From: Streptomyces sp. NBC_01217
Lineage (GTDB): Bacteria > Actinomycetota > Actinomycetes > Streptomycetales > Streptomycetaceae
Length of the DNA stretch: 64,000 nt
NCBI RefSeq assembly: GCF_035994185.1
Contig: NZ_CP108538.1
Coordinates: 3,100,001-3,164,000, forward strand
Direction: 5' to 3'
Shown here: positions 1-64,000 of the stretch, piece by piece
Layout: each line of letters begins with the position of its first letter
Position numbering within the stretch: the stretch's first letter is position 1
Made by a program: the position numbers and the translations under genes
Notes under the pieces: model-generated
Database searches by the model: none
Seen by the model: the letters and a program-made list of their open reading frames with translations, nothing else
Told to the model about the DNA's origin: nothing

Positions 1-43
1 CGGCCGCGACGGCGCCGGCGCGCATAGCGTTCTTCTTGTCCAC
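1..43 (-). CDS. Possible 5' end of a secreted protein (partial)
   Basis: Read on the minus strand from a GTG at 43, the edge of the window gives VDKKNAMRAGAVAA, a short charged N-terminus followed by Ala/Gly-rich sequence. This resembles the beginning of a Sec signal peptide. Only 14 codons are present and the rest lies outside the window. No Shine-Dalgarno sequence precedes the GTG. An alternative ATG lies at 25. Product unknown. Confidence 0.3.
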   Translation of the reverse strand, partial: MDKKNAMRAGAVAA

Positions 44-99
44 GGTGCAAACGTAGCGAACGCCCTGGACGGGCGCGCGCCCGGGGGTGCCGTACGGGG

Positions 100-2268
100 T
101 CAGGGGCGGTCCTCGCGGGGGCGGAGGACCTCCATCAGCCGGTGCAGGCGGGGTGCGGCGGCCAGTTCCTCCAGGGTGACCGGGTGGCCTTCCGCGTCGG
201 CGACGGGCAGTCGCCAGTTGGGGTACTGGTCCCAGGTGCCGGGGAGGTTCTGCGGGCGGCGGTCGCCCAGGGCGTCGGGCAGCCAGACTCCGACCATGCG
301 GGCGGGGGTGCGCAGCAGGAAGCGGTGCACGGAGCGGACGGCGCCCTCCTCGTCGCCCTCGCCCTCGGGCAGCAGGCCGAGCCGGGCGAGATACGCCAGC
401 CACTCGGCGGTGTCGGCGGCGTCCGCGGCCTGCTCCTCCGCGAGGCCGCGGGTGAGCAGGCCGAGGCGGTGGCGCAGCGTCACATGGTCGCCGGTCAGCC
501 GGGCGGCGGTGGACGGCAGATCGTGTGTGGTGACGGTGGCCAGGCAGCCCTCGCGCCACTGCTCGGGGGCCAGGGGGCGGCCGGTGCCCGCCCAGTCCCG
601 TTCGAACCAGAGCACGGACGTACCGAGCACGCCGCGCCGGGCCAGTGCCTCGCGTACGCCGGGTTCGACGGTGCCGAGGTCCTCCCCCATGACGACCGCG
701 CCGGCCCGGTGCGCCTCCAGGACGAGGACGGCGAGCATCGCCTCGGCGTCGTGGCCGACATAGGTCCCCTCGGTGGGCGGGCGCCCCTCGGGCACCCACC
801 AGAGCCGGAACAGGCCCATGACGTGGTCGATGCGCAGGGCGCCCGCGTGGGCGAGGAGTCCGCGCAGCAGTCCTCGGTAGGGGGCGTAGCCGGACGCGGC
901 GAGGACGTCGGGACGCCAGGGCGGCAGGCCCCAGTCCTGGCCGCGGGCGTTGAAGGCGTCCGGCGGCGCGCCGACGGACATGCCGTGCGCGAAGGCGTCC
1001 TGCTGGGCCCAGGCGTCGGCGCCGCCGGGGTGCACGCCGACGGCGAGGTCGTGGACGACGCCGACGCCCATGCCCGCGTCCAGCGCGGCACGCTGGGCGG
1101 CGGCGAGCTGGCTGTCGGTCAGCCAGGCGAGCCGGCAGTGGAAGTCGACCCGGTCCAGCAGTTCGCGGCGGGCGCGGGCGGTCTCCTTGGAGCGGGGGTC
1201 GCGGAGCGCGGCCGGCCAGGTGTGCCAGTCGGAGCCGTGCACCTCGGCGAGGGCGCACCACAGGGCGTGGTCCTCCAGGGCCTGTCCCTGCTCGGCCAGG
1301 AAGTCGCAGTAGGCGGCGCGGCGGCCGGGGGTGAGGGGCACCTCCGTCACGAGTTCGAGGGCCTGGCGCTTGAGTTCCCAGACGGCGTCCCGGTCGATCA
1401 GGGCGCCCTTGTTCAGGACGGTGTCGCTGAGCGTCGCCGCGTCCTGCCGCAGGTCGTCGAGGGCGGCCCGGTCCGGCACGTGCCCGTACTCGGGGACGGA
1501 CTCGATGTGCAGATGGACGGGGTCGGGGAAGCGCCGGGACGAAGGGCGGTACGGGGATGGGTCGGTGGGGCTGCCGAGCACGGCGGCATGGAGCGGGTTG
1601 ACCTGGACGAACCCGGCGCCGAGGGTCCGTCCGGACCAGGCGGCGAGGTCGGCGAGGTCCCCGAGGTCGCCCATGCCCCAGGAGCGGGCGGAGAGCAGGG
1701 AGTAGAGCTGGACGAGGAAGCCGTGGCTGCGGGCGGGCGGCTGCGGCACCCGGGGCGGGGCGACGACGAGCGTGCAGACCGCGCCCGGGCCGCCCGGCGC
1801 GCGTACGGTCAGCCGGTGCACCCCGAGCGGCGGCTCGGCCCACCATGCGGGGACCGGTGGCACGCCTTTCCCGGCGCCCGTGCCGGTACCCGCGTCTGCT
1901 CCGGCTTCGGTGCCCGCGCCCCGTCCCGCAACGGCCGGATCGGGACGGTCGGCCGCAACGCGCATCCGCGGGCGCGAGCCGGCGTCCTCCAGCGCGATGT
2001 CCAGCGTGGAGCCGGGCGGCAGGGCGGTCAGGACCGCGGGCAGCGGCTCCCCGGTCCACACCACCAGCGTCGGCGGGAGCAGCCGGGACCGGGCCGAGAA
2101 CTCGGCGGCGGCGAGCGACTCCCCTACCGCTTCGGGCGTGGTGGCGTCCACACCGAGCGCGGCGAGCACGGCGACGACCGTGTCGTCGGCGACGGACACC
2201 GTGACGTCGGCGGACGGGGAGTAGGAGGTGGCGACGCCGTGCAGTGCGGCGAGCCGGGACAAGCCCAT
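100..2268 (-). CDS. malQ: 4-alpha-glucanotransferase (amylomaltase), GH77
   Basis: This cytoplasmic enzyme transfers alpha-1,4-glucan segments between maltodextrins, releasing glucose, in maltose/glycogen metabolism. The 722 residues fit the long bacterial MalQ form, with an N-terminal extension of about 160 residues before the GH77 barrel. The three catalytic carboxylates are visible: nucleophile Asp at about 481 in RIDHVMGL, acid/base Glu at about 529 in VMGEDLG, and Asp at about 583 in TTHDLPST. The ATG is chosen because an AGGAG lies about 7 bases upstream. A Gly/Ala/Thr-rich linker sits at residues 112-135. A repeat-bearing frame ends directly at this start codon, so the two could be translationally coupled if that frame is expressed. 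Confidence 0.96.
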   Translation of the reverse strand: MGLSRLAALHGVATSYSPSADVTVSVADDTVVAVLAALGVDATTPEAVGESLAAAEFSARSRLLPPTLVVWTGEPLPAVLTALPPGSTLDIALEDAGSRPRMRVAADRPDPAVAGRGAGTEAGADAGTGTGAGKGVPPVPAWWAEPPLGVHRLTVRAPGGPGAVCTLVVAPPRVPQPPARSHGFLVQLYSLLSARSWGMGDLGDLADLAAWSGRTLGAGFVQVNPLHAAVLGSPTDPSPYRPSSRRFPDPVHLHIESVPEYGHVPDRAALDDLRQDAATLSDTVLNKGALIDRDAVWELKRQALELVTEVPLTPGRRAAYCDFLAEQGQALEDHALWCALAEVHGSDWHTWPAALRDPRSKETARARRELLDRVDFHCRLAWLTDSQLAAAQRAALDAGMGVGVVHDLAVGVHPGGADAWAQQDAFAHGMSVGAPPDAFNARGQDWGLPPWRPDVLAASGYAPYRGLLRGLLAHAGALRIDHVMGLFRLWWVPEGRPPTEGTYVGHDAEAMLAVLVLEAHRAGAVVMGEDLGTVEPGVREALARRGVLGTSVLWFERDWAGTGRPLAPEQWREGCLATVTTHDLPSTAARLTGDHVTLRHRLGLLTRGLAEEQAADAADTAEWLAYLARLGLLPEGEGDEEGAVRSVHRFLLRTPARMVGVWLPDALGDRRPQNLPGTWDQYPNWRLPVADAEGHPVTLEELAAAPRLHRLMEVLRPREDRP

Positions 2269-2604
2269 TCAGACTCCTGGGAACTCCATGCCCCACGCGC
2301 CGCCGGGGCCGGCCGGCTCGCTGGTCAGCGGGGCGTTGACGGCGAGCGGGGCTTCGCTGGTCAGTGGCGTGGCATCGGCGAGCGGCGGCTCGCTGGTGAG
2401 CGGTATCGCGTCGGCGAGCGGCGGCTCGCTGGTGAGCGGTATCGCGTCGGCGAGCGGCGGCTCGCTCGTCAGCGGGCCGGGGCCGGGCGCCCCCTCGGAG
2501 AGGACACGGAGAGCGGAGAGCAGAGGCTGCGAGGCAGCGGGCACGGTGGCCTCCCGACCGTGGAGGAAGCGGAGGAACAGGGCAGCGGAAGAAGAACGGG
2601 ACAA
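2269..2604 (-). CDS. Hypothetical repeat-containing small ORF upstream of malQ
   Basis: An open frame of 111 codons starts at TTG 2604, and its TGA stop directly abuts the malQ ATG. Its central part is a 12-residue tandem repeat of the type PLTSEPPLADAI, four full copies plus a partial one, encoded by a 36-bp DNA repeat. No domain is recognised and no good ribosome-binding site precedes the TTG. For the protein: the abutting stop/start arrangement, and a repeat period that is a multiple of three. Against it: weak initiation and no known family. It may simply be the malQ leader. Confidence 0.3.
   Translation of the reverse strand: MSRSSSAALFLRFLHGREATVPAASQPLLSALRVLSEGAPGPGPLTSEPPLADAIPLTSEPPLADAIPLTSEPPLADATPLTSEAPLAVNAPLTSEPAGPGGAWGMEFPGV
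2317..2477. repeat. 36-bp tandem repeat, four copies plus partial
   Basis: The motif beginning CTCGCTGGTSAG recurs at 2317, 2353, 2389, 2425 and 2461, exactly 36 bases apart. The units at 2389 and 2425 are identical over all 36 bases; the outer ones are diverged. There are no spacers, so this is a minisatellite-like tandem array and not a CRISPR. The period keeps the minus-strand frame leading into malQ open. Confidence 0.93.
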
Positions 2605-2885
2605 CAGGAGACCTACCCAGCGGGCTCGCCCGCAGACATAGGCGCTATCACAACGACTTCAACGTGCCCCGGGTCACATTCCGTTCCCCGCAGGCCGGTT
2701 CTCCGTCAAGTTGTCCGCTGTTTTCGGCCATGCGACGTCATCCTTGGCGTCACCCGCCGATGGCCGAGCATCCCTCACCCCATCTGCCACATCGGGCATT
2801 TGCGGCACGACAACCACCTGCATTGACACCCTCGCGCGCGGGTGGTGGGCTCGGAGCCCACCGGTGGAGCGAGGGAGAAAGAGCG

Positions 2886-5800
2886 ATGCGGCTCAGGCGC
2901 AGAAAGCAGGCAACGGCCGTGGCGGTCGCCGTGCTCGGCGGGCTGCTCTCCACGGGGACCCCGGCCGCCGTCGCGGCCCCCTCGACGCCCGGCACCCCCG
3001 CCGTCACCACCCCAGACCGCACGGACGACGGCACCCTGCCCGCCGTGTGGCCGCGGCCCCAGTCCATCAAGGCGGCCGGGCCCTCCGTAGCGCTCTCCAC
3101 CGAGGTCACCCTCGTGGCCGACGCGCTCGCGGATCCGTACGCCGCCGACGCGCTCCGGCAGATCCTGCGCGACGCGGGCGTGCGCACCGTCCACGAGTCG
3201 CTGCCGGGCCGCGGCCCGGTCATCCGGCTCGGCGGCGACGGCGCCCAGGACGCCCTGCGCACGCTGCGCACCCCCGACCGCGGCGATCTGCCGTCCGGCG
3301 GCTACCGCATCGCGGTCGGCCGGGTCGCGGGCCGGGACACCGTCGCCGTGGACGGCGTCGGCGAGGACGGCCTCTACCACGGCGTGCAGACATTGCGTCA
3401 GCTGATCCGGGACGGCGGCGTCGCCGGGGTCGCCGTCAGGGACTGGCCGGGCACCGCCGTACGCGGAATGACCGAGGGTTTCTACGGGCAGCCGTGGACC
3501 CGCGAGGAGCGGCTGGCACAGATCGGCTTCATGGGGCGTACGAAGCAGAACCGGTATCTGTACGCGGCGGGCGACGACCCGTACCGGCAGGCCCGTTGGC
3601 GCGACCCGTACCCCGCCGACCGGCGCGCCGACTTCCGGGCACTGGCCGAGCGGGCCCGCGCCGAGCATGTGACGCTCGGCTGGGCCGTCGCTCCCGGCCA
3701 GGCCATGTGCATGTCGTCGGACGACGATGTGAAGGCGCTGACGAAGAAGCTCGACGCGATGTGGGCGCTGGGAGTGCGGGTCTTCCAGCTGCAGTTCCAG
3801 GACGTCAGCTACAGCGAGTGGCACTGCGACAGCGACGCCGACACCTTCGGCCGCGGCCCCGAGGCGGCGGCCAGGGCGCAGGCGCGGGTGGCGAGCAAGG
3901 TGGCGCAGCATCTCGCGGACCGTCATCCGGGCGCGGAGCCGCTGTCGGTGATGCCGACGGAGTTCTACCAGGACGGGTCGACCGACTACCGCCGCGCGCT
4001 CGCCGACGAGCTGGACGAGCGGGTCCAGGTCGCCTGGACGGGGGTCGGGGTCGTACCGAGGACCATCACCGGCGGGGAACTGGCCGGAGCGCGCGCCACG
4101 TTCAGGCATCCGCTGGTCACGATGGACAACTACCCGGTCAACGACTACGCGCAGGACCGCATCTTCCTCGGCCCGTACACCGGCCGGGACCCGGCGGTGG
4201 CGATCGGTTCCGCGGCGCTGCTCGCCAATGCGATGGAGCAGCCGTCCGCGTCCCGCATTCCGCTGTTCACCGCGGCCGACTTCGCCTGGAACCCGAAGGA
4301 TTACCGGCCGCAGGAGTCCTGGCAGGCGGCGATCGACGATCTGGCGGGCGGTGACGCCCGCACCGGGGCCGCGCTGCGCGCGCTGGCCGGGAACAACGCG
4401 ACGTCCGTGCTGGGCGGTGACGAGTCGGCGTATCTGCGGCCGCTGCTGGCCGCGTTCTGGCAGTCCCGTACGGCGACCGACGTCACGGCCCGGGACGATG
4501 CGGCGCGCAGGCTGCGGGAGGCGTTCACCGTGATGCGGGAGACCCCGCAGCGGCTGAAGGGCCTGGCTGGCGGGGGTCTGGACGGCGAAGTGCGGCCGTG
4601 GAGCGAGCAGTTGTCCCGGTACGGCCGGGCGGGCGAGCTGGCCGTGGATCTGCTGCAGGCCCAGTCGCGCGGCGACGGCGCTGCGGCGTGGCGGGCGTCG
4701 CTGGCGCTGGAGCCGGTGCGCAAGGCCGCGAAGGCGAGCGGTGCGACGGTCGGCAAGGGCGTCCTCGGCCCGTTCCTGGACCGGGTGCGCCGGGAGGCGG
4801 ACGCCTGGACGGGCGCGGACCGCGACACCGGTACGGTGACCGAGGCTCCGGGCAGCCATACGGTCCGGCTGAGCCGGTCGCGTCCGGTGGAGACCGTGAC
4901 GGTGATGACCGTTCCCGACAGCGGCGCGGTGGCCGGTGCGACGCTGGAGGCCCATGTGCCCGGCGAGGGCTGGCGGAGCCTCGGCCCGGTGTCGGCGAGC
5001 GGCTGGACCCAGATTCCGGCCAGGGGGCTGCGGGCCGACGCGATCCGGATCAGCTGGCCCCTCGGCGGTCCGTCGGCGCCCTCGGTCATCACGGGCACGA
5101 TGCCGCCGTTCGTTTCGGGAGGCCCGATGGGAAGCGGTATCGCGGCCGGTGCCTCCGGCAGTGCGCAGGGCCGTGCCCCGCGGGTGCGCGCGCTCGTGCC
5201 GTGGTTCGGCGACGAGCCCGCCGCCCGGCTCGCTCTCGTACGGGGTGAGACGGACGCCGAGATCGGCGGCGGCCCGCAGCGGGTCGCGGCGCGCCTGGCC
5301 GCCCGGCGCCCCGCCGAGGTGCGGGGTACGCTCACCGCGCAGGCTCCCGAGGGCATCGAGGTGCGTGTCCCGAAGCAGACGAGGGTGCCGCGCGGTTCCC
5401 GTACCGACGTCCCCGTCGAGATCACCGTCCCGGCGGGCACCCCGGCCGGTGAGTACGAGGTGCCGTTCAGCTTCGGTGAGGAGAGCAGCACGCTGACCGT
5501 CCGGGCGTACCCGCGCACCGCGGGCCCCGACCTGGTGCGTACCGCCACGGTCTCCTCGTCCGGCGACGAGACCCCGGACTTCCCGGCGTCGGCCGCCGCC
5601 GACGGCGATCCGGACACCCGCTGGTCCTCGCCCGTCGAGGACGGCGCCTGGTGGCAGGCGCAGCTGCCGCAGTCGGCGAGGGTCGGCCGGGTGGTGCTGG
5701 ACTGGCAGGACGCGTACGCCTCCCGCTACCGCATCCAGGTCTCCGCGGACGGCCGCAGCTGGCGCACGGCGGCGACCGTACGGGGCGGCAGGGGCGGGCA

Positions 5801-5924
5801 CGAGTCGGTCCGGATGGACGCGAAGGACACCCGCTTCATCCGGGTCCAGGGCGATGCCCGGGCCACGGAGTTCGGCTACTCGCTCTGGTCGGTCCAGGCG
5901 TACGCCGTCGCTCCGACGGAGTAA
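2886..5924 (+). CDS. Secreted GH84-family beta-N-acetylhexosaminidase (hyaluronidase-like)
   Basis: This is a predicted exported hexosaminidase of 1012 residues. The ATG at 2886 follows GAGGGAG and opens a signal peptide (RRRK, hydrophobic stretch, cleavage after about residue 30), so longer upstream starts are rejected. An N-terminal alpha/beta domain (about 40-185) is followed by the GH84 barrel starting at MTEGFYGQPW (about 195), then a helical region. Next come a NEW3-like beta domain (about 810-880) and a C-terminal F5/8-type (CBM32) domain (about 886-1010). The barrel keeps the DNYPVND motif (about 414-420). The usual Asp-Asp catalytic pair reads Gln305-Asp306 (FQDVSYSEW). Hydrolytic activity is therefore likely but altered specificity or mechanism is possible. 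Confidence 0.88.
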   Translation: MRLRRRKQATAVAVAVLGGLLSTGTPAAVAAPSTPGTPAVTTPDRTDDGTLPAVWPRPQSIKAAGPSVALSTEVTLVADALADPYAADALRQILRDAGVRTVHESLPGRGPVIRLGGDGAQDALRTLRTPDRGDLPSGGYRIAVGRVAGRDTVAVDGVGEDGLYHGVQTLRQLIRDGGVAGVAVRDWPGTAVRGMTEGFYGQPWTREERLAQIGFMGRTKQNRYLYAAGDDPYRQARWRDPYPADRRADFRALAERARAEHVTLGWAVAPGQAMCMSSDDDVKALTKKLDAMWALGVRVFQLQFQDVSYSEWHCDSDADTFGRGPEAAARAQARVASKVAQHLADRHPGAEPLSVMPTEFYQDGSTDYRRALADELDERVQVAWTGVGVVPRTITGGELAGARATFRHPLVTMDNYPVNDYAQDRIFLGPYTGRDPAVAIGSAALLANAMEQPSASRIPLFTAADFAWNPKDYRPQESWQAAIDDLAGGDARTGAALRALAGNNATSVLGGDESAYLRPLLAAFWQSRTATDVTARDDAARRLREAFTVMRETPQRLKGLAGGGLDGEVRPWSEQLSRYGRAGELAVDLLQAQSRGDGAAAWRASLALEPVRKAAKASGATVGKGVLGPFLDRVRREADAWTGADRDTGTVTEAPGSHTVRLSRSRPVETVTVMTVPDSGAVAGATLEAHVPGEGWRSLGPVSASGWTQIPARGLRADAIRISWPLGGPSAPSVITGTMPPFVSGGPMGSGIAAGASGSAQGRAPRVRALVPWFGDEPAARLALVRGETDAEIGGGPQRVAARLAARRPAEVRGTLTAQAPEGIEVRVPKQTRVPRGSRTDVPVEITVPAGTPAGEYEVPFSFGEESSTLTVRAYPRTAGPDLVRTATVSSSGDETPDFPASAAADGDPDTRWSSPVEDGAWWQAQLPQSARVGRVVLDWQDAYASRYRIQVSADGRSWRTAATVRGGRGGHESVRMDAKDTRFIRVQGDARATEFGYSLWSVQAYAVAPTE

Positions 5925-5928
5925 CGCC

Positions 5929-5955
5929 GGGCCCGCGGAACGTCCTCGCGGGCCC
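5929..5955. terminator. Intrinsic hairpin between convergent genes
   Basis: GGGCCCGCG (5929-5937) pairs perfectly with CGCGGGCCC (5947-5955) around a 9-base loop. It lies directly after the GH84 stop codon and before the convergent HNH gene, so it could act in both directions. No T-run follows, as is common in Streptomyces. Confidence 0.7.
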
Positions 5956-5991
5956 CGGTCCGGCTCCGGGGACGACAAAGGCCCGGATCTC

Positions 5992-6528
5992 TCAGGCTGA
6001 GATGCCGTCGATCCGGGCCATCGCGTCGTCCGCGCCGAACGGTTGCAAGTACGGCAGCCAGCGCGGGTCGCGGTGTCCCGTCCCGATGATGCGCCAGGCC
6101 AGGCCCGTCGGCGGGGCGGGCTGCTGGTGCAGCCGCCAGCCGAGCTCCGGCAGGTGCCGGTCCGCCTTGACGTGGTTGCAGCGGCGGCAGGCGGCCACCA
6201 CGTTGTCCCAGGCGTGCTGTCCACCGCGGCTGCGCGGAATGACATGGTCGACGCTGGTCGCGGTGGCGCCGCAGTACATGCAGCGCCCTCCGTCCCGGGC
6301 GAAGAGCGCTCTTCGGGTGAGTGGTACGGGCCCCCGGTAGGGAACCCGTACGAAACGTTTCAGACGGACGACGCTGGGGGCCGGGACGGCCCGGGTGGCA
6401 CTGTGCATGAAGGCGCCGGACTCCTCAAGACAGATGGCCTTGTTTTCGAGTACGAGGACGAGCGCGCGGCGGAGCGGTACGACGCCGAGCGGCTCGTACG
6501 ACGCATTGAGAACCAGGACATGCGGCAC
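5992..6528 (-). CDS. HNH endonuclease domain protein
   Basis: A 178-residue protein with a central HNH/zinc-ribbon nuclease fold. The first pair CMYC (about 84-87) is followed by DHVIPRSRGGQHAWDN with the catalytic-type His, and then CRRCN completes the zinc-binding set. This family is conserved as a single gene in actinobacteria, usually with no restriction or phage partner, and its substrate is not established. The start is GTG 6528, preceded by AAGGAGG at good spacing. It converges with the GH84 gene and diverges from the MscS gene. Confidence 0.9.
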   Translation of the reverse strand: MPHVLVLNASYEPLGVVPLRRALVLVLENKAICLEESGAFMHSATRAVPAPSVVRLKRFVRVPYRGPVPLTRRALFARDGGRCMYCGATATSVDHVIPRSRGGQHAWDNVVAACRRCNHVKADRHLPELGWRLHQQPAPPTGLAWRIIGTGHRDPRWLPYLQPFGADDAMARIDGISA

Positions 6529-6859
6529 GGCGGATGCCTCCTTGTACGCCGGCGGCGCGTGGCTCGCGCCGGGACGATCCGATCTCAGTCTCTACTCACG
6601 CCTGGTCAAAGCGCCACCACGTGCGGGTAACGGGCCGGGAGGATTTTTCTCCGCTCCCGGCCGCCCGCACCGCCGCCGCCCGCCGGAACAGGCGGTTCTG
6701 AGCCATTTCGACAGCGGTCGCGGCCCGGTGTGCGATCGGCCACACGGCGCCTGTACGCACCTCGTGAGACGTGTCTCTCCCCCCGCACGCGGCACTGGAA
6801 CACTCCCGATACCCCGTTAGTGTGGTTGGTCTGCAGTCGCCCCACCTGGAGGTCCCGTC
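6529..6859. other. Divergent intergenic region, HNH / MscS
   Basis: This 331-bp non-coding stretch lies between two divergent genes and should carry both promoters. It holds the AAGGAGG of the HNH gene at its left end and the GGAGGT of the channel gene at 6848-6853. No convincing -35/-10 pair, large palindrome or RNA gene was recognised by eye. Confidence 0.6.
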
Positions 6860-7927
6860 GTGTTCCTGTCCGCCCTGTTGGCCGCAGCTCCGTCGCCCGG
6901 GCCAGGTGGCTCGCTGGACGAGGCCGCCGAGCAGGCCGGCAACGCCGCGGGCTGGGTGGAGGAGAACTGGTCCACCTGGCTGAACACCGGTCTGCGCATC
7001 GTGCTCATCGCCGCGATCGCGGTCGTGTTGCGCATCGCGATCCGCCGTGCTCTCACCAAGCTCATCGACCGGATGAACCGCAGCGCCCAGGCGGTGGAGG
7101 GCACCGCGCTCGGCGGGCTGCTGGTCAATGCGGAACGCCGCCGTCAGCGCTCCGAGGCGATCGGCTCCGTACTCCGCTCGGTCGCCTCCTTCCTGATCCT
7201 CGGCACCGCGGCGCTGATGATCCTGGGCGCGTTCCAGATCAATCTGGCCCCACTGCTGGCCTCCGCCGGTGTGGCCGGTGTGGCGCTCGGTTTCGGTGCG
7301 CGCAATCTGGTCACCGACTTCCTCTCCGGTGTCTTCATGATCCTGGAGGACCAGTACGGCGTGGGCGACAACGTCGACGCGGGCGTCGCCTCCGGCGAGG
7401 TCATCGAGGTCGGCCTGCGGGTCACCAAGCTGCGCGGCGACAACGGCGAGATCTGGTACGTCCGCAACGGCGAGGTGAAGCGGATCGGCAACCTCAGCCA
7501 GGGCTGGTCGACGGCCGGCGTCGATGTGACGGTGCGCCCCACGGAGAACCTCGACAAGGTCCGTACGGTGATCACCGAGGCCGCGGCGACTATGACCAAG
7601 GAGGACCCCTGGAACGAGCGCCTGTGGGGCCCCGTGGAGATCCTGGGACTGGACTCCGTGCTGCTGGACTCCATGACGGTCCGGGTGAGCGCGAAGACGA
7701 TGCCGGGCAAGGCGCTGGGCGTGGAGCGCGAGCTGCGCTGGCGGATCAAGCGGTCCTTCGACGAGGCGGGCATCCGCATCGTCGGCGGCGTCCCCCTCCA
7801 GCCGGAGGAGCCCTCCGCGGCCGACGCGACGGCCGCCGTGGCCGCCCCCTCGGCGTACGCCTCGACGACGTCCCCCCAGTCCCTGGCCACGACCCCGATC
7901 ACCCCGCCGCCGAACCTGTCGAAGTAG
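6860..7927 (+). CDS. MscS-family mechanosensitive ion channel
   Basis: A 355-residue membrane channel likely to release solutes on hypo-osmotic shock. It starts at GTG 6860 after GGAGGT. An amphipathic N-terminus is followed by three predicted transmembrane helices at about 33-55, 95-117 and 120-142. The last is Gly/Ala-rich (ASAGVAGVALGFGARNL) and continues into the family signature leading to the cytoplasmic beta domain (DQYGVGDNVD, GEVIEVGLRVTKLR, WYVRNGEV). The C-terminal 45 residues are Ala/Pro/Thr-rich and probably disordered. It is transcribed alone and closed by a strong hairpin. Confidence 0.92.
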   Translation: MFLSALLAAAPSPGPGGSLDEAAEQAGNAAGWVEENWSTWLNTGLRIVLIAAIAVVLRIAIRRALTKLIDRMNRSAQAVEGTALGGLLVNAERRRQRSEAIGSVLRSVASFLILGTAALMILGAFQINLAPLLASAGVAGVALGFGARNLVTDFLSGVFMILEDQYGVGDNVDAGVASGEVIEVGLRVTKLRGDNGEIWYVRNGEVKRIGNLSQGWSTAGVDVTVRPTENLDKVRTVITEAAATMTKEDPWNERLWGPVEILGLDSVLLDSMTVRVSAKTMPGKALGVERELRWRIKRSFDEAGIRIVGGVPLQPEEPSAADATAAVAAPSAYASTTSPQSLATTPITPPPNLSK

Positions 7928-7943
7928 GCCTCGGCCGTACGGA

Positions 7944-7980
7944 TGAGGGGCGCCCCGCGAGGTCTGCGGGGCGCCCCTCA
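7944..7980 (+). terminator. Strong intrinsic terminator after the MscS gene
   Basis: A perfect 15-bp stem (7944-7958 with 7966-7980, core GGGGCGCCCCGC) and a 7-base loop lie 17 bases after the stop codon. It insulates the channel gene from the csn operon. Confidence 0.9.
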
Positions 7981-8106
7981 CGCATGAGCGCGCCGGGGTG
8001 ACCTCAACTCTGTTCGCCCATAACCTGGTTGGAGGGTGCAGGCGAGGAACCATGCGTCCCGCCGGCGCCCCAGGTAACGCTTTGGTTGCCACCGGGGCGC
8101 TGCCCA

Positions 8107-8135
8107 TTGACGCTCCGGTGACGTGCGCATACCGT
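8107..8135 (+). promoter_or_regulatory. Predicted promoter of the csn operon
   Basis: TTGACG at 8107-8112 is separated by 17 bases from TACCGT at 8130-8135. This is a good vegetative-type promoter whose start would fall near 8142, just before the operator palindrome. Confidence 0.6.
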
Positions 8136-8147
8136 CCTCTCACCGAA

Positions 8148-8162
8148 TAGGAAACTTTCCTA
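8148..8162 (+). promoter_or_regulatory. CsnR operator palindrome
   Basis: TAGGAAACTTTCCTA is a palindrome, mismatched only at its central base, followed by ACAG. It closely matches the CsnR box described upstream of csnR in S. coelicolor/S. lividans. It sits just downstream of the predicted transcription start and 22 bases before the csnR GTG. A bound repressor would block initiation or elongation and give autorepression of the whole operon. Confidence 0.85.
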
Positions 8163-8184
8163 ACAGAGGGCAGGTGCAGCGCTC

Positions 8185-9408
8185 GTGGCCGGAACCACAC
8201 CGGGTACCCCCCGCGTTCTGCGGGCCATGAACGACCGGGCCGCCCTCGATCTGCTGCTGGAGCACGGGCCCCTGCCGCGGACCAGGATCGGAAAGCTGAC
8301 CGGGCTCTCCAAGCCCACCGCCTCGCAGCTGCTGGCGCGGCTGGAGGCGGCCGGGCTGGTTGTCGCCACCGGGACCGTGGCCGGGCGGCCGGGGCCCAAT
8401 GCGCAGCTGTACGCGGTGAACGCGCGGGCCGCCCATGTCGCTGGGCTGGATGTGAACGCCCAGCGGATCGTCGCCGCCGTCGCCGATGTGACCGGTGAGA
8501 CGGTCGGGGAGTTCGAGCTGCGCACCCCGGGGCGGCGTGCCGACTCCGTGGTGCGGCAGGTGGCGGAGGCGCTGGACGGGGCGGTAAAGGACGCCGGGCT
8601 GACCCGCGCCGATGTGCACCGGGTCGTCATCGGGACGCCGGGGGCCTTCGACCCCGGTACCGGGCGGCTGCGGTACGCCTCGCACCTGCCCGGCTGGCAC
8701 TCCCCCACCCTGCTGGACGAGCTGGCCGCCTTTCTGCCGATGCCGGTCGAGTACGAGAACGACGTGAACCTCGTCGCGGTGGCCGAACAGCGGCTCGGCG
8801 CGGCGCGCGGGCACGACGACTTCGTCCTGCTGTGGAACGAGGAGGGGCTCGGTGCCGCCCTCGTCATCAACGGGCGGCTGCACCGCGGCTTCACCGGTGG
8901 TGCCGGTGAGGTCGGCTTCCTGCCGGTGCCCGGCGTGCCCCTGGTCCGCCAGGTCACCAAGGCGAACGCGGGCGGATTCCAGGAGCTGGCGGGCGCGCAG
9001 GTGCTGTCCCGGCTGGCCCGGGAGCTCGGCATCGACGACGAGCTCAGCCGCGGCTCGGGCACCCATCACGAGGTCGCGGCCCGGCTGGTCGCCCGGGCCG
9101 CCGAGGCCGCGGAGTCGGGCGAGGACGGCCCGTACTCCCGGCTCCTCGATCTGTTCGCCACCGGACTCGCGACCGGTCTCGCCTCGATGGTCGCCGTGCT
9201 GGATCCGGAACTCGTCGTGCTGTCGGGCGAGTTGATCGCGGTCGGCGGGGAGCCGCTGCGCGGCCGGGTGGAGTCCGAGCTCATCGAGCTGGCGGCCTCC
9301 CGGCCCCGGCTGATCGTCGGTGACGTGACCCACCGCCCCGTACTGCGCGGCGCGCTGGAGAGCGCGCTCGCCACCACCCGCGACGAAGTCTTCGACACGT
9401 CGCGCTGA
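8185..9408 (+). CDS. csnR: ROK-family transcriptional repressor of chitosan-oligosaccharide uptake
   Basis: This 407-residue regulator has an N-terminal winged helix-turn-helix (about 10-65, GPLPRTRIGKLTGLSKPTAS) and a C-terminal ROK sugar-sensing domain (about 75-390). The ROK zinc-type Cys cluster is not apparent. The first gene of the conserved csnR-E-F-G-H-K order and the matching operator identify it as CsnR, which represses the cluster until glucosamine oligosaccharides are present (known from S. lividans and S. coelicolor). The start is GTG 8185; it is not known which residues bind the inducer. Confidence 0.9.
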   Translation: MAGTTPGTPRVLRAMNDRAALDLLLEHGPLPRTRIGKLTGLSKPTASQLLARLEAAGLVVATGTVAGRPGPNAQLYAVNARAAHVAGLDVNAQRIVAAVADVTGETVGEFELRTPGRRADSVVRQVAEALDGAVKDAGLTRADVHRVVIGTPGAFDPGTGRLRYASHLPGWHSPTLLDELAAFLPMPVEYENDVNLVAVAEQRLGAARGHDDFVLLWNEEGLGAALVINGRLHRGFTGGAGEVGFLPVPGVPLVRQVTKANAGGFQELAGAQVLSRLARELGIDDELSRGSGTHHEVAARLVARAAEAAESGEDGPYSRLLDLFATGLATGLASMVAVLDPELVVLSGELIAVGGEPLRGRVESELIELAASRPRLIVGDVTHRPVLRGALESALATTRDEVFDTSR

Positions 9409-9471
9409 CCCCGTACCCACTGATCCGTCCGAGCCACTCTCCGTCCCAATCCTTCATCGGGAGACTCCGCC

Positions 9472-10809
9472 ATGTCCGGAAACCGCCGGAAGACGGCCGC
9501 CGCGCTCGCCGCGACCGCCGCGATATCGCTGTTCGCCTCCGCCTGTACGGGCCAGAGCAACTCCGGTGCCAGTGATGACGCGTCCAAGGAGACGACCATC
9601 AACTTCTGGCACGGCTGGAGCGCCCCGAACGAGGTCAAGGCGATCCAGGCCACGGTCGACGCCTTCGAGAAGGCGCACCCCAACATCCATGTGAAGGTCG
9701 TCGGTAACATGACCGACGACAAGATCAACCAGGCGCTGCGGGCGGGCGGTTCGAAGGCCCCGGACGTCGTGTCGTCCTTCACCACGAACAATGTCGGCAA
9801 GTTCTGCTCGTCGAAGGCGTTCGTCGACCTCAACCCCTTCCTGAAGAAGGACGGGATCGACGCGGACAAGACCTTCCCCAAGGCGATGAACGAGTACACG
9901 CAGTTCGACGGTGTGCGCTGCACCGTGCCGCTGCTCGGTGACGCGTACGGGCTGTACTACAACAAGGACGCGTTCGAGGCCGCCGGGATCACCGCCCCGC
10001 CGAAGACCTGGTCGGAACTGGCCGCGGACGCCAAGAAGCTGACGAAGACCAAGGGTGACTCGTACCAGCAGCTCGGATTCATGCCGAACTACCACGGCTA
10101 CGAGTCGACGACCGAGCACTACCTCGGCGGCTGGAACCCCACGTACTTCGACACGGACGGCAAGTCGAACATCGCCAAGGACCCGGCGTTCGCCTCCATG
10201 CTCACCACCCAGAAGAAGCTGGTCGACGACCTGGGCGGCTACGAGAAGCTGGAGAAGTACCGCACCTCGTTCGGTGACGAGTGGGGCGCCAAGCACCCGT
10301 TCCACACAGGCCAGGTGGCCATGCAACTGGACGGCGAGTGGCGGCTCGGCATGGCCGAGGACACCAAGCCGGGCTTCGAGATCGGGGTGGCCCCGATGCC
10401 CGTCGCCGACGACGAGGCCGACACCTACGGCAAGGGCTATCTGACGGGCACCATCGCCGGTATCGCGTCCACGTCGAAGAAGCAGAACGCGTCCTGGGAG
10501 CTGGTGAAGTTCATGACGACCGACACCGACGCGGTGGTCGACTTCGCCAACGCCATCCACAACGTGCCGTCCACGCTGGACGCGCTGAAGTCGCCGAAGC
10601 TGAAGTACGACCCGCGGTTCAAGACGTTCCTGGACATCGCCGCGAACCCGGACAGCACCACCACCCCGCCCTCGGTGAACGGCGGCGCGTACCTGGTGTC
10701 CCTGCAGAACCTCGGATTCGACATCGAGAAGGGCAAGCAGACGGACATCAAGGCCGGTCTGGAGAAGACCGCCGCGGAGATCGACGCGGCGATCGCCCAG
10801 GCGAAGTAG
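9472..10809 (+). CDS. csnE: Sugar ABC transporter substrate-binding lipoprotein
   Basis: This extracellular solute-binding protein (445 aa) of the carbohydrate type 1 family should capture chitosan-derived glucosamine oligosaccharides for the importer. A basic n-region and hydrophobic stretch end in the lipobox-like FASAC, with the lipidated Cys at about 25. Typical motifs follow: FWHGWSAPNE, YGLYYNKDAFEAAGI and the WELVKF region. It lies 63 bp after csnR and 7 bp before the first permease gene. The ATG is preceded by GGGAGA. No ATPase gene is in the operon, so a shared MsiK-type ATPase encoded elsewhere presumably energises transport. Confidence 0.9.
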   Translation: MSGNRRKTAAALAATAAISLFASACTGQSNSGASDDASKETTINFWHGWSAPNEVKAIQATVDAFEKAHPNIHVKVVGNMTDDKINQALRAGGSKAPDVVSSFTTNNVGKFCSSKAFVDLNPFLKKDGIDADKTFPKAMNEYTQFDGVRCTVPLLGDAYGLYYNKDAFEAAGITAPPKTWSELAADAKKLTKTKGDSYQQLGFMPNYHGYESTTEHYLGGWNPTYFDTDGKSNIAKDPAFASMLTTQKKLVDDLGGYEKLEKYRTSFGDEWGAKHPFHTGQVAMQLDGEWRLGMAEDTKPGFEIGVAPMPVADDEADTYGKGYLTGTIAGIASTSKKQNASWELVKFMTTDTDAVVDFANAIHNVPSTLDALKSPKLKYDPRFKTFLDIAANPDSTTTPPSVNGGAYLVSLQNLGFDIEKGKQTDIKAGLEKTAAEIDAAIAQAK

Positions 10810-10816
10810 CACCGCG

Positions 10817-11770
10817 ATGAGCACGAGCACGCACACGTACGCTCTGCGTTCGAAGCGCCGCCGGTCGGCCCTTCGGACGGCGGCCTTCATGTCGCCGTGG
10901 CTGATCGGGTTCGGCGTCTTCTTCGCCTATCCGCTGATCTCCACGCTCTACTTCTCCTTCACCAGCTACGACGGTTTCGCGGCCCCGGAATTCAGCGGGC
11001 TGAAGAACTGGTCGTACGTCTTCACCGACTACCCGCTGTTCTGGCCCGCGCTGCGCAACACGCTCTGGCTGGTCGTGGTCATGGTGACCTGCCGGGTGGT
11101 GTTCGGGCTCGGTGTCGGGATGCTGATCACCAGGATCAAGACAGGTACGGGGGTCTTCCGCACCCTGTTCTATCTGCCGTATCTGGCCCCGCCGGTCGCG
11201 GCGACCCTCGGCTTCGTCTTCCTGCTCAACCCGGGGACGGGGCCGGTCAATTCGATCCTCGGCGATCTGGGGCTGCCCACGCCGGGCTGGTTCACCGACG
11301 CCGCCTGGTCCAAACCGGCGCTGACCGCGCTCGCGGTGTGGGGGGTGGGCGACCTGATGGTGATCTTCATGGCCGCGCTGCTCGACGTACCGAAGGAGCA
11401 GTACGAGGCGGCGGAGCTGGACGGGGCGACCGCGTTCCAGCGGTTCCGCTTCGTCACCCTGCCGAACATCTCGCCGATCGTGATGTTCGCCGTGGTCACC
11501 GGGATCATCCAGACGATGCAGTACTACACCCAGCCGCTCGTGGCGGGGAAGGTCGCCTCGGGCGTGATGGGCGGCTCCGGGCAGCAGTTCGAACCGGGCT
11601 ATCCCGACAAGTCGACACTGACGCTTCCGCAGCTCGTCTACAACCTCGGCTTCCAGCGCTTCGACTACGGCTCCGCCTGCGTGGTCGCGCTCGTTCTCTT
11701 CGTCCTCGCGATGGCGTTCACCGCACTGCTGATGCGGCGTCGCAGCGGGCTGATCCAGGCAGGTGAGTGA
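10817..11770 (+). CDS. csnF: Sugar ABC transporter permease (MalF type)
   Basis: A 317-residue inner-membrane permease with about six transmembrane helices. The binding-protein-dependent permease loop EAAELDGATAFQRFRFVTLP (about 195-214) contacts the ATPase. It forms the heteromeric channel with the next gene, whose GTG start overlaps its 3' end by 8 bp, indicating coupled translation. Confidence 0.92.
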   Translation: MSTSTHTYALRSKRRRSALRTAAFMSPWLIGFGVFFAYPLISTLYFSFTSYDGFAAPEFSGLKNWSYVFTDYPLFWPALRNTLWLVVVMVTCRVVFGLGVGMLITRIKTGTGVFRTLFYLPYLAPPVAATLGFVFLLNPGTGPVNSILGDLGLPTPGWFTDAAWSKPALTALAVWGVGDLMVIFMAALLDVPKEQYEAAELDGATAFQRFRFVTLPNISPIVMFAVVTGIIQTMQYYTQPLVAGKVASGVMGGSGQQFEPGYPDKSTLTLPQLVYNLGFQRFDYGSACVVALVLFVLAMAFTALLMRRRSGLIQAGE

Positions 11771-12674
11771 CGTGGCGCAGGCTCTCGACACCCTCAAGGC
11801 GGCCGGCCCCGCGCCCGACCCGGTCACCCCGGCCGAGCGCACGGCCCGCCGCAAGACGCTGCTGCACTGGATCGCCGTGCACTCGCTCGGCGTCGCCGCC
11901 GCGCTCTTCTTCGTGCTGCCGTTCGTCTTCCTCCTGCTCACCTCGCTGATGAGCGACCAGCAGGCGCTGACCCGCGATCTGTGGCCTCACCCCTTCGAGT
12001 GGAGCAACTACAGGAAGGTGTTCGACACCCCGGGCTTTCTGACCTGGTGGAAGAACACCCTGCTGTACGCGGGCCTCGGCACCGTCCTCACGGTCGTGTC
12101 GTCGCTGCCCGTGGCGTACGCGCTCGCCAAGTTCCGCTTCCGCGGGCGGCATCTGTCGCTGATGCTCGTCATCTCGATGATGATGCTGCCGCCGCAGGTC
12201 GTCGTCATCCCGATGTATCTGTTCTGGGCGAAGCAGCTGGACATGTCCGGCACGCTCTGGCCGCTGATCATCCCGATGGCCTTCGGTGACGCGTTCTCCA
12301 TCTTCCTGCTGCGGCAGTTCCTGCTGACCATCCCGAACGAGTACCTCGACGCGGCGAGGGTCGACGGCTGCGGCGAACTGCGCACCCTGCTCAAGGTCGT
12401 GGTGCCGATGGCCAGACCGGGCATCGCCGCCGTCGCGCTCTTCCAGTTCTTCTACGCCTGGAACGACTACTTCGGACCGCAGATCTACGCCTCCGAGAAC
12501 CCGGCCGCCTGGACGCTCAGTTACGGCCTGGAATCCTTCAAGGGCGCACACCACACCGACTGGAACCTGACCATGGCCGCGACCGTACTGGTCATGGCCC
12601 CTGTGATCCTCGTCTTCTTCTTCGCTCAAAAGGCTTTTGTCGAGGGCGTCACACTGACCGGAGTAAAGGGCTGA
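11763..12674 (+). CDS. csnG: Sugar ABC transporter permease (MalG type)
   Basis: This is the second channel subunit (303 aa), with six predicted membrane helices and the EAA-like loop EYLDAARVDGCGELRTLLKV near residues 194-213. The GTG at 11763 overlaps the end of csnF. A second in-frame GTG at 11772 is possible. It is followed after 3 bp by the GH4 gene, so the importer and intracellular processing enzymes are one transcription unit. Confidence 0.92.
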   Translation: MSDVAQALDTLKAAGPAPDPVTPAERTARRKTLLHWIAVHSLGVAAALFFVLPFVFLLLTSLMSDQQALTRDLWPHPFEWSNYRKVFDTPGFLTWWKNTLLYAGLGTVLTVVSSLPVAYALAKFRFRGRHLSLMLVISMMMLPPQVVVIPMYLFWAKQLDMSGTLWPLIIPMAFGDAFSIFLLRQFLLTIPNEYLDAARVDGCGELRTLLKVVVPMARPGIAAVALFQFFYAWNDYFGPQIYASENPAAWTLSYGLESFKGAHHTDWNLTMAATVLVMAPVILVFFFAQKAFVEGVTLTGVKG

Positions 12675-12677
12675 CCT

Positions 12678-13943
12678 ATGAAGCTCGCAGTAGTTGGTGG
12701 CGGGTCCACCTACACACCTGAACTGATCGACGGCTTCGCCCGGCTGCGGGACACGCTGCCCATCGAGGAACTCGTCCTCGTCGACCCGGCGGCCGACCGT
12801 CTCGAACTCGTCGGCGGCCTCGCCCGGCGGATCTTCGCCAAGCAGGGCCACCCGGGGAGGATCGTCACCACCTCGGACCTCGACGCGGGCGTCGACGGCG
12901 CCGACGCGGTCCTGCTCCAGCTGCGCGTCGGTGGCCAGGCCGCCCGCAACCAGGACGAGACCTGGCCGCTGGAGTGCGGCTGCATCGGCCAGGAGACCAC
13001 CGGGGCCGGCGGCCTCGCCAAGGCGCTGCGCACCGTGCCCGTCGTCCTGGACATCGCCGAGCGGGTCCGCCGCACCAACCCGGACGCCTGGATCATCGAC
13101 TTCACCAATCCGGTCGGCATCGTCACCCGTGCGCTGCTCCAGGCCGGGCACAAGGCCGTCGGCCTGTGCAACGTGGCGATCGGCTTCCAGCGGAAGTTCG
13201 CCCGGCTCCTCGATGTCACCCCCGGCGAGGTACACCTCGACCATGTCGGGCTCAACCATCTGACCTGGGAGCTCGGGGTCCGGCTCGGCGGCCCGGACGG
13301 CGAGAACGTCCTGCCGAAGCTGCTCGCCGAGCACGGCGACGCGATCGCCGACGATCTGCACATGCCGCGGGCGATCGTCGACCGGCTCGGCGTCGTCCCC
13401 TCGTACTACCTGCGGTACTTCTACGCGCACGACGAGGTCGTACGGGAACTCGGCACCAAGCCGTCCCGGGCGGCCGAGGTCGCCGCGATGGAGAAGGAGC
13501 TCCTCGCCATGTACGGCGACCCGGCGCTGGACGAGAAGCCCGCACTGCTCGCCAAGCGCGGCGGCGCCTTTTACTCGGAGGCGGCCGTGGACCTGGCGTC
13601 CTCGCTGCTCGGCTCGGGCGGCTCGGCGGTGCAGGTCGTCAACACGTACAACAGGGGGACGCTGCCGTTCCTGCCGGACGACGCGGTGATCGAGGTGCAG
13701 GCCCGGGTCGACGGCACGGGCGCGACGCCGCTCGCCGTTCCCGAGCTGGATCCGCTGTACGCCGGCCTGATCTCCCATGTGACGGCGTACGAGGACCTCG
13801 CCCTGGAAGCCGCGCTGCGCGGGGGCCGCGAGCGGGTCTTCAAGGCGCTGCTCGCGCACCCGCTGATCGGCCAGTTCGAGTACGCCGAGGCGCTCACCGA
13901 CAAGCTGATCGCGCACAACCGGGAGCACCTGGCGTGGGCGTGA
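12678..13943 (+). CDS. csnH: GH4-family glycosidase (6-phospho-beta-glucosidase-like)
   Basis: A 421-residue NAD- and divalent-metal-dependent glycosidase of family GH4. It begins with the dinucleotide-binding motif KLAVVGGGSTYTPEL. The family metal/catalytic elements are visible: TNPVGIVT, LCNVAIGFQ with the metal-ligand Cys, and HVGLNHLTW with the metal-ligand His. In the csn context it is expected to cleave imported (possibly phosphorylated) glucosamine oligosaccharides inside the cell. The exact substrate cannot be read from sequence; 6-phospho-beta-glucosidase is the generic annotation. An AAGGG lies just before the start. Confidence 0.9.
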   Translation: MKLAVVGGGSTYTPELIDGFARLRDTLPIEELVLVDPAADRLELVGGLARRIFAKQGHPGRIVTTSDLDAGVDGADAVLLQLRVGGQAARNQDETWPLECGCIGQETTGAGGLAKALRTVPVVLDIAERVRRTNPDAWIIDFTNPVGIVTRALLQAGHKAVGLCNVAIGFQRKFARLLDVTPGEVHLDHVGLNHLTWELGVRLGGPDGENVLPKLLAEHGDAIADDLHMPRAIVDRLGVVPSYYLRYFYAHDEVVRELGTKPSRAAEVAAMEKELLAMYGDPALDEKPALLAKRGGAFYSEAAVDLASSLLGSGGSAVQVVNTYNRGTLPFLPDDAVIEVQARVDGTGATPLAVPELDPLYAGLISHVTAYEDLALEAALRGGRERVFKALLAHPLIGQFEYAEALTDKLIAHNREHLAWA

Positions 13944-14908
13944 ACGCTTCGGTCCTCGCGATCGATGCGGGGAACAGCAAGACCGATGTGGCACTCGTCG
14001 GTGAGGACGGAACGGTGCTGTCGGCGGCCCGCGGCGGTGGCTTCCAGCCGCCGGTCGTGGGCATCGAGGCGGCCGTGGACGTTCTCGGTGCGGCCGTCGG
14101 CCGGGCGCTGGAGCTGTCCGGCGTGCCGTCCGGCTCCGTCGCGCATGTGTCGGCCGCTCTCGCCAACGCCGACCTTCCGGTGGAGGAGGAGCAGCTGGCG
14201 GCGGCGCTGCGGGCCCGTGGCTGGGGTGCCACGGTCGAGGTCCGCAACGACACCTTCGCGATTCTGCGTGCGGGGGTGGACGAGCCGCGGGGGGTGGCGG
14301 TCGTCTGCGGTGCGGGGATCAACTGCGTCGGCATGGTGCCGGACGGGAGGACCGCGCGCTTCCCGGCCATAGGCCGGATCTCCGGTGACTGGGGCGGTGG
14401 TTCGGGGCTGGCCGAGGAGGCGATGTGGTTCGCCTCGCGGGCGGAGGACGGCCGCGGTGAGCCGACCGAACTGGCGCGTGCGCTCCCCGGGCACTTCGGG
14501 CTCGGCTCGATGTACGCGCTGATCGAGGCGCTGCATCTGGGCCGGCTCGGGTTCGAGCGGCGGTACGAGCTGACTCCGGTGCTCTTCGCGACCGCTGCGG
14601 CCGGGGACCGGGTGGCGGGTGCGCTGGTGGACCGGCTGGCGGAGGAGGTCGTCGCGATGGCATCGGTCGCGCTGGGCAGGCTCGGTCTGCTGGACGAGGA
14701 GGCACCGGTGGTGCTGGGCGGCGGCGTACTGGCGGCCCGTCACCCGCAGTTGGACGACAAGATCGGCGAACTCCTCGCGGTGCGCGCCCCGAAGGCGGTG
14801 GTCAGGGTGGTGACGGAGCCTCCGGTTCTGGGGGCCGCGCTGCTCGGCCTGGATCACACGGGGGCGGCCGACGAGGTGCACGAGAGGCTGCGTGCGCAGT
14901 ACGGCTGA
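13934..14908 (+). CDS. csnK: BadF/BadG-type sugar kinase (N-acetylglucosamine kinase-like)
   Basis: This 324-residue ASKHA-fold kinase carries the phosphate-1 motif AIDAGNSKTDVA, the phosphate-2 region GAGINCVG and GRISGDWGGGSGL. It probably phosphorylates glucosamine-type sugars delivered by the csn importer or released by CsnH. It overlaps the csnH stop codon. GTG 13934 is preferred because GGGAG lies 8 bases upstream; GTG 13940, in a GTGA overlap, is the alternative. It is the last gene of the operon and is followed by a strong hairpin. Confidence 0.88.
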   Translation: MGVNASVLAIDAGNSKTDVALVGEDGTVLSAARGGGFQPPVVGIEAAVDVLGAAVGRALELSGVPSGSVAHVSAALANADLPVEEEQLAAALRARGWGATVEVRNDTFAILRAGVDEPRGVAVVCGAGINCVGMVPDGRTARFPAIGRISGDWGGGSGLAEEAMWFASRAEDGRGEPTELARALPGHFGLGSMYALIEALHLGRLGFERRYELTPVLFATAAAGDRVAGALVDRLAEEVVAMASVALGRLGLLDEEAPVVLGGGVLAARHPQLDDKIGELLAVRAPKAVVRVVTEPPVLGAALLGLDHTGAADEVHERLRAQYG

Positions 14909-14926
14909 CACGGTTGCCGTACGTGA

Positions 14927-14962
14927 GGGGCGTCCTGCGATGCAAATGCCGCAGGACGCCCC
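14927..14962 (+). terminator. csn operon terminator
   Basis: GGGGCGTCCTGCG (14927-14939) pairs perfectly with CGCAGGACGCCCC (14950-14962) around a 10-base loop. Flanking CCGTACG/CGTACGG bases can extend the stem. It lies 18 bases after csnK. Confidence 0.9.
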
Positions 14963-15246
14963 TTGCGTACGGGAACCGATCAGTTGTCCCGGACGTGTTC
15001 ATGAGTGGGGAGATCGGTCCGCTTCGGGGATTGGTCCGCCGATCGTCTTGATCGGCGGCTCGGGCCTTGGTCGAATGCGTGTGATCGCGTTCGTCGATCG
15101 TGTCAGTGGATCGTGTTCGTGGACCGATGCAGGATCAGGGCGTTCCTTGTGTGGATGTCAGTCCCTGCGGCCATACTTCTGGCCGGGTACCAGTCCCCCG
15201 ATCGGCCGGGGGCCTGACCGCCGTCAGTGACCGAGGGGGAGGTCGA
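14963..15246 (+). promoter_or_regulatory. Leader region of the PknG-like operon with a 9-bp hairpin
   Basis: About 280 bases without a convincing gene separate the csn terminator from the signalling operon. A perfect inverted repeat, CCGCCGATC (15036-15044) / GATCGGCGG (15050-15058) with a 5-base loop, is present. Several degenerate GATCGTG/TTCGT(C/G)GA repeats follow up to about 15125. GAGGGGGAGG at 15233-15242 is the ribosome-binding site of the next gene. The operon promoter should be here, but no clear -35/-10 pair stands out. Confidence 0.5.
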
Positions 15247-16638
15247 GTGACACACCCGCCGAATGTACGTACGGCGCCGGAACACGCGCGGGCGCAGCCG
15301 CCCGTGCCCGCGACCGTACCCGCTCCGCCACAGCGCGGGGCCCGGTCCGCGACGGCGGAGCGGCTGCGGACCGCGGCGACGACCGAACCGGGCAGGCTGC
15401 AGATCATCGGGGCCGTACTGGCCCTGCTCGTCGTCGCGTTCGGGGCCGTGACGGCGTTCGAGATCGCCGACCGGGCGGCCGCGGCCGATGACGTGGTGAG
15501 CCGCAGCCAGCCGCTGAGCGCCGACGCGGCGGACATCTACCGCTCGCTGGCCGATGCCGACACCGCGGCGGCGAGCGGCTTCCTGGCCGGGGCACAGGAG
15601 CCGCGCGATGTCCACGACCGGTACGACAAGGACATCGAGGAGGCGTCCCGGCTGCTGGTGAAGGCCGCGGCCAACACGGACGCGTCGACGGCCTCCGGGC
15701 ACGAGATCACCACGCTCAACGTGGAACTCCCCCGGTACGCGGGCCTGATCGAGCGGGCCCGCGCCAACAACCGGCAGGGTCTGCCGCTGGGCGGTGCCTA
15801 TCTCCGGTACGCGAACCAGAAGATGACCAATGTGCTGCTGCCGGCCGCCGAGCGGCTGTACACGGCGGAGACCGGGCGGCTCGACCGGGACAACGACTCG
15901 GCCAGGGCCTGGCCGTTCTTCTCGCTCGGGCTCGGTGTCGTCGCGCTGGCCGGACTGCTCTGGGCTCAGCGGCGCAACTACCGCAGGACGAACCGGGTCT
16001 TCAACCAGGGGCTGCTCGTCGCGACCGCCGCGTCCACCGTCGTCCTGCTGTGGCTGGCCGTGGGGCACACGGTTGCGCGTGCCGAACTGCTGGACGCCGA
16101 TGTGCACGGGCAGCAGTCCCTCGATGTCCTCAACCACGCGCGGATCGACTCGCTCAAGGCGCGCGCGAATGAGAACCTCACTCTTGTCGCCCGTGGCGCG
16201 GTGCTCACCGCGGACGGCAGGAACGACAAGTACGAGACCGACTACAGCACGGGGATGAAGGCTCTCGGTGCAGAGCTGGGGAAAGCCAGGAAGCTTGCCG
16301 ACGACTCCCAGGGGAGCGGGCCGGTGGCGAACGCCATCAACGGTGTCTCCGAGTGGCAGGGCCGCCACCGGACCGCCCGCACGACCGACGACAGCGGCGA
16401 CTACGAGGGCGCGCTGAAGCAGATCATCGGGCCGAAGGACTCCACGGGTGAGTCCTTCAACCGGGTGGACGAGGCGCTGAAGCAGGCACTCGCCCATGAA
16501 CAGGGCGAATTCACCCGGGCCGCGAAGGACGGGCGCGGGGCGCTGGGCGGGCTGCCGGTCGGGGCCTCGGCGCTCGCCGCGCTGGCGGCCCTCGCCGCCA
16601 TCGTCGGGGTCAACCGCAGGCTCTCGGAGTACCGGTGA
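15247..16638 (+). CDS. GlnX-like four-helix membrane protein
   Basis: A 463-residue membrane protein starting at GTG 15247 after a strong GAGGGGGAGG. Predicted helices lie at about 58-80, 220-240, 257-278 and 433-453, leaving two extracytoplasmic, mostly helical domains between helices 1-2 and 3-4. The cytoplasmic N-terminus is Pro/Ala-rich. Topology and position, immediately before a GlnH-like binding protein and close to a PknG-like kinase, match mycobacterial GlnX, which relays amino-acid binding by GlnH to PknG. The assignment rests on context and topology and not on a specific motif. The next gene follows after 11 bp. Confidence 0.75.
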   Translation: MTHPPNVRTAPEHARAQPPVPATVPAPPQRGARSATAERLRTAATTEPGRLQIIGAVLALLVVAFGAVTAFEIADRAAAADDVVSRSQPLSADAADIYRSLADADTAAASGFLAGAQEPRDVHDRYDKDIEEASRLLVKAAANTDASTASGHEITTLNVELPRYAGLIERARANNRQGLPLGGAYLRYANQKMTNVLLPAAERLYTAETGRLDRDNDSARAWPFFSLGLGVVALAGLLWAQRRNYRRTNRVFNQGLLVATAASTVVLLWLAVGHTVARAELLDADVHGQQSLDVLNHARIDSLKARANENLTLVARGAVLTADGRNDKYETDYSTGMKALGAELGKARKLADDSQGSGPVANAINGVSEWQGRHRTARTTDDSGDYEGALKQIIGPKDSTGESFNRVDEALKQALAHEQGEFTRAAKDGRGALGGLPVGASALAALAALAAIVGVNRRLSEYR

Positions 16639-16649
16639 GAGGGGGAGCG

Positions 16650-17690
16650 ATGACCAGGAAGAGCACGGGCCCCCGGGCCGACCGCAGGCTGCGTGGCTGG
16701 GGTGGGGTGACCGGCATGGCCGTGGCCTGCGCGGTGACGGCCTCGCTCACCCTGCTGCCGCTCTCCCACGGCGGCGCCGACGCCTTCGTCGGGGACTCCT
16801 CCGGACCGGACACGGCGCAGGCGGTGCAGGCCCGGGCCGACGACTGCACCGACCCGGAGGCGAGCCTGCCGCCGTCGAGCGCCGACGGTCCGAGCATCGC
16901 GAAGATCAAGACGCGCGGAAAGCTGATCGCGGGCGTCGACCAGAACAGCTTCCGCTGGGGCTACCGCAACCCGGAGACCGGAAAGCTCGAAGGCTTCGAC
17001 ATCGATCTGGTGCGGGCCATCGCCGAGGACATCCTGGGCGATCCCGACGCGGTGATCTTCCGGGCCATCCCCACCAATCAGCGGATCGCCGCCCTGGAGA
17101 ACGACAAGGTCGACGTCGTCGTCCGGACGATGACGATCAACTGCACCCGGCTGGACCAGGTCTCGTTCTCCACGGCCTACTTCCAGGCCGGGCAGCAGGT
17201 CCTCGCGCCGAAGGGCTCACCGATCACCGGGTTCGACAAGTCCCTTGCAGGCAAGCGGGTCTGCACCGCCGAGGGCTCCACCGCCTACGAGGCACTGGAG
17301 AAGCAGTCGTTCGGCTCGGTCTTCAAGGACGAGCACGACAGCACCGAGGCGGACGAGGACCGGCTCACCGTCCCCAACCAGCTGGACTGCCTGGTACGGC
17401 TGCAGCTGGGCGAGGTCGACGCGGTGGTCACGGACAACGCGCTGGGGGCCGGCCAGGCCGCCCAGGACCCGGCGGTCGAGCTCAAGGGCGACAAGCCGTT
17501 CACCACCGAGTACTACGGCGTGGCGACGAAGCGCGGTGCGAACGATCTGGTGGCCCGGGTCAATCAGGTGCTGGTCGACTACCGCAGGGGAGGTGCGGAC
17601 AGCCCCTGGATGGTGTCGTACCGGAAGTGGCTGGAGGCCGGTCTGCCGGGGATATCGGCGCCACCGGCCCCCAAGTACCGGAGCAACTAG
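16650..17690 (+). CDS. GlnH-like amino-acid-binding protein
   Basis: A 346-residue periplasmic-type solute-binding protein (SBP family 3) with the amino-acid-binding signature GKLEGFDIDLVRAIAED (about 109-125). An N-terminal hydrophobic segment (about 20-42) serves as signal or anchor; its only Cys is too early in the segment to be a convincing lipobox. No ABC permease or ATPase gene is nearby, so it is probably a sensor and not a transporter part, as with mycobacterial GlnH, which binds Asp/Glu. ATG 16650 follows GAGGGGGAG; a GTG at 16635 overlapping the previous gene is the alternative. Confidence 0.82.
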   Translation: MTRKSTGPRADRRLRGWGGVTGMAVACAVTASLTLLPLSHGGADAFVGDSSGPDTAQAVQARADDCTDPEASLPPSSADGPSIAKIKTRGKLIAGVDQNSFRWGYRNPETGKLEGFDIDLVRAIAEDILGDPDAVIFRAIPTNQRIAALENDKVDVVVRTMTINCTRLDQVSFSTAYFQAGQQVLAPKGSPITGFDKSLAGKRVCTAEGSTAYEALEKQSFGSVFKDEHDSTEADEDRLTVPNQLDCLVRLQLGEVDAVVTDNALGAGQAAQDPAVELKGDKPFTTEYYGVATKRGANDLVARVNQVLVDYRRGGADSPWMVSYRKWLEAGLPGISAPPAPKYRSN

Positions 17691-17794
17691 CGCCGGGCCG
17701 GCCAGGTGTGCGCGACAGCGCGCGACCGGACCGGCGAGGCAGTGGCACTGATCCTGCCGGGCCCGTCCCGGCAGGAAGAGCGGAGAGATGATCG

Positions 17795-19120
17795 ATGGGC
17801 GTCGCGGGCCCCTTCCCCGGCTACGCGGGGAGGCCCCCCGGCCCGGTCATGGACCGGGACGAGGCGGACCGTGCGCTGGCCCGGCTGGACGCGGAGCACG
17901 AGGCTATCGAGACCTCGCTCCTCGCCCTGCAGGACCACGCGGGCCGCCGGCTCCTGGAGGGCGCCGATCTGACCGGTGTCACCAAGGAACGCTGGGCCTC
18001 CACCGAGCAGTCGATCACGCTGCTGTGGGGATATTTCGACGCCTACGCGGGGGCGCTGTCCGAGGCGCGCGCGGTGCGGTCCCGCCGCCGCCACCCCAAC
18101 CGGGAGGACCTGATGGCCCTCACCGAGCTGCTGCGCGGCCAGGGCGTCACCGTGGCGCACGCGGCGGGTCGCCCCGATCCGTCGATCACGGGCCCGGCCA
18201 GGCTCTCCGAGCGGTTCACGCTGGAGGAGCTGGTCGCCCGGATGAACGACCTGTACGCCCGCTCGCTGGACATGGTCGTCGCCTCCGACTCCGTGTGGTC
18301 CGCGCTGCCCGCCCGGATAGACCTCCTCGCCGCCGAGCTGCACCGCACCCGCTCGCTGGCGCACTCCGTCGGCGTAAGGCCCGGTGAGCACCCGGCGGGT
18401 GACGACCTGGAGGCGATCACCCAGGAGCTGACCACGCTGCGGGTCCAGGTGATCTCCGATCCGCTAGCGTTCTGGCTGTCGGGCCCGGGGAGTTCGGCGC
18501 CCGGCGGCGGACGCCCCGACACGACACGATACGACCGGGCGGCCCGCGCGCTCGACGACGTACGCCGTGAGATCGAGGCGGTGCTCGCGGTCCGGCAGGA
18601 CGCCGAGCAGCGCCTGGTCCACCTGCGTGACGTCCTCTCCCGCGCGGACCGCACCCTGGCCGAGGCCCGGTCGGCGCGCGGGGAGGTGCTGGCGAAGATC
18701 GCCGCCTCGGAGGTGCCCGCGGTCAGCGGTCCGGCGACCGCGCTCCAGGAGCGGCTGGCCGCCGCTTCGGAGTACCGCAGGCATGCCCAGTGGCACCGGC
18801 TCTCCCCGCTCCTGGAGACGCTGGAGCGGGAGGCCGAGGAGGAGTTGCTGCGGGCCCGCGAGTCGCTGACCGCGGTCACGGCCCCGCTGGCCGTACGGGC
18901 GGAACTGCGCGGCAGGCTCGACGCGTACAAGGCGAAGATCGCCCAGCACGGGCTGGCCGAGGACCCGCTGCTGATCGAGCGGTACGACGCGGCGCGGCGC
19001 ATGCTGTGGAGCGCGCCGTGCGATCTGCGGGTCGCCGCGCAGACGGTGCTGCGCTATCAGGAGGCGGCGGCCGAACTGCTGTCCCAGCGCCGGACCTCGG
19101 GACCGGAGGACCGGCGATGA
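17795..19120 (+). CDS. Coiled-coil protein of the PknG-like operon, function unknown
   Basis: A 441-residue soluble protein rich in Ala, Arg, Glu and Leu with long heptad-like helices (about 10-60, 130-210, 235-345, 350-440). It has no membrane segment, Cys motif or catalytic signature. It sits 104 bp after the GlnH-like gene and about 60 bp before the kinase gene. No member of the mycobacterial glnX-glnH-pknG operon corresponds to it. A scaffold or a link between the membrane sensor and the kinase is an inference from position only. ATG 17795 is supported by GGAGAG upstream. Confidence 0.75.
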   Translation: MGVAGPFPGYAGRPPGPVMDRDEADRALARLDAEHEAIETSLLALQDHAGRRLLEGADLTGVTKERWASTEQSITLLWGYFDAYAGALSEARAVRSRRRHPNREDLMALTELLRGQGVTVAHAAGRPDPSITGPARLSERFTLEELVARMNDLYARSLDMVVASDSVWSALPARIDLLAAELHRTRSLAHSVGVRPGEHPAGDDLEAITQELTTLRVQVISDPLAFWLSGPGSSAPGGGRPDTTRYDRAARALDDVRREIEAVLAVRQDAEQRLVHLRDVLSRADRTLAEARSARGEVLAKIAASEVPAVSGPATALQERLAAASEYRRHAQWHRLSPLLETLEREAEEELLRARESLTAVTAPLAVRAELRGRLDAYKAKIAQHGLAEDPLLIERYDAARRMLWSAPCDLRVAAQTVLRYQEAAAELLSQRRTSGPEDRR

Positions 19121-19181
19121 GCACGGACGGATGCAAGGTGGAAGGGCCGCGGCAGCGGCGGGGCGAACAGGGGGACGGACC

Positions 19182-22019
19182 ATGAGTACGCAGTGCCAGC
19201 GCCCCGCGTGCGAGGGCAGTTACGAGGACATGGGCGGCGGTGAGCTGTACTGCGACACCTGCGGTCTGGCTCCGGTCGTCTCGCCGACGGGCATGGTGAG
19301 TTCGCCGCCCACCGGGATCGCGGGCGGCGGTGCGAGCAGCAGGGGCAGCCGGGGCAGCGACAGCAGTTCGCGTTCCTCGTCCCGGGCGTCCTCGCGTTCC
19401 TCTTCGCGCTCGTCGACGTCGCGGCGTTCCGTTTCGGGACGGCTCTCGCGCTCGGTGTCCGGTGGAGCCACGTCCCGTTCGGTGTCGGTGCGTTCCTCCG
19501 GTTCGTCCACAGGCGCGTCGGGCCGGGGCAGGCTGGGTGCGGGCCTGGTGCAGGTGCCGGACGTGCCGCGTCCCGACCCGCGCTCGGCGGTGATGGAGAA
19601 CCCGGAGGTGCCGGAGCGCAAGCGGTTCTGTTCGCGTTCGGACTGCGGGGCCCCGGTGGGCCGGGCCCGCGGCGAACGGGCGGGCCGCACGGAGGGGTTC
19701 TGCACCAAGTGCGGTCACCCCTACTCCTTCGTGCCCAAGCTCCACGAGGGCGACATCGTGCACGGCCAGTACGAGGTCGCGGGCTGTCTGGCGCACGGCG
19801 GTCTCGGCTGGGTCTATCTCGCGGTCGACCGCGCGGTCTCGGACCGCTGGGTGGTCCTCAAGGGCCTGCTCGACACCGGTGACCAGGACGCCATGGCGGC
19901 CGCCATCTCGGAGCGCCGATTCCTCGCCGAGATCGAGCACTCCAACATCGTCCGGATCTACAACTTCGTCGAGCATCTCGACCAGCGCACCGGCTCGCTC
20001 GACGGCTACATCGTGATGGAGTACGTCGGCGGCAAGGCGCTCAAGGAGATCGCGAACGAGCGCCGCACGCCGGCCGGGAGACGCGATCCCCTGCCGGTCG
20101 AGCAGGCGTGCGCGTACGGCATCGAGGCGCTGGAGGCGCTCGGCCATCTGCACAGCCGCAACCTGCTGTACTGCGACTTCAAGGTCGACAACGCGATCCA
20201 GACCGAGGACCAGCTGAAGCTGATCGACATGGGCGCGGTCCGCAGGATGGACGACGACGAGTCGGCCATCTACGGCACGGTGGGGTATCAGGCACCGGAG
20301 GTCGCGGAGGTCGGCCCCTCGGTCGCCTCCGATCTGTACACGGTCGCGCGGACGCTCGCGGTGCTCACCTTCGACTTCCAGGGCTATACCAACGTCTTCG
20401 TGGACTCGCTGCCGGACCCGGACAACATCGAGGTGTTCCGGACCTATGAGTCGTTCTACCGGCTGCTGGTGCGGGCCACCGACCCCGACCCGGCGCAGCG
20501 GTTCGCCTCGGCGGCGGAGATGGCGGAGCAGCTGACGGGTGTGCTGCGCGAGGTGGTGTCGCTTCAGACGGGGCGGCCGCGCCCTGCGCTGTCGACGCTG
20601 TTCGGCACGGAAGTACGGGTCACGGACACGCAGTTGTTCGCCGAGCTGACGGACGATGTGTCGCGGCTGGGGACACGGGCTGCCGCTCCGGCGCCGTCGG
20701 GCCGCTTCGGACGGCGGCGGAAGGGGGCGGGTACTCTGACAGGGACGGGGGCGGGGGCGGTCCCGGGCGCACCCGCAGTGCCGTCCGCAGCGCCGGGGCC
20801 CGGTGCACTGCCCGCGGGTGCGCCGGCGACGGGTGCTCCGACCGCGCCGGGGTACGCCGCGGCGGGCGCCGGTCCGCTGACCGCGCCGCCCACCCACGTA
20901 CGGGCGGGCAGCGGTACGGGCCCGGCGGCCGTGCAGGGCGGTACGGCCCTCTCGTACGCGCAGACCCGGGTCGCGATTCCGGCGCCCCGGATGCCGGTCA
21001 CCGATCCCGGTGCGCCCTCCGGGACGTACACCGGGCAGTACGCCCCGGCCGCGCCCCGGCTGACCTGGTTCGACGCACGGTCCACCGCGCTCGCGCTGCC
21101 CGTGCCCCGGGTCGACGCGAGCGATCCCAACGCGGGCTTCCTGGCCGGGCTGATGACCACCGCCCCCGCTGAACTGATCACGGTGCTGAGCGCCATACCG
21201 GCCGCCTCGCTGGAGACCCGGCTGCGTGAACTGCGCGCGCGTCTGGAGCTGCACGAACTCGGCGCCGCGGGGCAGACCCTGACGGCGCTGGAGGGGCAGT
21301 TCCCGGACGACTGGCGGGTCGTCTGGTACCGCGGCATCACCTCGCTGGTGACCGGTGACCACGAGAACGCGGCGCTCTCCTTCGACGCGGTGTACGACGC
21401 GTTTCCCGGGGAGCCGGCGCCCAAGCTGGCGCTGGGGATCTGCGCGGAGGTGCTGGGCCAGCTGGACAACGCCGCCGAGTACTACCGCCTGGTGTGGACG
21501 ACCGACCCGAGCTTCGTCAGCGCCGCGTTCGGCCTGGCCCGGGTGCAGATCGCCGCCGGGGACCGGGCCGGGGCCGTCAGTACGCTGGAGTCCGTGCCGG
21601 AGGCGTCGATCCACTACACGGCGGCCCGGGTCGCCGCGGTGCGTGCCCGGCTGCGTGAACGGGCCCCGGACGAGCCGCTGATCGTCGACCTGATGGCCGC
21701 ATCGGCCCAGGTATCGGGACTGGCCGGCCTGGGTCTCGACGCGGTGCGCCGCGAACAGTTGTCGACAGAGGTGCTGGGGACGGCCCTCGACTGGGTACTC
21801 TCCGGTAGTCCCACGGCTGCGTCCCCGGCGCGGCAGCCGCACGGACCGGCCGGACCGCACGCGCCGAGAACGCTGCTCGGCAGTGAGGTGGACGAGCGCG
21901 GCCTGCGTTTCGGGCTCGAGCGTTCGTACCGGATGCTCGCCCGGCTTGCGGAGCCCGGCGACGAGAGGATCGAACTGGTGGAGCGGGCCAACCGCTTCCG
22001 CCCCCGGACGTGGGTGTGA
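19182..22019 (+). CDS. PknG-like serine/threonine protein kinase with zinc ribbons and TPR tail
   Basis: A 945-residue soluble kinase starting at ATG 19182 after GGGGGA. An N-terminal Cys cluster (about 5-30, CDTCG) is followed by a Ser/Arg low-complexity stretch (about 48-125) and a rubredoxin-like Cys module ending in CTKCG (about 145-182). The kinase domain spans about 193-460. Its Gly loop is HGGLGWVY, the catalytic Lys is at about 227 (VVLK), the catalytic loop YCDFKVDN has Asp332 with no preceding Arg, and the DFG position reads Asp349-Met-Gly. A Pro/Ala/Gly linker and TPR-like helices (about 680-945) follow. This rubredoxin-kinase-TPR order is that of mycobacterial PknG. The PP2C gene overlaps or abuts its stop. 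Confidence 0.92.
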   Translation: MSTQCQRPACEGSYEDMGGGELYCDTCGLAPVVSPTGMVSSPPTGIAGGGASSRGSRGSDSSSRSSSRASSRSSSRSSTSRRSVSGRLSRSVSGGATSRSVSVRSSGSSTGASGRGRLGAGLVQVPDVPRPDPRSAVMENPEVPERKRFCSRSDCGAPVGRARGERAGRTEGFCTKCGHPYSFVPKLHEGDIVHGQYEVAGCLAHGGLGWVYLAVDRAVSDRWVVLKGLLDTGDQDAMAAAISERRFLAEIEHSNIVRIYNFVEHLDQRTGSLDGYIVMEYVGGKALKEIANERRTPAGRRDPLPVEQACAYGIEALEALGHLHSRNLLYCDFKVDNAIQTEDQLKLIDMGAVRRMDDDESAIYGTVGYQAPEVAEVGPSVASDLYTVARTLAVLTFDFQGYTNVFVDSLPDPDNIEVFRTYESFYRLLVRATDPDPAQRFASAAEMAEQLTGVLREVVSLQTGRPRPALSTLFGTEVRVTDTQLFAELTDDVSRLGTRAAAPAPSGRFGRRRKGAGTLTGTGAGAVPGAPAVPSAAPGPGALPAGAPATGAPTAPGYAAAGAGPLTAPPTHVRAGSGTGPAAVQGGTALSYAQTRVAIPAPRMPVTDPGAPSGTYTGQYAPAAPRLTWFDARSTALALPVPRVDASDPNAGFLAGLMTTAPAELITVLSAIPAASLETRLRELRARLELHELGAAGQTLTALEGQFPDDWRVVWYRGITSLVTGDHENAALSFDAVYDAFPGEPAPKLALGICAEVLGQLDNAAEYYRLVWTTDPSFVSAAFGLARVQIAAGDRAGAVSTLESVPEASIHYTAARVAAVRARLRERAPDEPLIVDLMAASAQVSGLAGLGLDAVRREQLSTEVLGTALDWVLSGSPTAASPARQPHGPAGPHAPRTLLGSEVDERGLRFGLERSYRMLARLAEPGDERIELVERANRFRPRTWV

Positions 22020-22021
22020 GA

Positions 22022-23362
22022 ATGTCACAGAAGCCCCAGGAGACGGCCTTGTCGAAGTGCCCCGGCTGTGCGGAGCCGCTGGAGCCGGGGGACCTGTTCT
22101 GCGGTGCGTGCGGGTACGACCTGTCGGCCGTGCCCGAGCCTGCGCAGGACCACCCGACGATCGCCATCGCCGTACCGGCGGAGAACGGCACGGCGGCCGC
22201 CGCCCGCACTCCGTCGGGGTTCCGGTTCGACGAGCCGGGCGGTGCGGAAGGACCGGGCGGGCCGGAAGACCCGGCCGCCTCGGGCGACTTCGAGCTGGCG
22301 GCACCCGGGGCCACGCCTGGTGCCGCGCCCGTGTCCGCGCCGTCCGCCGAGGCATCCGCGCCGGCACCCGTATCCACGCCCGATCCCCGTACCCCTGCCG
22401 CGGAGCTGCACTCCACACCACCGGCCGGCACCAAGCTCTGTGTCGCCTGCCGCGCCGGTCGTGTCGACACCGACGGCTACTGCGAGAACTGCGGTCACGC
22501 CCAGCCGCGCGAGCGCGACCACATGGAGCAGGAGCTCGGTTCGGTGGCCGCCGTCAGCGACCGGGGTCTGCGCCACCACCGCAACGAGGACTCGTTCGCG
22601 GTGTCGACCACCGCCCTGCCCGACGGTTCACCGGCCGTCGTCGCGATCGTCTGCGACGGCGTCTCGTCGGCGAGCCGCCCCGACGAGGCGTCGGCCGCCG
22701 CCGCGAGCGCCGCCAACGAGGCGCTGCTGGAGTCACTGCCGCGCGGCACGCATCCGCAGCAGGCGATGCACGAGGCGATCGTCGCGGCCGCCGAGTCGGT
22801 CAACTCCCTGGCGGAGGAGCCCGGCCGGGCCATGGAGCACGACCCGCACCGCCACCAGAACGCCCCCGCGTGCACCCTGGTCGGCGCGGTGATGGCGGGC
22901 GGCCTGCTGGTCATCGGCTGGGTTGGCGACAGCCGCGTCTACTGGGTGCCGGAGGACCGCACCACTCCGCCCGCCCGGCTGACCGAGGACGACTCCTGGG
23001 CCGCGCAGATGGTGGCGGCGGGCCTGATGAACGAGGCCGAGGCGTACGCGGACGAGCGCGCCCACGCCATCACGGGCTGGCTCGGCGCCGACGCGTACGA
23101 ACTGGAGCCGCACACCGCGTCCTTCAAACCCGACCGGTCCGGTCTCGTGGTGGTGTGCACGGACGGCCTGTGGAATTACGCGGAGTCGGCGGCCGAGATG
23201 GCCGCGGCGGTACCGGCCGACGCACAGCTGCGGCCGCTGCACGGCGCCCAGGTGCTGGTGGGTCACGCGCTCGACGGTGGGGGCCACGACAACGTAACAG
23301 TGGCTCTGCTGCCGTTCACCGTGGCGCCGCAAGGGGCAGGATCGGCCTGCGGCACCCCATGA
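22022..23362 (+). CDS. PP2C-family protein phosphatase with zinc ribbons
   Basis: A 446-residue predicted Mn/Mg-dependent Ser/Thr phosphatase, likely to reverse the action of the adjacent kinase. Two zinc ribbons precede the catalytic domain: CPGCAE...CGACG (about 13-35) and CVACRA...CENCG (about 140-160), separated by a Pro/Ala-rich linker. The PP2C domain (about 175-440) shows SDRGLRHHRNEDSF, VCDGVSSASRPDEAS, WVGDSRVYWV, CTDGLWNY and GGHDNVTVAL, which supply the metal-binding Asp residues. The VCDGMGG element is altered to VCDGVSS. The start is ATG 22022; in-frame GTGs at 22010 and 22016 overlap the kinase stop, so coupling is likely. Confidence 0.9.
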   Translation: MSQKPQETALSKCPGCAEPLEPGDLFCGACGYDLSAVPEPAQDHPTIAIAVPAENGTAAAARTPSGFRFDEPGGAEGPGGPEDPAASGDFELAAPGATPGAAPVSAPSAEASAPAPVSTPDPRTPAAELHSTPPAGTKLCVACRAGRVDTDGYCENCGHAQPRERDHMEQELGSVAAVSDRGLRHHRNEDSFAVSTTALPDGSPAVVAIVCDGVSSASRPDEASAAAASAANEALLESLPRGTHPQQAMHEAIVAAAESVNSLAEEPGRAMEHDPHRHQNAPACTLVGAVMAGGLLVIGWVGDSRVYWVPEDRTTPPARLTEDDSWAAQMVAAGLMNEAEAYADERAHAITGWLGADAYELEPHTASFKPDRSGLVVVCTDGLWNYAESAAEMAAAVPADAQLRPLHGAQVLVGHALDGGGHDNVTVALLPFTVAPQGAGSACGTP

Positions 23363-23486
23363 GTCCCGTTCCGTAACGCTTGATTCCGTTTCCACCCGAC
23401 CGCGTGTTCCCTGACGCCTTCGCCCGTTTTTTTCTGCCCTCACAGCTGTCTTCAACCGACACCTGGAGCCTCAAGGAGCCGATCAG

Positions 23487-24845
23487 ATGGCCAACTTCTC
23501 CAAGTCGAACGTGCCGCAGTTCTCCGTCGAGGTGTACCAGAACGAATATCTGCCGGAGGGCGGCCGCGAGGTCAACGCGATCGTCACGGTCACCTCGACC
23601 GGAGGCGGCACCACCGGCGGCGTCCCGCTGTCCGGTGCGACCGCCTCCCCCGCGCACGTACCGGGGCAGGCACCGAAGGCCGCCGTGGTGATCATGGTCG
23701 ACTGCTCGGGGTCGATGGACTATCCGCCGACGAAGATGCGCAACGCCCGCGATGCGACGGCCGCGGCCATCGACACCCTGCGCGACGGCACCTCGTTCGC
23801 CGTGGTCGGCGGTACGCATGTGGCCAAGGAGGTCTACCCGGGCAACGGCAGGCTCGCCGTCGCCGATGCGCGGACCAAGGCCCAGGCGAAGGAGGCCCTG
23901 CGTGCGCTCAGCGCCGGCGGCGGTACGGCGATCGGCACCTGGCTGCGGCTGGCGGACCGGCTGCTGGGCGCCGCCGATGTGGAGATCCGGCACGGCATCC
24001 TCCTCACCGACGGCCGCAACGAGCACGAGGCACCGGAGGATCTGCGGGCCGCGCTCGAATCCTGCGCGGGCCGCTTCACCTGTGACGCCCGCGGTGTCGG
24101 CACCGACTGGGAGGTGAAGGAGGTCACGGCCATAGCCTCCGCGCTGCTCGGCACGGCCGACATCGTCGCCGACCCGGCGGGGCTGGCCGCGGACTTCACA
24201 CAGATGATGGAGAACGCGATGGGCAAGGAGGTCGCGGACGTCGCGCTGCGGCTCTGGACGCCCGTCGGCGTCGAGATCAGGTTCGTGAAACAGGTCGCAC
24301 CGACGGTCGTCGACCTGACCGGCCGCCGCACCGGGGTGGGCCCCCGCGCCGGGGACTATCCCACGGGTTCCTGGGGCGACGAGTCCCGCGACTACCACGT
24401 CTGCGTACAGGTGCCGCAGGCCGGGATCGGTCAGGAGATGCTGGCGTCCCGGGTCTCACTGGTCCTCCCCGACCCCTCGGGCGGGGCCCCGCAGACCCTT
24501 TCGCAGGGCCTGGTACGGGCGGTGTGGACCGAGGACATGGTCGCGTCCACCTCGATCAACCCTCAGGTCGCGCACTACACGGGGCAGGCGGAACTGGCAC
24601 AAGTCATCCAACAGGGGCTCGATGCCCGCAAGTCGGGAGATTTCGACGGCGCGACCGCGAAACTGGGCCGTGCGGTGCAGCTGGCATCGGCGTCCGGGAA
24701 CGAGGACACTGCGAAACTGCTTTCGAAGGTGGTGGACGTCGTCGATGCCGCGACAGGTACTGTGCGACTGAAGGCGAAGGTCGCGGAAGCCAACTCGATG
24801 ACACTCGAAACACGCTCGACCAAGACCGTTCGCGTCAAGAAATAA
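23487..24845 (+). CDS. vWA-domain protein of the PknG-like operon
   Basis: A 452-residue cytoplasmic-looking protein without signal or membrane segment. A short N-terminal beta region leads into a von Willebrand factor A domain (about 65-250). Its complete MIDAS motif is D72-C-S74-G-S76, with further Thr (GGGTAIG) and Asp (LLTDGRN) ligands, so metal-dependent protein binding is expected. A beta-rich domain and a C-terminal helical TPR-like segment (about 370-420) follow. AAGGAG precedes the ATG. It may be the adaptor that couples the kinase/phosphatase pair to a target; the partner is not known. Confidence 0.88.
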   Translation: MANFSKSNVPQFSVEVYQNEYLPEGGREVNAIVTVTSTGGGTTGGVPLSGATASPAHVPGQAPKAAVVIMVDCSGSMDYPPTKMRNARDATAAAIDTLRDGTSFAVVGGTHVAKEVYPGNGRLAVADARTKAQAKEALRALSAGGGTAIGTWLRLADRLLGAADVEIRHGILLTDGRNEHEAPEDLRAALESCAGRFTCDARGVGTDWEVKEVTAIASALLGTADIVADPAGLAADFTQMMENAMGKEVADVALRLWTPVGVEIRFVKQVAPTVVDLTGRRTGVGPRAGDYPTGSWGDESRDYHVCVQVPQAGIGQEMLASRVSLVLPDPSGGAPQTLSQGLVRAVWTEDMVASTSINPQVAHYTGQAELAQVIQQGLDARKSGDFDGATAKLGRAVQLASASGNEDTAKLLSKVVDVVDAATGTVRLKAKVAEANSMTLETRSTKTVRVKK

Positions 24846-24965
24846 CCGGGAACAACCACACAGCCACACAGTCGAGCCGCCCGGCCGGATCGATCCGCCG
24901 GGTGGCACTGAGCAACAAAAAATGACGGCCCCCGGGGCCGGACGAGGAGAGGGGGAAGCGCCGAC

Positions 24966-26174
24966 ATGCCGACCTGCCCGAACGGACACCAGTCGGGTTC
25001 CGACGACTGGTGCGAGGTCTGCGGCCATCGCATGGCCGGGGCGGGCGCGCCTGCGGGTGCAGTCCCCCCGCCGCCTCCCCCGCCGCCCGCTCCCGGTTAC
25101 GGCTACCCGCAGGGCCCCGGTGGCCCCGGCTCCGATGCGACCCAGCAGGCAGAACTCTGCCCGCAGTGCCGCACGCCGCGTGAGGCGATGGCGCCGTTCT
25201 GCGAGGAGTGCCGCTGGAACTTCCTCACGAACACCGCGACGTCCTACACGCCGCTGGCCCCGTCCCACAGCATTCCGGCCCCTCCGCCCGGTCTCAATCT
25301 GCCGCCCGGCTTCCAGGCGCAGCAGCCGTCGGGCCCTCAGCAGCAGCGCGATCCGTTCGAGTACCAGGGCTCGCGGCCCTCGCAGGTGAACCGCCCGGCC
25401 GAGCCGCTCTCCCCCGACCAGGCGAGCCGGCCCGTACCCCCGCCGCCGGGGCCTCAGTCGCCGCAGCCGTTCCAGCAGCAGGGGCCGCCGCCTGTGCCGT
25501 CCTTCCAGCAGCAGACCGCGCCGCCCCCGCCGTTCCAGCAGCAGTCCCCGCCCTCGCCGTTCCAGCAGCAGTCGGCGCCGCCCGCGTTCGAGCGTCCCGG
25601 TCCGCCCGCGCCCCCGGCCCCGCAGCCGCCCGCACCGCCGCGGTCCGGCGACAACGACGACGACTGGATGCTGTCGCCGCCTTCCCGGACCCAGGCCCCG
25701 CAGCCACCGGCCCCGCCGCAGCAGCAGCATCAACCGCCGTTCCCGGGGCAGCCCCAGAGCCGGCAGCCCGCGAGCTGGACCGCGGTCGTCGCCCCGGACC
25801 GTGAGTACTTCCTGGCGATGATGCAGCGCAGCGGCCCCGAGGCGACCGGGCTCAACCTGCCCGCGTACTCCCCGGAGCAGCAGCTCGCACTGACCGGCAA
25901 CCAGATCACCATCGGCCGCCGCAGACACAGCACCGGTGAGTCCCCCGACATCGATCTGTCCGTGCCGCCGGAGGACCCGGGCGTCTCGCACCAGCACGCG
26001 GTGCTGGTGCAGCAGCCCGACGGAAGCTGGGCCGTGGTCGACCAGAACTCCACCAACGGCACCACGCTCAACGGCGCCGAGGACCCGATCCAGCCCTATG
26101 TCCCCGTTCCGCTCCAGGACGGCGACCGGGTCCATGTCGGGGCGTGGACGACGATCACGGTCCGCCGGGGCTGA
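24966..26174 (+). CDS. FHA-domain protein with zinc ribbons and Pro/Gln-rich linker
   Basis: A 402-residue protein built as a phosphothreonine reader. Two Cys ribbons lie at the N-terminus (CPNGHQSGSDDWCEVCG, about 3-20; CPQCRTPREAMAPFCEEC, about 65-82). A long low-complexity linker (about 95-275) follows, with repeated PFQQQ/SFQQQ motifs and many prolines. The C-terminal FHA domain (about 312-402) shows ITIGRRRHS, VSHQHAVL and STNGTTLNG. FHA proteins such as mycobacterial GarA are PknG substrates and effectors, so this is the best candidate readout of the operon's kinase. A strong GGAGAGGGGGA precedes the ATG. The gene ends 15 bp from a convergent gene. Confidence 0.9.
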   Translation: MPTCPNGHQSGSDDWCEVCGHRMAGAGAPAGAVPPPPPPPPAPGYGYPQGPGGPGSDATQQAELCPQCRTPREAMAPFCEECRWNFLTNTATSYTPLAPSHSIPAPPPGLNLPPGFQAQQPSGPQQQRDPFEYQGSRPSQVNRPAEPLSPDQASRPVPPPPGPQSPQPFQQQGPPPVPSFQQQTAPPPPFQQQSPPSPFQQQSAPPAFERPGPPAPPAPQPPAPPRSGDNDDDWMLSPPSRTQAPQPPAPPQQQHQPPFPGQPQSRQPASWTAVVAPDREYFLAMMQRSGPEATGLNLPAYSPEQQLALTGNQITIGRRRHSTGESPDIDLSVPPEDPGVSHQHAVLVQQPDGSWAVVDQNSTNGTTLNGAEDPIQPYVPVPLQDGDRVHVGAWTTITVRRG

Positions 26175-26189
26175 GAGCCTGTCGCGGCA

Positions 26190-27179
26190 CTACCCGCTGG
26201 GCAGTGGCCAGGCGTACGGCCCCTCGGGGTCGTCCAGCCAGGCCCACTGCCGTCCGTCGCGGACCGTGATGCCGAACCTCTCCCGCCCTGGGCGCCGTTC
26301 GCGCTGCCAGAGGGAGAGGGCCTCGCGCGGGTCGAGGGTGGCCTCGGTCAGCGTCAGCAGGAAGCGGAAGAGCTCGTTCTCGCTGAAGCGCCTCGGCAGT
26401 GTGCGGGTGTGCGGGCGCCGGGCGGACGGCAGGGGCATGCCGCGCAGGGGTACGAAGTACGCGGGCGTGTGCAGGAACCGGCCCTCGGCGTACCGCCCGT
26501 GTGCCCCTTCGCGTACCCGCAGCACGATCAGTCCGGTGGCGAACGGCGCCAGAATCCGCGCGTCCGGGGCGCACTGGTCCAGCCAGGCCTGCGGGAAGCA
26601 CGGCAGTGTGCAGGTCGCGATGATCCGGTCGTACGGGCCGCGCGGGGGCCAGCCCCGGGCCCCGTCACCGGTGATCACCGCCGGGCGGTATCCGGCCGCC
26701 GTCAGGTGCCGGCGGGCCGATTCGGTGATCTCCGGGTCGAGGTCGATGGTGGTCACGGCGTCGTCGCCGAGCCGGTGCGCGAGCAGTGCCGCGTTGTAGC
26801 CGCTGCCCGCGCCGATCTCCAGGACCCGCTGCCCGTCCCGTACGTCCAGCTCTTCGAGCATCCGGGCCATCAGCGACGGCTGGCTGCTCGACGAGATCAG
26901 CTCACCGTCGCGGATCCGGGTGGCCAGCGCCCCGTCCGCGTACGCCCCGTGCAGCCACCGGGCCCGTCTGACCGGGTCGGGGTCCTCGCACCACAGGCGG
27001 TCGAATCCGCCGCCCACGTAGTAGTACGGCACGAACAGATGCCGCGGCACCTGTTCGAACGCGGCCAGCCACCGCGGGTCGCCCAGCGCCCCACCTGCCA
27101 CGATCCCGCGCACCATCGCCCGCCGTTCCTCGGCGGCGGCCTCGGCGAACGGGTCCGGGTCCGGGTACGCGTCATCCAT
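26190..27179 (-). CDS. PIMT-like SAM-dependent methyltransferase
   Basis: A 329-residue protein related to protein-L-isoaspartate O-methyltransferase. After an N-terminal region with [16 protein letters not shown] and [19 protein letters not shown], the SAM-binding motif [21 protein letters not shown] is seen at about 120-139, then the acidic motif TTIDLDPEI. The C-terminal 110 residues are extra relative to PIMT, so the substrate may differ (actinobacterial PIMT-like proteins are often of unknown target). The start ATG 27179 follows GGAGGT. It converges with the FHA gene and diverges from the globin gene. Confidence 0.88.
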
Positions 27180-27287
27180 ACCTCCACCTTCCTGCGCCGG
27201 GAGGCCGGGGGCCAGGAACCGGGCCGGGGCAGGTGGGGAGGACCTAGGACCCCGGTCCTCGGCCGGTGCGTCTGCGACGATGGACGG

Positions 27288-27692
27288 GTGACAGAGATTC
27301 CGCACGACACGCTGCAGGAGCAGACCTTCTACGAGCAGGTCGGCGGCGAGGAGACTTTCCGGCGCCTGGTGCACCGCTTCTACCAGGGGGTCGCCGAGGA
27401 CCCGCTGCTCCGGCCGATGTATCCGGAGGAGGAGCTCGGTCCGGCCGAGGAGCGGTTCAGGCTGTTCCTGATCCAGTACTGGGGCGGCCCCCGTACCTAC
27501 AGTGAGCAGCGCGGACATCCCCGGCTGCGGATGCGGCACGCTCCGTTCCGGGTGGACCGGGCGGCGCACGACGCATGGCTGAGCCATATGCGGGTCGCCC
27601 TGGACGAGCTCGGACTGGCGCCGGAGCACGAGCGGCAGCTGTGGGACTACCTCACCTATGCCGCCGCCTCGATGGTGAACACCGAGGGCTGA
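27288..27692 (+). CDS. Truncated haemoglobin (group II, GlbO-like)
   Basis: A 134-residue 2-over-2 globin that binds haem and O2/NO in the cytoplasm. Family features seen are [45 protein letters not shown], and the proximal His within LRMRHAPF. The Trp late in the helix G region (HDAWLSHM) fits group II. The start is GTG 27288; longer in-frame extensions run antisense through the divergent methyltransferase and are not credible. It is monocistronic. Confidence 0.93.
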
Positions 27693-27884
27693 GCACGCGC
27701 CTCCGCCCCCCGTCCGCCCCTTTCCGTCCTTCTCCACAAGTGCGGAATGCGTGCCTCCGTCTCCGGATAACGGTCACAATCCCATCAAGGTGTGCCCATA
27801 GGCGGTTTCCAACTGCATGTACCTCCTGACAGCATCCACATGACGCTGGGGGCGTGTGTGCAGTGAGGGTCCAAGGGGGCACGT

Positions 27885-30800
27885 GTGACGGGGTTTGTCT
27901 TTCTGCGGGTGAGGGCCTACCGGCTCCTGCTCGCCGCCGCTGTCCTCGCCGTCCTGCTCACCACCTCGGTACTGGCCGCGCTCACCGCCTTCTCCGGCTC
28001 CATCGGCGACGCGGCGCTGCGTCACTCCCTCACCCATCGCTCGGCGGCCGCCGCCTCCCTCGTCATGTCCGCGCAGGTGGCACCCGCGCAGAAGGACGCG
28101 GCCGACGCGACCGCGCGGAGAACCGCCCGCGACACCTTCGACGGCCTTCCGGTGACCGTCCGGACGCTGGAGACGTCGGGGGCGTACGCGCTGCCGCGCG
28201 GTCTGCGGGCCCCGGCGGTGCAGGGCGAGGACCCGGATCTCACCCACTTCGCCTCCCTCGACCGCAGCCGCATCCGGCTCACCGCGGGCCGCATGCCGGC
28301 GGCCGGTAGCGGGAAGGCCGGCGATCCCGTCGAGGTCGCCCTGCCCCGCACCGCCGCCCGGGACCTGAAGCTGCGGCCCGGCTCGCGGCTCACGCTCACG
28401 GACCGGCTGGACGACAAGCCGCTGCGCGTCCTGGTCACCGGGGTGTACGAGGTGCCCGACCAGGCCGATCCGTACTGGCAGTTGGACGCGCTCGGCGGGC
28501 GCGGCGTCCGCAAGATCTCCTTCACGACGTACGGTCCGCTGCTCACCGACCCTGCCGTGACCGGTTCCGGACGGGTCAGTTCCGGCGAGCTGTCCTGGCT
28601 GGCGACCGCCGACTTCCGTACGGTCACCACGGACCGGATGGACGCGCTGCACAGCACCGCCACGGCTGCCCCGAAGAAGCTGCAGGCCGCACCCGAGTTC
28701 CGGAACGGGGCCACCGTGCGGACCTCGCTCCCCCTGGTGCTGGAGCAGATCGACCGGGCGCTGCTGGTCTCCCGTTCGACGCTGATGATCGTGGCCGTCC
28801 AGCTGGTGATGCTCGCGGGTTACGCGCTGCTGCTGGTGGCGCGGCTGCTGAGCAGTGAGCGCGAGGGGGAGACCCGGCTGCTGCGGGCCCGCGGCGGATC
28901 GCGCGGCCGCATCACGGCGTTCGCGGCGATCGAGGCGCTGCTGCTCGCGCTGCCCGCCGCGCTTCTCGCCCCGCTGCTCGCCGGACCGCTGACCAGGCTG
29001 CTCGCGGACCGCAGCACGCTGTCCGGGATCGGGCTGCGACTCGACGGGGGCGCCACCACCACCGTGTGGCTGGTCGCCCTCGTCGCCGCGATGACATGTG
29101 CGCTTGCCGTCGTCGCTCCGGCGCTGACGGCCGGGGCCGTGGAGGGCCGCGCCCGCCGTGCCGTCGCGCTGCCCGCGCCGCTCCGGGCGGGCGCCGACGT
29201 CGGACTGCTGGTGATCGCCGGGGTGGCGTACTGGCAGCTCGACCGCCAGACCACGGGCTCCGGCAGCGGCGCGCTGAGCGGCGACCGGCAGGGCGGCCTC
29301 GGTATCGATCCGCTGCTCGTCGTGGCTCCCGCCCTGCTGCTGCTCGCGGGCACCGTACTGACGCTGCGGCTGCTGCCGCCCGCGGCCAGGCTCGCGGAAC
29401 GCCGGGCGGCGGGCGGCCGGGGCCTGATGACCGCGCTGGCCGGCTGGCAGTTCAGCCGGCGCCCGCTGCGCAACGCGGGACCGGTGCTGCTGCTGATCCT
29501 GTCGGTCGCCATGGGCATGCTGGCGGTCGGGCAGCGCGCGTCCTGGGACCGTTCGCAGAGCGACCAGGCGGACTTCAGGGCGGGTGCGTCGCTGCGTGTA
29601 CTGAGCGGCTCCGACGGCGATCCGGCGAAGGCGGGCGCATACGCACGGCTGCCGGGCGTGGCGGATGCGGCGCCCGCGTTCCGTGCGACCTCGGGGCTCT
29701 CCGATGAGCGCACGGCCGAGGTCCTCGCCCTGGACACCGCGCACACCACCGAGCGGATGCTGATGCGCGACGACCTCACCGACCGCCCGCAGGAGCCGCT
29801 GTTCGCCCCGCTCGCCCCGCCGAGGACCCCACGGGCCGGGCTGACGCTGCCGAAGAACAGCGAACAGGTCCGGTTCGACGTACGGATCACGAAGGCCGGG
29901 GCCACTGGCCGGCCGTCACCGTCGGACACCGCCCCGCTCGTCACCGTGCTGCTGGAGGACCGCTACGGCCTCGCGTACCGGGCACCGGCCGGAGGCGTAC
30001 CCGCCGACGGGAAGCCGCATCCGCTCGCGTTCGCGGTGGCGGCGGCGGGCGACCTGGCCTTGACCGGGTTCGAGCTGGACGGCAGCCGCCCGGACGGCCC
30101 GAGCGAGTCGCACCGGGTCGCCATCAGCGCCCTGAGGACCATGACGGCCGACGGCAGCGAGCAGCCCGTCCCGGTGCCCGACGGGTTCGGCTGGGACGCC
30201 GCGACGACCCCCACAGGGGTCGGCGGGACGGAGCCGGGCGAGCCGCTGCACGCGACCGCCTCCGCGAAGACCCCGCTGGCCTTCGGGTACGAGACCGGCT
30301 CGGTCACGGACCAGATGGCATCGATGTCCTCCTTCTCCGTACGGGCCACCGCGCCCCGTCCCAAGGCTCCGACGCTGAACGCCATCGTCACCGACACCTA
30401 TCTGAAGGCCGCCGGGGCGAAGGAGGGGCAGAGCGTCGATGTCACGCTGGCCGGCGAGACGGTCCGGGTGAAGATCGTGAAGTCGGTGCGCCGGCTGCCG
30501 ACCACCGGCCCCGGAACCGGCTCGGACGTCTCCGGCACGGGTACCGGCACCGCCTCCGACCGGGCCCGGGACGGCGGAGCCCTGCTGCTCGACCTCAGGG
30601 CCCTCGGCCAGGTCTTCGCGCACCGCCCGAACACCGTGCTCACCCCCACCGAGTGGTGGCTGGACACCGCCCCCGGGCGGACCGCTGAGGTGGCCGCCGC
30701 GCTGCGCGCGCGGCCCGACACCGATCCGACGCAGGTCCAGGTGCGCGACGAGATCGCGCGCGAACTGGTCAGCGATCCACTGGGGGCCGGGCCGCAGGCG

Positions 30801-31211
30801 GCACTGCCCGCGGTGGCCGTGGTCGCCGCGGCCCTGGCCGCGGTCGGCTTCGCGGTGAGCGCCGTCGGTGCGCAGCGCGAACGGAACGCCGAGTTCGCCG
30901 TCCTGCGGGCGCTGGGGACGCCGCGACGGCGGCTGACCCGGATGATCGCCGCCGAGCAGGGTGTCCTGATCGCGATCGCGCTGCTGGTCGGGGCCGTGCT
31001 CGGGGTGCTGCTGAACCGTGCCGTCGTGCCGCTCATCGTGCTGACCGGGCAGGCCACCGTGCCGGTTCCTCCGGTGCTGGTGCAGCTGCCCGCCGGACAG
31101 ATCGCGGCACTGCTGGCGGGTGTCGCCGCGCTGCCGCTGCTGATCGTCGCGTCCCTCGCCCTGCGCGGCGCCGACCCCGCGACCTCGCTGCGCCACCAGG
31201 GGGACAACTGA
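27885..31211 (+). CDS. ABC transporter permease, FtsX-like (large)
   Basis: A 1108-residue membrane protein with the MacB/FtsX-type architecture. An N-terminal helix and a large extracytoplasmic domain come first. Helices at about 300-320, 345-370, 390-415 and 430-450 follow, then a second extracytoplasmic domain (about 555-960), and the last FtsX core with helices at about 970-1095 (GAQRERNAEFAVLRALGTPRRRL). It starts at GTG 27885 after AAGGGGGC. It forms a three-gene operon with the next permease and its ATPase. Such exporters act on lipoproteins, peptides or antibiotics; substrate unknown. Confidence 0.9.
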   Translation: MTGFVFLRVRAYRLLLAAAVLAVLLTTSVLAALTAFSGSIGDAALRHSLTHRSAAAASLVMSAQVAPAQKDAADATARRTARDTFDGLPVTVRTLETSGAYALPRGLRAPAVQGEDPDLTHFASLDRSRIRLTAGRMPAAGSGKAGDPVEVALPRTAARDLKLRPGSRLTLTDRLDDKPLRVLVTGVYEVPDQADPYWQLDALGGRGVRKISFTTYGPLLTDPAVTGSGRVSSGELSWLATADFRTVTTDRMDALHSTATAAPKKLQAAPEFRNGATVRTSLPLVLEQIDRALLVSRSTLMIVAVQLVMLAGYALLLVARLLSSEREGETRLLRARGGSRGRITAFAAIEALLLALPAALLAPLLAGPLTRLLADRSTLSGIGLRLDGGATTTVWLVALVAAMTCALAVVAPALTAGAVEGRARRAVALPAPLRAGADVGLLVIAGVAYWQLDRQTTGSGSGALSGDRQGGLGIDPLLVVAPALLLLAGTVLTLRLLPPAARLAERRAAGGRGLMTALAGWQFSRRPLRNAGPVLLLILSVAMGMLAVGQRASWDRSQSDQADFRAGASLRVLSGSDGDPAKAGAYARLPGVADAAPAFRATSGLSDERTAEVLALDTAHTTERMLMRDDLTDRPQEPLFAPLAPPRTPRAGLTLPKNSEQVRFDVRITKAGATGRPSPSDTAPLVTVLLEDRYGLAYRAPAGGVPADGKPHPLAFAVAAAGDLALTGFELDGSRPDGPSESHRVAISALRTMTADGSEQPVPVPDGFGWDAATTPTGVGGTEPGEPLHATASAKTPLAFGYETGSVTDQMASMSSFSVRATAPRPKAPTLNAIVTDTYLKAAGAKEGQSVDVTLAGETVRVKIVKSVRRLPTTGPGTGSDVSGTGTGTASDRARDGGALLLDLRALGQVFAHRPNTVLTPTEWWLDTAPGRTAEVAAALRARPDTDPTQVQVRDEIARELVSDPLGAGPQAALPAVAVVAAALAAVGFAVSAVGAQRERNAEFAVLRALGTPRRRLTRMIAAEQGVLIAIALLVGAVLGVLLNRAVVPLIVLTGQATVPVPPVLVQLPAGQIAALLAGVAALPLLIVASLALRGADPATSLRHQGDN

Positions 31212-31212
31212 C

Positions 31213-34035
31213 ATGAACCCGCGTCCGCGTTCCGACAAGGGCCGTCGCGCCCCCGCCTGTGCGCCCTGGGTCCGTACCCGGCTGCGCACCGCTCCCGGCG
31301 CGTCCTGGGCGCTGGGGCTGCTGGTGCTGCTGACGGCGTTCCTCGCCGCCGCCTTCCCGCGTGCCGTCGAACGTTACGAGAACGAGGGGCTGCGCCATGA
31401 CATCACCACCGCGGCTCCCCGGCTCAGCGTTCTGAAGCTGAGCGCGCCGCAGCCGGATCTGCAGCTGTCCCCGGCGCAGCGCGAGGCCGCGGTGCGCGAG
31501 GCGCCGCTGGCGGCCGCCCATCGCGAGGTGCTGTCCGGGCTGCCCGACGTGGTGCGGGCAGACACCGCGCAGTCCTCGTACGGCTTCCGCACCGCAAACC
31601 CGATCGCCGCCGGGGAGGCCTGGCTGCCCCGGCCGAACGGCATCGACCCCGCACTGTCCTACTCGACCCTGTCGGACCTCCCTGAGCACGCCACCCTGCG
31701 CGCGGGGACATGGCCCGCCGTCCACGGCGAGGTCACGGCGGACGGGTCGGGGATCGAGGGCGCGGTCACCGAGGAGACGGCGAAAGCCCTGCGGATCAAG
31801 GCCGGTTCGGTCATCTCCGTACCGACCCTGCTCGGCGGTCCGCTGACCGTGCGGATCACCGGTGTCATCGCCCCGAAGCACCCCGAGGGCGCCTATTGGT
31901 CGGCCCAGGAGCTGCTGCGGACCCCGTCCCTTGTTCCCACCGCCGGCGCGAAGAAGGACCCGAAGTACTACTGGGAAGCCACCGTTCTGCTGCCGCCGGA
32001 TGCCGCGCCCGCGCTGCTCGCGACGGCCGGCCGGCCTGAGGCGTTCTGGCGGATCGCCCCGGACGCCTCCCACCTCACCGCCACCGACCTGGCCGCACTG
32101 CGCTCGTCGGTCGCCTCGCTGGAGGGCGGTCCCGAGCTGGTGAAGCTGCGGGCGACGGTCGACCGGAACACCGCGCTCTCGACCGACCTGGACGAGATCC
32201 TCGCCCGGTACGACAGCGTGCGCGGGGCGATCGGTCCGATCGTCACCGTCGCCGCCGTCGGGATCGGGACCGTCGCCGCCGTCGTCCTGCTGATGACCGG
32301 CGGGCTGATCGGCGGGCGGCGCCACAGCGAACTGGCCCTGCTGCGCTCGCGCGGCGGATCGCTTCGCGGCATCGGCGGCCGGCTGCTCGCCGAGACCGTG
32401 GTCACCGCGGTCCCCGCGGCGGCGCTGGGTCTGCTGATCGCCGTGCTGTCCGTCGGGCACGCCCGGCTGTGGCCCTCGGTCGCCGGGGCGGCCGCCGTCG
32501 CCGTACTGGTCTGCGTCGCCCTGCCGTTGCGTACGACGCTGCTGCACCGCAGGCCGCAGCTGCACGGAGCGCGCGACGACCTCATGAGCGCCCGCCCGTC
32601 GCGGCGGCGCACGGTCGCCGAGATCACCGTGCTGGTGCTGGCCGTCGGCGCGGTCGTCGCCCTGCGCCGACGCGGTACGGGCGCCGAAGGCGGCGGCGAT
32701 CTGCTGGTCAGCGCCGCCCCCGTACTCGTCGGGCTGATCGCCGCCCTGGTCCTCGTACGGCTCTACCCGCTGCCCCTGCGTCTCGCCTCGCGTCCCATCG
32801 CCCGGTGGCGCGGCGCGATCGGCTTCCTGTCGCTGGCCCGCGCCGGGCGCACGTCGGCGGGCGGCGCACTGCCGTTGCTCGCGCTGTTGACCGCGCTGAC
32901 CACGGCGGCGTTCGGCGGCTCGGTGCTCGCGGGTGTCGCGGACGCGCGCAACGACGCGGCGATGCTCGCGACCGGCGCGGACGCCCGGATCAGCGGCCCG
33001 GGCGGCGCCGTGCCGTTGCCGGCCCGGCTGATCGGCGAGGTGCGGGAGGCGGGCGGTGTGCGGGAGGTGGCGGACGTACAGATCGAGTACGGTGTTCCGC
33101 TGCCGGCCGAGGGGCCCGGGGGCCCGCACACCGACTTCACCACCCTGGTGGGCGTCGACCCGGCGACGTACGCCCGGCTGGCCCGCGCGACGGGCTTCGG
33201 GCCGTTCCCCGCCGACCGGCTGAAGGCCTCGGGACCGGCAGGAACGAAGACAACCGCCCCGTCCGGGGACCGGGTGCTGCCCGTCATCGCCTCGCCGTCC
33301 GTCGCCAGGCAGCTCGGCGACCGGGTGCGCGACCTCTCCTCGGTGGCCGGGGCCTTCAAGGTGCGGGTGGCGGGTACCGTCACGCGCGCTCCCGCCATCT
33401 CCAACAGCGACTTCCTGATCATCGACGCGGCGTCGCTCACCCGCCGGCAGACCACCACCCTGCTGGTCACCGGCGCCTCCCTGGACACGAAGGCGCTGCG
33501 CGCCGCGACGGAGCGCGCGGGCAAGGACTTCTCCGTACAACTGCGCTCCGAGGCACGCGAGGCGTTCGTCGACACCCCCATGAAGCGGGGCGCCGAGAGG
33601 ATCTACACGGCGGCGATCGCGGCCGGGGCGGGCTACGCCCTGCTCGCAGTCCTGCTGTCGCTGCTGCAGACCGCGCCGGAACGCACCGCCCTGCTGGCCC
33701 GGCTGCGGACCATGGGCCTCACTCCCCGGCAGGGCAGACGGCTCCTCGGCCTCGAAGCGATGCCGCAGGCGCTGCTGGCCGCCGTCGGCGGGCTGCTCGT
33801 CGGCTGGGCGACGATCGCCCTGCTGGCACCGGGCGTCGACCTGGCCGGCATCGCGCTCTCCGCCGGACCCGGCTCCGGCGCATCCGACACCGCTCCGCTG
33901 CGGGCCGACCTCCGGTCGCTGGCGCTCCCGGCGCTCGGCGTGGTCGTGCTCGCCGCCGCGGTGGCCGCCGTCCAGGCCTGGTGGACCGGCCGCCGAGGAT
34001 CGATCACCGAACTCAGGGCAGGAGACTCCCGATGA
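31213..34035 (+). CDS. ABC transporter permease, FtsX-like
   Basis: The second permease of the pair (940 aa), starting one base after the previous stop codon. It has one N-terminal helix (about 30-52), a large extracytoplasmic domain, an FtsX-type membrane core at about 335-450, a further membrane/extracytoplasmic block, and a terminal FtsX core (about 790-925, RLRTMGLTPRQGRRLLGLEA). Its last codons overlap the ATPase start (ATGA). The two unequal permeases probably form a heterodimer. Confidence 0.9.
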   Translation: MNPRPRSDKGRRAPACAPWVRTRLRTAPGASWALGLLVLLTAFLAAAFPRAVERYENEGLRHDITTAAPRLSVLKLSAPQPDLQLSPAQREAAVREAPLAAAHREVLSGLPDVVRADTAQSSYGFRTANPIAAGEAWLPRPNGIDPALSYSTLSDLPEHATLRAGTWPAVHGEVTADGSGIEGAVTEETAKALRIKAGSVISVPTLLGGPLTVRITGVIAPKHPEGAYWSAQELLRTPSLVPTAGAKKDPKYYWEATVLLPPDAAPALLATAGRPEAFWRIAPDASHLTATDLAALRSSVASLEGGPELVKLRATVDRNTALSTDLDEILARYDSVRGAIGPIVTVAAVGIGTVAAVVLLMTGGLIGGRRHSELALLRSRGGSLRGIGGRLLAETVVTAVPAAALGLLIAVLSVGHARLWPSVAGAAAVAVLVCVALPLRTTLLHRRPQLHGARDDLMSARPSRRRTVAEITVLVLAVGAVVALRRRGTGAEGGGDLLVSAAPVLVGLIAALVLVRLYPLPLRLASRPIARWRGAIGFLSLARAGRTSAGGALPLLALLTALTTAAFGGSVLAGVADARNDAAMLATGADARISGPGGAVPLPARLIGEVREAGGVREVADVQIEYGVPLPAEGPGGPHTDFTTLVGVDPATYARLARATGFGPFPADRLKASGPAGTKTTAPSGDRVLPVIASPSVARQLGDRVRDLSSVAGAFKVRVAGTVTRAPAISNSDFLIIDAASLTRRQTTTLLVTGASLDTKALRAATERAGKDFSVQLRSEAREAFVDTPMKRGAERIYTAAIAAGAGYALLAVLLSLLQTAPERTALLARLRTMGLTPRQGRRLLGLEAMPQALLAAVGGLLVGWATIALLAPGVDLAGIALSAGPGSGASDTAPLRADLRSLALPALGVVVLAAAVAAVQAWWTGRRGSITELRAGDSR

Positions 34036-34994
34036 CGCCGTCGTCGACCGACACCACGCTGGCCGAGCTCGAACAGCGGGCCGCCCAACGCCGCGAACGG
34101 CCCTCGTACGGGCACGACGCGCTGATCGCCTGCGACCGCCTGGTCCGCATCTTCTCCACGGACGGGGTGGAGGTGCAGGCCCTCCAGGGACTCGATCTGC
34201 TGGTCGCCGAGGGCGAGTTGATGGCCCTGGTCGGCGCGTCCGGCAGCGGCAAGTCGACCCTGATGAACATCCTGGCGGGCCTCGATGTGCCCACGGCCGG
34301 GTCGGCGAAGGTCGCGGGGTCCGATCTGCTGGCGATGGGGCCGAAGGAACGGCTCCGCTACCGCCGTGACGTCGTCGGGTTCGTCTGGCAGCAGACCGCC
34401 CGCAATCTGCTCCCGTACCTCACCGCCGTCCAGAACATCACCCTGCCGATGCAGCTGCGCGGCCGGGGCCACGGCCGCGAACGGGCCGAGCGCGCCGAGT
34501 CGTTGCTCCGGATGCTGGACCTGGAGCACTGCCGCGACCGGCGCCCGCAGCAGCTCTCCGGCGGTCAGCAGCAGCGGGTGGCGATCGCCGTCGCGCTCGC
34601 CAACAACCCGTCGGTGCTGCTCGCCGACGAACCGACCGGCGAGCTCGACTCGGCCACCGGTGAGCAGGTCTTCGCCGCGTTCCGCCGCGCCAACGAGGAG
34701 CTGGGCACCACGATCGTGATCGTCACGCACGACCAGGCGGTGGCGAGCGAGGTCCGCCGTACGGTCGCCATCCGCGACGGCCGTACGTCCTCCGAGGTCC
34801 TGCGCCGCACCGAGGTGGACGCGGCGACGGGCCTGGAGTCGCAGGTGGCACGCGAGTACGCGATGCTCGACCGCGCGGGACGGCTGCAGCTGCCTGCCGA
34901 TTACACGGAGGCGCTCGGTATGGAGCACCGCGTGATGCTGGAGCTGGAACAGGACCACATAGGCGTCTGGCCGGACGACCAGCCACGCGGGTAG
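34032..34994 (+). CDS. ABC transporter ATP-binding protein (LolD/MacB class)
   Basis: A 320-residue ATPase powering the two preceding FtsX-type permeases. Walker A GASGSGKST (about 70-78), Q-loop VWQQTARNLLPY, signature QQLSGGQQQRVAIA (about 176-189) and Walker B LLADEPTGELDS are all intact. The C-terminal extension of about 60 residues beyond the usual domain carries no recognised motif. ATG 34032 sits in an ATGA overlap with the preceding stop. Confidence 0.95.
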   Translation: MTPSSTDTTLAELEQRAAQRRERPSYGHDALIACDRLVRIFSTDGVEVQALQGLDLLVAEGELMALVGASGSGKSTLMNILAGLDVPTAGSAKVAGSDLLAMGPKERLRYRRDVVGFVWQQTARNLLPYLTAVQNITLPMQLRGRGHGRERAERAESLLRMLDLEHCRDRRPQQLSGGQQQRVAIAVALANNPSVLLADEPTGELDSATGEQVFAAFRRANEELGTTIVIVTHDQAVASEVRRTVAIRDGRTSSEVLRRTEVDAATGLESQVAREYAMLDRAGRLQLPADYTEALGMEHRVMLELEQDHIGVWPDDQPRG

Positions 34995-35062
34995 CGGGTC
35001 ACCGACGGCGCTCACAGGCCCGCCGCCGGGGCAACAACGGCTGCTCAGCCGGCCGCCACCGC

Positions 35063-35752
35063 TCAGCCCGCGCCCACCGTCACCGCGAGTGTGCCCAGGC
35101 CGCTGCCCCGGTCGCGCAGGGCGATCGAGCCGAACGGGGTGCGCAGCCGCAGCCAGGAGCCGGCCGCGAGCAGGGCGACCGGGAAGTCCGGGGTCCGGCG
35201 GAGGAAGCCGAGGGACTGGGCCGCGTGGACGGCCCGCAGCGGCAGTGCGGTGGAGCCGACCGTGCGCGACCAGATCTCGCGGCCGATCAGGTCCCGCTCC
35301 GCCCGGGTACGGCGGTCCTCGGGCAGCGCCTCGTCGCGGGAGCGGAACTCCGCCACCGCGGCGGTGACCGCCGTGCGCAGGGGGACCGGGCCGGGCAGGC
35401 CCGGCAGTTCGTTCCAGCCGCCGCGGGGCGGGAGGACACCCGTCCACGGCGGCCCGGTGACAGGCGCGGGCAGGACGCCCGAACCGGCAGGCGCACCCTC
35501 GACTCCGAGGGATTCGAGGAGTTCACCGGCGGAGACCGTGATGTCGAAGTCGTGCGATCCGGACAGCCGCGCCGCCCGGATCGCCAGGACCTCGAACGAC
35601 GGCGGCCTGCCGAACACGGCCAGCGCACCGCCCCCCGCCTGCAGCCGCACCGCGGCCGCCCGGTCGTAGTGGAGCAGCCGGCCGAGGAAGGCCGCGAGAT
35701 CCGCGGCCTCCCTCGGGTCGGCGAACTCCAGCGACCGCACGGGCACCGTCAT
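35063..35752 (-). CDS. Uncharacterised protein translationally coupled to a thioesterase gene
   Basis: A 229-residue protein without signal peptide, membrane segment or recognised motif, apart from hydrophobic beta-like stretches (VRLQAGGGALAVFG, LRLRTPFGSIALRD). ATG 35752 overlaps the thioesterase stop codon by 4 bp, so the two are co-translated. The third position is as GC-rich as its neighbours, which supports a real gene. No function is proposed. Confidence 0.75.
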   Translation of the reverse strand: MTVPVRSLEFADPREAADLAAFLGRLLHYDRAAAVRLQAGGGALAVFGRPPSFEVLAIRAARLSGSHDFDITVSAGELLESLGVEGAPAGSGVLPAPVTGPPWTGVLPPRGGWNELPGLPGPVPLRTAVTAAVAEFRSRDEALPEDRRTRAERDLIGREIWSRTVGSTALPLRAVHAAQSLGFLRRTPDFPVALLAAGSWLRLRTPFGSIALRDRGSGLGTLAVTVGAG

Positions 35753-36171
35753 GCTGCGGCGGGCTCCTCTGCCAGATACTGCTGGAGGAAGAGCTTCTCC
35801 TCGGCGGAGATCCGCCGAGGCCGCTCCTCGGCCAGGTTGTACGGCACGACGCCGGTCGAGGCCCGTACGTACACCTGGTCCGGGTCCTTGATCTCGTACG
35901 CGATCGTCAGCGACGCGGCACCGATCTTCGTGACCCACGACTCGACGGTCACCGGCTCGTGCCGGTGGACCAGCGGCCGTACGTAGTCGATCTCGTGCCG
36001 GGCCACGACGGACCCGCCCGAGAAGGACGGCGAGCCGTCCCCCGGCGCCAGCCGGAACATGAAGTCGATGCGCGCCTCCTCCAGGTAGCGGAGGAAGACC
36101 ACGTTGTTGACGTGCCCGAAGGCATCCATGTCCGACCAGCGCAGCGGGCAGCTGTAGATGTGACGTGCCAA
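35749..36171 (-). CDS. Acyl-CoA thioesterase, hotdog fold (YbgC/4HBT type)
   Basis: A 140-residue single-hotdog protein that should hydrolyse acyl-CoA thioesters. The family signature YSCPLRWSDMDAFGHVNNVVFLRYLEEAR contains the catalytic Asp in DMDAFGHVNN. TTG 36171 is chosen because GAGG lies about 10 bases upstream and the protein then starts close to the first strand. Longer starts run into the upstream ettA gene, whose stop codon is only 5 bases away, so the three minus-strand genes form one unit. Confidence 0.88.
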   Translation of the reverse strand: MARHIYSCPLRWSDMDAFGHVNNVVFLRYLEEARIDFMFRLAPGDGSPSFSGGSVVARHEIDYVRPLVHRHEPVTVESWVTKIGAASLTIAYEIKDPDQVYVRASTGVVPYNLAEERPRRISAEEKLFLQQYLAEEPAAA

Positions 36172-36176
36172 GTCGA

Positions 36177-37841
<1,665 letters not shown>

Positions 37842-37980
37842 GAGAAACCGTCCGGCAATCGATGTGTGGGCAGATACACCCCATCTTGCCTGACGTCCAT
37901 CCCGGGACGGAAACCAGTCCGGTCCGCGGTACGCCCCGTCCCGCCTTCCGGCACGCATCGCTCCCCGTCCCAGGGCATGC

Positions 37981-38016
37981 GACGGCCCCGGTACGCGGAC
38001 GCGTGCCGGGGCCGTC
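37981..38016 (-). terminator. Terminator after the surface-protein gene
   Basis: Two 16-base arms (37981-37996 and 38001-38016, core GACGGCCCCGG) pair with one G-T wobble around a 4-base loop. It follows the end of the minus-strand surface protein gene and lies upstream of ettA. The sequence GGCCGTCATCAGG, partly in the stem, is repeated about 23 bases to the right. Confidence 0.85.
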
Positions 38017-38093
38017 ATCAGGCAGTACCGAGGCCGTCATCAGGTGGCCGTGACGGACTGCCTGCCGTTCGTCACTCCGTGCTCAGTGCGTGC

Positions 38094-39545
38094 CTACTGG
38101 GCGGCGGACTGCGTCTTGCGCTTGCGCAGGAGGAAGACCGCGCCGCCGCCGACGACGACGAGGGCGATCGCGACGCCCGCGATGATCGGGGTGGCGCTGG
38201 AGCCACCGGTCTCGGCGAGGTCGCCCGTGGATCCGGTCGAGCTGCCGCCGGCCGTGGCCGGGGCGGGCTTGTCACCGCCGGTCTGGGTGTCAGTGCCGGT
38301 GCCGCCGGTGCCGGTGCTGGTGGTCTTGCAGTCCAGGACGCCCTTGAACGTCTTGGTGAAGCCACCGGGGCCGGTCACCGTGATGTCGTACGCCTGGTCC
38401 TCGGCGACCGGGACGGTCACCGTCTCGGACTTGCCCGCCTCGACGGTGTGCTTCTCCCCGGCCAGCTCGAAGGTGAACGCCTCGTCACCCTTGTTGCTCG
38501 CGGTGACGTCCACGCCGCCCTTGGCGCAGTTCTTCTTCGCCGAGACGGCCGGGATCGCGCCCTGCTTGGCCCAGGTCCCGGTGGCGGTCGCGGAGACCGT
38601 GGACTCGCTGGAGCCGGCCAGGATCATGGTCTGGCTCTTGGTCACCCCGGCGAACGCACGGCCGACCGGCACCGACGTGGTGGCCTGGACGGTCAGCGAG
38701 GCGGAGCCGTCGGCGGTGCCCGCCGGAACGTCGAAGTAGAGCTCGGCACCGTTGGCGGCGGCGGATACGGGCTTGCCGCTCTTGTCGGTGACCTTGACAC
38801 CGCTGGCGGCGTCGGCGGGCGGGGTCACGGAGACCTGGCCCGCGTTGGTGCGGACGGTGACCGGCCCGAGCCGCTCACCGGACTTGCCGGAGACCGCGGC
38901 CGGGTCCAGGGCGAGGGACGCCTTGGGCTCGGCCTGGTCGACGGCGCTGTCCTCCAGCCAGTCGGCAAGCTTTTCGGCCTGCTTGTCGGAGGCGTCGACG
39001 TCGGCGCCGTCCGAGTAGCGCCAGATGGCGACCTGGGTGCCGGCCGCCGCGGTCTTCTCGGTGAGCGGCCCGGTGCCCGCCTGGTCGGCGAGCGCCGCGA
39101 GGTCGTCGACCTGCGGGTAGGAGTGCTCCAGGATCCAGCGGATCTTGCCCGCGTTCTTGTTGCTGCCGAGCGAGGTCTGGTTCCAGGGGGTCTCCAGGTA
39201 CTTCGCCCGGTCCTGGGTGGGGTTGTGAATGTCGATGCAGTACGTCTTGAGCTTGCCGCCGCCGTCGACGGTCATCTCGAAGAGCCCGGCGGGCAGCACC
39301 TGGTCCTTGCCGTCCGCGTGGAGCAGGGCGCGGTCGTAGGTCTTCAACCCGTCCAGGACCGCGGCCGCGCCGCCCTGATGCTGCGGCGCCTCATCGGCGA
39401 CCGCGCTGCCCGCGCCGACAAGGGCGCCTGTCATGACCAGACCGGATGCCACCACCGAAGCGGCCAGCCGGGCTATGCCCCGCCGCCGTGGAGATCCGGT
39501 CGTCTCCGTTGATGACAAAACGGTCGCTGAAGAAGCAGAAAACAC
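38094..39545 (-). CDS. Thioester-forming (TQXA) cell-wall protein with LAETG sortase signal
   Basis: A 483-residue secreted, cell-wall-anchored protein. A signal peptide (about 1-50) is followed by a TQXA thioester domain: Cys103 in KTYCIDIHN and Gln171 in GTQVAIWRYSDG are the residues expected to form the internal Cys-Gln thioester that can bond covalently to surfaces. Ig-like beta domains (about 195-410) and a Thr/Gly-rich stalk follow. The end has the sorting motif LAETG (about 442-446, class E sortase type), a membrane helix and the basic tail RKRK. GTG 39545 follows GGAGGGG. Confidence 0.92.
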   Translation of the reverse strand: MFSASSATVLSSTETTGSPRRRGIARLAASVVASGLVMTGALVGAGSAVADEAPQHQGGAAAVLDGLKTYDRALLHADGKDQVLPAGLFEMTVDGGGKLKTYCIDIHNPTQDRAKYLETPWNQTSLGSNKNAGKIRWILEHSYPQVDDLAALADQAGTGPLTEKTAAAGTQVAIWRYSDGADVDASDKQAEKLADWLEDSAVDQAEPKASLALDPAAVSGKSGERLGPVTVRTNAGQVSVTPPADAASGVKVTDKSGKPVSAAANGAELYFDVPAGTADGSASLTVQATTSVPVGRAFAGVTKSQTMILAGSSESTVSATATGTWAKQGAIPAVSAKKNCAKGGVDVTASNKGDEAFTFELAGEKHTVEAGKSETVTVPVAEDQAYDITVTGPGGFTKTFKGVLDCKTTSTGTGGTGTDTQTGGDKPAPATAGGSSTGSTGDLAETGGSSATPIIAGVAIALVVVGGGAVFLLRKRKTQSAAQ

Positions 39546-39807
39546 AGAATTCCCCTCCGGGCAGGACTCTCCGCGCCTGATGCGCGTGTGGGGACTGTCC
39601 CGCCAGTCGACTCAAGTGCCCCGTGAGTACTGGGAATCCTATGGATGCGGCGTTGAACAATCCCCCGTCATACCGTCGTACAACCATTCCGACTCGGAAT
39701 CGTTATCGCCGGTATCCCGTCCGCGCGCCGCCTTGCGTATCGGCCGCCCATTCCACCTCTGTCCGGTCAGGATCGGTCACGTCCGGTCACGGCCCGATCC
39801 GGCCCGC

Positions 39808-40353
39808 TCACGGCGCCGACGCAAGCTCCTGGTCACCTTTCTGACGCTCTGTTGGCCTCTTGCCCCGCTGTCGCCCGCCCCGTTCACTCCGATCGCTCCG
39901 TTCGCCCCCTTCCTCCTGTCCACCCTCCTCGCCCAGGTCTCCCAGGTCACCCACCCTGTCCATGCTTCCCGCACGCGCGACCAGCCCCGGCTCGGCCCTC
40001 ATCACCCGCCGGAACGCGGCCGTCCCCCGGGTGAGATCGTGTCCCACCGCGAGCGCCTCGATGTCCACGAACGTCCTGCGCCCGCCCTCCCGTTCCTCCT
40101 CGCGCACCTTCAACCTGCCGTGCACGACCAGTGGTTCTCCGACCGATACGGAACCGGAAAGATTCGACGCCAGAGTCCGCCAAGCCCACACGGTGTAGAA
40201 ACTCGTGTGCCCGTCCGTCCAGAACTGCTTCTCGCGATCCCAGCGGCGCGGTGTCACCGCGAACCGGAATCGCGCCATTCCGCCGGTCGCGGTCTCCCGG
40301 AACTCCACGCCCGTCGCCGCATTGCCCACCAGTGTCACCAAGGTGTCATTCAT
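39808..40353 (-). CDS. ssbB: Single-stranded DNA-binding protein SsbB
   Basis: A 181-residue SSB with an N-terminal OB fold (about 3-110: TLVGNAATGVEFRET, MARFRFAVTPRRWDREKQFWTDG, VGEPLVVHGRLKVREEER). The C-terminal tail is Gly/Glu/Arg-rich and lacks the acidic DDDIPF-type tip of housekeeping SSB. This, and its place beside the dynamin genes, fits SsbB, the paralogue linked to chromosome segregation during Streptomyces sporulation. ATG 40353 follows GGGGAGGCGGAG. The tail repeats GDLGDLGEEGGQEEGGE are low-complexity. Confidence 0.87.
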   Translation of the reverse strand: MNDTLVTLVGNAATGVEFRETATGGMARFRFAVTPRRWDREKQFWTDGHTSFYTVWAWRTLASNLSGSVSVGEPLVVHGRLKVREEEREGGRRTFVDIEALAVGHDLTRGTAAFRRVMRAEPGLVARAGSMDRVGDLGDLGEEGGQEEGGERSDRSERGGRQRGKRPTERQKGDQELASAP

Positions 40354-40453
40354 GACTCCGCCTCCCCTTCGGCCTTCGGCTCCAGTGACCGCACCCGCGC
40401 GGTCACTGATCCCAGGTTGAAGGAGAGGCGGAATTCCTGCTGACGCCTGTGGA

Positions 40454-42463
40454 CTACCGGCCAGTTGTGGAAAACTCCGTCACCGCCACATACCGCTCCC
40501 GCACCTCGCGGTACCGCACGAGTTCCGCCGCCACCGGATCGAGCACCCCCGCCCGCCCGCAGGCCGCCGCGGCCTCGCGCAATTGCCGCTCGGCCTCCTG
40601 CCCGTACCGTCGCGCGGGCCCCCGCGCCGCAGCCGCGCACGACCACTCCACCAGCGGGCCGCCGACGACACCGGCCAGCATCACCAGGGCGGGCGTGAGG
40701 AATCCGGGTTCGAGTACGCCGACGATCTGGCCGACCAGCCAGAGACCGCCGAAGACCTGCAGCAACGTCATCGACGCCTGCGCCAGCACGGCGGCGGGCC
40801 ACCACCTGGGCCGCGGCGGCCTCCCGCCCACGCGACCGCTGTGCGCCACACCGGAGGCCCCGGCCACCCCCGTCGCCACGACCACCGAACCGCCCGGACC
40901 ACCCGAAACACCCAGCCCGGCCGCCGCACCGTACGCGCCGACGCCCGCACCACCCGCATCGCCCGAGGGGCAGCTCACCATCCGCCCCCGCCCGTCCCCC
41001 GTGCCGATCCTCTCCGCCATCTCGTCGAGCGCCTCCGACAGCCCTTCCGCACCGTTCACCGCGGCCTCACGTACCGCCTGCGCCCAGGGGGCGGGCAGCC
41101 CGTCGGCGGCCTCGTCGGCCACCGTCCGTACCGCCTGTTCGACGCGTTGGCGTGCGGTGAGCTGCTCCTCGGGGGGCGCGGGCCGCACCGGGCACTCCAG
41201 GCCTCCCGGCCGCCGGGAGGACTCGTACCAGCGCCACAGCCGCAGCCACGGCGTGCCGCACGCCCGTCCGGCGTTCCTGCGCCACTCGCGCTCGGCCGCC
41301 TGTCCCGCCGCGGCCGCCCCGACGGCTTCCGCGAGCCGGTCGGCGAACTCCTCGCGGGCCCCTTCACCGAGGCCGGGTCGCCCCTCGGCGACGTACACCG
41401 GACGGAGCCTGGCCGCGGCGGCGTCCACATCCGCGGAGAGCCGGCGTGCCGCTGCCGTGCGTTCCTGGACGAACCGGCCGAGCATCTCGCGCAGTTCGCC
41501 CACGCCCTCGCCGGTGAGTGCGGACAGGGACATGACGGTGGCGCCCGGTTCGCCGTGTTCGCCGAGGGCCATGCCGTCCTCGTCGAGCAGCCGGCGCAGA
41601 TCGTCGAGGACCTGGTCGGCGGCGTCGCCGGGCAGCCGGTCGATCTGGTTGAGGACGACGAAGGTGATCTCGGCGTGCCCGGCGAGCGGCCTCAGATAGC
41701 GCTCGTGCAGGGCCGCGTCCGCGTACTTCTCCGGGTCGACGACCCAGATCACCGCATCGACCAGCGCGAGCACCCGGTCGACCTGCTCGCGGTGCCCGGC
41801 CGCCGCCGAGTCGTGGTCGGGCAGGTCGACGAGGACGAGCCCCTGGAGCGCCTCGTCGGCTTCCGCGCCGCCCTGCTGCGGCCTGCGCCTGAGCCGTCCC
41901 GGAATGGCCAGCCGGTCGAGGAGCCCGGCGGCCCCGTCGGTCCATGAGCAGGCGATCGGGGCGGAGGTGGTCGGCCTGCGCAGCCCGGTGTCGGAGATCT
42001 GGACGCCCGCGAGGGAGTTGAAGAGGGTCGATTTGCCGCTGCCGGTCGCTCCGGCGATGGCGACAACGGTGTGCCGGGAGGAGAGCCGCTGGCGGGCCGC
42101 CGCTTCGTCGAGCACGCGCCCGGCCTCGGCGAGGGCTGCCCCGTCGAGTCTGGCCCTGGACAGCCCGACCAGTTCACGCAGTGCGTCGAGCCGCGGCCGG
42201 AGCGGACCGCCGGACGGTACGTACGCCTCGACCTGGGGCGGCCGTACGTCGTCGTCCTGGGCGGTCCCGGGCCCGGCGTCCGCCGTCTTGGCGGCCGCGC
42301 GCCGGGCGATGAGCCCGTCGTTCCAGCCCCCGCCCGCCTCCGGCACGGCTGCGTGCCTGTCCGGCGCCCGTCCCCGGCCGGGGTAGTCCTTGTGAAAGCC
42401 CCGGTCCTCGTGAGAAGCGGGACTCTCGCCCCGGCCGGGCCCCTCGTCAATGACGGCAGTCAT
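40454..42463 (-). CDS. dynB: Dynamin-like GTPase DynB (membrane-integrated)
   Basis: A 669-residue dynamin-like GTPase. A disordered N-terminus of about 85 residues precedes the GTPase domain: P-loop [17 protein letters not shown] (about 138), switch [11 protein letters not shown]3 [13 protein letters not shown] and G4 NQID. After helical segments, two membrane helices (about 545-600: [17 protein letters not shown]..., then [20 protein letters not shown]) anchor it. In S. venezuelae DynA and DynB stabilise Z-rings at sporulation septa and DynB is the one with two membrane helices; this assignment uses that match plus gene order. ATG 42463 overlaps the dynA stop (ATGA). Confidence 0.88.
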
Positions 42464-44139
42464 CGCTGCCACCTCTCCTTCTGCAGTACGGACAGCGCGG
42501 CGATCAGTTCGGCCTGCGGCTCCGGGGCCACGTCGAGTGCGTCCAGCGGTGCGAGCCGCCGGTCGCGCTCGCCGTCCAGCACCCGGTCGAGGCAGTCGGT
42601 GAGCAGTGCGCCGCCCTTGTCGCGCAGCCGCAGCGCGCCCTGGGCGCCGATCCGTTCGGCGAGCTGCTCTCCGGCGCCGCGGGTACGGCGGCCGCCGAGC
42701 AGCGCGGCGGCCAGGAGCGCCGCCACCGTCTCGGCGTCGGGTGCGGCGTTGCGTTCGAGCCGGCGCACCTCTTCCTCGGCCAGTTCGTCCAGCACCCGCC
42801 ACCATCGCCGTACGGCCATGGCGATCCGGCCCCGGATGTCCTCGGCGGGCCCCCATCCCCCGGTCTCCCGCCCGACGCCCGCGAAGCCGAACGCCCCGGC
42901 CGCGGGCTCACGCCGCCAGGTCGTGCGGATCTGTTCGTCGGCAGCGGCCACTGCGCACTGCAGAAGTGCGGCAAGGCTTTCCACCAGTGCTTCGAGGAGT
43001 TCCTCGGAGGTGCTGTACATCGGGTATCCGCGCCACCGGGTCCGGGCGTCCCCGGCGAGCACACCGCCGTTGCGCAGCCGCCGCCGGACCCGGGCGCCCT
43101 CGGTGCGGTAGGCGTCCTCGACCACGCCGGTCAGCCGCACGGCCGCCGCGTACTGCGCCGCGACGGCTCCGGCCAGCGCGGGCATCCGTACGTCCAGCGA
43201 GTCGATGACCCCGGCCGCCGTGCGCCCGACCGCCTGCTGACGGGCCGCCGGGTCCTGGGCGCGGTGGCTGAGCCAGGCCCGCAGCGGGGCGACCGCGGTG
43301 GTGGGCAGCAGTCCGCTGCCGCCGCCGGCCGACTCGGGCAGCTCGGGAATGGTGAAGCGCGGCACCTCGCCGAGGCCCGCCCTGGTGAGCAGCGCCCCGT
43401 ACTGCCGGGACACCTCGGCGATCACCTGGTGCGGCACCCGGTCCAGGACGGTGACGAGCGAGGCGTCGTACTCCTTGGCGGTACGCAGCAGATGCCACGG
43501 CACCGCGTCCGCGTACCGGGAGGCCGTGGTCACCATCACCCACACGTCCGCGGCGCAGATCAACTCGGCGGCCAGTACCCGGTTCCGTACCACGAGTGAG
43601 TCGATGTCGGGCGCGTCGAGCAGTGCGAGCCCGCGCGGCAGCCCGGCGGCGGTCTCGACTCGCAACGCGGTCCCGTTCTCGTCCTCGCTTCCGTCGAGAC
43701 CGTCCAGACCGTGGAGCCCGTCGAGGTCCTCGCACCTGCCGGGGTCCCCGTTCTCCTGCGGCGGCAGCCAGACCCTGGTCAGCTGCGGCAGTACGCGGAC
43801 CCCCGCGAACCAGTGATGATCATCCGGATGGCAGACGAGCACGGGCGTCCGGGTGGTGGGCCGCAGCACCCCGGCCTCGCTGACCAGCCGCCCCACCAGC
43901 GAATTGACGAGCGTCGACTTCCCGGCCCCGGTGGACCCGCCGATGACCGCGAGCAGGGGCGCTTCGGGGTCTCTGAGCCGGGGAAGCAGATAGTCGTCGA
44001 GCTGGGCGAGCAGTTCGCTCCGGGTCTGCCGGGCGCGCGCGGCCCCCGGCAGCGGCAGTGGAAGACGCACGGCAGCGACACGGTCGCGCAGGGCGGAAAG
44101 TGCGTCGATGAGCTGAGGCCGTACGTCCAAGGTCACCAC
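42460..44139 (-). CDS. dynA: Dynamin-like GTPase DynA (soluble partner)
   Basis: A 559-residue dynamin-like GTPase without membrane helices. P-loop [18 protein letters not shown] is at about residue 66, switch [13 protein letters not shown]3 [10 protein letters not shown] and G4-like [10 protein letters not shown] mostly helical C-terminal half follows. It is the first gene of the dynA-dynB unit that supports FtsZ-ring stability in sporulating hyphae (known from S. venezuelae). GTG 44139 ([10 protein letters not shown]) is chosen over more distal starts because upstream codons are not protein-like; the Shine-Dalgarno is weak and GTG 44136 is also possible. Confidence 0.87.
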
Positions 44140-44458
44140 ATGCGAAGAATGCCCAATTTTGGCGCCTTTTTGAAGCGTATAGCCACCTCTGCGCGCCGGT
44201 TCTCCCCCAGGGGCGGAGTCGGGACAGAGGGGACGAGTGGGGCGCAGGCATAACGAGTGCACAACACCCGGGGCGCGAGGCGTCAAAAGCGATGCACGAA
44301 TCCCACCCACCTGCGATTATCGGTTCGCTTCACCGAACCTCCACATCGTGCCACGCAGGTGAAGCAACCGGGTCGAGGCGATCGGAGCCCTATCCTTGTC
44401 CCGGCGGGTCCCCGACCGGCCCGGCCCCAGGGCTCCAGGCCGCCGAGGCCACCACCCG
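44140..44458. other. Intergenic region between dynA and tRNA-Arg
   Basis: This 319-bp stretch carries no credible ORF. It should hold the leftward dynA promoter and the rightward tRNA promoter. On the minus strand ACCGATAA (44324-44317) resembles a WhiG -10 element but the matching -35 is poor. TATCCT at 44391-44396 could be a -10 for the tRNA. Nothing else was recognised. Confidence 0.5.
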
Positions 44459-44531
44459 GCCCCCGTAGCTCAGTGGATAGAGCAGGCGCCTTCTAAGCGC
44501 TTGGCCGCAGGTTCGAGTCCTGCCGGGGGCA
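44459..44531 (+). tRNA. tRNA-Arg (anticodon UCU)
   Basis: A 73-base cloverleaf. The acceptor GCCCCCG pairs with CGGGGGC, with discriminator A at 44531. The D-arm is GCTC/GAGC, the anticodon stem is GGCGC/GCGCT with loop CTTCTAA giving anticodon TCT (reads AGA), and the T-arm is CGCAG GTTCGAG TCCTGC. CCA is not encoded. A terminator with a T-run follows 20 bases later. AGA is a rare codon in high-GC genomes. Confidence 0.96.
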
Positions 44532-44551
44532 CTTCAGTCCAGCCGGTGTCG

Positions 44552-44576
44552 GGCCCTCCTCCGGGAGGGCCTTTTT
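44552..44576 (+). terminator. Rho-independent terminator of tRNA-Arg
   Basis: GGCCCTCC (44552-44559) pairs with GGAGGGCC (44564-44571) around the loop TCCG, followed by TTTTT (44572-44576). It is a textbook intrinsic terminator, unusual in this window for its T-run. Confidence 0.93.
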
Positions 44577-44701
44577 ACTGGTCAGAGCACGCTAGCGGGC
44601 ACGGCGTAGTGGCGGCATAAGACTGGACGGACCACCCGATGATGGGCGGCCCGCCCCCTGCTCAGAGGCCGGGGCTGCCGAACCGGCGGGCAGCCGGCAG
44701 G

Positions 44702-44738
44702 GCACTGAACGTCTTCTGGCAGCCGCCGTGTTCAGTGC
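44702..44738. repeat. 9-bp inverted repeat in a convergent spacer
   Basis: GCACTGAAC (44702-44710) and GTTCAGTGC (44730-44738) are perfect inverted repeats around 19 bases. It lies just beyond the end of the response-regulator gene and could terminate it on the minus strand or be a protein-binding site. Confidence 0.5.
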
Positions 44739-44803
44739 TGCCGCAGATATGGGGCGCTGCCGGTGCTTCAGCACGACACCGTGGCCCGGGCGTGAACCGC
44801 CGG

Positions 44804-45457
44804 TCAGGCGCGTAGGAACGTCAGGACCGCCAGTACTCTGCGGTGTGTTTCGTCGGCCGGCGGGAGATCCAGTTTGGCGAGGATGTTGCCGATGTGCTTG
44901 CCCACTGCGGCTTCGGAGACCACCAGGGCGTGGGCGATCGCGCCGTTCGATCTGCCCTGGGCGACCAGGGCGAGCACCTCGCGTTCCCTGGTGGTGAGGC
45001 GTTCCAGTGGGTCGCGGCGGCGGCGCAGGAGTTGGCGTACGACCTCGGGGTCGACGACCGTGCCGCCGTCGGCGACCTCCTGGAGGGCGTCGATGAACTC
45101 CTCGATCTGGCCGACCCGGTCCTTGAGGAGGTAGCCGACGCCCGAACCGTCCCCGGAGTCGAGGAGATCCGCGGCGTAGGTGCGTTGCACGTACTGGCTC
45201 AGGACCAGTACGGGGAGTGCGGGCTGCTTCTCGCGGAGCCGTACCGCCGCGTGCAGGCCCTCGTCCTGGAAGCCGGGCGGCATCCGTACGTCGGTCACGA
45301 CGATGTCCGGGCCGTGCTCGGCCACTGCCGCGATGAGCGCCTCCGCGTCGCCGACGGCCGCGGCCACCTGGTGGCCGAAGCGGGTGAGCAGGCCGGTCAG
45401 ACCCTCGCGCAGCAGCACGCTGTCCTCGGCCAGTACTACGCGGAGCGATCGGTCCAC
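44804..45457 (-). CDS. LuxR/NarL-family response regulator
   Basis: A 217-residue two-component regulator. Its receiver domain (about 5-125) has the acidic pair E11-D12, phosphoacceptor D56 in VVTDVRMPP, Thr/Ser-region VLVLSQY and Lys in YLLKDRV. A LuxR-type helix-turn-helix follows (about 150-205, LTTREREVLALVAQGRSNGAIAHAL, split by its usual turn). It overlaps the 3' end of the kinase gene by 22 bp and is clearly its partner. The start is GTG 45457; TTG 45463 with GGAG at better spacing is an alternative. Confidence 0.9.
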   Translation of the reverse strand: MDRSLRVVLAEDSVLLREGLTGLLTRFGHQVAAAVGDAEALIAAVAEHGPDIVVTDVRMPPGFQDEGLHAAVRLREKQPALPVLVLSQYVQRTYAADLLDSGDGSGVGYLLKDRVGQIEEFIDALQEVADGGTVVDPEVVRQLLRRRRDPLERLTTREREVLALVAQGRSNGAIAHALVVSEAAVGKHIGNILAKLDLPPADETHRRVLAVLTFLRA

Positions 45458-46733
45458 TCGCAAGGAATCTCCACTCGCAATCGGGTCGGGCCACCGGCCG
45501 GACTGGACAGGGCAAGTCTGCCATCCAGTACGGACACCCGGTCGGCCAAGCCGGTCAGTCCGCTGCCGCCGCCCGACGTGCCGGCGCCGCCCCGGCCGTC
45601 GTCGTGGATCTCCAGGAACAGCCGTCCTCCGGCATGGCCGCCGCTGATCGCGGCGCGGTGTGCGCCGCTGTGTCTGGCGACGTTGGCCAGTGCCTCGCAG
45701 ACCACGAAGTACGCGGCCGCCTCGACGGCCCCGGGGAGCCTGCCGGGCAGTTCGAGGTCCAGGTCGACGGGGATCGCGGAGCGGTCGGCGGCGTCGGCGA
45801 CCGCGGCCTGGAGGCCGTAGTCGGCGAGGACCTGGGGATGGATGCCGTGGATCAGCTCGCGCAGCTCGGAGAGGGCCTTGCCGGCCTCCTCGTGGGCCCT
45901 GGCCAGCTGGTCGGCGAGCGCGCCGGGCGGGGCGTCCAGGCGGGCCAGGCCGAGCATCATCGTGAGCGCGACGATGCGCTGCTGGGCCCCGTCGTGCAGA
46001 TCGCGTTCGATCCGTCGGCGTTCCGCCTCGAAGGCGTCGACCAACCGGACCCGGGAGCGGGTGAGTTCCACGACTCGGGCGTCCGGGTCGGCCGATCCGT
46101 GTCTGTGAGTGAGCAGGACGTGCGTCAGCTCCGCCCTCGCTCCGGCCAGCACGCCCAGGAGGTAGCCGCCGAGCGCCAGGAGTACGAGTCCGCCCGCCGC
46201 GGTCGCGAAGGCTTCGGGCCACGTCGTGACCGTCCACAGCTTCACCACCCGGGCCTCCGCCCCGTCCCGTACACCTCCATCACCAGCGGGGTGCTCATCA
46301 CCGCCAGCGGCACGGCCGCGCAGAAGCCCACCGCCAGGGCGTCCAGCGGCCACAGGACCACCGCGAACAGCAGCGCGTACCCGAGTTCCCGCCAGGTCGC
46401 CTGCTCCCGGAACCGGCACGTCACCCAGCTCCACAGCCCCGGTTCGTCCGGGCGGCGGTGCGGGCCGGGGGCCGGGGCGGGGTCCATCAGGCGCAGCCTG
46501 CGCCGCTCCAGGGCCGCCACCGGGATCCCGGAGAGAGCGAGGAGGGCCAGGAGCGGCAGGCCGATCAGTACCAGGGAGAGCGCGGCGCCCACCGCCGCTC
46601 CCGTCACGGTCACCAGCAGGACGACCGCGCCTGCCGCCGCGCCGCTGATCAGGTATCCGGCCGACCTCCAGGGCCAGGGCGTCAGCAGATAGCGGGGGGT
46701 CGGCAGGGCCTGCCACACGGTGCGAGGGCGCAT
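45436..46733 (-). pseudogene. Sensor histidine kinase split by a -1 frameshift
   Basis: Two frames together make one standard Streptomyces sensor kinase of about 432 residues. The 5' part (46733 down to 46242) starts MRPRTVWQALPTPRY and encodes the membrane sensor domain to MEVYGTG. It then reads out of frame to a TGA at 46244-46242. The 3' part (reading ...GAEARVVKLWTVTTW) carries a further membrane helix, the HisKA_3 motif ERRRIERDLHDGAQQR with the phospho-His, and the HATPase (CEALANVARHS, DDGRGG). One extra G in the C4 run at 46260-46263 (plus strand) would join them. The 3' part could start at GTG 46245, which overlaps the TGA as GTGA, so two coupled polypeptides are also possible. Confidence 0.8.
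46260..46263 (-). other. Frameshift site in the sensor kinase gene
   Basis: The run CCCC on the plus strand (GGGG in the gene) is one base short of what is needed to keep the frame from VYGTG into AEARVVKLW. Homopolymer slippage, a sequencing error, or a natural phase-variable site would all look like this. Confidence 0.7.
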
Positions 46734-46931
46734 GGCCTCACCGTAGGAGATCGTCCCGGGGCGGGAACATCCGTGCTGCCGTAGTCCTGGGGGTGGGGCC
46801 TGCCATACCTCCAGGACTCGCGGGGTGCGGTCGGCGGTTGAACGACGAGCCCGGCTCCGCGGCCTTCGCCACCGTGCCCGGCGTCCCGTCACAGCTTCTC
46901 CACGGGCGCACGCCCCCGACGCGGAAGGGGG

Positions 46932-47429
46932 CTATGCGGCGGCCACGGCCAGCAGCCCGAAAGCGGCGAGGGACAGGGCGGTCCGGATCCGGTGGAGAGA
47001 GTTCCAGCGGGACTCGAACGCCTCGCGGGCCGCGCCGTCGTCGCCGCCCTCGGACTCGGCGAGCGCCTTGTTCAGCGGAATGTTCCCGGTGATCGTGATC
47101 AGGTGGCTGCCGACCGCGCAGACCAGCGCCGCCACGGCGAGCGCCCCGTCGACGTTGTCGCCTCCGGCGACCGTGACCGCGACAGCGACGGCCGGGAAGG
47201 CGATCACTCCCAGGAAGAGGACCAGGAAGACCGGTCCGGGCACCTTCTCGTTGAAGCGGCGCATCGCGGCAGTGAACCGCTCGTCCGGCAGCGCCGCGAT
47301 GCCGGGCATGACCGCGATCAGAAACGTCAGCAGAAAGCCCGCGTAGAGGCCGGTCGCGAGCACGGCGAGCACCAGGAACAGGGAGGACACGGACGACGAG
47401 GAGGGCAGGGAGAACATGGTCCACATCAT
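46932..47429 (-). CDS. DUF1772-like membrane protein
   Basis: A 165-residue membrane protein with four hydrophobic segments (about 14-38, 66-92, 97-117 and 143-163). The pattern GFLLTFLIAVMPGIAALPDERFTAAMRRFN matches the anthrone oxygenase/DUF1772 family of small membrane proteins. The family includes oxygenase-like members, but no activity can be claimed here. ATG 47429 is immediately followed by a second ATG (47426). No strong ribosome-binding site is seen. Confidence 0.8.
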   Translation of the reverse strand: MMWTMFSLPSSSSVSSLFLVLAVLATGLYAGFLLTFLIAVMPGIAALPDERFTAAMRRFNEKVPGPVFLVLFLGVIAFPAVAVAVTVAGGDNVDGALAVAALVCAVGSHLITITGNIPLNKALAESEGGDDGAAREAFESRWNSLHRIRTALSLAAFGLLAVAAA

Positions 47430-47493
47430 GGCGTCGGCGGACGGGCCGCACAGCCGGCTTCCGCAATCCGGTGCGGCCCGTCGCCTCCCCCGG

Positions 47494-49095
47494 TCAGTCC
47501 ATCTCGCCCTCCGGCGCGCCCCCGGACCCGTTGTCGTCCCCGCCGCCCTTGAGCCGGTTCGCCTGTCCGATCGCGGTCGCCAGCTTCCGCACCGAATCGT
47601 CCTCGGTCGCGGACGCCAACTCATCGGCCTTCGAGGCGAGTTCCCCGAGGCCCGGTGCGCCCGGCAGTTCGCCGCCGCGCAGTGCATCGGCGAAGTACGC
47701 GGCTACCGCGGTGACCTGTAGCCGCTTGCTGTCGCCGTCCCACAGCGGACCGTCGATCGCGTCCGTCCCGACCTTGCCCGTCTGCTCGTGCGGCGTACGC
47801 GTCCTGGGGTCCAGCCAGCGGACGGTGGCGGTCGCCACGTGCCCGGACGCGCCGTTCCTGAGGTGTACGGCGTAGAGCGCCGTCACCGTGTGGCCGGGGC
47901 CGACCTCGCCGCCGTCGACGCGGTCGTTGCGGAAGTCCTCGTCGGCGACCTTCCGGTCCTCGTAACCGATCAGCTTGAACTTCTCGACGGTCTTCGGGTC
48001 GAAGGCGACCTGGGCCTTGGCGTCGCGCGCCGTCAGTTCGAGGTGTGCGGGCAGCTGGTCGACGAAGACCTTTCGCGCCTGGGTGTCGTCGGCGATGTAG
48101 GTGGTGTGGCCGTCGCCCTTGTTGGTGAGCTGTTCCATCAGCGCGTCGCCGTAGTCGCTGCCGACGCCGACCCCGAAGAGGGTGATGCCGTACTCGCGGC
48201 GGGCGGAGTCGATGCGTTCGAGGATGGCGTCGGCGCCGGTCTCGCCGGTGTTGGCGAGGGCGTCGGAGAGCAGGACGACCCGGTTGTTGGCACCCTTGAC
48301 GCGGCCGTCGACGGCCTCTTCGTACCCGCGGGTGATGCCGGCTTCCACGTTGGTGGAGTCGGTGGGTTCCATGGAGTCGACCTTGTCGCGGATCTTCCCG
48401 CGGTGGTCGCGCAGCCGGGTCATCGGCAGCAGGGTGTTCGCCTCGTCGCTGAAGGTGACCAGGGAGATCGAGTCGTCGTCGCGGAGTTCGTCGGTGAGGA
48501 TGCCCAGGGACTCCTTCACCAGGTCGAGACGGCCCGGCTCGGCCATCGAGCCGGAGATGTCGACGACGAAGGTGAGTGCGGCGGGCGGGCGTTCGTCACG
48601 GGCGGGGGCGGCCCGGGTGGCCAGGCCGACCCGTACCAGCGACCAGCCGTCGGCCCCCGCCCCGGCCCCGGCGCGTGCCCCGTCCACGTTCACGGTGAAG
48701 CCGTTGCCGGCCGGGCGGCGGTAGCCCTGGCGGAAGCTGTTGACGAACTCCTCGGGCCGCACGGTGACCGGATCCGGCAGGCTGCCGTCGGAGAGGGTGC
48801 GGCGCGCGTAGCCGTACGAGGCGGTGTCGACGTCCAGGGCGAACGTGGAAAGGTAGTCGGGCGGCGCGGACTCCCGCAGCCCGTCCCGCTTCTTCGAACC
48901 GTCCGCACCCTCCGCGTTGTCTGCCGCACCGCCCGACGCGGCGGGCACGGGCGCCGGGGCGCCCCGGCGCTGGGCGGAGTCGTACGCCGTTCCGCTGGAT
49001 CCCCCCGAGCACCCGGTGAGCAGCACCCCTCCCGCCAGCAGCACGCCGAGTGCCCCTCGCCATGTCCGTATGTACGTCCCTGTCCGGCGTTCCAT
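47494..49095 (-). CDS. vWA-domain lipoprotein (YfbK-like)
   Basis: A 533-residue secreted lipoprotein. The lipobox VLLTGC places the lipidated Cys at 29. An N-terminal vWF-associated domain (about 80-150, YLSTFALDVDTASYGYARR) precedes the vWA domain (about 180-350) with intact MIDAS DISGS, Thr (DSTNVEAG) and Asp (LLSDALANTG). The C-terminal YfbK/DUF3520-type domain (about 355-515) follows. ATG 49095 has GGGGGCAGG upstream. Role unknown; such proteins are thought to bind partners at the cell surface. It is not close in sequence to the cytoplasmic vWA protein at 23.5 kb. Confidence 0.9.
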   Translation of the reverse strand: MERRTGTYIRTWRGALGVLLAGGVLLTGCSGGSSGTAYDSAQRRGAPAPVPAASGGAADNAEGADGSKKRDGLRESAPPDYLSTFALDVDTASYGYARRTLSDGSLPDPVTVRPEEFVNSFRQGYRRPAGNGFTVNVDGARAGAGAGADGWSLVRVGLATRAAPARDERPPAALTFVVDISGSMAEPGRLDLVKESLGILTDELRDDDSISLVTFSDEANTLLPMTRLRDHRGKIRDKVDSMEPTDSTNVEAGITRGYEEAVDGRVKGANNRVVLLSDALANTGETGADAILERIDSARREYGITLFGVGVGSDYGDALMEQLTNKGDGHTTYIADDTQARKVFVDQLPAHLELTARDAKAQVAFDPKTVEKFKLIGYEDRKVADEDFRNDRVDGGEVGPGHTVTALYAVHLRNGASGHVATATVRWLDPRTRTPHEQTGKVGTDAIDGPLWDGDSKRLQVTAVAAYFADALRGGELPGAPGLGELASKADELASATEDDSVRKLATAIGQANRLKGGGDDNGSGGAPEGEMD

Positions 49096-49227
49096 GACCT
49101 GCCCCCAACGTCGTCGTGTCAGCACTTGTGAATGTGACGCGCGAGAGGGCGGCCAGGAGCAGTCGAAGACGTTGCGGATGAATCTCGATGCGGCAACGGA
49201 GGCCGGGAGGTCGGTGGAAGATCAAGC

Positions 49228-50121
49228 TCAGGACACGATGTCCTTACGACTGAACCCCCGGAACGCGAAAGCGAACAGGATCAGGGCATACGTCACCGAG
49301 ATCGCCGCGCCCTTTGCCATGCCGCCCCATTCCAGATCGGGCTGCAGCGCGTCCGCCCAGGCGAACTGCCAGTGCGCGGGCAGGAATTCGCGCCAGGAGC
49401 CGAGCGCGGTGACGGCGTCCAGCACATTGCCGACGATGGTCAGCCCGACCGCCCCGCCGACCGCGCCCAGCGGGGCGTCGGTCTTCGTCGACAGCCAGAA
49501 CGCCAGCCCCGCGGTGACCAGTTGGGAGACGAAGACGAACGCGACGACAAGCGCGAGGCGCGGCACGGTGTCCGAGGTCGCGAGTGCGCCGCCGGTGGGG
49601 AGTTCGAGCGGCCCCCAGCCGTACGCGACGGCTCCCGCGGCCAGCGCGACGAGTGGCAGCAGCACCATCGCGGCCAGGCTGAAGCCGAGCGCCACGACGA
49701 GCTTGCTCCACAGCAGCCTGGCCCGTGGCACGGGCGCCGCGAGCAGATAGCGCAGCGACGACCAGCTGGCCTCGGAGGCCACGGTGTCCCCGCAGAACAG
49801 CGCCACCGGCACGACGAGCAGGAACCCGGCGGACACGAAGAGGCAGGTCGCGGCGAAGTTCGCGGCGGACGCGGTCGCGGTGTCCATCAGAGTGAGCCGG
49901 TCGCCGCCGCCCCGCGAGGACGGTGTGCCGCCGATCGCGAACGCGGCGATCAGGATGAACGGCAGCGCCGCCAGCACCCCGCCCATGAGCAGGGTGCGGC
50001 GCCTGCGCAGCTGGCGTACGGCCTCGACGCGCAGCGGCAGGGTGTGCCGGGCCCGGTAGCCGGGCGCCACGGCGGGTTCTGTGACATCGACAGCTTCTGT
50101 GACATCGACTGCGGCACTCAT
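49228..50121 (-). CDS. ABC-2 type transporter permease
   Basis: A 297-residue permease with six predicted membrane helices (about 42-65, 90-112, 135-165, 195-215, 225-245, 265-285). It starts with a soluble segment that contains a 15-bp duplication encoding AVDVTE twice. ATG 50121 overlaps the stop of the hydrolase-ATPase gene (ATGA), so the two are co-translated. The partner supplies the ATPase; substrate unknown. Confidence 0.9.
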   Translation of the reverse strand: MSAAVDVTEAVDVTEPAVAPGYRARHTLPLRVEAVRQLRRRRTLLMGGVLAALPFILIAAFAIGGTPSSRGGGDRLTLMDTATASAANFAATCLFVSAGFLLVVPVALFCGDTVASEASWSSLRYLLAAPVPRARLLWSKLVVALGFSLAAMVLLPLVALAAGAVAYGWGPLELPTGGALATSDTVPRLALVVAFVFVSQLVTAGLAFWLSTKTDAPLGAVGGAVGLTIVGNVLDAVTALGSWREFLPAHWQFAWADALQPDLEWGGMAKGAAISVTYALILFAFAFRGFSRKDIVS

Positions 50122-52778
50122 GCGGAGCCTCCGGAGATCAGGGTGAGGAACGCGTCCTCCAGGCGGCGGTGCGGCCCGACGCCGGTCAACGGCACGTCCA
50201 GCCTGACCAGTTCGGCGATCAGCCCGGACGGGCCGGCGCCGTCGAGCCGTACGAGCAGTCCACGGCCGTCTTCCGTGCGGACGGCCGAGCCGATCCCCGG
50301 CAGCGCGGCGACCTTCTCCACGAGGGGTTCGGCCACCTCCTGCGCGCTGGTGACGAGCAGCATGTCGCCGGAGCCGGTGATCTCGGCGACCGGGCCTGCC
50401 TGGACGAGCCGGCCGCGGTCCATGACCACGAGGTGGGTGCAGGACTGTTCGACCTCGGAGAGGAGATGGCTGGAGACGATGACGGTCCGGCCCCCGGCCG
50501 CGTACCGGATCATCACGTCGCGCATCTCGCGGATCTGGGGCGGGTCGAGTCCGTTGGTCGGTTCGTCGAGGATGAGCAGGTCCGGCATGCCGAGCATGGC
50601 CTGGGCGATGGCGAGCCGTTGCCGCATGCCCTGCGAGTACGTGCGCACGGCGCGGGCCAGCGCGTCACCGAGCCCGGCGATCTCCAGGGCCTCCTCGATG
50701 TACGCGTCCTCGGCGGGGCGCCCGGTGGCCTGCCAGTACAGCTCCAGGTTGGCGCGCCCGGACAGATGCGGCAGGAAGCCCGCCCCTTCGACGAACGAGC
50801 CGACGCGCGACAGCACGGGCGCGCCCGGCCCGATGGCCTGCCCGAAGACACGGATCTCGCCGTCGTCGGGTGTGATGAGCCCCATGAGCATGCGCAGGGT
50901 CGTGGTCTTGCCCGCGCCGTTGGGTCCGAGGAGGCCGAGCACCTGTCCCTTCTCAACACGGAAGGAGAGTTCCTTCACGGCGTACCGGTCGGCGGACCCG
51001 GCGTACTTCTTCGACAGGCCGGTGATCTGGAGGGGTACGCCGGTGAGCGCCGGGTCGGGTGCGGGGGTCGCGGTGCGGCGGCGGGCGGTGAGCAGCAGCA
51101 GGGCGGCGATCACGACGGCGGCGGCCGGGAGTCCCCAGGTCCACCAGGGCAGGGTGGCCGCCGCGGTCTTCAGGGCCGGGGCGGTGGGGACGGTCAGCGG
51201 GCCGGCGGGGGTCACCTTGTACGTGGTCGGCGCGGCCGGCGAGGCGTAACCGAGGTCGGTGGCGGAGAGGACCAGGCGGAGCCGGTGTCCCGCGTCGAAT
51301 TGGTGGTCGACGGCGGGGAGGGTCAGCCGCACGTCCTTGCCCTGCTGGGACTGCGGGATCCGGAAGGGCGCGACGAGCTGGGAGGGCAGCACCTGCTGCC
51401 TGCCGTCCGGCGACACGTCGTACACCTTGCCGAACAGCACGGCATCACCCTGCGCCGCGTCCACTTCGACCCGTACGGTCGGTGATCCGGTGACGCGCAG
51501 GGATGTGGTCAGCGGGGCCGATTCGAAGCGGGCGTACTGCCCGGGGAAGTCGAGCGAGAGGCCGACGCCGAGGGACGACAGCTGGGAGAGTCCGCCGCCG
51601 ACGCCGGGAACGGCCGAGATGGCGGGCGGGTTGGCCCCTGCGGGGTTACGGAACGTCTGCGTCCGGCGCCCGAGATCGATCGCTTCTCCTCCGCTGCCCA
51701 GCCCCGGATACGTGGCGCTGCTCGCCCCGCGCGTGAGGGCGGCCCCGTCGGTGGAGTCGATGCCTCCGGTCCGGGTGACGCGGAATCCGGGCCCGGTGTC
51801 GGCGCCCTTGTCGCCCTTCAGATACCGGTCGAACCAGCCGCCGATGCGCTGTCGCACGCGGTCGGTCTCCAGGTCGCCGCCGTCGTGTCCGCCTGCGATC
51901 CAGTCGACGGCGACCGGTGCGCCGTTGCCGCTGATCGCCTCGGCCATGGCGTCGGCCTGGCCGAGCGGGAAGAGGGAGTCGCTCTGACCCTGCACGATGA
52001 GCGCGGGGACCTTGATGCGGTCGGCGACGGCGCTCGGGGAACGCTCGGTCAGCAGGGCACGCGCGGCGGCGTCCGGCTCTCCGCTGACGGCGACCCGTTC
52101 GTACATGTCGCAGAGCTGCTTCTCGAACTTCTGGCAGCCGCCGCCGGTGGTGACGAAGATTCCGGCCCAGAGCTTCTTGAAGACTCCGTCGGGGAACAGG
52201 GCGTCGGCCAGGTTCCAGTAGGTGATCTGCGGGGCGATGGCGTCGACGCGCTTGTCGTATCCGGCGGCGAGGAGCGAGACGGCCCCGCCGTAGGAGGCGC
52301 CGGTGATCCCGACCCGGGGGTCGCCCTTGCCGTCGAGCTCCACCTCGGGCCGGTCCGCGAGCCAGTCGATCAGCCGGGACACGTCCTTGACCTCGCGGTC
52401 GGGGGCGTTGAGCGAGATCTCCCCACCCGATTTCCCGAACCCGCGGGCGGACCAGGTCAGCACGGCGTAGCCTGCATCGGCCAGCTGCTCGGCCTGCGCC
52501 CGCACATCGCTCTTGCTGCCGCCGAACCCGTGCCCGATCAGCACGGCGGGCCGGTGCTCCGTGCCCCCGGTGGTGAAGTACGAGGTGTCGATGGACACGC
52601 CGTCGACGCGCATCATCCGGTCCTGGCGGTGCACGGCGGGTGCGCCGTCGTCGGCCGCGGCGGTCCAGGTGCCCGCACCGGCCAGCACGACGAGCGCGGC
52701 GAGGCCCGCGGCCCACCGGCCGCGTTTACGGGGCAGCAGCCGCCGCCACCGGGACGTACGCGCAATAGGGGTCTCCAT
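50118..52778 (-). CDS. Fusion of X-Pro peptidase-like alpha/beta hydrolase with an ABC ATPase
   Basis: An 886-residue two-function protein. An N-terminal membrane helix (about 22-42) exports a CocE/X-Pro dipeptidyl-peptidase-like hydrolase (about 60-390; nucleophile Ser162 in GITGASYGGA, later Asp/His in QGQSDSLFPLG and AGGHDGG). A beta-sandwich of the X-Pro C-terminal type (about 395-535) and a second membrane helix (about 545-565) follow. The chain then continues inside the cell as an ABC ATPase (about 580-886) with Walker A GPNGAGKTTT, signature YSQGMRQRLAIA and Walker B LLILDEPTNGLDPP. Two helices put the hydrolase outside and the ATPase inside. ATG 52778 begins the basic N-terminus. Confidence 0.9.
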   Translation of the reverse strand: METPIARTSRWRRLLPRKRGRWAAGLAALVVLAGAGTWTAAADDGAPAVHRQDRMMRVDGVSIDTSYFTTGGTEHRPAVLIGHGFGGSKSDVRAQAEQLADAGYAVLTWSARGFGKSGGEISLNAPDREVKDVSRLIDWLADRPEVELDGKGDPRVGITGASYGGAVSLLAAGYDKRVDAIAPQITYWNLADALFPDGVFKKLWAGIFVTTGGGCQKFEKQLCDMYERVAVSGEPDAAARALLTERSPSAVADRIKVPALIVQGQSDSLFPLGQADAMAEAISGNGAPVAVDWIAGGHDGGDLETDRVRQRIGGWFDRYLKGDKGADTGPGFRVTRTGGIDSTDGAALTRGASSATYPGLGSGGEAIDLGRRTQTFRNPAGANPPAISAVPGVGGGLSQLSSLGVGLSLDFPGQYARFESAPLTTSLRVTGSPTVRVEVDAAQGDAVLFGKVYDVSPDGRQQVLPSQLVAPFRIPQSQQGKDVRLTLPAVDHQFDAGHRLRLVLSATDLGYASPAAPTTYKVTPAGPLTVPTAPALKTAAATLPWWTWGLPAAAVVIAALLLLTARRRTATPAPDPALTGVPLQITGLSKKYAGSADRYAVKELSFRVEKGQVLGLLGPNGAGKTTTLRMLMGLITPDDGEIRVFGQAIGPGAPVLSRVGSFVEGAGFLPHLSGRANLELYWQATGRPAEDAYIEEALEIAGLGDALARAVRTYSQGMRQRLAIAQAMLGMPDLLILDEPTNGLDPPQIREMRDVMIRYAAGGRTVIVSSHLLSEVEQSCTHLVVMDRGRLVQAGPVAEITGSGDMLLVTSAQEVAEPLVEKVAALPGIGSAVRTEDGRGLLVRLDGAGPSGLIAELVRLDVPLTGVGPHRRLEDAFLTLISGGSA

Positions 52779-52935
52779 ACTTCCCGACCCTAAGCGGACG
52801 GCCGCCGCGCACGGGCAGCCGCCAGGGGGAACTCCGCGGCCTCCTTGCGGCGTACGGCACTCCCCCGCCGTACTCCAGACGCGGTATGCCGGACCATCGG
52901 CCGGACGGTCGGGACCCACCGGCGGCGGGCGCGGC

Positions 52936-53658
52936 TCACTTGGTGTTCATGATCAGACCGATGTGGGTGAAGTAGGCGAGCGCCCCGAAGAGGAAGTACG
53001 CCAGTCCGGCCAGTCCCCAGGCGACCCCGACGACCTGGACCGTCCGCCCGCTCGGCCTGCGCAGCGCGAACGGGAACAGAATCGCGCCGATACCCACCAG
53101 AAGGTACGCCCCGGACACAAAGCTCGTCTCCACCACCGGCCACTCGGCGAACAACCCCGCGATGGGCTCTTCGGCGGGTGCGGCGAAAATGGTGTACTTC
53201 CAGCCTGCGGCGGCGATTCCCAGACAGGCCAGCCCGACGCCGAACACCAGAACGGAGATGGGTGCGGTGACACGGACCGTGTGGACGATGCGGTCGGAGG
53301 CGTTGATCCCGGCACCGCGCTTCCACAGGTAGAGGGACGCGGCGAGGAGAACGACACCGAAGATCACGGCCGGTTCGCCGAAGATGATGTTGTTCTGCGG
53401 GAAGCCGCCTCCGACGAGCGGCCAGGCCAAGCTCATATGGAGGCCGGTGATGAGCAGGACGAGGCCGATGGCGCCGAAGGCCAGCGCCCAGCCGTCGGGG
53501 GTGACGGTGCGCCCGGACGCCAGCAGCTGGCGCCCCAACGCCACCACGAGCAGCAGCCCGGCACCGGCGGACAACGAAATGATCGTGTTGTACAGCGTCA
53601 GCCCGGTCCAGTCGATCTTCAGGCCGGGAGCCGCGAGGGTGAGGGCGAGAAGGGTCAT
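52936..53658 (-). CDS. DUF981-like integral membrane protein
   Basis: A 240-residue protein with about seven membrane helices evenly spaced along its length, including the distinctive GLHMSLAWPLVGGGFPQNNIIFGEPAVIFG loop-helix (about 70-99), which fits the DUF981 family. No enzymatic motif is seen. It is a single gene; ATG 53658 is the most downstream start that keeps the first helix complete. Confidence 0.82.
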   Translation of the reverse strand: MTLLALTLAAPGLKIDWTGLTLYNTIISLSAGAGLLLVVALGRQLLASGRTVTPDGWALAFGAIGLVLLITGLHMSLAWPLVGGGFPQNNIIFGEPAVIFGVVLLAASLYLWKRGAGINASDRIVHTVRVTAPISVLVFGVGLACLGIAAAGWKYTIFAAPAEEPIAGLFAEWPVVETSFVSGAYLLVGIGAILFPFALRRPSGRTVQVVGVAWGLAGLAYFLFGALAYFTHIGLIMNTK

Positions 53659-53846
53659 GAACGGAACGTAACGCCGGTTATGTCGGCCCGCAGACCGACT
53701 AACCCTTTTGCCTGATTCAACGGATCGCGGGCGTGCGCCACGCACTCGGCCACGCGCTCAGCCACGCCTCACGGCCAGGCCGCAGAGGGCCGCTCCGGTC
53801 CCTGACGCGGATGACGGTGGGGCCGGTGACTGGCAGGATCGACGGC

Positions 53847-54299
53847 ATGGGGGTTCTCTTCGGCTACTACGCCGCCGCTGATGACGAAGACGCCGCTCGG
53901 GCCGTGGTCCGTGAGGACGGACAGCCACCGACCGGGGCGGGGTACGACGAACTCGTCGTGAAGGGCATGGACCCGGTCCTCGATCTGCTCCCGGCAGAGG
54001 CGCTCTTCACGGGGAGATCGGCCGACGCCGTCGAGGCCGACCCCAGGCACGGCCACCTGGTCGCGATGGCGGAAGGCGGCCAGGTCGTCAGCCTGTCACT
54101 CACGGACTCCTTTCGCGACTCGCTCGCCCGCTGCGACCGGGATCGGTTGGATGACGTGGCCCGCGACTGGTCCGCGTCCGGTGTGTTCGACGCCGAGGCG
54201 GACCTGAGCAAAATCGCCGGCTTCCTGAAGGATCTCGCCGCTCTCGCGGAGAGGGCCTCCACGCGCGGCCACCGGCTGTACTGCCGGATCAGCGCGTGA
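53847..54299 (+). CDS. Hypothetical protein, DUF1877-like
   Basis: A 150-residue acidic soluble protein beginning MGVLFGYYAAADDEDAAR, reminiscent of the small YfbM/DUF1877 family, though the match is weak. No motif or membrane segment is seen. ATG 53847 is chosen because upstream codons look random. It precedes the leucine-rich-repeat gene by 40 bp and may be co-transcribed with it. Confidence 0.65.
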   Translation: MGVLFGYYAAADDEDAARAVVREDGQPPTGAGYDELVVKGMDPVLDLLPAEALFTGRSADAVEADPRHGHLVAMAEGGQVVSLSLTDSFRDSLARCDRDRLDDVARDWSASGVFDAEADLSKIAGFLKDLAALAERASTRGHRLYCRISA

Positions 54300-54339
54300 T
54301 GGTGCGGGGCCGCGGCATGAACACAAGAGGTGCGTGGTT

Positions 54340-55059
54340 GTGAGAAGCGTGCTGAACCTTTGGCGCCAAGAACTCGGCGAAGTACCGGAATCGGTCTGGC
54401 AACGCACCGAGCTCCGTGTGCTGATCCTCGCGGACAACGGACTGACGGCCCTCCCTCCGGGGATCGGCCGACTGCGCCTGCTCCACACCCTGGACCTCGG
54501 TCACAACGCGCTCACGGCGGTGCCCGGCGAACTGGGAGAACTGACCGGGCTCAGCGGCTGTCTCTACCTGCACGACAACCAGCTGTCACACCTGCCGGAC
54601 CGCATCGGACACTTGACACGACTGCGCTACCTCAACATCGGCGAGAACCACCTCACCACTCTCCCGGATCCCATCGGCGAGATGGCCTCCCTCATCGAAC
54701 TCAGGGCCCAGCACAACCGCCTCACCGCTCTGCCCACGTCCATCGGACAGCTCCGGAACCTGCGTGAGCTCTGGCTCCGGGGGAACGCGATCACGACCTT
54801 GCCGCCCTCGATCGTCGGCCTGCGCGAACTCCGCCACCTGGACCTGCGCGAAAACTCCGTGTCCGAGCTGCCGCAGTCGCTGTCCCGCCTTCCGCGACTG
54901 CGTCACATCGACCTGCGGAGCAACCGCCTTGTCCAACTGCCGGACTGGCTCGCGGAGATGCCGTCGCTGGAGAAACTGGACCTGCGCTGGAACGGGATCG
55001 ACCCGTCTCTGCCCCTCCTGACCGAACTGGAACGCCGGGGCTGCTTCGTCCTGGCATGA
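54340..55059 (+). CDS. Leucine-rich-repeat protein
   Basis: A 239-residue cytoplasmic protein made almost wholly of about eight 23-residue leucine-rich repeats (LRVLILADNGLTALPPGIGRL, LHTLDLGHNALTAVPGELGEL and so on; consensus LxxLDLxxNxLxxLPxxIxxL, as in the Ras-group/SHOC2 class). It has no signal peptide or catalytic domain, so a protein-binding role is likely. GTG 54340 is preferred over GTG 54334 because AGAGG lies 9 bases upstream. LRR genes of this class are sporadic in Streptomyces and often acquired. Confidence 0.87.
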   Translation: MRSVLNLWRQELGEVPESVWQRTELRVLILADNGLTALPPGIGRLRLLHTLDLGHNALTAVPGELGELTGLSGCLYLHDNQLSHLPDRIGHLTRLRYLNIGENHLTTLPDPIGEMASLIELRAQHNRLTALPTSIGQLRNLRELWLRGNAITTLPPSIVGLRELRHLDLRENSVSELPQSLSRLPRLRHIDLRSNRLVQLPDWLAEMPSLEKLDLRWNGIDPSLPLLTELERRGCFVLA

Positions 55060-55086
55060 AGCGCACCGGCCGATGTCGGCCATGTG

Positions 55087-55674
55087 TCACGTTCCCGGCA
55101 CATGGGTCGGGTACGGCAACTCCTCCGGCAGGAGCTCCGCCGCCTCGTCGAGCCCTCCGTCCCGCACCAGTTCGTGGATCTGCCGGGCGAGCGGGGTGAC
55201 GTCACGGATGGACACCGTCCACTCGTCCGCGTAACGCCGCGCCGCCTCACCGCAGAGCCCGAGCTGGAGGGAGCGGTGCGGGAGCCGGTTCAGGCGCAGG
55301 TCGCGCTCGGGATCCCACTGGACGCGGGCCGGGCTCCGGCGCAGTTCGCGCTGCCAGGTGGCGCGGTCGGGGTGCACTCCCCGTACGTAATGCGAGAGTT
55401 CGGAGTTCGCCAGGGCCCAGTCGAAGCCCTCACGGGTGATCTCGACGGCCAGGACGGCCTCCTGACCCTCCTTCAGGGCCCAGCCGCAGCGATACATCAT
55501 CCACAGAAAGCTCGGCTTGATCCATGTCATGCGATCACGCTTCCAGGCGCTCGGGAAGCGCCCGTCACGTGCAGCAGGAAGGCCGATGAACGGGCTGTAC
55601 GCCTGGTAGACGGTGACGGTCGTGTCCGTGTGCTGGGCGCGGATCTCGTGCTGTGGCCTGGTCGGGATGGTCAT
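55087..55674 (-). CDS. DUF4291-family protein
   Basis: A 195-residue soluble protein starting MTIPTRPQHEIRAQH. It contains TVTVYQAYSPFIG, RMTWIKPSFLWMMYRCGW and QWDPERDLRLNRLPHRSLQLGL, the hallmark stretches of DUF4291. The function of the family is unknown. ATG 55674 starts the conserved N-terminus. It converges with the LRR gene (27-bp gap). Confidence 0.85.
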   Translation of the reverse strand: MTIPTRPQHEIRAQHTDTTVTVYQAYSPFIGLPAARDGRFPSAWKRDRMTWIKPSFLWMMYRCGWALKEGQEAVLAVEITREGFDWALANSELSHYVRGVHPDRATWQRELRRSPARVQWDPERDLRLNRLPHRSLQLGLCGEAARRYADEWTVSIRDVTPLARQIHELVRDGGLDEAAELLPEELPYPTHVPGT

Positions 55675-55787
55675 GGCCCCATCACAGCACCGGCGCGGCC
55701 CGCGCGGCGAGCGAGTTACGGGTGCCGGCAACGACTTGATCGCGCTGCGGTGCGTGGGCCCGCGGCGGCTCCGAGATCACACGGCGG

Positions 55788-55820
55788 CGGCCCGTACGGA
55801 TACAGCGTCCGTACGGGCCG
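55788..55820 (-). terminator. Terminator of the iol-mmsA operon
   Basis: CGGCCCGTACGGA (55788-55800) and TCCGTACGGGCCG (55808-55820) form a perfect 13-bp stem with a 7-base loop. It lies 18 bases after the mmsA stop on the minus strand. Confidence 0.9.
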
Positions 55821-55838
55821 TCGAGGTGGGGCGGTCGG

Positions 55839-57338
55839 TCAGTGGTTGCGCGGGAAGCCCAGGTCCACGCCCGCCGGGGCGTCGGCCGGGTCCGGCCAGC
55901 GGGTGGTGACGACCTTGCCGCGGGTGTAGAAGTGCACGCCGTCGTTGCCGTAGATGTGGTGGTCGCCGAAGAGGGAGTCCTTCCAGCCACCGAAGGAGTG
56001 GTAGCCGACCGGCACCGGGATCGGCACGTTGACGCCGACCATGCCGGCCTCGATCTCCAGCTGGAAGCGGCGGGCGGCGCCGCCGTCGCGGGTGAAGATC
56101 GCGGTGCCGTTGCCGAACGGCGAGGCGTTCATGAGGGCGACGCCCTCTTCGTACGTCTCGGTGCGCAGGACGCACAGCACCGGGCCGAAGATCTCGTCCT
56201 TGTACGCGTCCGAGTCGGTGGACACGTTGTCGAGGAGGGAGAGGCCGATCCAGTGGCCCTTCTCGAAGCCGTCGACGGTGAAGCCGGTGCCGTCGAGGAC
56301 GACGTCGGCGCCCTGGGCGGCGGCGCCCGTGACGTAGGAGGCGACCTTGTCGCGGTGGGCCGCGGTGATCAGCGGGCCCATCTCGGACGTCGGGTCGTTG
56401 CCGGGGCCGATCTTGATCTTCTCGGCGCGCTCCTTGATCTTGGCGACGAGCTCGTCGGCGATGGAGCCGACCGCGACGACCGCGGAGATCGCCATGCAGC
56501 GCTCACCGGCGGAGCCGTACGCGGCGGAGACGGCGGCGTCGGCCGCGGCGTCGAGGTCCGCGTCCGGCAGCACCAGCATGTGGTTCTTCGCACCGCCGAG
56601 CGCCTGGACGCGCTTGCCGTTGGCGGAGGCGGTCGCGTGCATGTAGCGGGCGATCGGGGTGGAGCCGACGAAGGAGACCGCGGCGACGTCCGGGTGGTTC
56701 AGCAGTCCGTCGACGGCGACCTTGTCGCCGTGCAGCACGTTCAGCACGCCGTCCGGCAGTCCGGCCTCGGAGGCCAGCTCGGCCAGCAGGTTGGCGGCCG
56801 ACGGGTCCTTCTCGCTGGGCTTGAGCACAAAGGTGTTTCCGCAGGCGACGGCGAGCGGGAACATCCACATAGGCACCATGGCCGGGAAGTTGAACGGGGT
56901 GATGCCCGCGACGACACCGAGCGACTGGCGGATCGAGGAGACGTCGACCCGGCTGGAGACCTGGGTGGACAGCTCGCCCTTGAGCTGGGTGGTGATCCCG
57001 CAGGCCAGCTCGACGATCTCCAGACCGCGGGCGACCTCGCCCAGCGCGTCCGAGTGCACCTTGCCGTGCTCGGCGGTGATCAGCGCGGCGATGTCGTCGC
57101 GGTGTGCGTCGAGGAGCGCGCGGTAGCGGAAGAGGACCGCGGTGCGGGCGGCGAGCGAGGACGTGCCCCAGGTGGCGTAGGCGTCCTTGGCGGCGGCGAC
57201 CGCGGCGTCGACCTCTTCGAGGGAGGCGAGCGCGACCTGGGTGGTGACGGCGCCGGTGGCCGGGTCGGTGACCGGGCCGTAGTTGCCCGACGCGCCCTCG
57301 ACGGTCTTGCCACCGATCCAGTGGTTGACGGTCTTCAT
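55839..57338 (-). CDS. mmsA: CoA-acylating methylmalonate-semialdehyde dehydrogenase
   Basis: A 499-residue NAD-dependent dehydrogenase that converts malonate semialdehyde (from inositol) or methylmalonate semialdehyde (from valine) to acetyl-CoA or propionyl-CoA with CO2 release. Visible motifs are GVVAGITPFNFPAMVPMW, FVLKPSEKDPS, ALGGAKNHMLVLPDAD and the catalytic Cys281 in GSAGERCMA. Length fits MmsA/IolA. It is last in the iol operon, 25 bp after iolD, and GAAGGAG precedes its ATG. This position suggests the IolA role. Confidence 0.95.
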   Translation of the reverse strand: MKTVNHWIGGKTVEGASGNYGPVTDPATGAVTTQVALASLEEVDAAVAAAKDAYATWGTSSLAARTAVLFRYRALLDAHRDDIAALITAEHGKVHSDALGEVARGLEIVELACGITTQLKGELSTQVSSRVDVSSIRQSLGVVAGITPFNFPAMVPMWMFPLAVACGNTFVLKPSEKDPSAANLLAELASEAGLPDGVLNVLHGDKVAVDGLLNHPDVAAVSFVGSTPIARYMHATASANGKRVQALGGAKNHMLVLPDADLDAAADAAVSAAYGSAGERCMAISAVVAVGSIADELVAKIKERAEKIKIGPGNDPTSEMGPLITAAHRDKVASYVTGAAAQGADVVLDGTGFTVDGFEKGHWIGLSLLDNVSTDSDAYKDEIFGPVLCVLRTETYEEGVALMNASPFGNGTAIFTRDGGAARRFQLEIEAGMVGVNVPIPVPVGYHSFGGWKDSLFGDHHIYGNDGVHFYTRGKVVTTRWPDPADAPAGVDLGFPRNH

Positions 57339-57363
57339 GACAGAAACTCCTTCAGCGGCGACT

Positions 57364-59253
57364 TCAGAGGTGGTGGCGTCGGTCGGCGACGTGGCGGTCG
57401 TACTCTTCCCGGGCTTTCACGGCCGACGGCCGGGTGGCCGTTTCGGCTACGGGAACATCCCACCACGCCTGCGCCGGAGGGGGGCCCGACACTGTGTCTG
57501 CCGTTTCGGTCTCGACGTAGACACAAGTGGGGCGGTCCGCGGCGCGCGCCTCGGCGAGTGCTTCGCGCAGGTCACGTACGGTCTTGGCGCGCAGCACCCG
57601 CATCCCCAGCGAGCCCGCGTTGGCCGCGAGGTCGACGGGGAGCGGGGGGCCGGTGAAAGAGCCGTCCGCGGCGCGGTGGCGGTAGGCCGTACCGAAGCGT
57701 TCGCCGCCGACCGTCTCGGAGAGGCCGCCGATGGACGCGTAGCCGTGGTTCTGGAGGATGACCAGTTTCACGGGGAGTTCCTGCTGGACCGCGGTGACGA
57801 TCTCGGTGGGGTTCATCAGATACGTGCCGTCGCCGACGAGGGCCCAGACGGGGCGGCCGGGGGCGGCCAGCTGGACGCCGATCGCGGCCGGGATCTCGTA
57901 GCCCATGCAGGAGTAGCCGTATTCGACGTGGTACTGGTGCGGGGAGCGGGCCCGCCAGAGTTTGTGCAGGTCGCCGGGGAGCGAGCCGGCGGCGTTGATC
58001 AGGATGTCGTCCTCGGTGACGAGGGCGTCGAGGAGGCCGAGTACCTGGGCCTGGGTGGGGCGGGTGTGCGGGTCATCGGCGGTGAACGCGGCGGTGACGC
58101 GCTGCTCCCAATTCTCCTTGGCGTCGGTGTACTCGGTCTCGTAGGACGGGTCGACACGGTGGTTGCGTGCGGCGAGCGCGGCGGTGAGGGCTTCGATGGC
58201 GGTGCGGGCGTCGGCGACGAGCGGGAGCGCGCCGAGCTTGTGGGCGTCGAAGCCGGTGATGTTGAGGTTGAGGAAGCGGACCGCCGGGTTCGGGAAGAGG
58301 GTGGCGGAGGCAGTGGTGAAGTCGGAGTAGCGGGTGCCGATGCCGATCACGAGGTCGGCGGTGCGGGCCAGCTCGTCGGCGGTCGCGGTGCCGGTGTGGC
58401 CGATGCCGCCGACGTCGGCGGGGTGGTCGTGGCGCAGGGAGCCCTTGCCGGCCTGGGTGGAGGCGACGGGGATGCGGGTGGCGGCGGCGAACGCGGCGAG
58501 GGTCTCCTGCGCCGCGCTGTGGTGCACCCCTCCGCCCGCCACGATCAGCGGCCTGCGGGCGCTGCGCACGGCTCGCACCGCCCGGTCGAGTTCGTACGGG
58601 TCGGGGGCGGGGCGGCGTACGTACCAGATGCGCTCGGCGAAGAACTCCTCCGGCCAGTCGTGCGCCTGTGCCTGTACGTCCTGCGGCAGCGCGAGCGTGA
58701 CCGCTCCGGTCTCCGCCGGGTCGGCGAGGGTCCGCATGGCCTGGAGGGCGGCCGGGATCAGGGCCTCGGGGCGGGTGATCCGGTCGAAGTAGCGGGAGAC
58801 GGGGCGCAGGCAGTCGTTGACGGAGATGTCGCCCGCGGCCGGGACTTCGAGCTGCTGGAGCACGGGGTCGGCGGGCCGGGTCGCGAAGGTGTCCCCGGGC
58901 AGGAGGAGGACGGGGAGGTGGTTGATGGTGGCGAGGGCGGCGCCGGTCACGAGGTTGGTGGCGCCGGGGCCGATGGAGGTGGTGACTGCGTGTGCGGAGA
59001 GCCGGCCGCACTGGCGGGCGTAGCCGACGGCTGCGTGCACCATGGCCTGCTCGTTGCGGCCCTGGAGATAGGGCATGGCCCGGCCCGACTCGACGAGCGC
59101 CTGGCCGATTCCGGCGACGTTGCCGTGGCCGAAGATGCCCCAGGTGGCGCTGATCAGGCGCTGTCGACGGCCGTCGCGCTCGGTGTACTGGCGGGACAGG
59201 AAGGACACCAGGGCCTGGGCCGTGGTGAGCCTGCGGGTGTGCGGTGCGCTCAC
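57364..59253 (-). CDS. iolD: 3D-(3,5/4)-trihydroxycyclohexane-1,2-dione hydrolase
   Basis: A 629-residue ThDP-dependent enzyme of the acetolactate-synthase superfamily that opens the ring of the inositol intermediate to give 5-deoxy-glucuronate. The N-terminal Pyr domain has the catalytic-type Glu region, the central domain HHSAAQETLAAF and GIGTRYSDFT, and the C-terminal ThDP motif GDGTYLMNPTEIVTAVQQELPVKLVILQN split by its usual spacing (about 470-500). GTG 59253 overlaps the iolB stop by 4 bp (GTGA), so iolB and iolD are coupled. Confidence 0.94.
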   Translation of the reverse strand: MSAPHTRRLTTAQALVSFLSRQYTERDGRRQRLISATWGIFGHGNVAGIGQALVESGRAMPYLQGRNEQAMVHAAVGYARQCGRLSAHAVTTSIGPGATNLVTGAALATINHLPVLLLPGDTFATRPADPVLQQLEVPAAGDISVNDCLRPVSRYFDRITRPEALIPAALQAMRTLADPAETGAVTLALPQDVQAQAHDWPEEFFAERIWYVRRPAPDPYELDRAVRAVRSARRPLIVAGGGVHHSAAQETLAAFAAATRIPVASTQAGKGSLRHDHPADVGGIGHTGTATADELARTADLVIGIGTRYSDFTTASATLFPNPAVRFLNLNITGFDAHKLGALPLVADARTAIEALTAALAARNHRVDPSYETEYTDAKENWEQRVTAAFTADDPHTRPTQAQVLGLLDALVTEDDILINAAGSLPGDLHKLWRARSPHQYHVEYGYSCMGYEIPAAIGVQLAAPGRPVWALVGDGTYLMNPTEIVTAVQQELPVKLVILQNHGYASIGGLSETVGGERFGTAYRHRAADGSFTGPPLPVDLAANAGSLGMRVLRAKTVRDLREALAEARAADRPTCVYVETETADTVSGPPPAQAWWDVPVAETATRPSAVKAREEYDRHVADRRHHL

Positions 59254-60146
59254 GGGGTCGCCTCCGGTCCATGGAGCGGGAGTCTGTAGAGCGGAAGTCT
59301 GGGGTCCACCGGCTGCGAGGACCAGGTGTCGCGGATCCATTCGTGGTCGGGGTGGTCGCTGATCAGCCACTCCCGCTGCTCCCCCGGGCCCGCCATCACG
59401 TTGAGGTAGTAGAGGGTGCGGCCGGGGGCGGCGATGGACGGGCCGTGCCAGCCGTCGGGGATGAGGACCGCGTCGCCGCTGCGGACCTCGGCGAGGACGT
59501 CCGTACCGCCGTCCCGCGACGGCGACACCCGGTGGTAGCCGAGGCCGTCGTTCTCCACCTCGAAGTAGTAGATCTCCTCCAGTACGGACTCGACGCCGGG
59601 GCGGTGCTCGTCGTGCTTGTGCGGTGGGTAGGACGACCAGTTGCCGCCGGGGGTGAGGACCTCGACGGCGATCAGCCGGTCGCACTCGAACGCGTCGGCC
59701 GCGGCGAAGTTGTTGACCTGGCGGGAGCAGTTCCCGGAGCCGCGCAGCTCGACGGGTACCTCCGGCGCGGGGCCGTAGCGAGCGGGGAGTCGTCGCTCGC
59801 ACTTCGCTCCTGCCAGGGCGAAGCGGCCTCCTGCGCCGGAGGCGATCTGTGCATGGGCGTCACGCGGTACGTACGCGAAGTCGGATACCCCGCTGAACAC
59901 GCTTTCCCGGCCCAGCAGTTCAAAGATCTCATCTGAGGTATGCACCGTACAGCCACCGGTCAACGGCAGGACGATCCACTCGCTCTCCCCGGTGACGAGC
60001 GTGTGAACTCTTCCCGGCGCCAGTTCGAGCACGCGCAGGCTCGACCGTTCCCAGCCGGCCCGCTCCGGGTCGATACCGAGGGCGTAGGGGCCGCTTGCCG
60101 CGCTCCCGGCGCGGAGGTGGTACCGCGGTTCGTCGTGCGTCGTCAT
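59250..60146 (-). CDS. iolB: 5-deoxy-glucuronate isomerase
   Basis: A 298-residue bicupin that isomerises 5-deoxy-glucuronate to 5-dehydro-2-deoxygluconate. Family stretches are GESEWIVLPLTGGCTV, SDFAYVPRDAHAQI, NWSSYPPHKHDEH with metal-type His residues, EIYYFEV and GYHRVSPS...DAVLIPDGWHG. ATG 60146 has AGGAA at proper distance; an ATG at 60152 is too close to it. It overlaps the aldolase-like gene upstream (ATGA). Confidence 0.94.
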   Translation of the reverse strand: MTTHDEPRYHLRAGSAASGPYALGIDPERAGWERSSLRVLELAPGRVHTLVTGESEWIVLPLTGGCTVHTSDEIFELLGRESVFSGVSDFAYVPRDAHAQIASGAGGRFALAGAKCERRLPARYGPAPEVPVELRGSGNCSRQVNNFAAADAFECDRLIAVEVLTPGGNWSSYPPHKHDEHRPGVESVLEEIYYFEVENDGLGYHRVSPSRDGGTDVLAEVRSGDAVLIPDGWHGPSIAAPGRTLYYLNVMAGPGEQREWLISDHPDHEWIRDTWSSQPVDPRLPLYRLPLHGPEATP

Positions 60147-61078
60147 ACCCATTTCCTGTCCGGTACCCCGTACGTACCCGTTCCTCTCGGCTCCAGCAGC
60201 GATACGGCCGTGTCGACGGCCGCGGCCACCTCCCCGTCGGCCGGGTAGAGCAGCGAACGCCCCACGACCAGGCCCTGGACGGTCGGCAGCCGCAGGGCCG
60301 TGCGCCATTTCTCGAACGCGCCGTCCAGGTCGTTGCCCACCTCCCCGCCCAGCAGCACGGCGGGAAGTGTCGATGTCTCCATCACCCGGGACATGTCGTC
60401 GGGATTCTTCGTGACGGGGACCTTGAGCCAGGTGTACGCGGATGTCCCGGCCAGGCCCGAGGCGATGGCGATCGAGGTGGTGACCGCCTCCGCGCCGAGG
60501 TCGTTGCGGAGGCGGCCGTCCAGGCGGCGGCAGAGGAACGGCTCGACGAAGACGGGCAGCCGGTGCGCGGCCATGGCGTCGATGGCGCGGGCGGTGGCGT
60601 GCATGGTGTCGAGCGAACCGGGGTCGTCGTAGTCGATGCGGAGCAGCAGTTTGCCCGCGTCGAAGCGGAGCCGGGCGAGGTCTTCGGGGCGGTGGCCGGT
60701 GAAGCGGTCGTCGAGTTCGAAGGCGGCGCCCGCGAGTCCGCCGCGGTTCATCGAGCCGATGACGACCTTGTTCTCCAGTGCGCCGAGGAGCAGCAGGTCG
60801 TCGAGGATGTCGGCGGTGGCGAGGACGCCGTCGACGCCGGGGCGGGAGAGGGCGAGGCAGAGCCGTTCCAGGAGCTCGAAGCGGTTAGCCATGGCCAGTT
60901 CGCGGTCGCCGACGGCGAGGGAGCCACGGGCCGGGTGGTCCGCCGCGATGATCATCAGGCGTCCGCCGCTGCCGACGAGGGGGCGTCTGTGGCGGCGCGC
61001 GGCCGCTTCGGCGACGGCTTCGGGGTGGCGCATGCGCAGCTGGACGAGTTCGGAGACCGAGGAGGCCGGGGGCGTCAT
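60143..61078 (-). CDS. Class I-type aldolase family protein (Cgl0159-like) of the iol operon
   Basis: A 311-residue predicted beta/alpha barrel of the family that often replaces IolJ in actinobacterial iol clusters. It probably cleaves 2-deoxy-5-keto-gluconate 6-phosphate to malonate semialdehyde and dihydroxyacetone phosphate. Conserved stretches are LMIIAADHPARGSLAVGD, GVLATADILDDLLL, VIGSMNRGGL, KLLLRIDYDD, WLKVPVTKNPDDM and GLVVGRSLLYPADG; the Lys in LKVPV is a candidate Schiff-base residue. It lies between iolC and iolB with 4-bp overlaps on both sides. The reaction is inferred from context. Confidence 0.82.
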   Translation of the reverse strand: MTPPASSVSELVQLRMRHPEAVAEAAARRHRRPLVGSGGRLMIIAADHPARGSLAVGDRELAMANRFELLERLCLALSRPGVDGVLATADILDDLLLLGALENKVVIGSMNRGGLAGAAFELDDRFTGHRPEDLARLRFDAGKLLLRIDYDDPGSLDTMHATARAIDAMAAHRLPVFVEPFLCRRLDGRLRNDLGAEAVTTSIAIASGLAGTSAYTWLKVPVTKNPDDMSRVMETSTLPAVLLGGEVGNDLDGAFEKWRTALRLPTVQGLVVGRSLLYPADGEVAAAVDTAVSLLEPRGTGTYGVPDRKWV

Positions 61079-62070
61079 GGGGTGGCTCCGGTGGGGCGGG
61101 AGGTGACGGCGCCTTCGGTCAGGGCCGCTTCGACTTCGCAGGGGAACGGCATGGCGGACGAGCAGGCGATCCGGGAGGCGACGATGGCGCCGGCTGCGTT
61201 GGCGTACCGCATGACGCGTTCGGTCTCCCAGCCTGCGAGCAGGCCGTGGCAGAGCGCCCCGCCGAAGGCGTCACCGGCGCCGAGGCCGTTGACGACCTCG
61301 ACGGGCAGCGGCGGCACATCGGCCACCGTGCCGTCGCGGTGGACGGCGAGGACGCCCTTGGGGCCCTGCTTGACGACGGCGAGTTCCACGCCCGCGGCGA
61401 TCAGGGCGCGGGCGGCCGCGTACGGTTCGCGCTCGCCGGTCGCGATCTCGCACTCGTCGAGGTTGCCGACGGCGACGGTGGCATGGGCGAGGGCCTCGCG
61501 GTAGCGGGCGGTGGGGGTGGAGCCCCGTGCGGGTTCTGTGGTGTCCCAGAACATCGGGCGCCAGTCGAGGTCGAAGACGGTGATGCCGGACCGGTCGCGG
61601 GCGCGCAGTGCGGCAAGGGTCGATGTGCGGCTCGGTTCGGCGCACAGCCCGGTGCCCGTCATCCAGAAGACCCGGGCGGAACGCACCGCTTCGAGGTCCA
61701 GCTCCCGTTCGTGGATCTCCAGGTCGGGGGCCTTGGGCTGCCGGTAGAAGTAGAGCGGGAAGTCGTCGGGCGGGAAGATCTCGCAGAAGGTGAGCGGGGT
61801 CGGATACGCGTCGACGGGCGTCACCCACCGGTCGTCCACCCCGAACTCCCGCAGCTGGTGGTGGAGATACTCCCCGAAGGCGTCCCGGCCGGTGCGGGTC
61901 ACCACGGCGGTCCGCCGGCCGAGCCGGGCCGCCGCGACAGCGACATTGGTGGGCGAGCCACCGAGGAACTTCCCGAAAGTCTCGACCCGGGCCAGGGGCA
62001 GCCCGGTCTGCAAGGGGTAGAGATCCACACCGATCCGGCCCATGGTGATCACGTCGTACAGCTCAGGCAT
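61075..62070 (-). CDS. iolC: 5-dehydro-2-deoxygluconokinase
   Basis: A 331-residue PfkB-family sugar kinase that phosphorylates 2-deoxy-5-keto-gluconate at C6. It shows the substrate motif GGSPTNVAVAAARLG (about 36-50) and the ATP/anion-hole motif VNGLGAGDAFGGALCHGLL (about 262-280) with the catalytic Asp. ATG 62070 is preferred because GAAGGG lies 6-7 bases upstream; ATG 62076 would sit directly on that sequence. It is the first gene of the leftward operon, downstream of the promoter at 62110-62138. Confidence 0.93.
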   Translation of the reverse strand: MPELYDVITMGRIGVDLYPLQTGLPLARVETFGKFLGGSPTNVAVAAARLGRRTAVVTRTGRDAFGEYLHHQLREFGVDDRWVTPVDAYPTPLTFCEIFPPDDFPLYFYRQPKAPDLEIHERELDLEAVRSARVFWMTGTGLCAEPSRTSTLAALRARDRSGITVFDLDWRPMFWDTTEPARGSTPTARYREALAHATVAVGNLDECEIATGEREPYAAARALIAAGVELAVVKQGPKGVLAVHRDGTVADVPPLPVEVVNGLGAGDAFGGALCHGLLAGWETERVMRYANAAGAIVASRIACSSAMPFPCEVEAALTEGAVTSRPTGATP

Positions 62071-62109
62071 AAGCATCCCTTCGACCGGCGACCGGGGCGG
62101 CTGCTCCCA

Positions 62110-62138
62110 GGTCTAGCCCTCCCCCGGAACCCTGTCAA
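62110..62138 (-). promoter_or_regulatory. Predicted promoter of the iolC operon
   Basis: On the minus strand, TTGACA (62138-62133) is spaced 17 bases from TAGACC (62115-62110). This is one of the closest matches to the vegetative consensus in the window. The -35 is inside the left arm of the palindrome at 62134-62171, so repression by a bound regulator is expected. Confidence 0.72.
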
Positions 62139-62171
62139 TGCTTTGTCCGGACATACGGACGAATGATTGAC
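62134..62171. promoter_or_regulatory. iol operator: 38-bp imperfect palindrome between divergent genes
   Basis: The outer arms GTCAAT / ATTGAC are perfect inverted repeats. The inner arms TTTGTCCG (62142-62149) / CGGACGAA (62156-62163) match at 7 of 8 positions. Both TTGACA boxes (leftward at 62138-62133 and rightward at 62167-62172) are at its edges. A dimeric or tetrameric repressor of GntR or similar type would control both genes together. The regulator gene is not in the window. Confidence 0.75.
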
Positions 62172-62202
62172 ACTCGCCCCGGGGGCCGGGAGGCTGGGCC
62201 GC

Positions 62203-63129
62203 ATGACCTCCTCCGCATTGGCCCCGACCCGTGTCCGTATCGGTTCGGCACCCGACTCGTGGGGTGTGTGGTTCCCCGACGATCCGCGCCAGGTGCCCTG
62301 GCAACGCTTCCTCGACGAGGTCTCCGCGGCGGGTTACGAGTGGATCGAACTCGGCCCGTACGGCTACCTCCCGACCGATCCGGCCCGCCTTGCCGACGAG
62401 ACCCGCGGCCGTGGTCTCACCGTCTCCGCGGGCACCGTTTTCACCGGATTGCACCACGGCCCGGACGTCTGGGACCGGACCTGGGCGCATGTCGCCGACA
62501 TCGCGGCACTCACCCGGGCGATGGGCGCCGGGCATCTCGTGGTCATCCCGTCGTTCTGGCGCGACGACAGGACGGGCGAGGTCCTGGAGGACCGCACCCT
62601 CACTGCGCGGCAGTGGCGCGATCTCACCACCCAGACGGAGCGGCTGGGCCGCGAGGTGCGGGACCGCTTCGGGCTGCGGATCGTCGTCCATCCGCATGCC
62701 GACACCCATATCGACACCGAGGAGAACGTCAGCCGCTTCCTCGACGCCACCGATCCCGACCTCGTCTCGCTCTGCCTCGACACCGGCCACTACGCCTACT
62801 GCGGCGGCGACAGCGTCAGACTGATCGAGACCTACGGCGAACGGATCGGCTATCTGCACCTCAAGCAGGTCGACCCGGAGATCCTGGCCGAAGTCGTGGC
62901 CGGCGAGGTGCCGTTCGGGCCCGCCGTGGCGCGCGGGGTGATGTGCGAACCACCGGGCGGGGTGCCCGCGCTGGAGCCCGTGCTGGCCGCCGCCCGCAAG
63001 CTGGACGTCGACCTCTTCGCCATCGTCGAGCAGGACATGTATCCGTGCCCGCCCGACAAGCCCTTTCCCATCGCCCGCCGCACCCGGGAATTCCTACGCT
63101 CCTGCGGCGGCGCGCACCGGGCCCCCTGA
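62203..63129 (+). CDS. iolE: TIM-barrel inosose dehydratase-like protein
   Basis: A 308-residue xylose-isomerase-like barrel, divergent from iolC. The start RIGSAPDSWGVWFPDDP, with the later FGLRIVVHPHADTHIDTEENV (His residues for metal), CLDTGHYAYCGGD and YLHLKQVD, match IolE, which dehydrates 2-keto-myo-inositol. Related IolH/IolI isomerases are the alternative. ATG 62203 has GGGAGG nearby; TTGACA at 62167 with a weak GAGGCT 17 bases later would give a nearly leaderless transcript. iolG (inositol dehydrogenase) is not seen in the window. Confidence 0.83.
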   Translation: MTSSALAPTRVRIGSAPDSWGVWFPDDPRQVPWQRFLDEVSAAGYEWIELGPYGYLPTDPARLADETRGRGLTVSAGTVFTGLHHGPDVWDRTWAHVADIAALTRAMGAGHLVVIPSFWRDDRTGEVLEDRTLTARQWRDLTTQTERLGREVRDRFGLRIVVHPHADTHIDTEENVSRFLDATDPDLVSLCLDTGHYAYCGGDSVRLIETYGERIGYLHLKQVDPEILAEVVAGEVPFGPAVARGVMCEPPGGVPALEPVLAAARKLDVDLFAIVEQDMYPCPPDKPFPIARRTREFLRSCGGAHRAP

Positions 63130-63230
63130 CACGCCGAGCGGCCCCGGGAAGTGACGTGGAGGCGGTAGGCGGTGTTGTCCTCGATGAGGAGTCGGTGCGC
63201 GGTTCCCGGCCGCGCACCGCCGCCGCGCGC

Positions 63231-63270
63231 ATCACCACGCACCTCCACGCACCTCCACGCACCTCCACGC
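63231..63270. repeat. 10-bp tandem repeat before the peptidoglycan-binding gene
   Basis: ACCTCCACGC occurs three times without change at 63241-63270, preceded by the degenerate copy ATCACCACGC at 63231-63240. It lies 18-57 bases before the next gene's ATG, upstream of its AGGAG. Copy number could alter the leader length. Confidence 0.85.
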
Positions 63271-63287
63271 ACTAGGAGCAACTCGCC

Positions 63288-63701
63288 ATGATCCGGAAGA
63301 TGCTGTCGTCCCGCAGGGCGGCCGGAACCTCGGCCCTGGCCGCCGTCGCCCTGGCAGCCGCCCTCGCCACCGCCCCCGGCGCCTCGGCCGACGAGCACAA
63401 CCCGCCGCCACCACCCGGCTCCAGCGCGGTCTGCGCCTTCTACGACGGCGACGGGCTCACCGTCTACGGCGAGCAGGGCGAGCGGGTGTCCCAGGTCCAG
63501 TGCATTCTGGCCAACCGGCACTACCTGCCGTGGTCCGCGGTCGACGGAACGTTCGGCCCCGAGACCCTCCTCGCCGTACAGCGCTTCCAGGCAAACCACC
63601 CGCCGCTCACACCGGACGGCCTGGTCACCCCGGCCACCTGGTCGGCGCTCTGGCACGCGGGACCCGATCGCGTGACCCCGCTGCCGTATCCGCGGGCGTA
63701 A
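63288..63701 (+). CDS. Secreted peptidoglycan-binding domain protein
   Basis: A 137-residue exported protein. The signal peptide (about 1-35, cleaved after ASA) is followed by a short Pro-rich segment and one peptidoglycan-binding type 1 domain (about 58-125). Its motif is VSQVQCILANRHYLPWSAVDGTFGPETLLAVQRFQANH. Two Cys residues (about 49 and 71) could form a disulphide. It has no catalytic domain, so it is probably a cell-wall-binding factor. AGGAG lies about 8-9 bases before ATG 63288. Confidence 0.9.
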   Translation: MIRKMLSSRRAAGTSALAAVALAAALATAPGASADEHNPPPPPGSSAVCAFYDGDGLTVYGEQGERVSQVQCILANRHYLPWSAVDGTFGPETLLAVQRFQANHPPLTPDGLVTPATWSALWHAGPDRVTPLPYPRA

Positions 63702-63948
63702 CTCCGCACGCCTCCTCCCCTACCGGCGGCCCCCTTGGGCACCATGCATGCCTTCTGTCACAGAGATCACCTTCTCGTCACGCATGTCTCCATTACGCGG
63801 GTCTTGCGTAACAGGCGCTCGACAGCCCCTCCCCGGAACTCGGTCCATGTCGTTGCACCGGGCACAGGCTGAGCGATCGTCAGCGTCCGCGCCGCGGCTC
63901 CCCCGACGGCCTTCCCGGCTGCCGCTGCGGTGCAGAGAGGTGTCATCT

Positions 63949-64000
63949 ATGACGGACAGAAGACTCTGGTCCTACAAGGACATTGCCGCGCACATCCGGG
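63949..64000 (+). CDS. 5' end of a probable DNA-binding protein (partial)
   Basis: ATG 63949 follows GAGAGG and gives MTDRRLWSYKDIAAHIR before the window ends. The start LWSYKDIAAHIR suggests the first helix of a helix-turn-helix (phage-excisionase or MerR-like) but 17 residues cannot prove it. About 245 bases of non-coding sequence separate it from the preceding gene. Confidence 0.6.
   Translation, partial: MTDRRLWSYKDIAAHIR

What the first reader, a model, noticed from the sequence alone, without database searches (positions are those of the whole stretch)
15247..26174. Extended PknG/GlnX/GlnH signalling operon with PP2C, vWA, FHA and a coiled-coil partner
Seven same-strand genes carry a four-helix membrane protein, an orphan amino-acid-binding protein, a coiled-coil protein, a rubredoxin-kinase-TPR protein, a PP2C phosphatase, a vWA protein and an FHA protein. 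The first two and the kinase match mycobacterial GlnX, GlnH and PknG, which sense Asp/Glu. The opposing phosphatase, phospho-reader and two unknown adaptors suggest a complete, reversible nutrient-sensing circuit larger than the mycobacterial one. No ABC permease accompanies the binding protein, so it is probably a sensor.
Basis: partly seen in the sequence, partly recalled or inferred. Interest (0 to 1): 0.78.

Follow-up and report, generated by a model that had tools for sequence, protein, structure and literature searches.

The report
Seven-gene nutrient-sensing phosphorylation switch operon
A Streptomyces-type chromosome carries a seven-gene operon that joins a known amino-acid sensor kinase to four extra proteins resembling a starvation switch known from archaea, and the famous three-gene version in mycobacteria looks like a cut-down copy of it.

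Summary
Confirmed: seven co-directional genes, GlnX-GlnH-coiled-coil-PknG-PP2C-vWA-FHA (15247-26174). GlnX, GlnH and PknG are homologues of the mycobacterial trio. The seven form one conserved unit: all seven in 60 of 119 fetched PknG loci (five family codes), reordered but still together in f89; flanking genes are, with one exception, conserved only in f1. Kinase trees favour the mycobacterial three-gene operon as a derived, reduced form. New lead: the vWA protein is a full-length homologue of 4FX5, whose fold the literature equates with archaeal ArnB/ArnE; the FHA protein has ArnA's zinc-finger+FHA layout; the kinase, like ArnC, has TPRs. So the operon holds the parts of an ArnA/ArnB/kinase/phosphatase nutrient switch. 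Across 83 vWA proteins the only non-MIDAS positions always Ser/Thr are S444 and T447 in the C-terminal tail, a candidate kinase site. Against one indivisible circuit: three genomes of the genus lost GlnX, PknG and vWA (and GlnH from the locus) but keep coiled-coil, PP2C and FHA; four f89 loci lost only vWA. GlnH keeps the acid-binding Arg, not mycobacterial Trp232. The Arn likeness is architectural; no phosphorylation was tested. New variant of a known kind.

The parts
15247..16638 (+). GlnX: membrane signal-transduction protein (GTG start; an upstream GTG at 15100 is also possible)
   Evidence: NF058618 483.8 bits vs cut-off 250; C-terminal RLxEYR-type end seen in long and short operon types in the rows shown
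16635..17690 (+). GlnH: orphan family-3 amino-acid-binding protein
   Evidence: SBP_bac_3; 6h1u M. tuberculosis GlnH E 1.9e-49; pocket residues R150 and T165 kept (Arg147, Thr162 of M. tuberculosis), Trp232 replaced by Q249
17795..19120 (+). CC: all-helical scaffold without a sequence family; modelled as bundles of long helices
   Evidence: nothing above a cut-off; model pLDDT 88.7, pTM 0.71; no Foldseek match at E<=0.001
19131..22019 (+). PknG: Cys-rich N-terminus, Ser-rich linker, rubredoxin, kinase, TPR
   Evidence: PF16919, PF00069, PF16918; 2pzi; catalytic residues; N-terminus by eye
19521..19742 (+). PknG rubredoxin-like domain (four Cys)
22010..23362 (+). PP2C phosphatase with N-terminal zinc ribbons
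   Evidence: PF13672; metal-binding Asp kept; CxxCG counts
23487..24845 (+). vWA protein, homologous over its full length to 4FX5 (ArnB/ArnE-type architecture: vWA, beta-sandwich, C-terminal helices)
   Evidence: 4fx5 484 bits over residues 6-452; MIDAS residues in 83 of 83; fold equivalence from PMC6509490
24678..24818 (+). VWA_3_C C-terminal domain of the vWA protein
24804..24833 (+). vWA C-terminal tail LETRSTKTVR (residues 440-449), candidate phospho-acceptor; S444 and T447 are Ser/Thr in 83 of 83 rows
24966..26174 (+). FHA protein: N-terminal zinc ribbon (CPNGHxSxxxDWCEVCG), Pro-rich linker, C-terminal FHA
   Evidence: PF00498; phospho-binding residues; zinc-ribbon layout

Best explanation
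The operon is a complete nutrient-controlled Ser/Thr phospho-switch. Sensing: extracytoplasmic GlnH binds an acidic amino acid and signals through membrane GlnX to the TPR domain of PknG (inferred from experiments on the mycobacterial and corynebacterial homologues). Switching: PknG phosphorylates the vWA protein, most likely on its Ser/Thr-containing C-terminal tail (S444/T445/T447), and also the separately encoded GarA/OdhI homologue with its ETTS motif. The zinc-ribbon+FHA protein holds the vWA protein loosely through its ribbon and tightly through FHA-phosphothreonine binding once it is phosphorylated, as ArnA does with ArnB. PP2C erases the mark. The helical coiled-coil protein is a scaffold coupled to PknG and the PP2C/FHA part. 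Shown here: the parts, their conserved linkage, conserved active sites, and the tail Ser/Thr. Inferred: every phosphorylation and binding step. The mycobacterial glnX-glnH-pknG operon is probably a reduced descendant that keeps only the sensor and the GarA branch.
For: Linkage: 60 of 119 loci (60 of 105 genomes) have all seven; order permuted in f89 (CC-PknG-PP2C-vWA-FHA-GlnX-GlnH) yet still clustered; flanking stretches match only in f1, one f89 match excepted. Co-occurrence: 88 of 92 CC genomes have PknG among 394. Active sites: kinase Asp 116/116, PP2C GDSR Asp 85/85, vWA MIDAS 83/83, FHA Ser 81/81 and Arg 79/81. Arn-type architecture: 4fx5 homology, and 4FX5 has the tripartite fold of vWA2/ArnE (PMC6509490, passages); ArnA = zinc finger + FHA, ArnC = kinase with a TPR-like stretch, nutrient-dependent loose/tight switch (PMC12852372; abstract, passages, sections 6 and 9). 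The vWA profile also matches ArnB itself (8S05, E 8e-7, vWA domain only). Tail: the only alignment columns that are Ser/Thr in all 83 vWA rows are four in or beside the MIDAS and S444 and T447. vWA also stands next to divergent PknG paralogues (L075, L077-L079, L107, L158, L159) and went with PknG in three genomes, tying it to the kinase. GarA/OdhI homologue with ETTS in the same genome. Reduction: f3 short and f3 long kinases form one clade (100/98), nested among mostly long-type kinases when other kinases serve as outgroup.
Against: CC, PP2C and FHA persist without PknG and vWA in G369, G635 and G667; pN/pS of CC and PP2C there lies within the range of intact pairs, so they have some function without this kinase. 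Four f89 loci (L102, L114, L116, L119) keep PknG, PP2C and FHA without vWA, and no vWA orthologue was found elsewhere in those four genomes (G455 shows a fragment between PP2C and FHA). Six f7 loci and one f83 locus show no CC above 60 bits, only weak C-terminal matches in some. The tail Ser/Thr are conserved also where FHA is absent, so they track the kinase at best, not the FHA; a stricter tail pattern tracks FHA (74 of 75 versus 2 of 8), but the FHA-less rows are mostly divergent paralogues. Likeness to ArnB by sequence is no better than to unrelated vWA proteins: two animal vWA proteins score above it, the match stops at the vWA domain, and PF18571 rings in none of the controls, Sulfolobus included. 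ArnB's phosphosites lie in its helical bundle, not in a terminal tail. My own vWA model was poor (pLDDT 48.5). GlnH Trp232 is replaced.
Confidence: 0.45

Rival explanations
1. CC-PP2C-FHA is an independent phospho-module serving several kinases, and GlnX-GlnH-PknG-vWA is a second module that shares the operon. The FHA protein reads other phosphoproteins and the PP2C is a general phosphatase.
For: Three f1 genomes keep CC, PP2C and FHA after losing the others; CC was found in all 40 same-genus genomes listed, PknG in 37 of them; the window genome has 23 further places over the Pkinase cut-off.
Against: The seven stay linked across families and after reordering; CC lies next to PknG even where GlnX/GlnH have moved; 88 of 92 CC genomes have PknG.
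Confidence: 0.3
2. Plain PknG-GarA circuit: PknG phosphorylates only the distant GarA/OdhI homologue; the operon FHA protein docks on autophosphorylated PknG (Ser-rich N-terminus) as GarA does, PP2C resets it, and vWA/CC are scaffolds.
For: GarA homologue with ETTS is encoded elsewhere; PknG has a Ser-rich N-terminal linker; recruitment of FHA substrates by PknG's phosphorylated N-terminus is known (PMC8546545, passages).
Against: Does not explain the invariant Ser/Thr in the vWA tail or the loss of vWA with PknG while FHA stays.
Confidence: 0.2
3. A conflict or stress triad (kinase, PP2C, vWA) of the TerY-P or GAP1-N2-associated kind that has recruited a nutrient sensor.
For: eLife 2020 (PMC7159879, passage) describes actinobacterial zinc-ribbon kinase + PP2C + vWA neighbourhoods in GTPase-centred conflict systems.
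Against: At E<=0.01 no PADLOC model matches vWA, FHA, GlnX, GlnH or CC; the kinase matches many kinase models (27 families, 25 shown) and PP2C one weakly; PknG is in 37 of the 40 same-genus genomes listed; no GTPase gene was looked for.
Confidence: 0.05

Closest known systems
PknG-GlnX-GlnH-OdhI/GarA pathway of Mycobacterium and Corynebacterium (PMC6069109, PMC9769921, PMC8546545; passages)
   Same: Homologous GlnX, GlnH, PknG in one operon; GarA/OdhI homologue with ETTS in the genome.
   Different: Four further linked genes (CC, PP2C, vWA, FHA); GlnH pocket Trp232 replaced. In Corynebacterium the phosphatase Ppp dephosphorylates OdhI (passage); that its gene lies elsewhere is recalled.
ArnA-ArnB-ArnC-PP2A switch of Sulfolobus (PMC6509490 passages; PMC12852372 abstract, passages, two sections; PMC7472852 listing only)
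   Same: Zinc finger + FHA protein; vWA/beta-sandwich/C-terminal-helix protein; TPR-bearing Hanks kinase; a phosphatase; nutrient input.
   Different: Bacterial, all in one operon, PP2C instead of PP2A, dedicated amino-acid receptor, extra coiled-coil protein; sequence likeness only at the level of vWA domains in general; candidate site in a tail, not in the bundle.
4FX5, vWA protein of Catenulispora acidiphila
   Same: Full-length homologue, 484 bits, with the same STKTVR tail.
   Different: A solved structure; I saw no function given for it in the passages read. Its own gene neighbourhood was not examined.
Kinase-PP2C-vWA neighbourhoods of GAP1-N2 systems (PMC7159879, passage)
   Same: Kinase, PP2C and vWA genes side by side in actinobacteria.
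   Different: Conflict-system context with a GTPase; no PknG, GlnX, GlnH or FHA stated in the passage read.

Membership tests
PknG kinase | Rubredoxin domain with four Cys | tested here: met
   PF16919; all four Cys in the window; first Cys in 115 of 116 rows
PknG kinase | Catalytic kinase residues and PknG TPR domain | tested here: met
   PF16918 291.6 bits; catalytic Asp 116/116, Lys 115/116
GlnX family | NCBIfam subfamily model NF058618 above cut-off | tested here: met
   483.8 vs 250 bits
GlnX, narrow equivalog NF041460 | Score above curated cut-off | tested here: not met
   180.5 vs 780 bits
GlnH Asp/Glu sensor | Contacts to the Asp side chain: Arg147, Thr162, Trp232 (M. tuberculosis numbering, PMC6069109) | tested here: inconclusive
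   Arg 102/102; Thr kept in the window; Trp only in 15 of 102 (f3, f113), Gln in 34 of 35 f1 rows
GlnH Asp/Glu sensor | Binds Asp/Glu | not testable with these tools
   needs a binding assay
OdhI/GarA (L032, outside the window) | NCBIfam NF041660 cut-off | tested here: not met
   190.5 vs 200 bits; ETTS motif and FHA region present by eye
ArnB-type vWA protein | vWA + split beta-sandwich + C-terminal helical bundle | tested here: inconclusive
   Only through homology to 4FX5 and its published likeness to vWA2/ArnE; own model too poor
ArnB-type vWA protein | Sequence homology to Sulfolobus ArnB over its length | tested here: inconclusive
   Profile A2 matches ArnB 8S05 at E 8.2e-7 over the vWA domain only, behind two animal vWA proteins; PF18571 rings in 0 of 14 controls, S. 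acidocaldarius among them
ArnA-type FHA protein | N-terminal Cys4 zinc finger plus C-terminal FHA with phospho-binding residues | tested here: met
   CxxC before FHA in the open frame in 81/81, a stricter Cys pattern in 78/81; FHA Ser 81/81, Arg 79/81. Layout only; the ribbon types may differ
ArnA-ArnB switch | Phosphorylation-dependent FHA-vWA binding | not testable with these tools
   needs biochemistry
TerY-P and other PADLOC systems | Matches to system-specific models | tested here: not met
   vWA and FHA none; PP2C one weak match; kinase matches are to many kinase models

The most novel reading that the evidence does not exclude
Actinobacteria carry a full bacterial counterpart of the archaeal ArnA-ArnB starvation switch, wired in one operon to an extracytoplasmic amino-acid receptor through PknG. 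PknG was ancestrally the kinase of this switch, and the textbook mycobacterial and corynebacterial PknG-GarA pathway is the remnant after loss of the vWA/FHA/PP2C/coiled-coil arm.
Probability: 0.33. Interest if true: 0.82.

Novelty: new variant of a known kind. Interest (0 to 1): 0.68.

Why it matters
PknG is among the best-studied bacterial Ser/Thr kinases, yet it is known from three-gene operons. If the seven-gene form is ancestral, the model system lacks a whole output arm (an FHA/vWA switch and a dedicated phosphatase). It gives concrete PknG substrates to test (vWA tail), a named phosphatase, a role for the orphan 4FX5 protein family, and a link between amino-acid sensing and development or antibiotic production in Streptomyces. 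It would also show one architecture for nutrient switching in archaea and bacteria.

Tried and rejected

Voided results: residue and lipobox tallies had a reading-frame selection error; one search replaces the residue tallies, and repeats the gene-content tally with frame-correct hits and the same result. The lipobox count was not repeated. References had the same weakness; the 21 rows used for A1 aligned sensibly. One search stopped with a script error.

Rows dropped: trees used 76 of 116, 71 of 116 plus 11 of 22 outgroup kinases and 34 of 116; four low-scoring kinases (L076-L079) were left out of all trees. The fetched loci are my choice, not a random draw: 119 loci from 105 genomes, 104 of the 140 class-level PknG genomes and one; f3 is under-sampled; 19 stretches are shorter than 19 kb because of contig ends or my cut.
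Full report
The window lies at G000:C1:3100001-3164000 of a 9.03-Mb genome. Its genus code g1 is Streptomyces: of 80 vWA relatives at 81-96% identity, 79 records are titled Streptomyces, and the contig length of G107:C4 equals that of a S. cyaneofuscatus record.

WHAT IS THERE. Seven + strand genes at 15247-26174. Family scans give GlnX (NF058618, 483.8 bits against a cut-off of 250), a family-3 solute-binding protein, an unassigned helical protein (CC), a PknG with rubredoxin, kinase and PknG-TPR domains, a PP2C with zinc ribbons, a vWA protein with VWA_3_C, and a zinc-ribbon/FHA protein. Solved relatives are M. tuberculosis GlnH (E 1.9e-49) and PknG (E 5.3e-163). The genome has one PknG rubredoxin match and one GlnX. 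A GarA/OdhI homologue lies 1.6 Mb away (190.5 bits, just under the 200-bit cut-off); its ORF carries a zinc ribbon, the ETTS motif and an FHA region.

CONSERVATION. PknG_TPR was found in 140 of 394 class-level genomes at E<=1e-15. I fetched 119 PknG neighbourhoods from 105 genomes and searched them with iterative profiles of the seven proteins. Tally at 60 bits or more: all seven in 60 of 119 loci (f1 32, f89 15, f90 10, f3 2, f41 1). Six without CC: f89 5, f7 6, f83 1. Six without vWA: f89 4. GlnX+GlnH+PknG only: f3 11, f113 2, f90 3, f89 1. The remaining 26 loci hold other subsets; second PknG copies and stretches cut by contig ends are among them. Weak C-terminal CC matches exist in some f7 and f83 genomes. 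In f89 (contig lengths and protein names point to Nocardiopsis and Thermomonospora) the order is CC-PknG-PP2C-vWA-FHA-GlnX-GlnH; the unit survives reordering. In f41, a family outside the class (kinship 'same phylum'), all seven are present with GlnH and GlnX on the opposite strand. Of eleven flanking stretches tested, matches were confined to f1 except one f89 match; one stretch had none. CC was found in 92 of 394 genomes at E<=1e-10, 88 of them with PknG; 52 genomes have PknG without CC (Fisher p 3e-45, not corrected for relatedness).

ACTIVE SITES. Kinase catalytic Asp 116/116 and Lys 115/116; PP2C metal Asp 84-85 of 85; vWA MIDAS 83/83; FHA Ser 81/81, Arg 79/81. PP2C shows DGVS where DGxG is usual (recalled) in 80 of 85. 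GlnH: Arg147-equivalent 102/102, but Trp232-equivalent is Trp only in f3 and f113 (15 rows, two of them long-type), Gln in 34 of 35 f1 rows, Tyr in 27 of 27 f89 rows, mostly aliphatic in f90. So acidic-ligand binding is plausible, but specificity may differ from the mycobacterial protein.

EVOLUTION. In a 34-row careful tree the f3 short kinases and f3 long kinases form one clade (100/98), and holding the f3 and f113 short kinases together as one group is rejected (p-AU 0.0015); I chose that group after seeing the earlier tree. In a kinase-domain tree rooted on 11 other kinases of the window genome, the f3 clade lies inside a 65-row clade that includes the f1, f7, f90 and most f89 long types; the order of branches inside it is unresolved, deep branches are long and the root is unsure. 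The simplest account is that the seven-gene form is older and was cut down at least twice; the alternative needs independent gain of the same four genes in the same places. This was not tested with a species tree.

NATURAL LOSS. Three g1 genomes (G369, G635, G667) have no PknG_TPR at E<=1e-15, no full GlnX and no vWA orthologue beyond fragments in G369. In their 20-kb neighbourhoods GlnH is in fragments (G369) or not found (G635, G667; not searched genome-wide), and short PknG remnants are seen, while CC (70-77% identity), PP2C and FHA remain as open frames. For CC and PP2C, pN/pS in pairs of these genomes lies within the range of intact pairs; for FHA two of three pairs do, but G369-G667 (0.46) exceeds it (maximum 0.37), so FHA may be relaxed in G667. 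Conversely, four f89 loci keep six genes without vWA, and no orthologue was found elsewhere in those genomes. The operon therefore has separable parts. vWA's fate follows the kinase's in f1 but not in those f89 loci; divergent PknG paralogues L075, L077-L079, L107, L158 and L159 also have a vWA neighbour.

MECHANISTIC LEAD. The vWA protein is homologous over its length to 4FX5 (484 bits). Hoffmann et al. 2019 (PMC6509490, passages) report that archaeal vWA2, the ArnB paralogue now called ArnE, has the same tripartite structure as 4FX5, that ArnA has an N-terminal zinc finger before its FHA domain, and that ArnA binds the C terminus of ArnB. Watad et al. 2026 (PMC12852372; abstract, passages, sections 6 and 9) describe a loose, zinc-finger-mediated and a tight, FHA-pThr-mediated ArnAB complex controlled by the kinase ArnC, which has a TPR-like stretch, by PP2A and by nutrients; in the discussion they cite the Catenulispora protein as a structural orthologue and say that this architecture is mostly not tied to multi-phosphorylation. 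The present operon encodes the same set side by side: TPR kinase, phosphatase, 4FX5-type vWA, zinc-ribbon+FHA. In an alignment of 83 vWA proteins the only columns that are Ser/Thr in every row are four in or beside the MIDAS (74, 76, 147, 174) and S444 and T447 in the C-terminal tail. This holds with FHA and PP2C (74 rows) and without (7 rows), so it is a candidate phospho-acceptor tracking the kinase. My earlier pattern test suggesting FHA-specific conservation is not upheld by the aligned columns. By sequence the vWA profile matches ArnB (8S05) at E 8.2e-7 over the vWA domain only, weaker than two animal vWA proteins, and PF18571 finds nothing in the Sulfolobus acidocaldarius control; so I claim likeness of architecture and logic, not family membership. 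CC is modelled confidently as bundles of long helices, with no informative structural relative.

LITERATURE. Bhattacharyya et al. 2018 (PMC6069109, passages) state that sensor, signalling and effector proteins are conserved including Streptomyces; in the main text held the words phosphatase, von Willebrand and coiled do not occur; their operon figure was not seen. Searches for PknG with von Willebrand and Streptomyces, PknG, FHA, PP2C and Streptomyces, GlnX and Streptomyces, GarA/OdhI/Streptomyces/PknG, PknG/Streptomyces/phosphoproteome, vWA/FHA/PP2C/kinase/operon and Arn terms with Streptomyces and PknG listed no paper that by its title, abstract start or the passages I read describes this seven-gene operon or its ArnAB likeness. 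Only open-licence PMC papers were searched, and most listed papers were not opened. GarA phosphorylation at ETTS in Saccharopolyspora (PMC12321487, passages) supports an active GarA branch outside mycobacteria.

VERDICT. Real, conserved and only partly known. All phosphorylation and binding steps remain untested.

Noticed in passing
L075, L077, L078, L079: Divergent second PknG-like kinases in g1 genomes are followed by a vWA gene without PP2C or FHA; these vWA proteins end in a cysteine-rich, zinc-ribbon-like stretch.
   Followed up: partly
L201, L202, L203 (G369, G635, G667): Three g1 genomes of 6.1-6.3 Mb show decay or loss of GlnX, GlnH, PknG and vWA at the locus with CC, PP2C and FHA kept.
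   Followed up: yes
L032:1483-2583 (-), G000:C1:1484973-1485305: The GarA/OdhI homologue also has an N-terminal zinc ribbon plus ETTS, like a compact version of the operon FHA protein.
   Followed up: partly
L134, L144: Two GlnH-type genes in tandem in f90 loci, perhaps sensing two ligands.
   Followed up: no
window 26190-27737 (-): PCMT-like methyltransferase gene next to the operon, matched in 32 of 40 f1 loci and in no other family fetched.
   Followed up: partly
window 9472-13943 (+): Upstream genes that look like a sugar ABC transporter (one permease shown by Pfam) and a family-4 glycosidase (by eye); matches in f1 only, apart from one f89 match.
   Followed up: partly
hits H2-H5: PknG homologues (42-49% identity) lie on records listed as plasmids in Tsukamurella and Nocardia.
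   Followed up: no
L087, L096: Two f3 genomes (G719, G640) with several PknG copies each carry a seven-gene copy; G719 also has a separate short glnX-glnH-pknG locus (L084).
   Followed up: partly
G455:C8:35892-36209 (in L102): A vWA fragment remains between PP2C and FHA in a vWA-less f89 locus.
   Followed up: partly
window 44459-44532 (+): tRNA-Arg (tct), the only tRNA gene found in the window.
   Followed up: no
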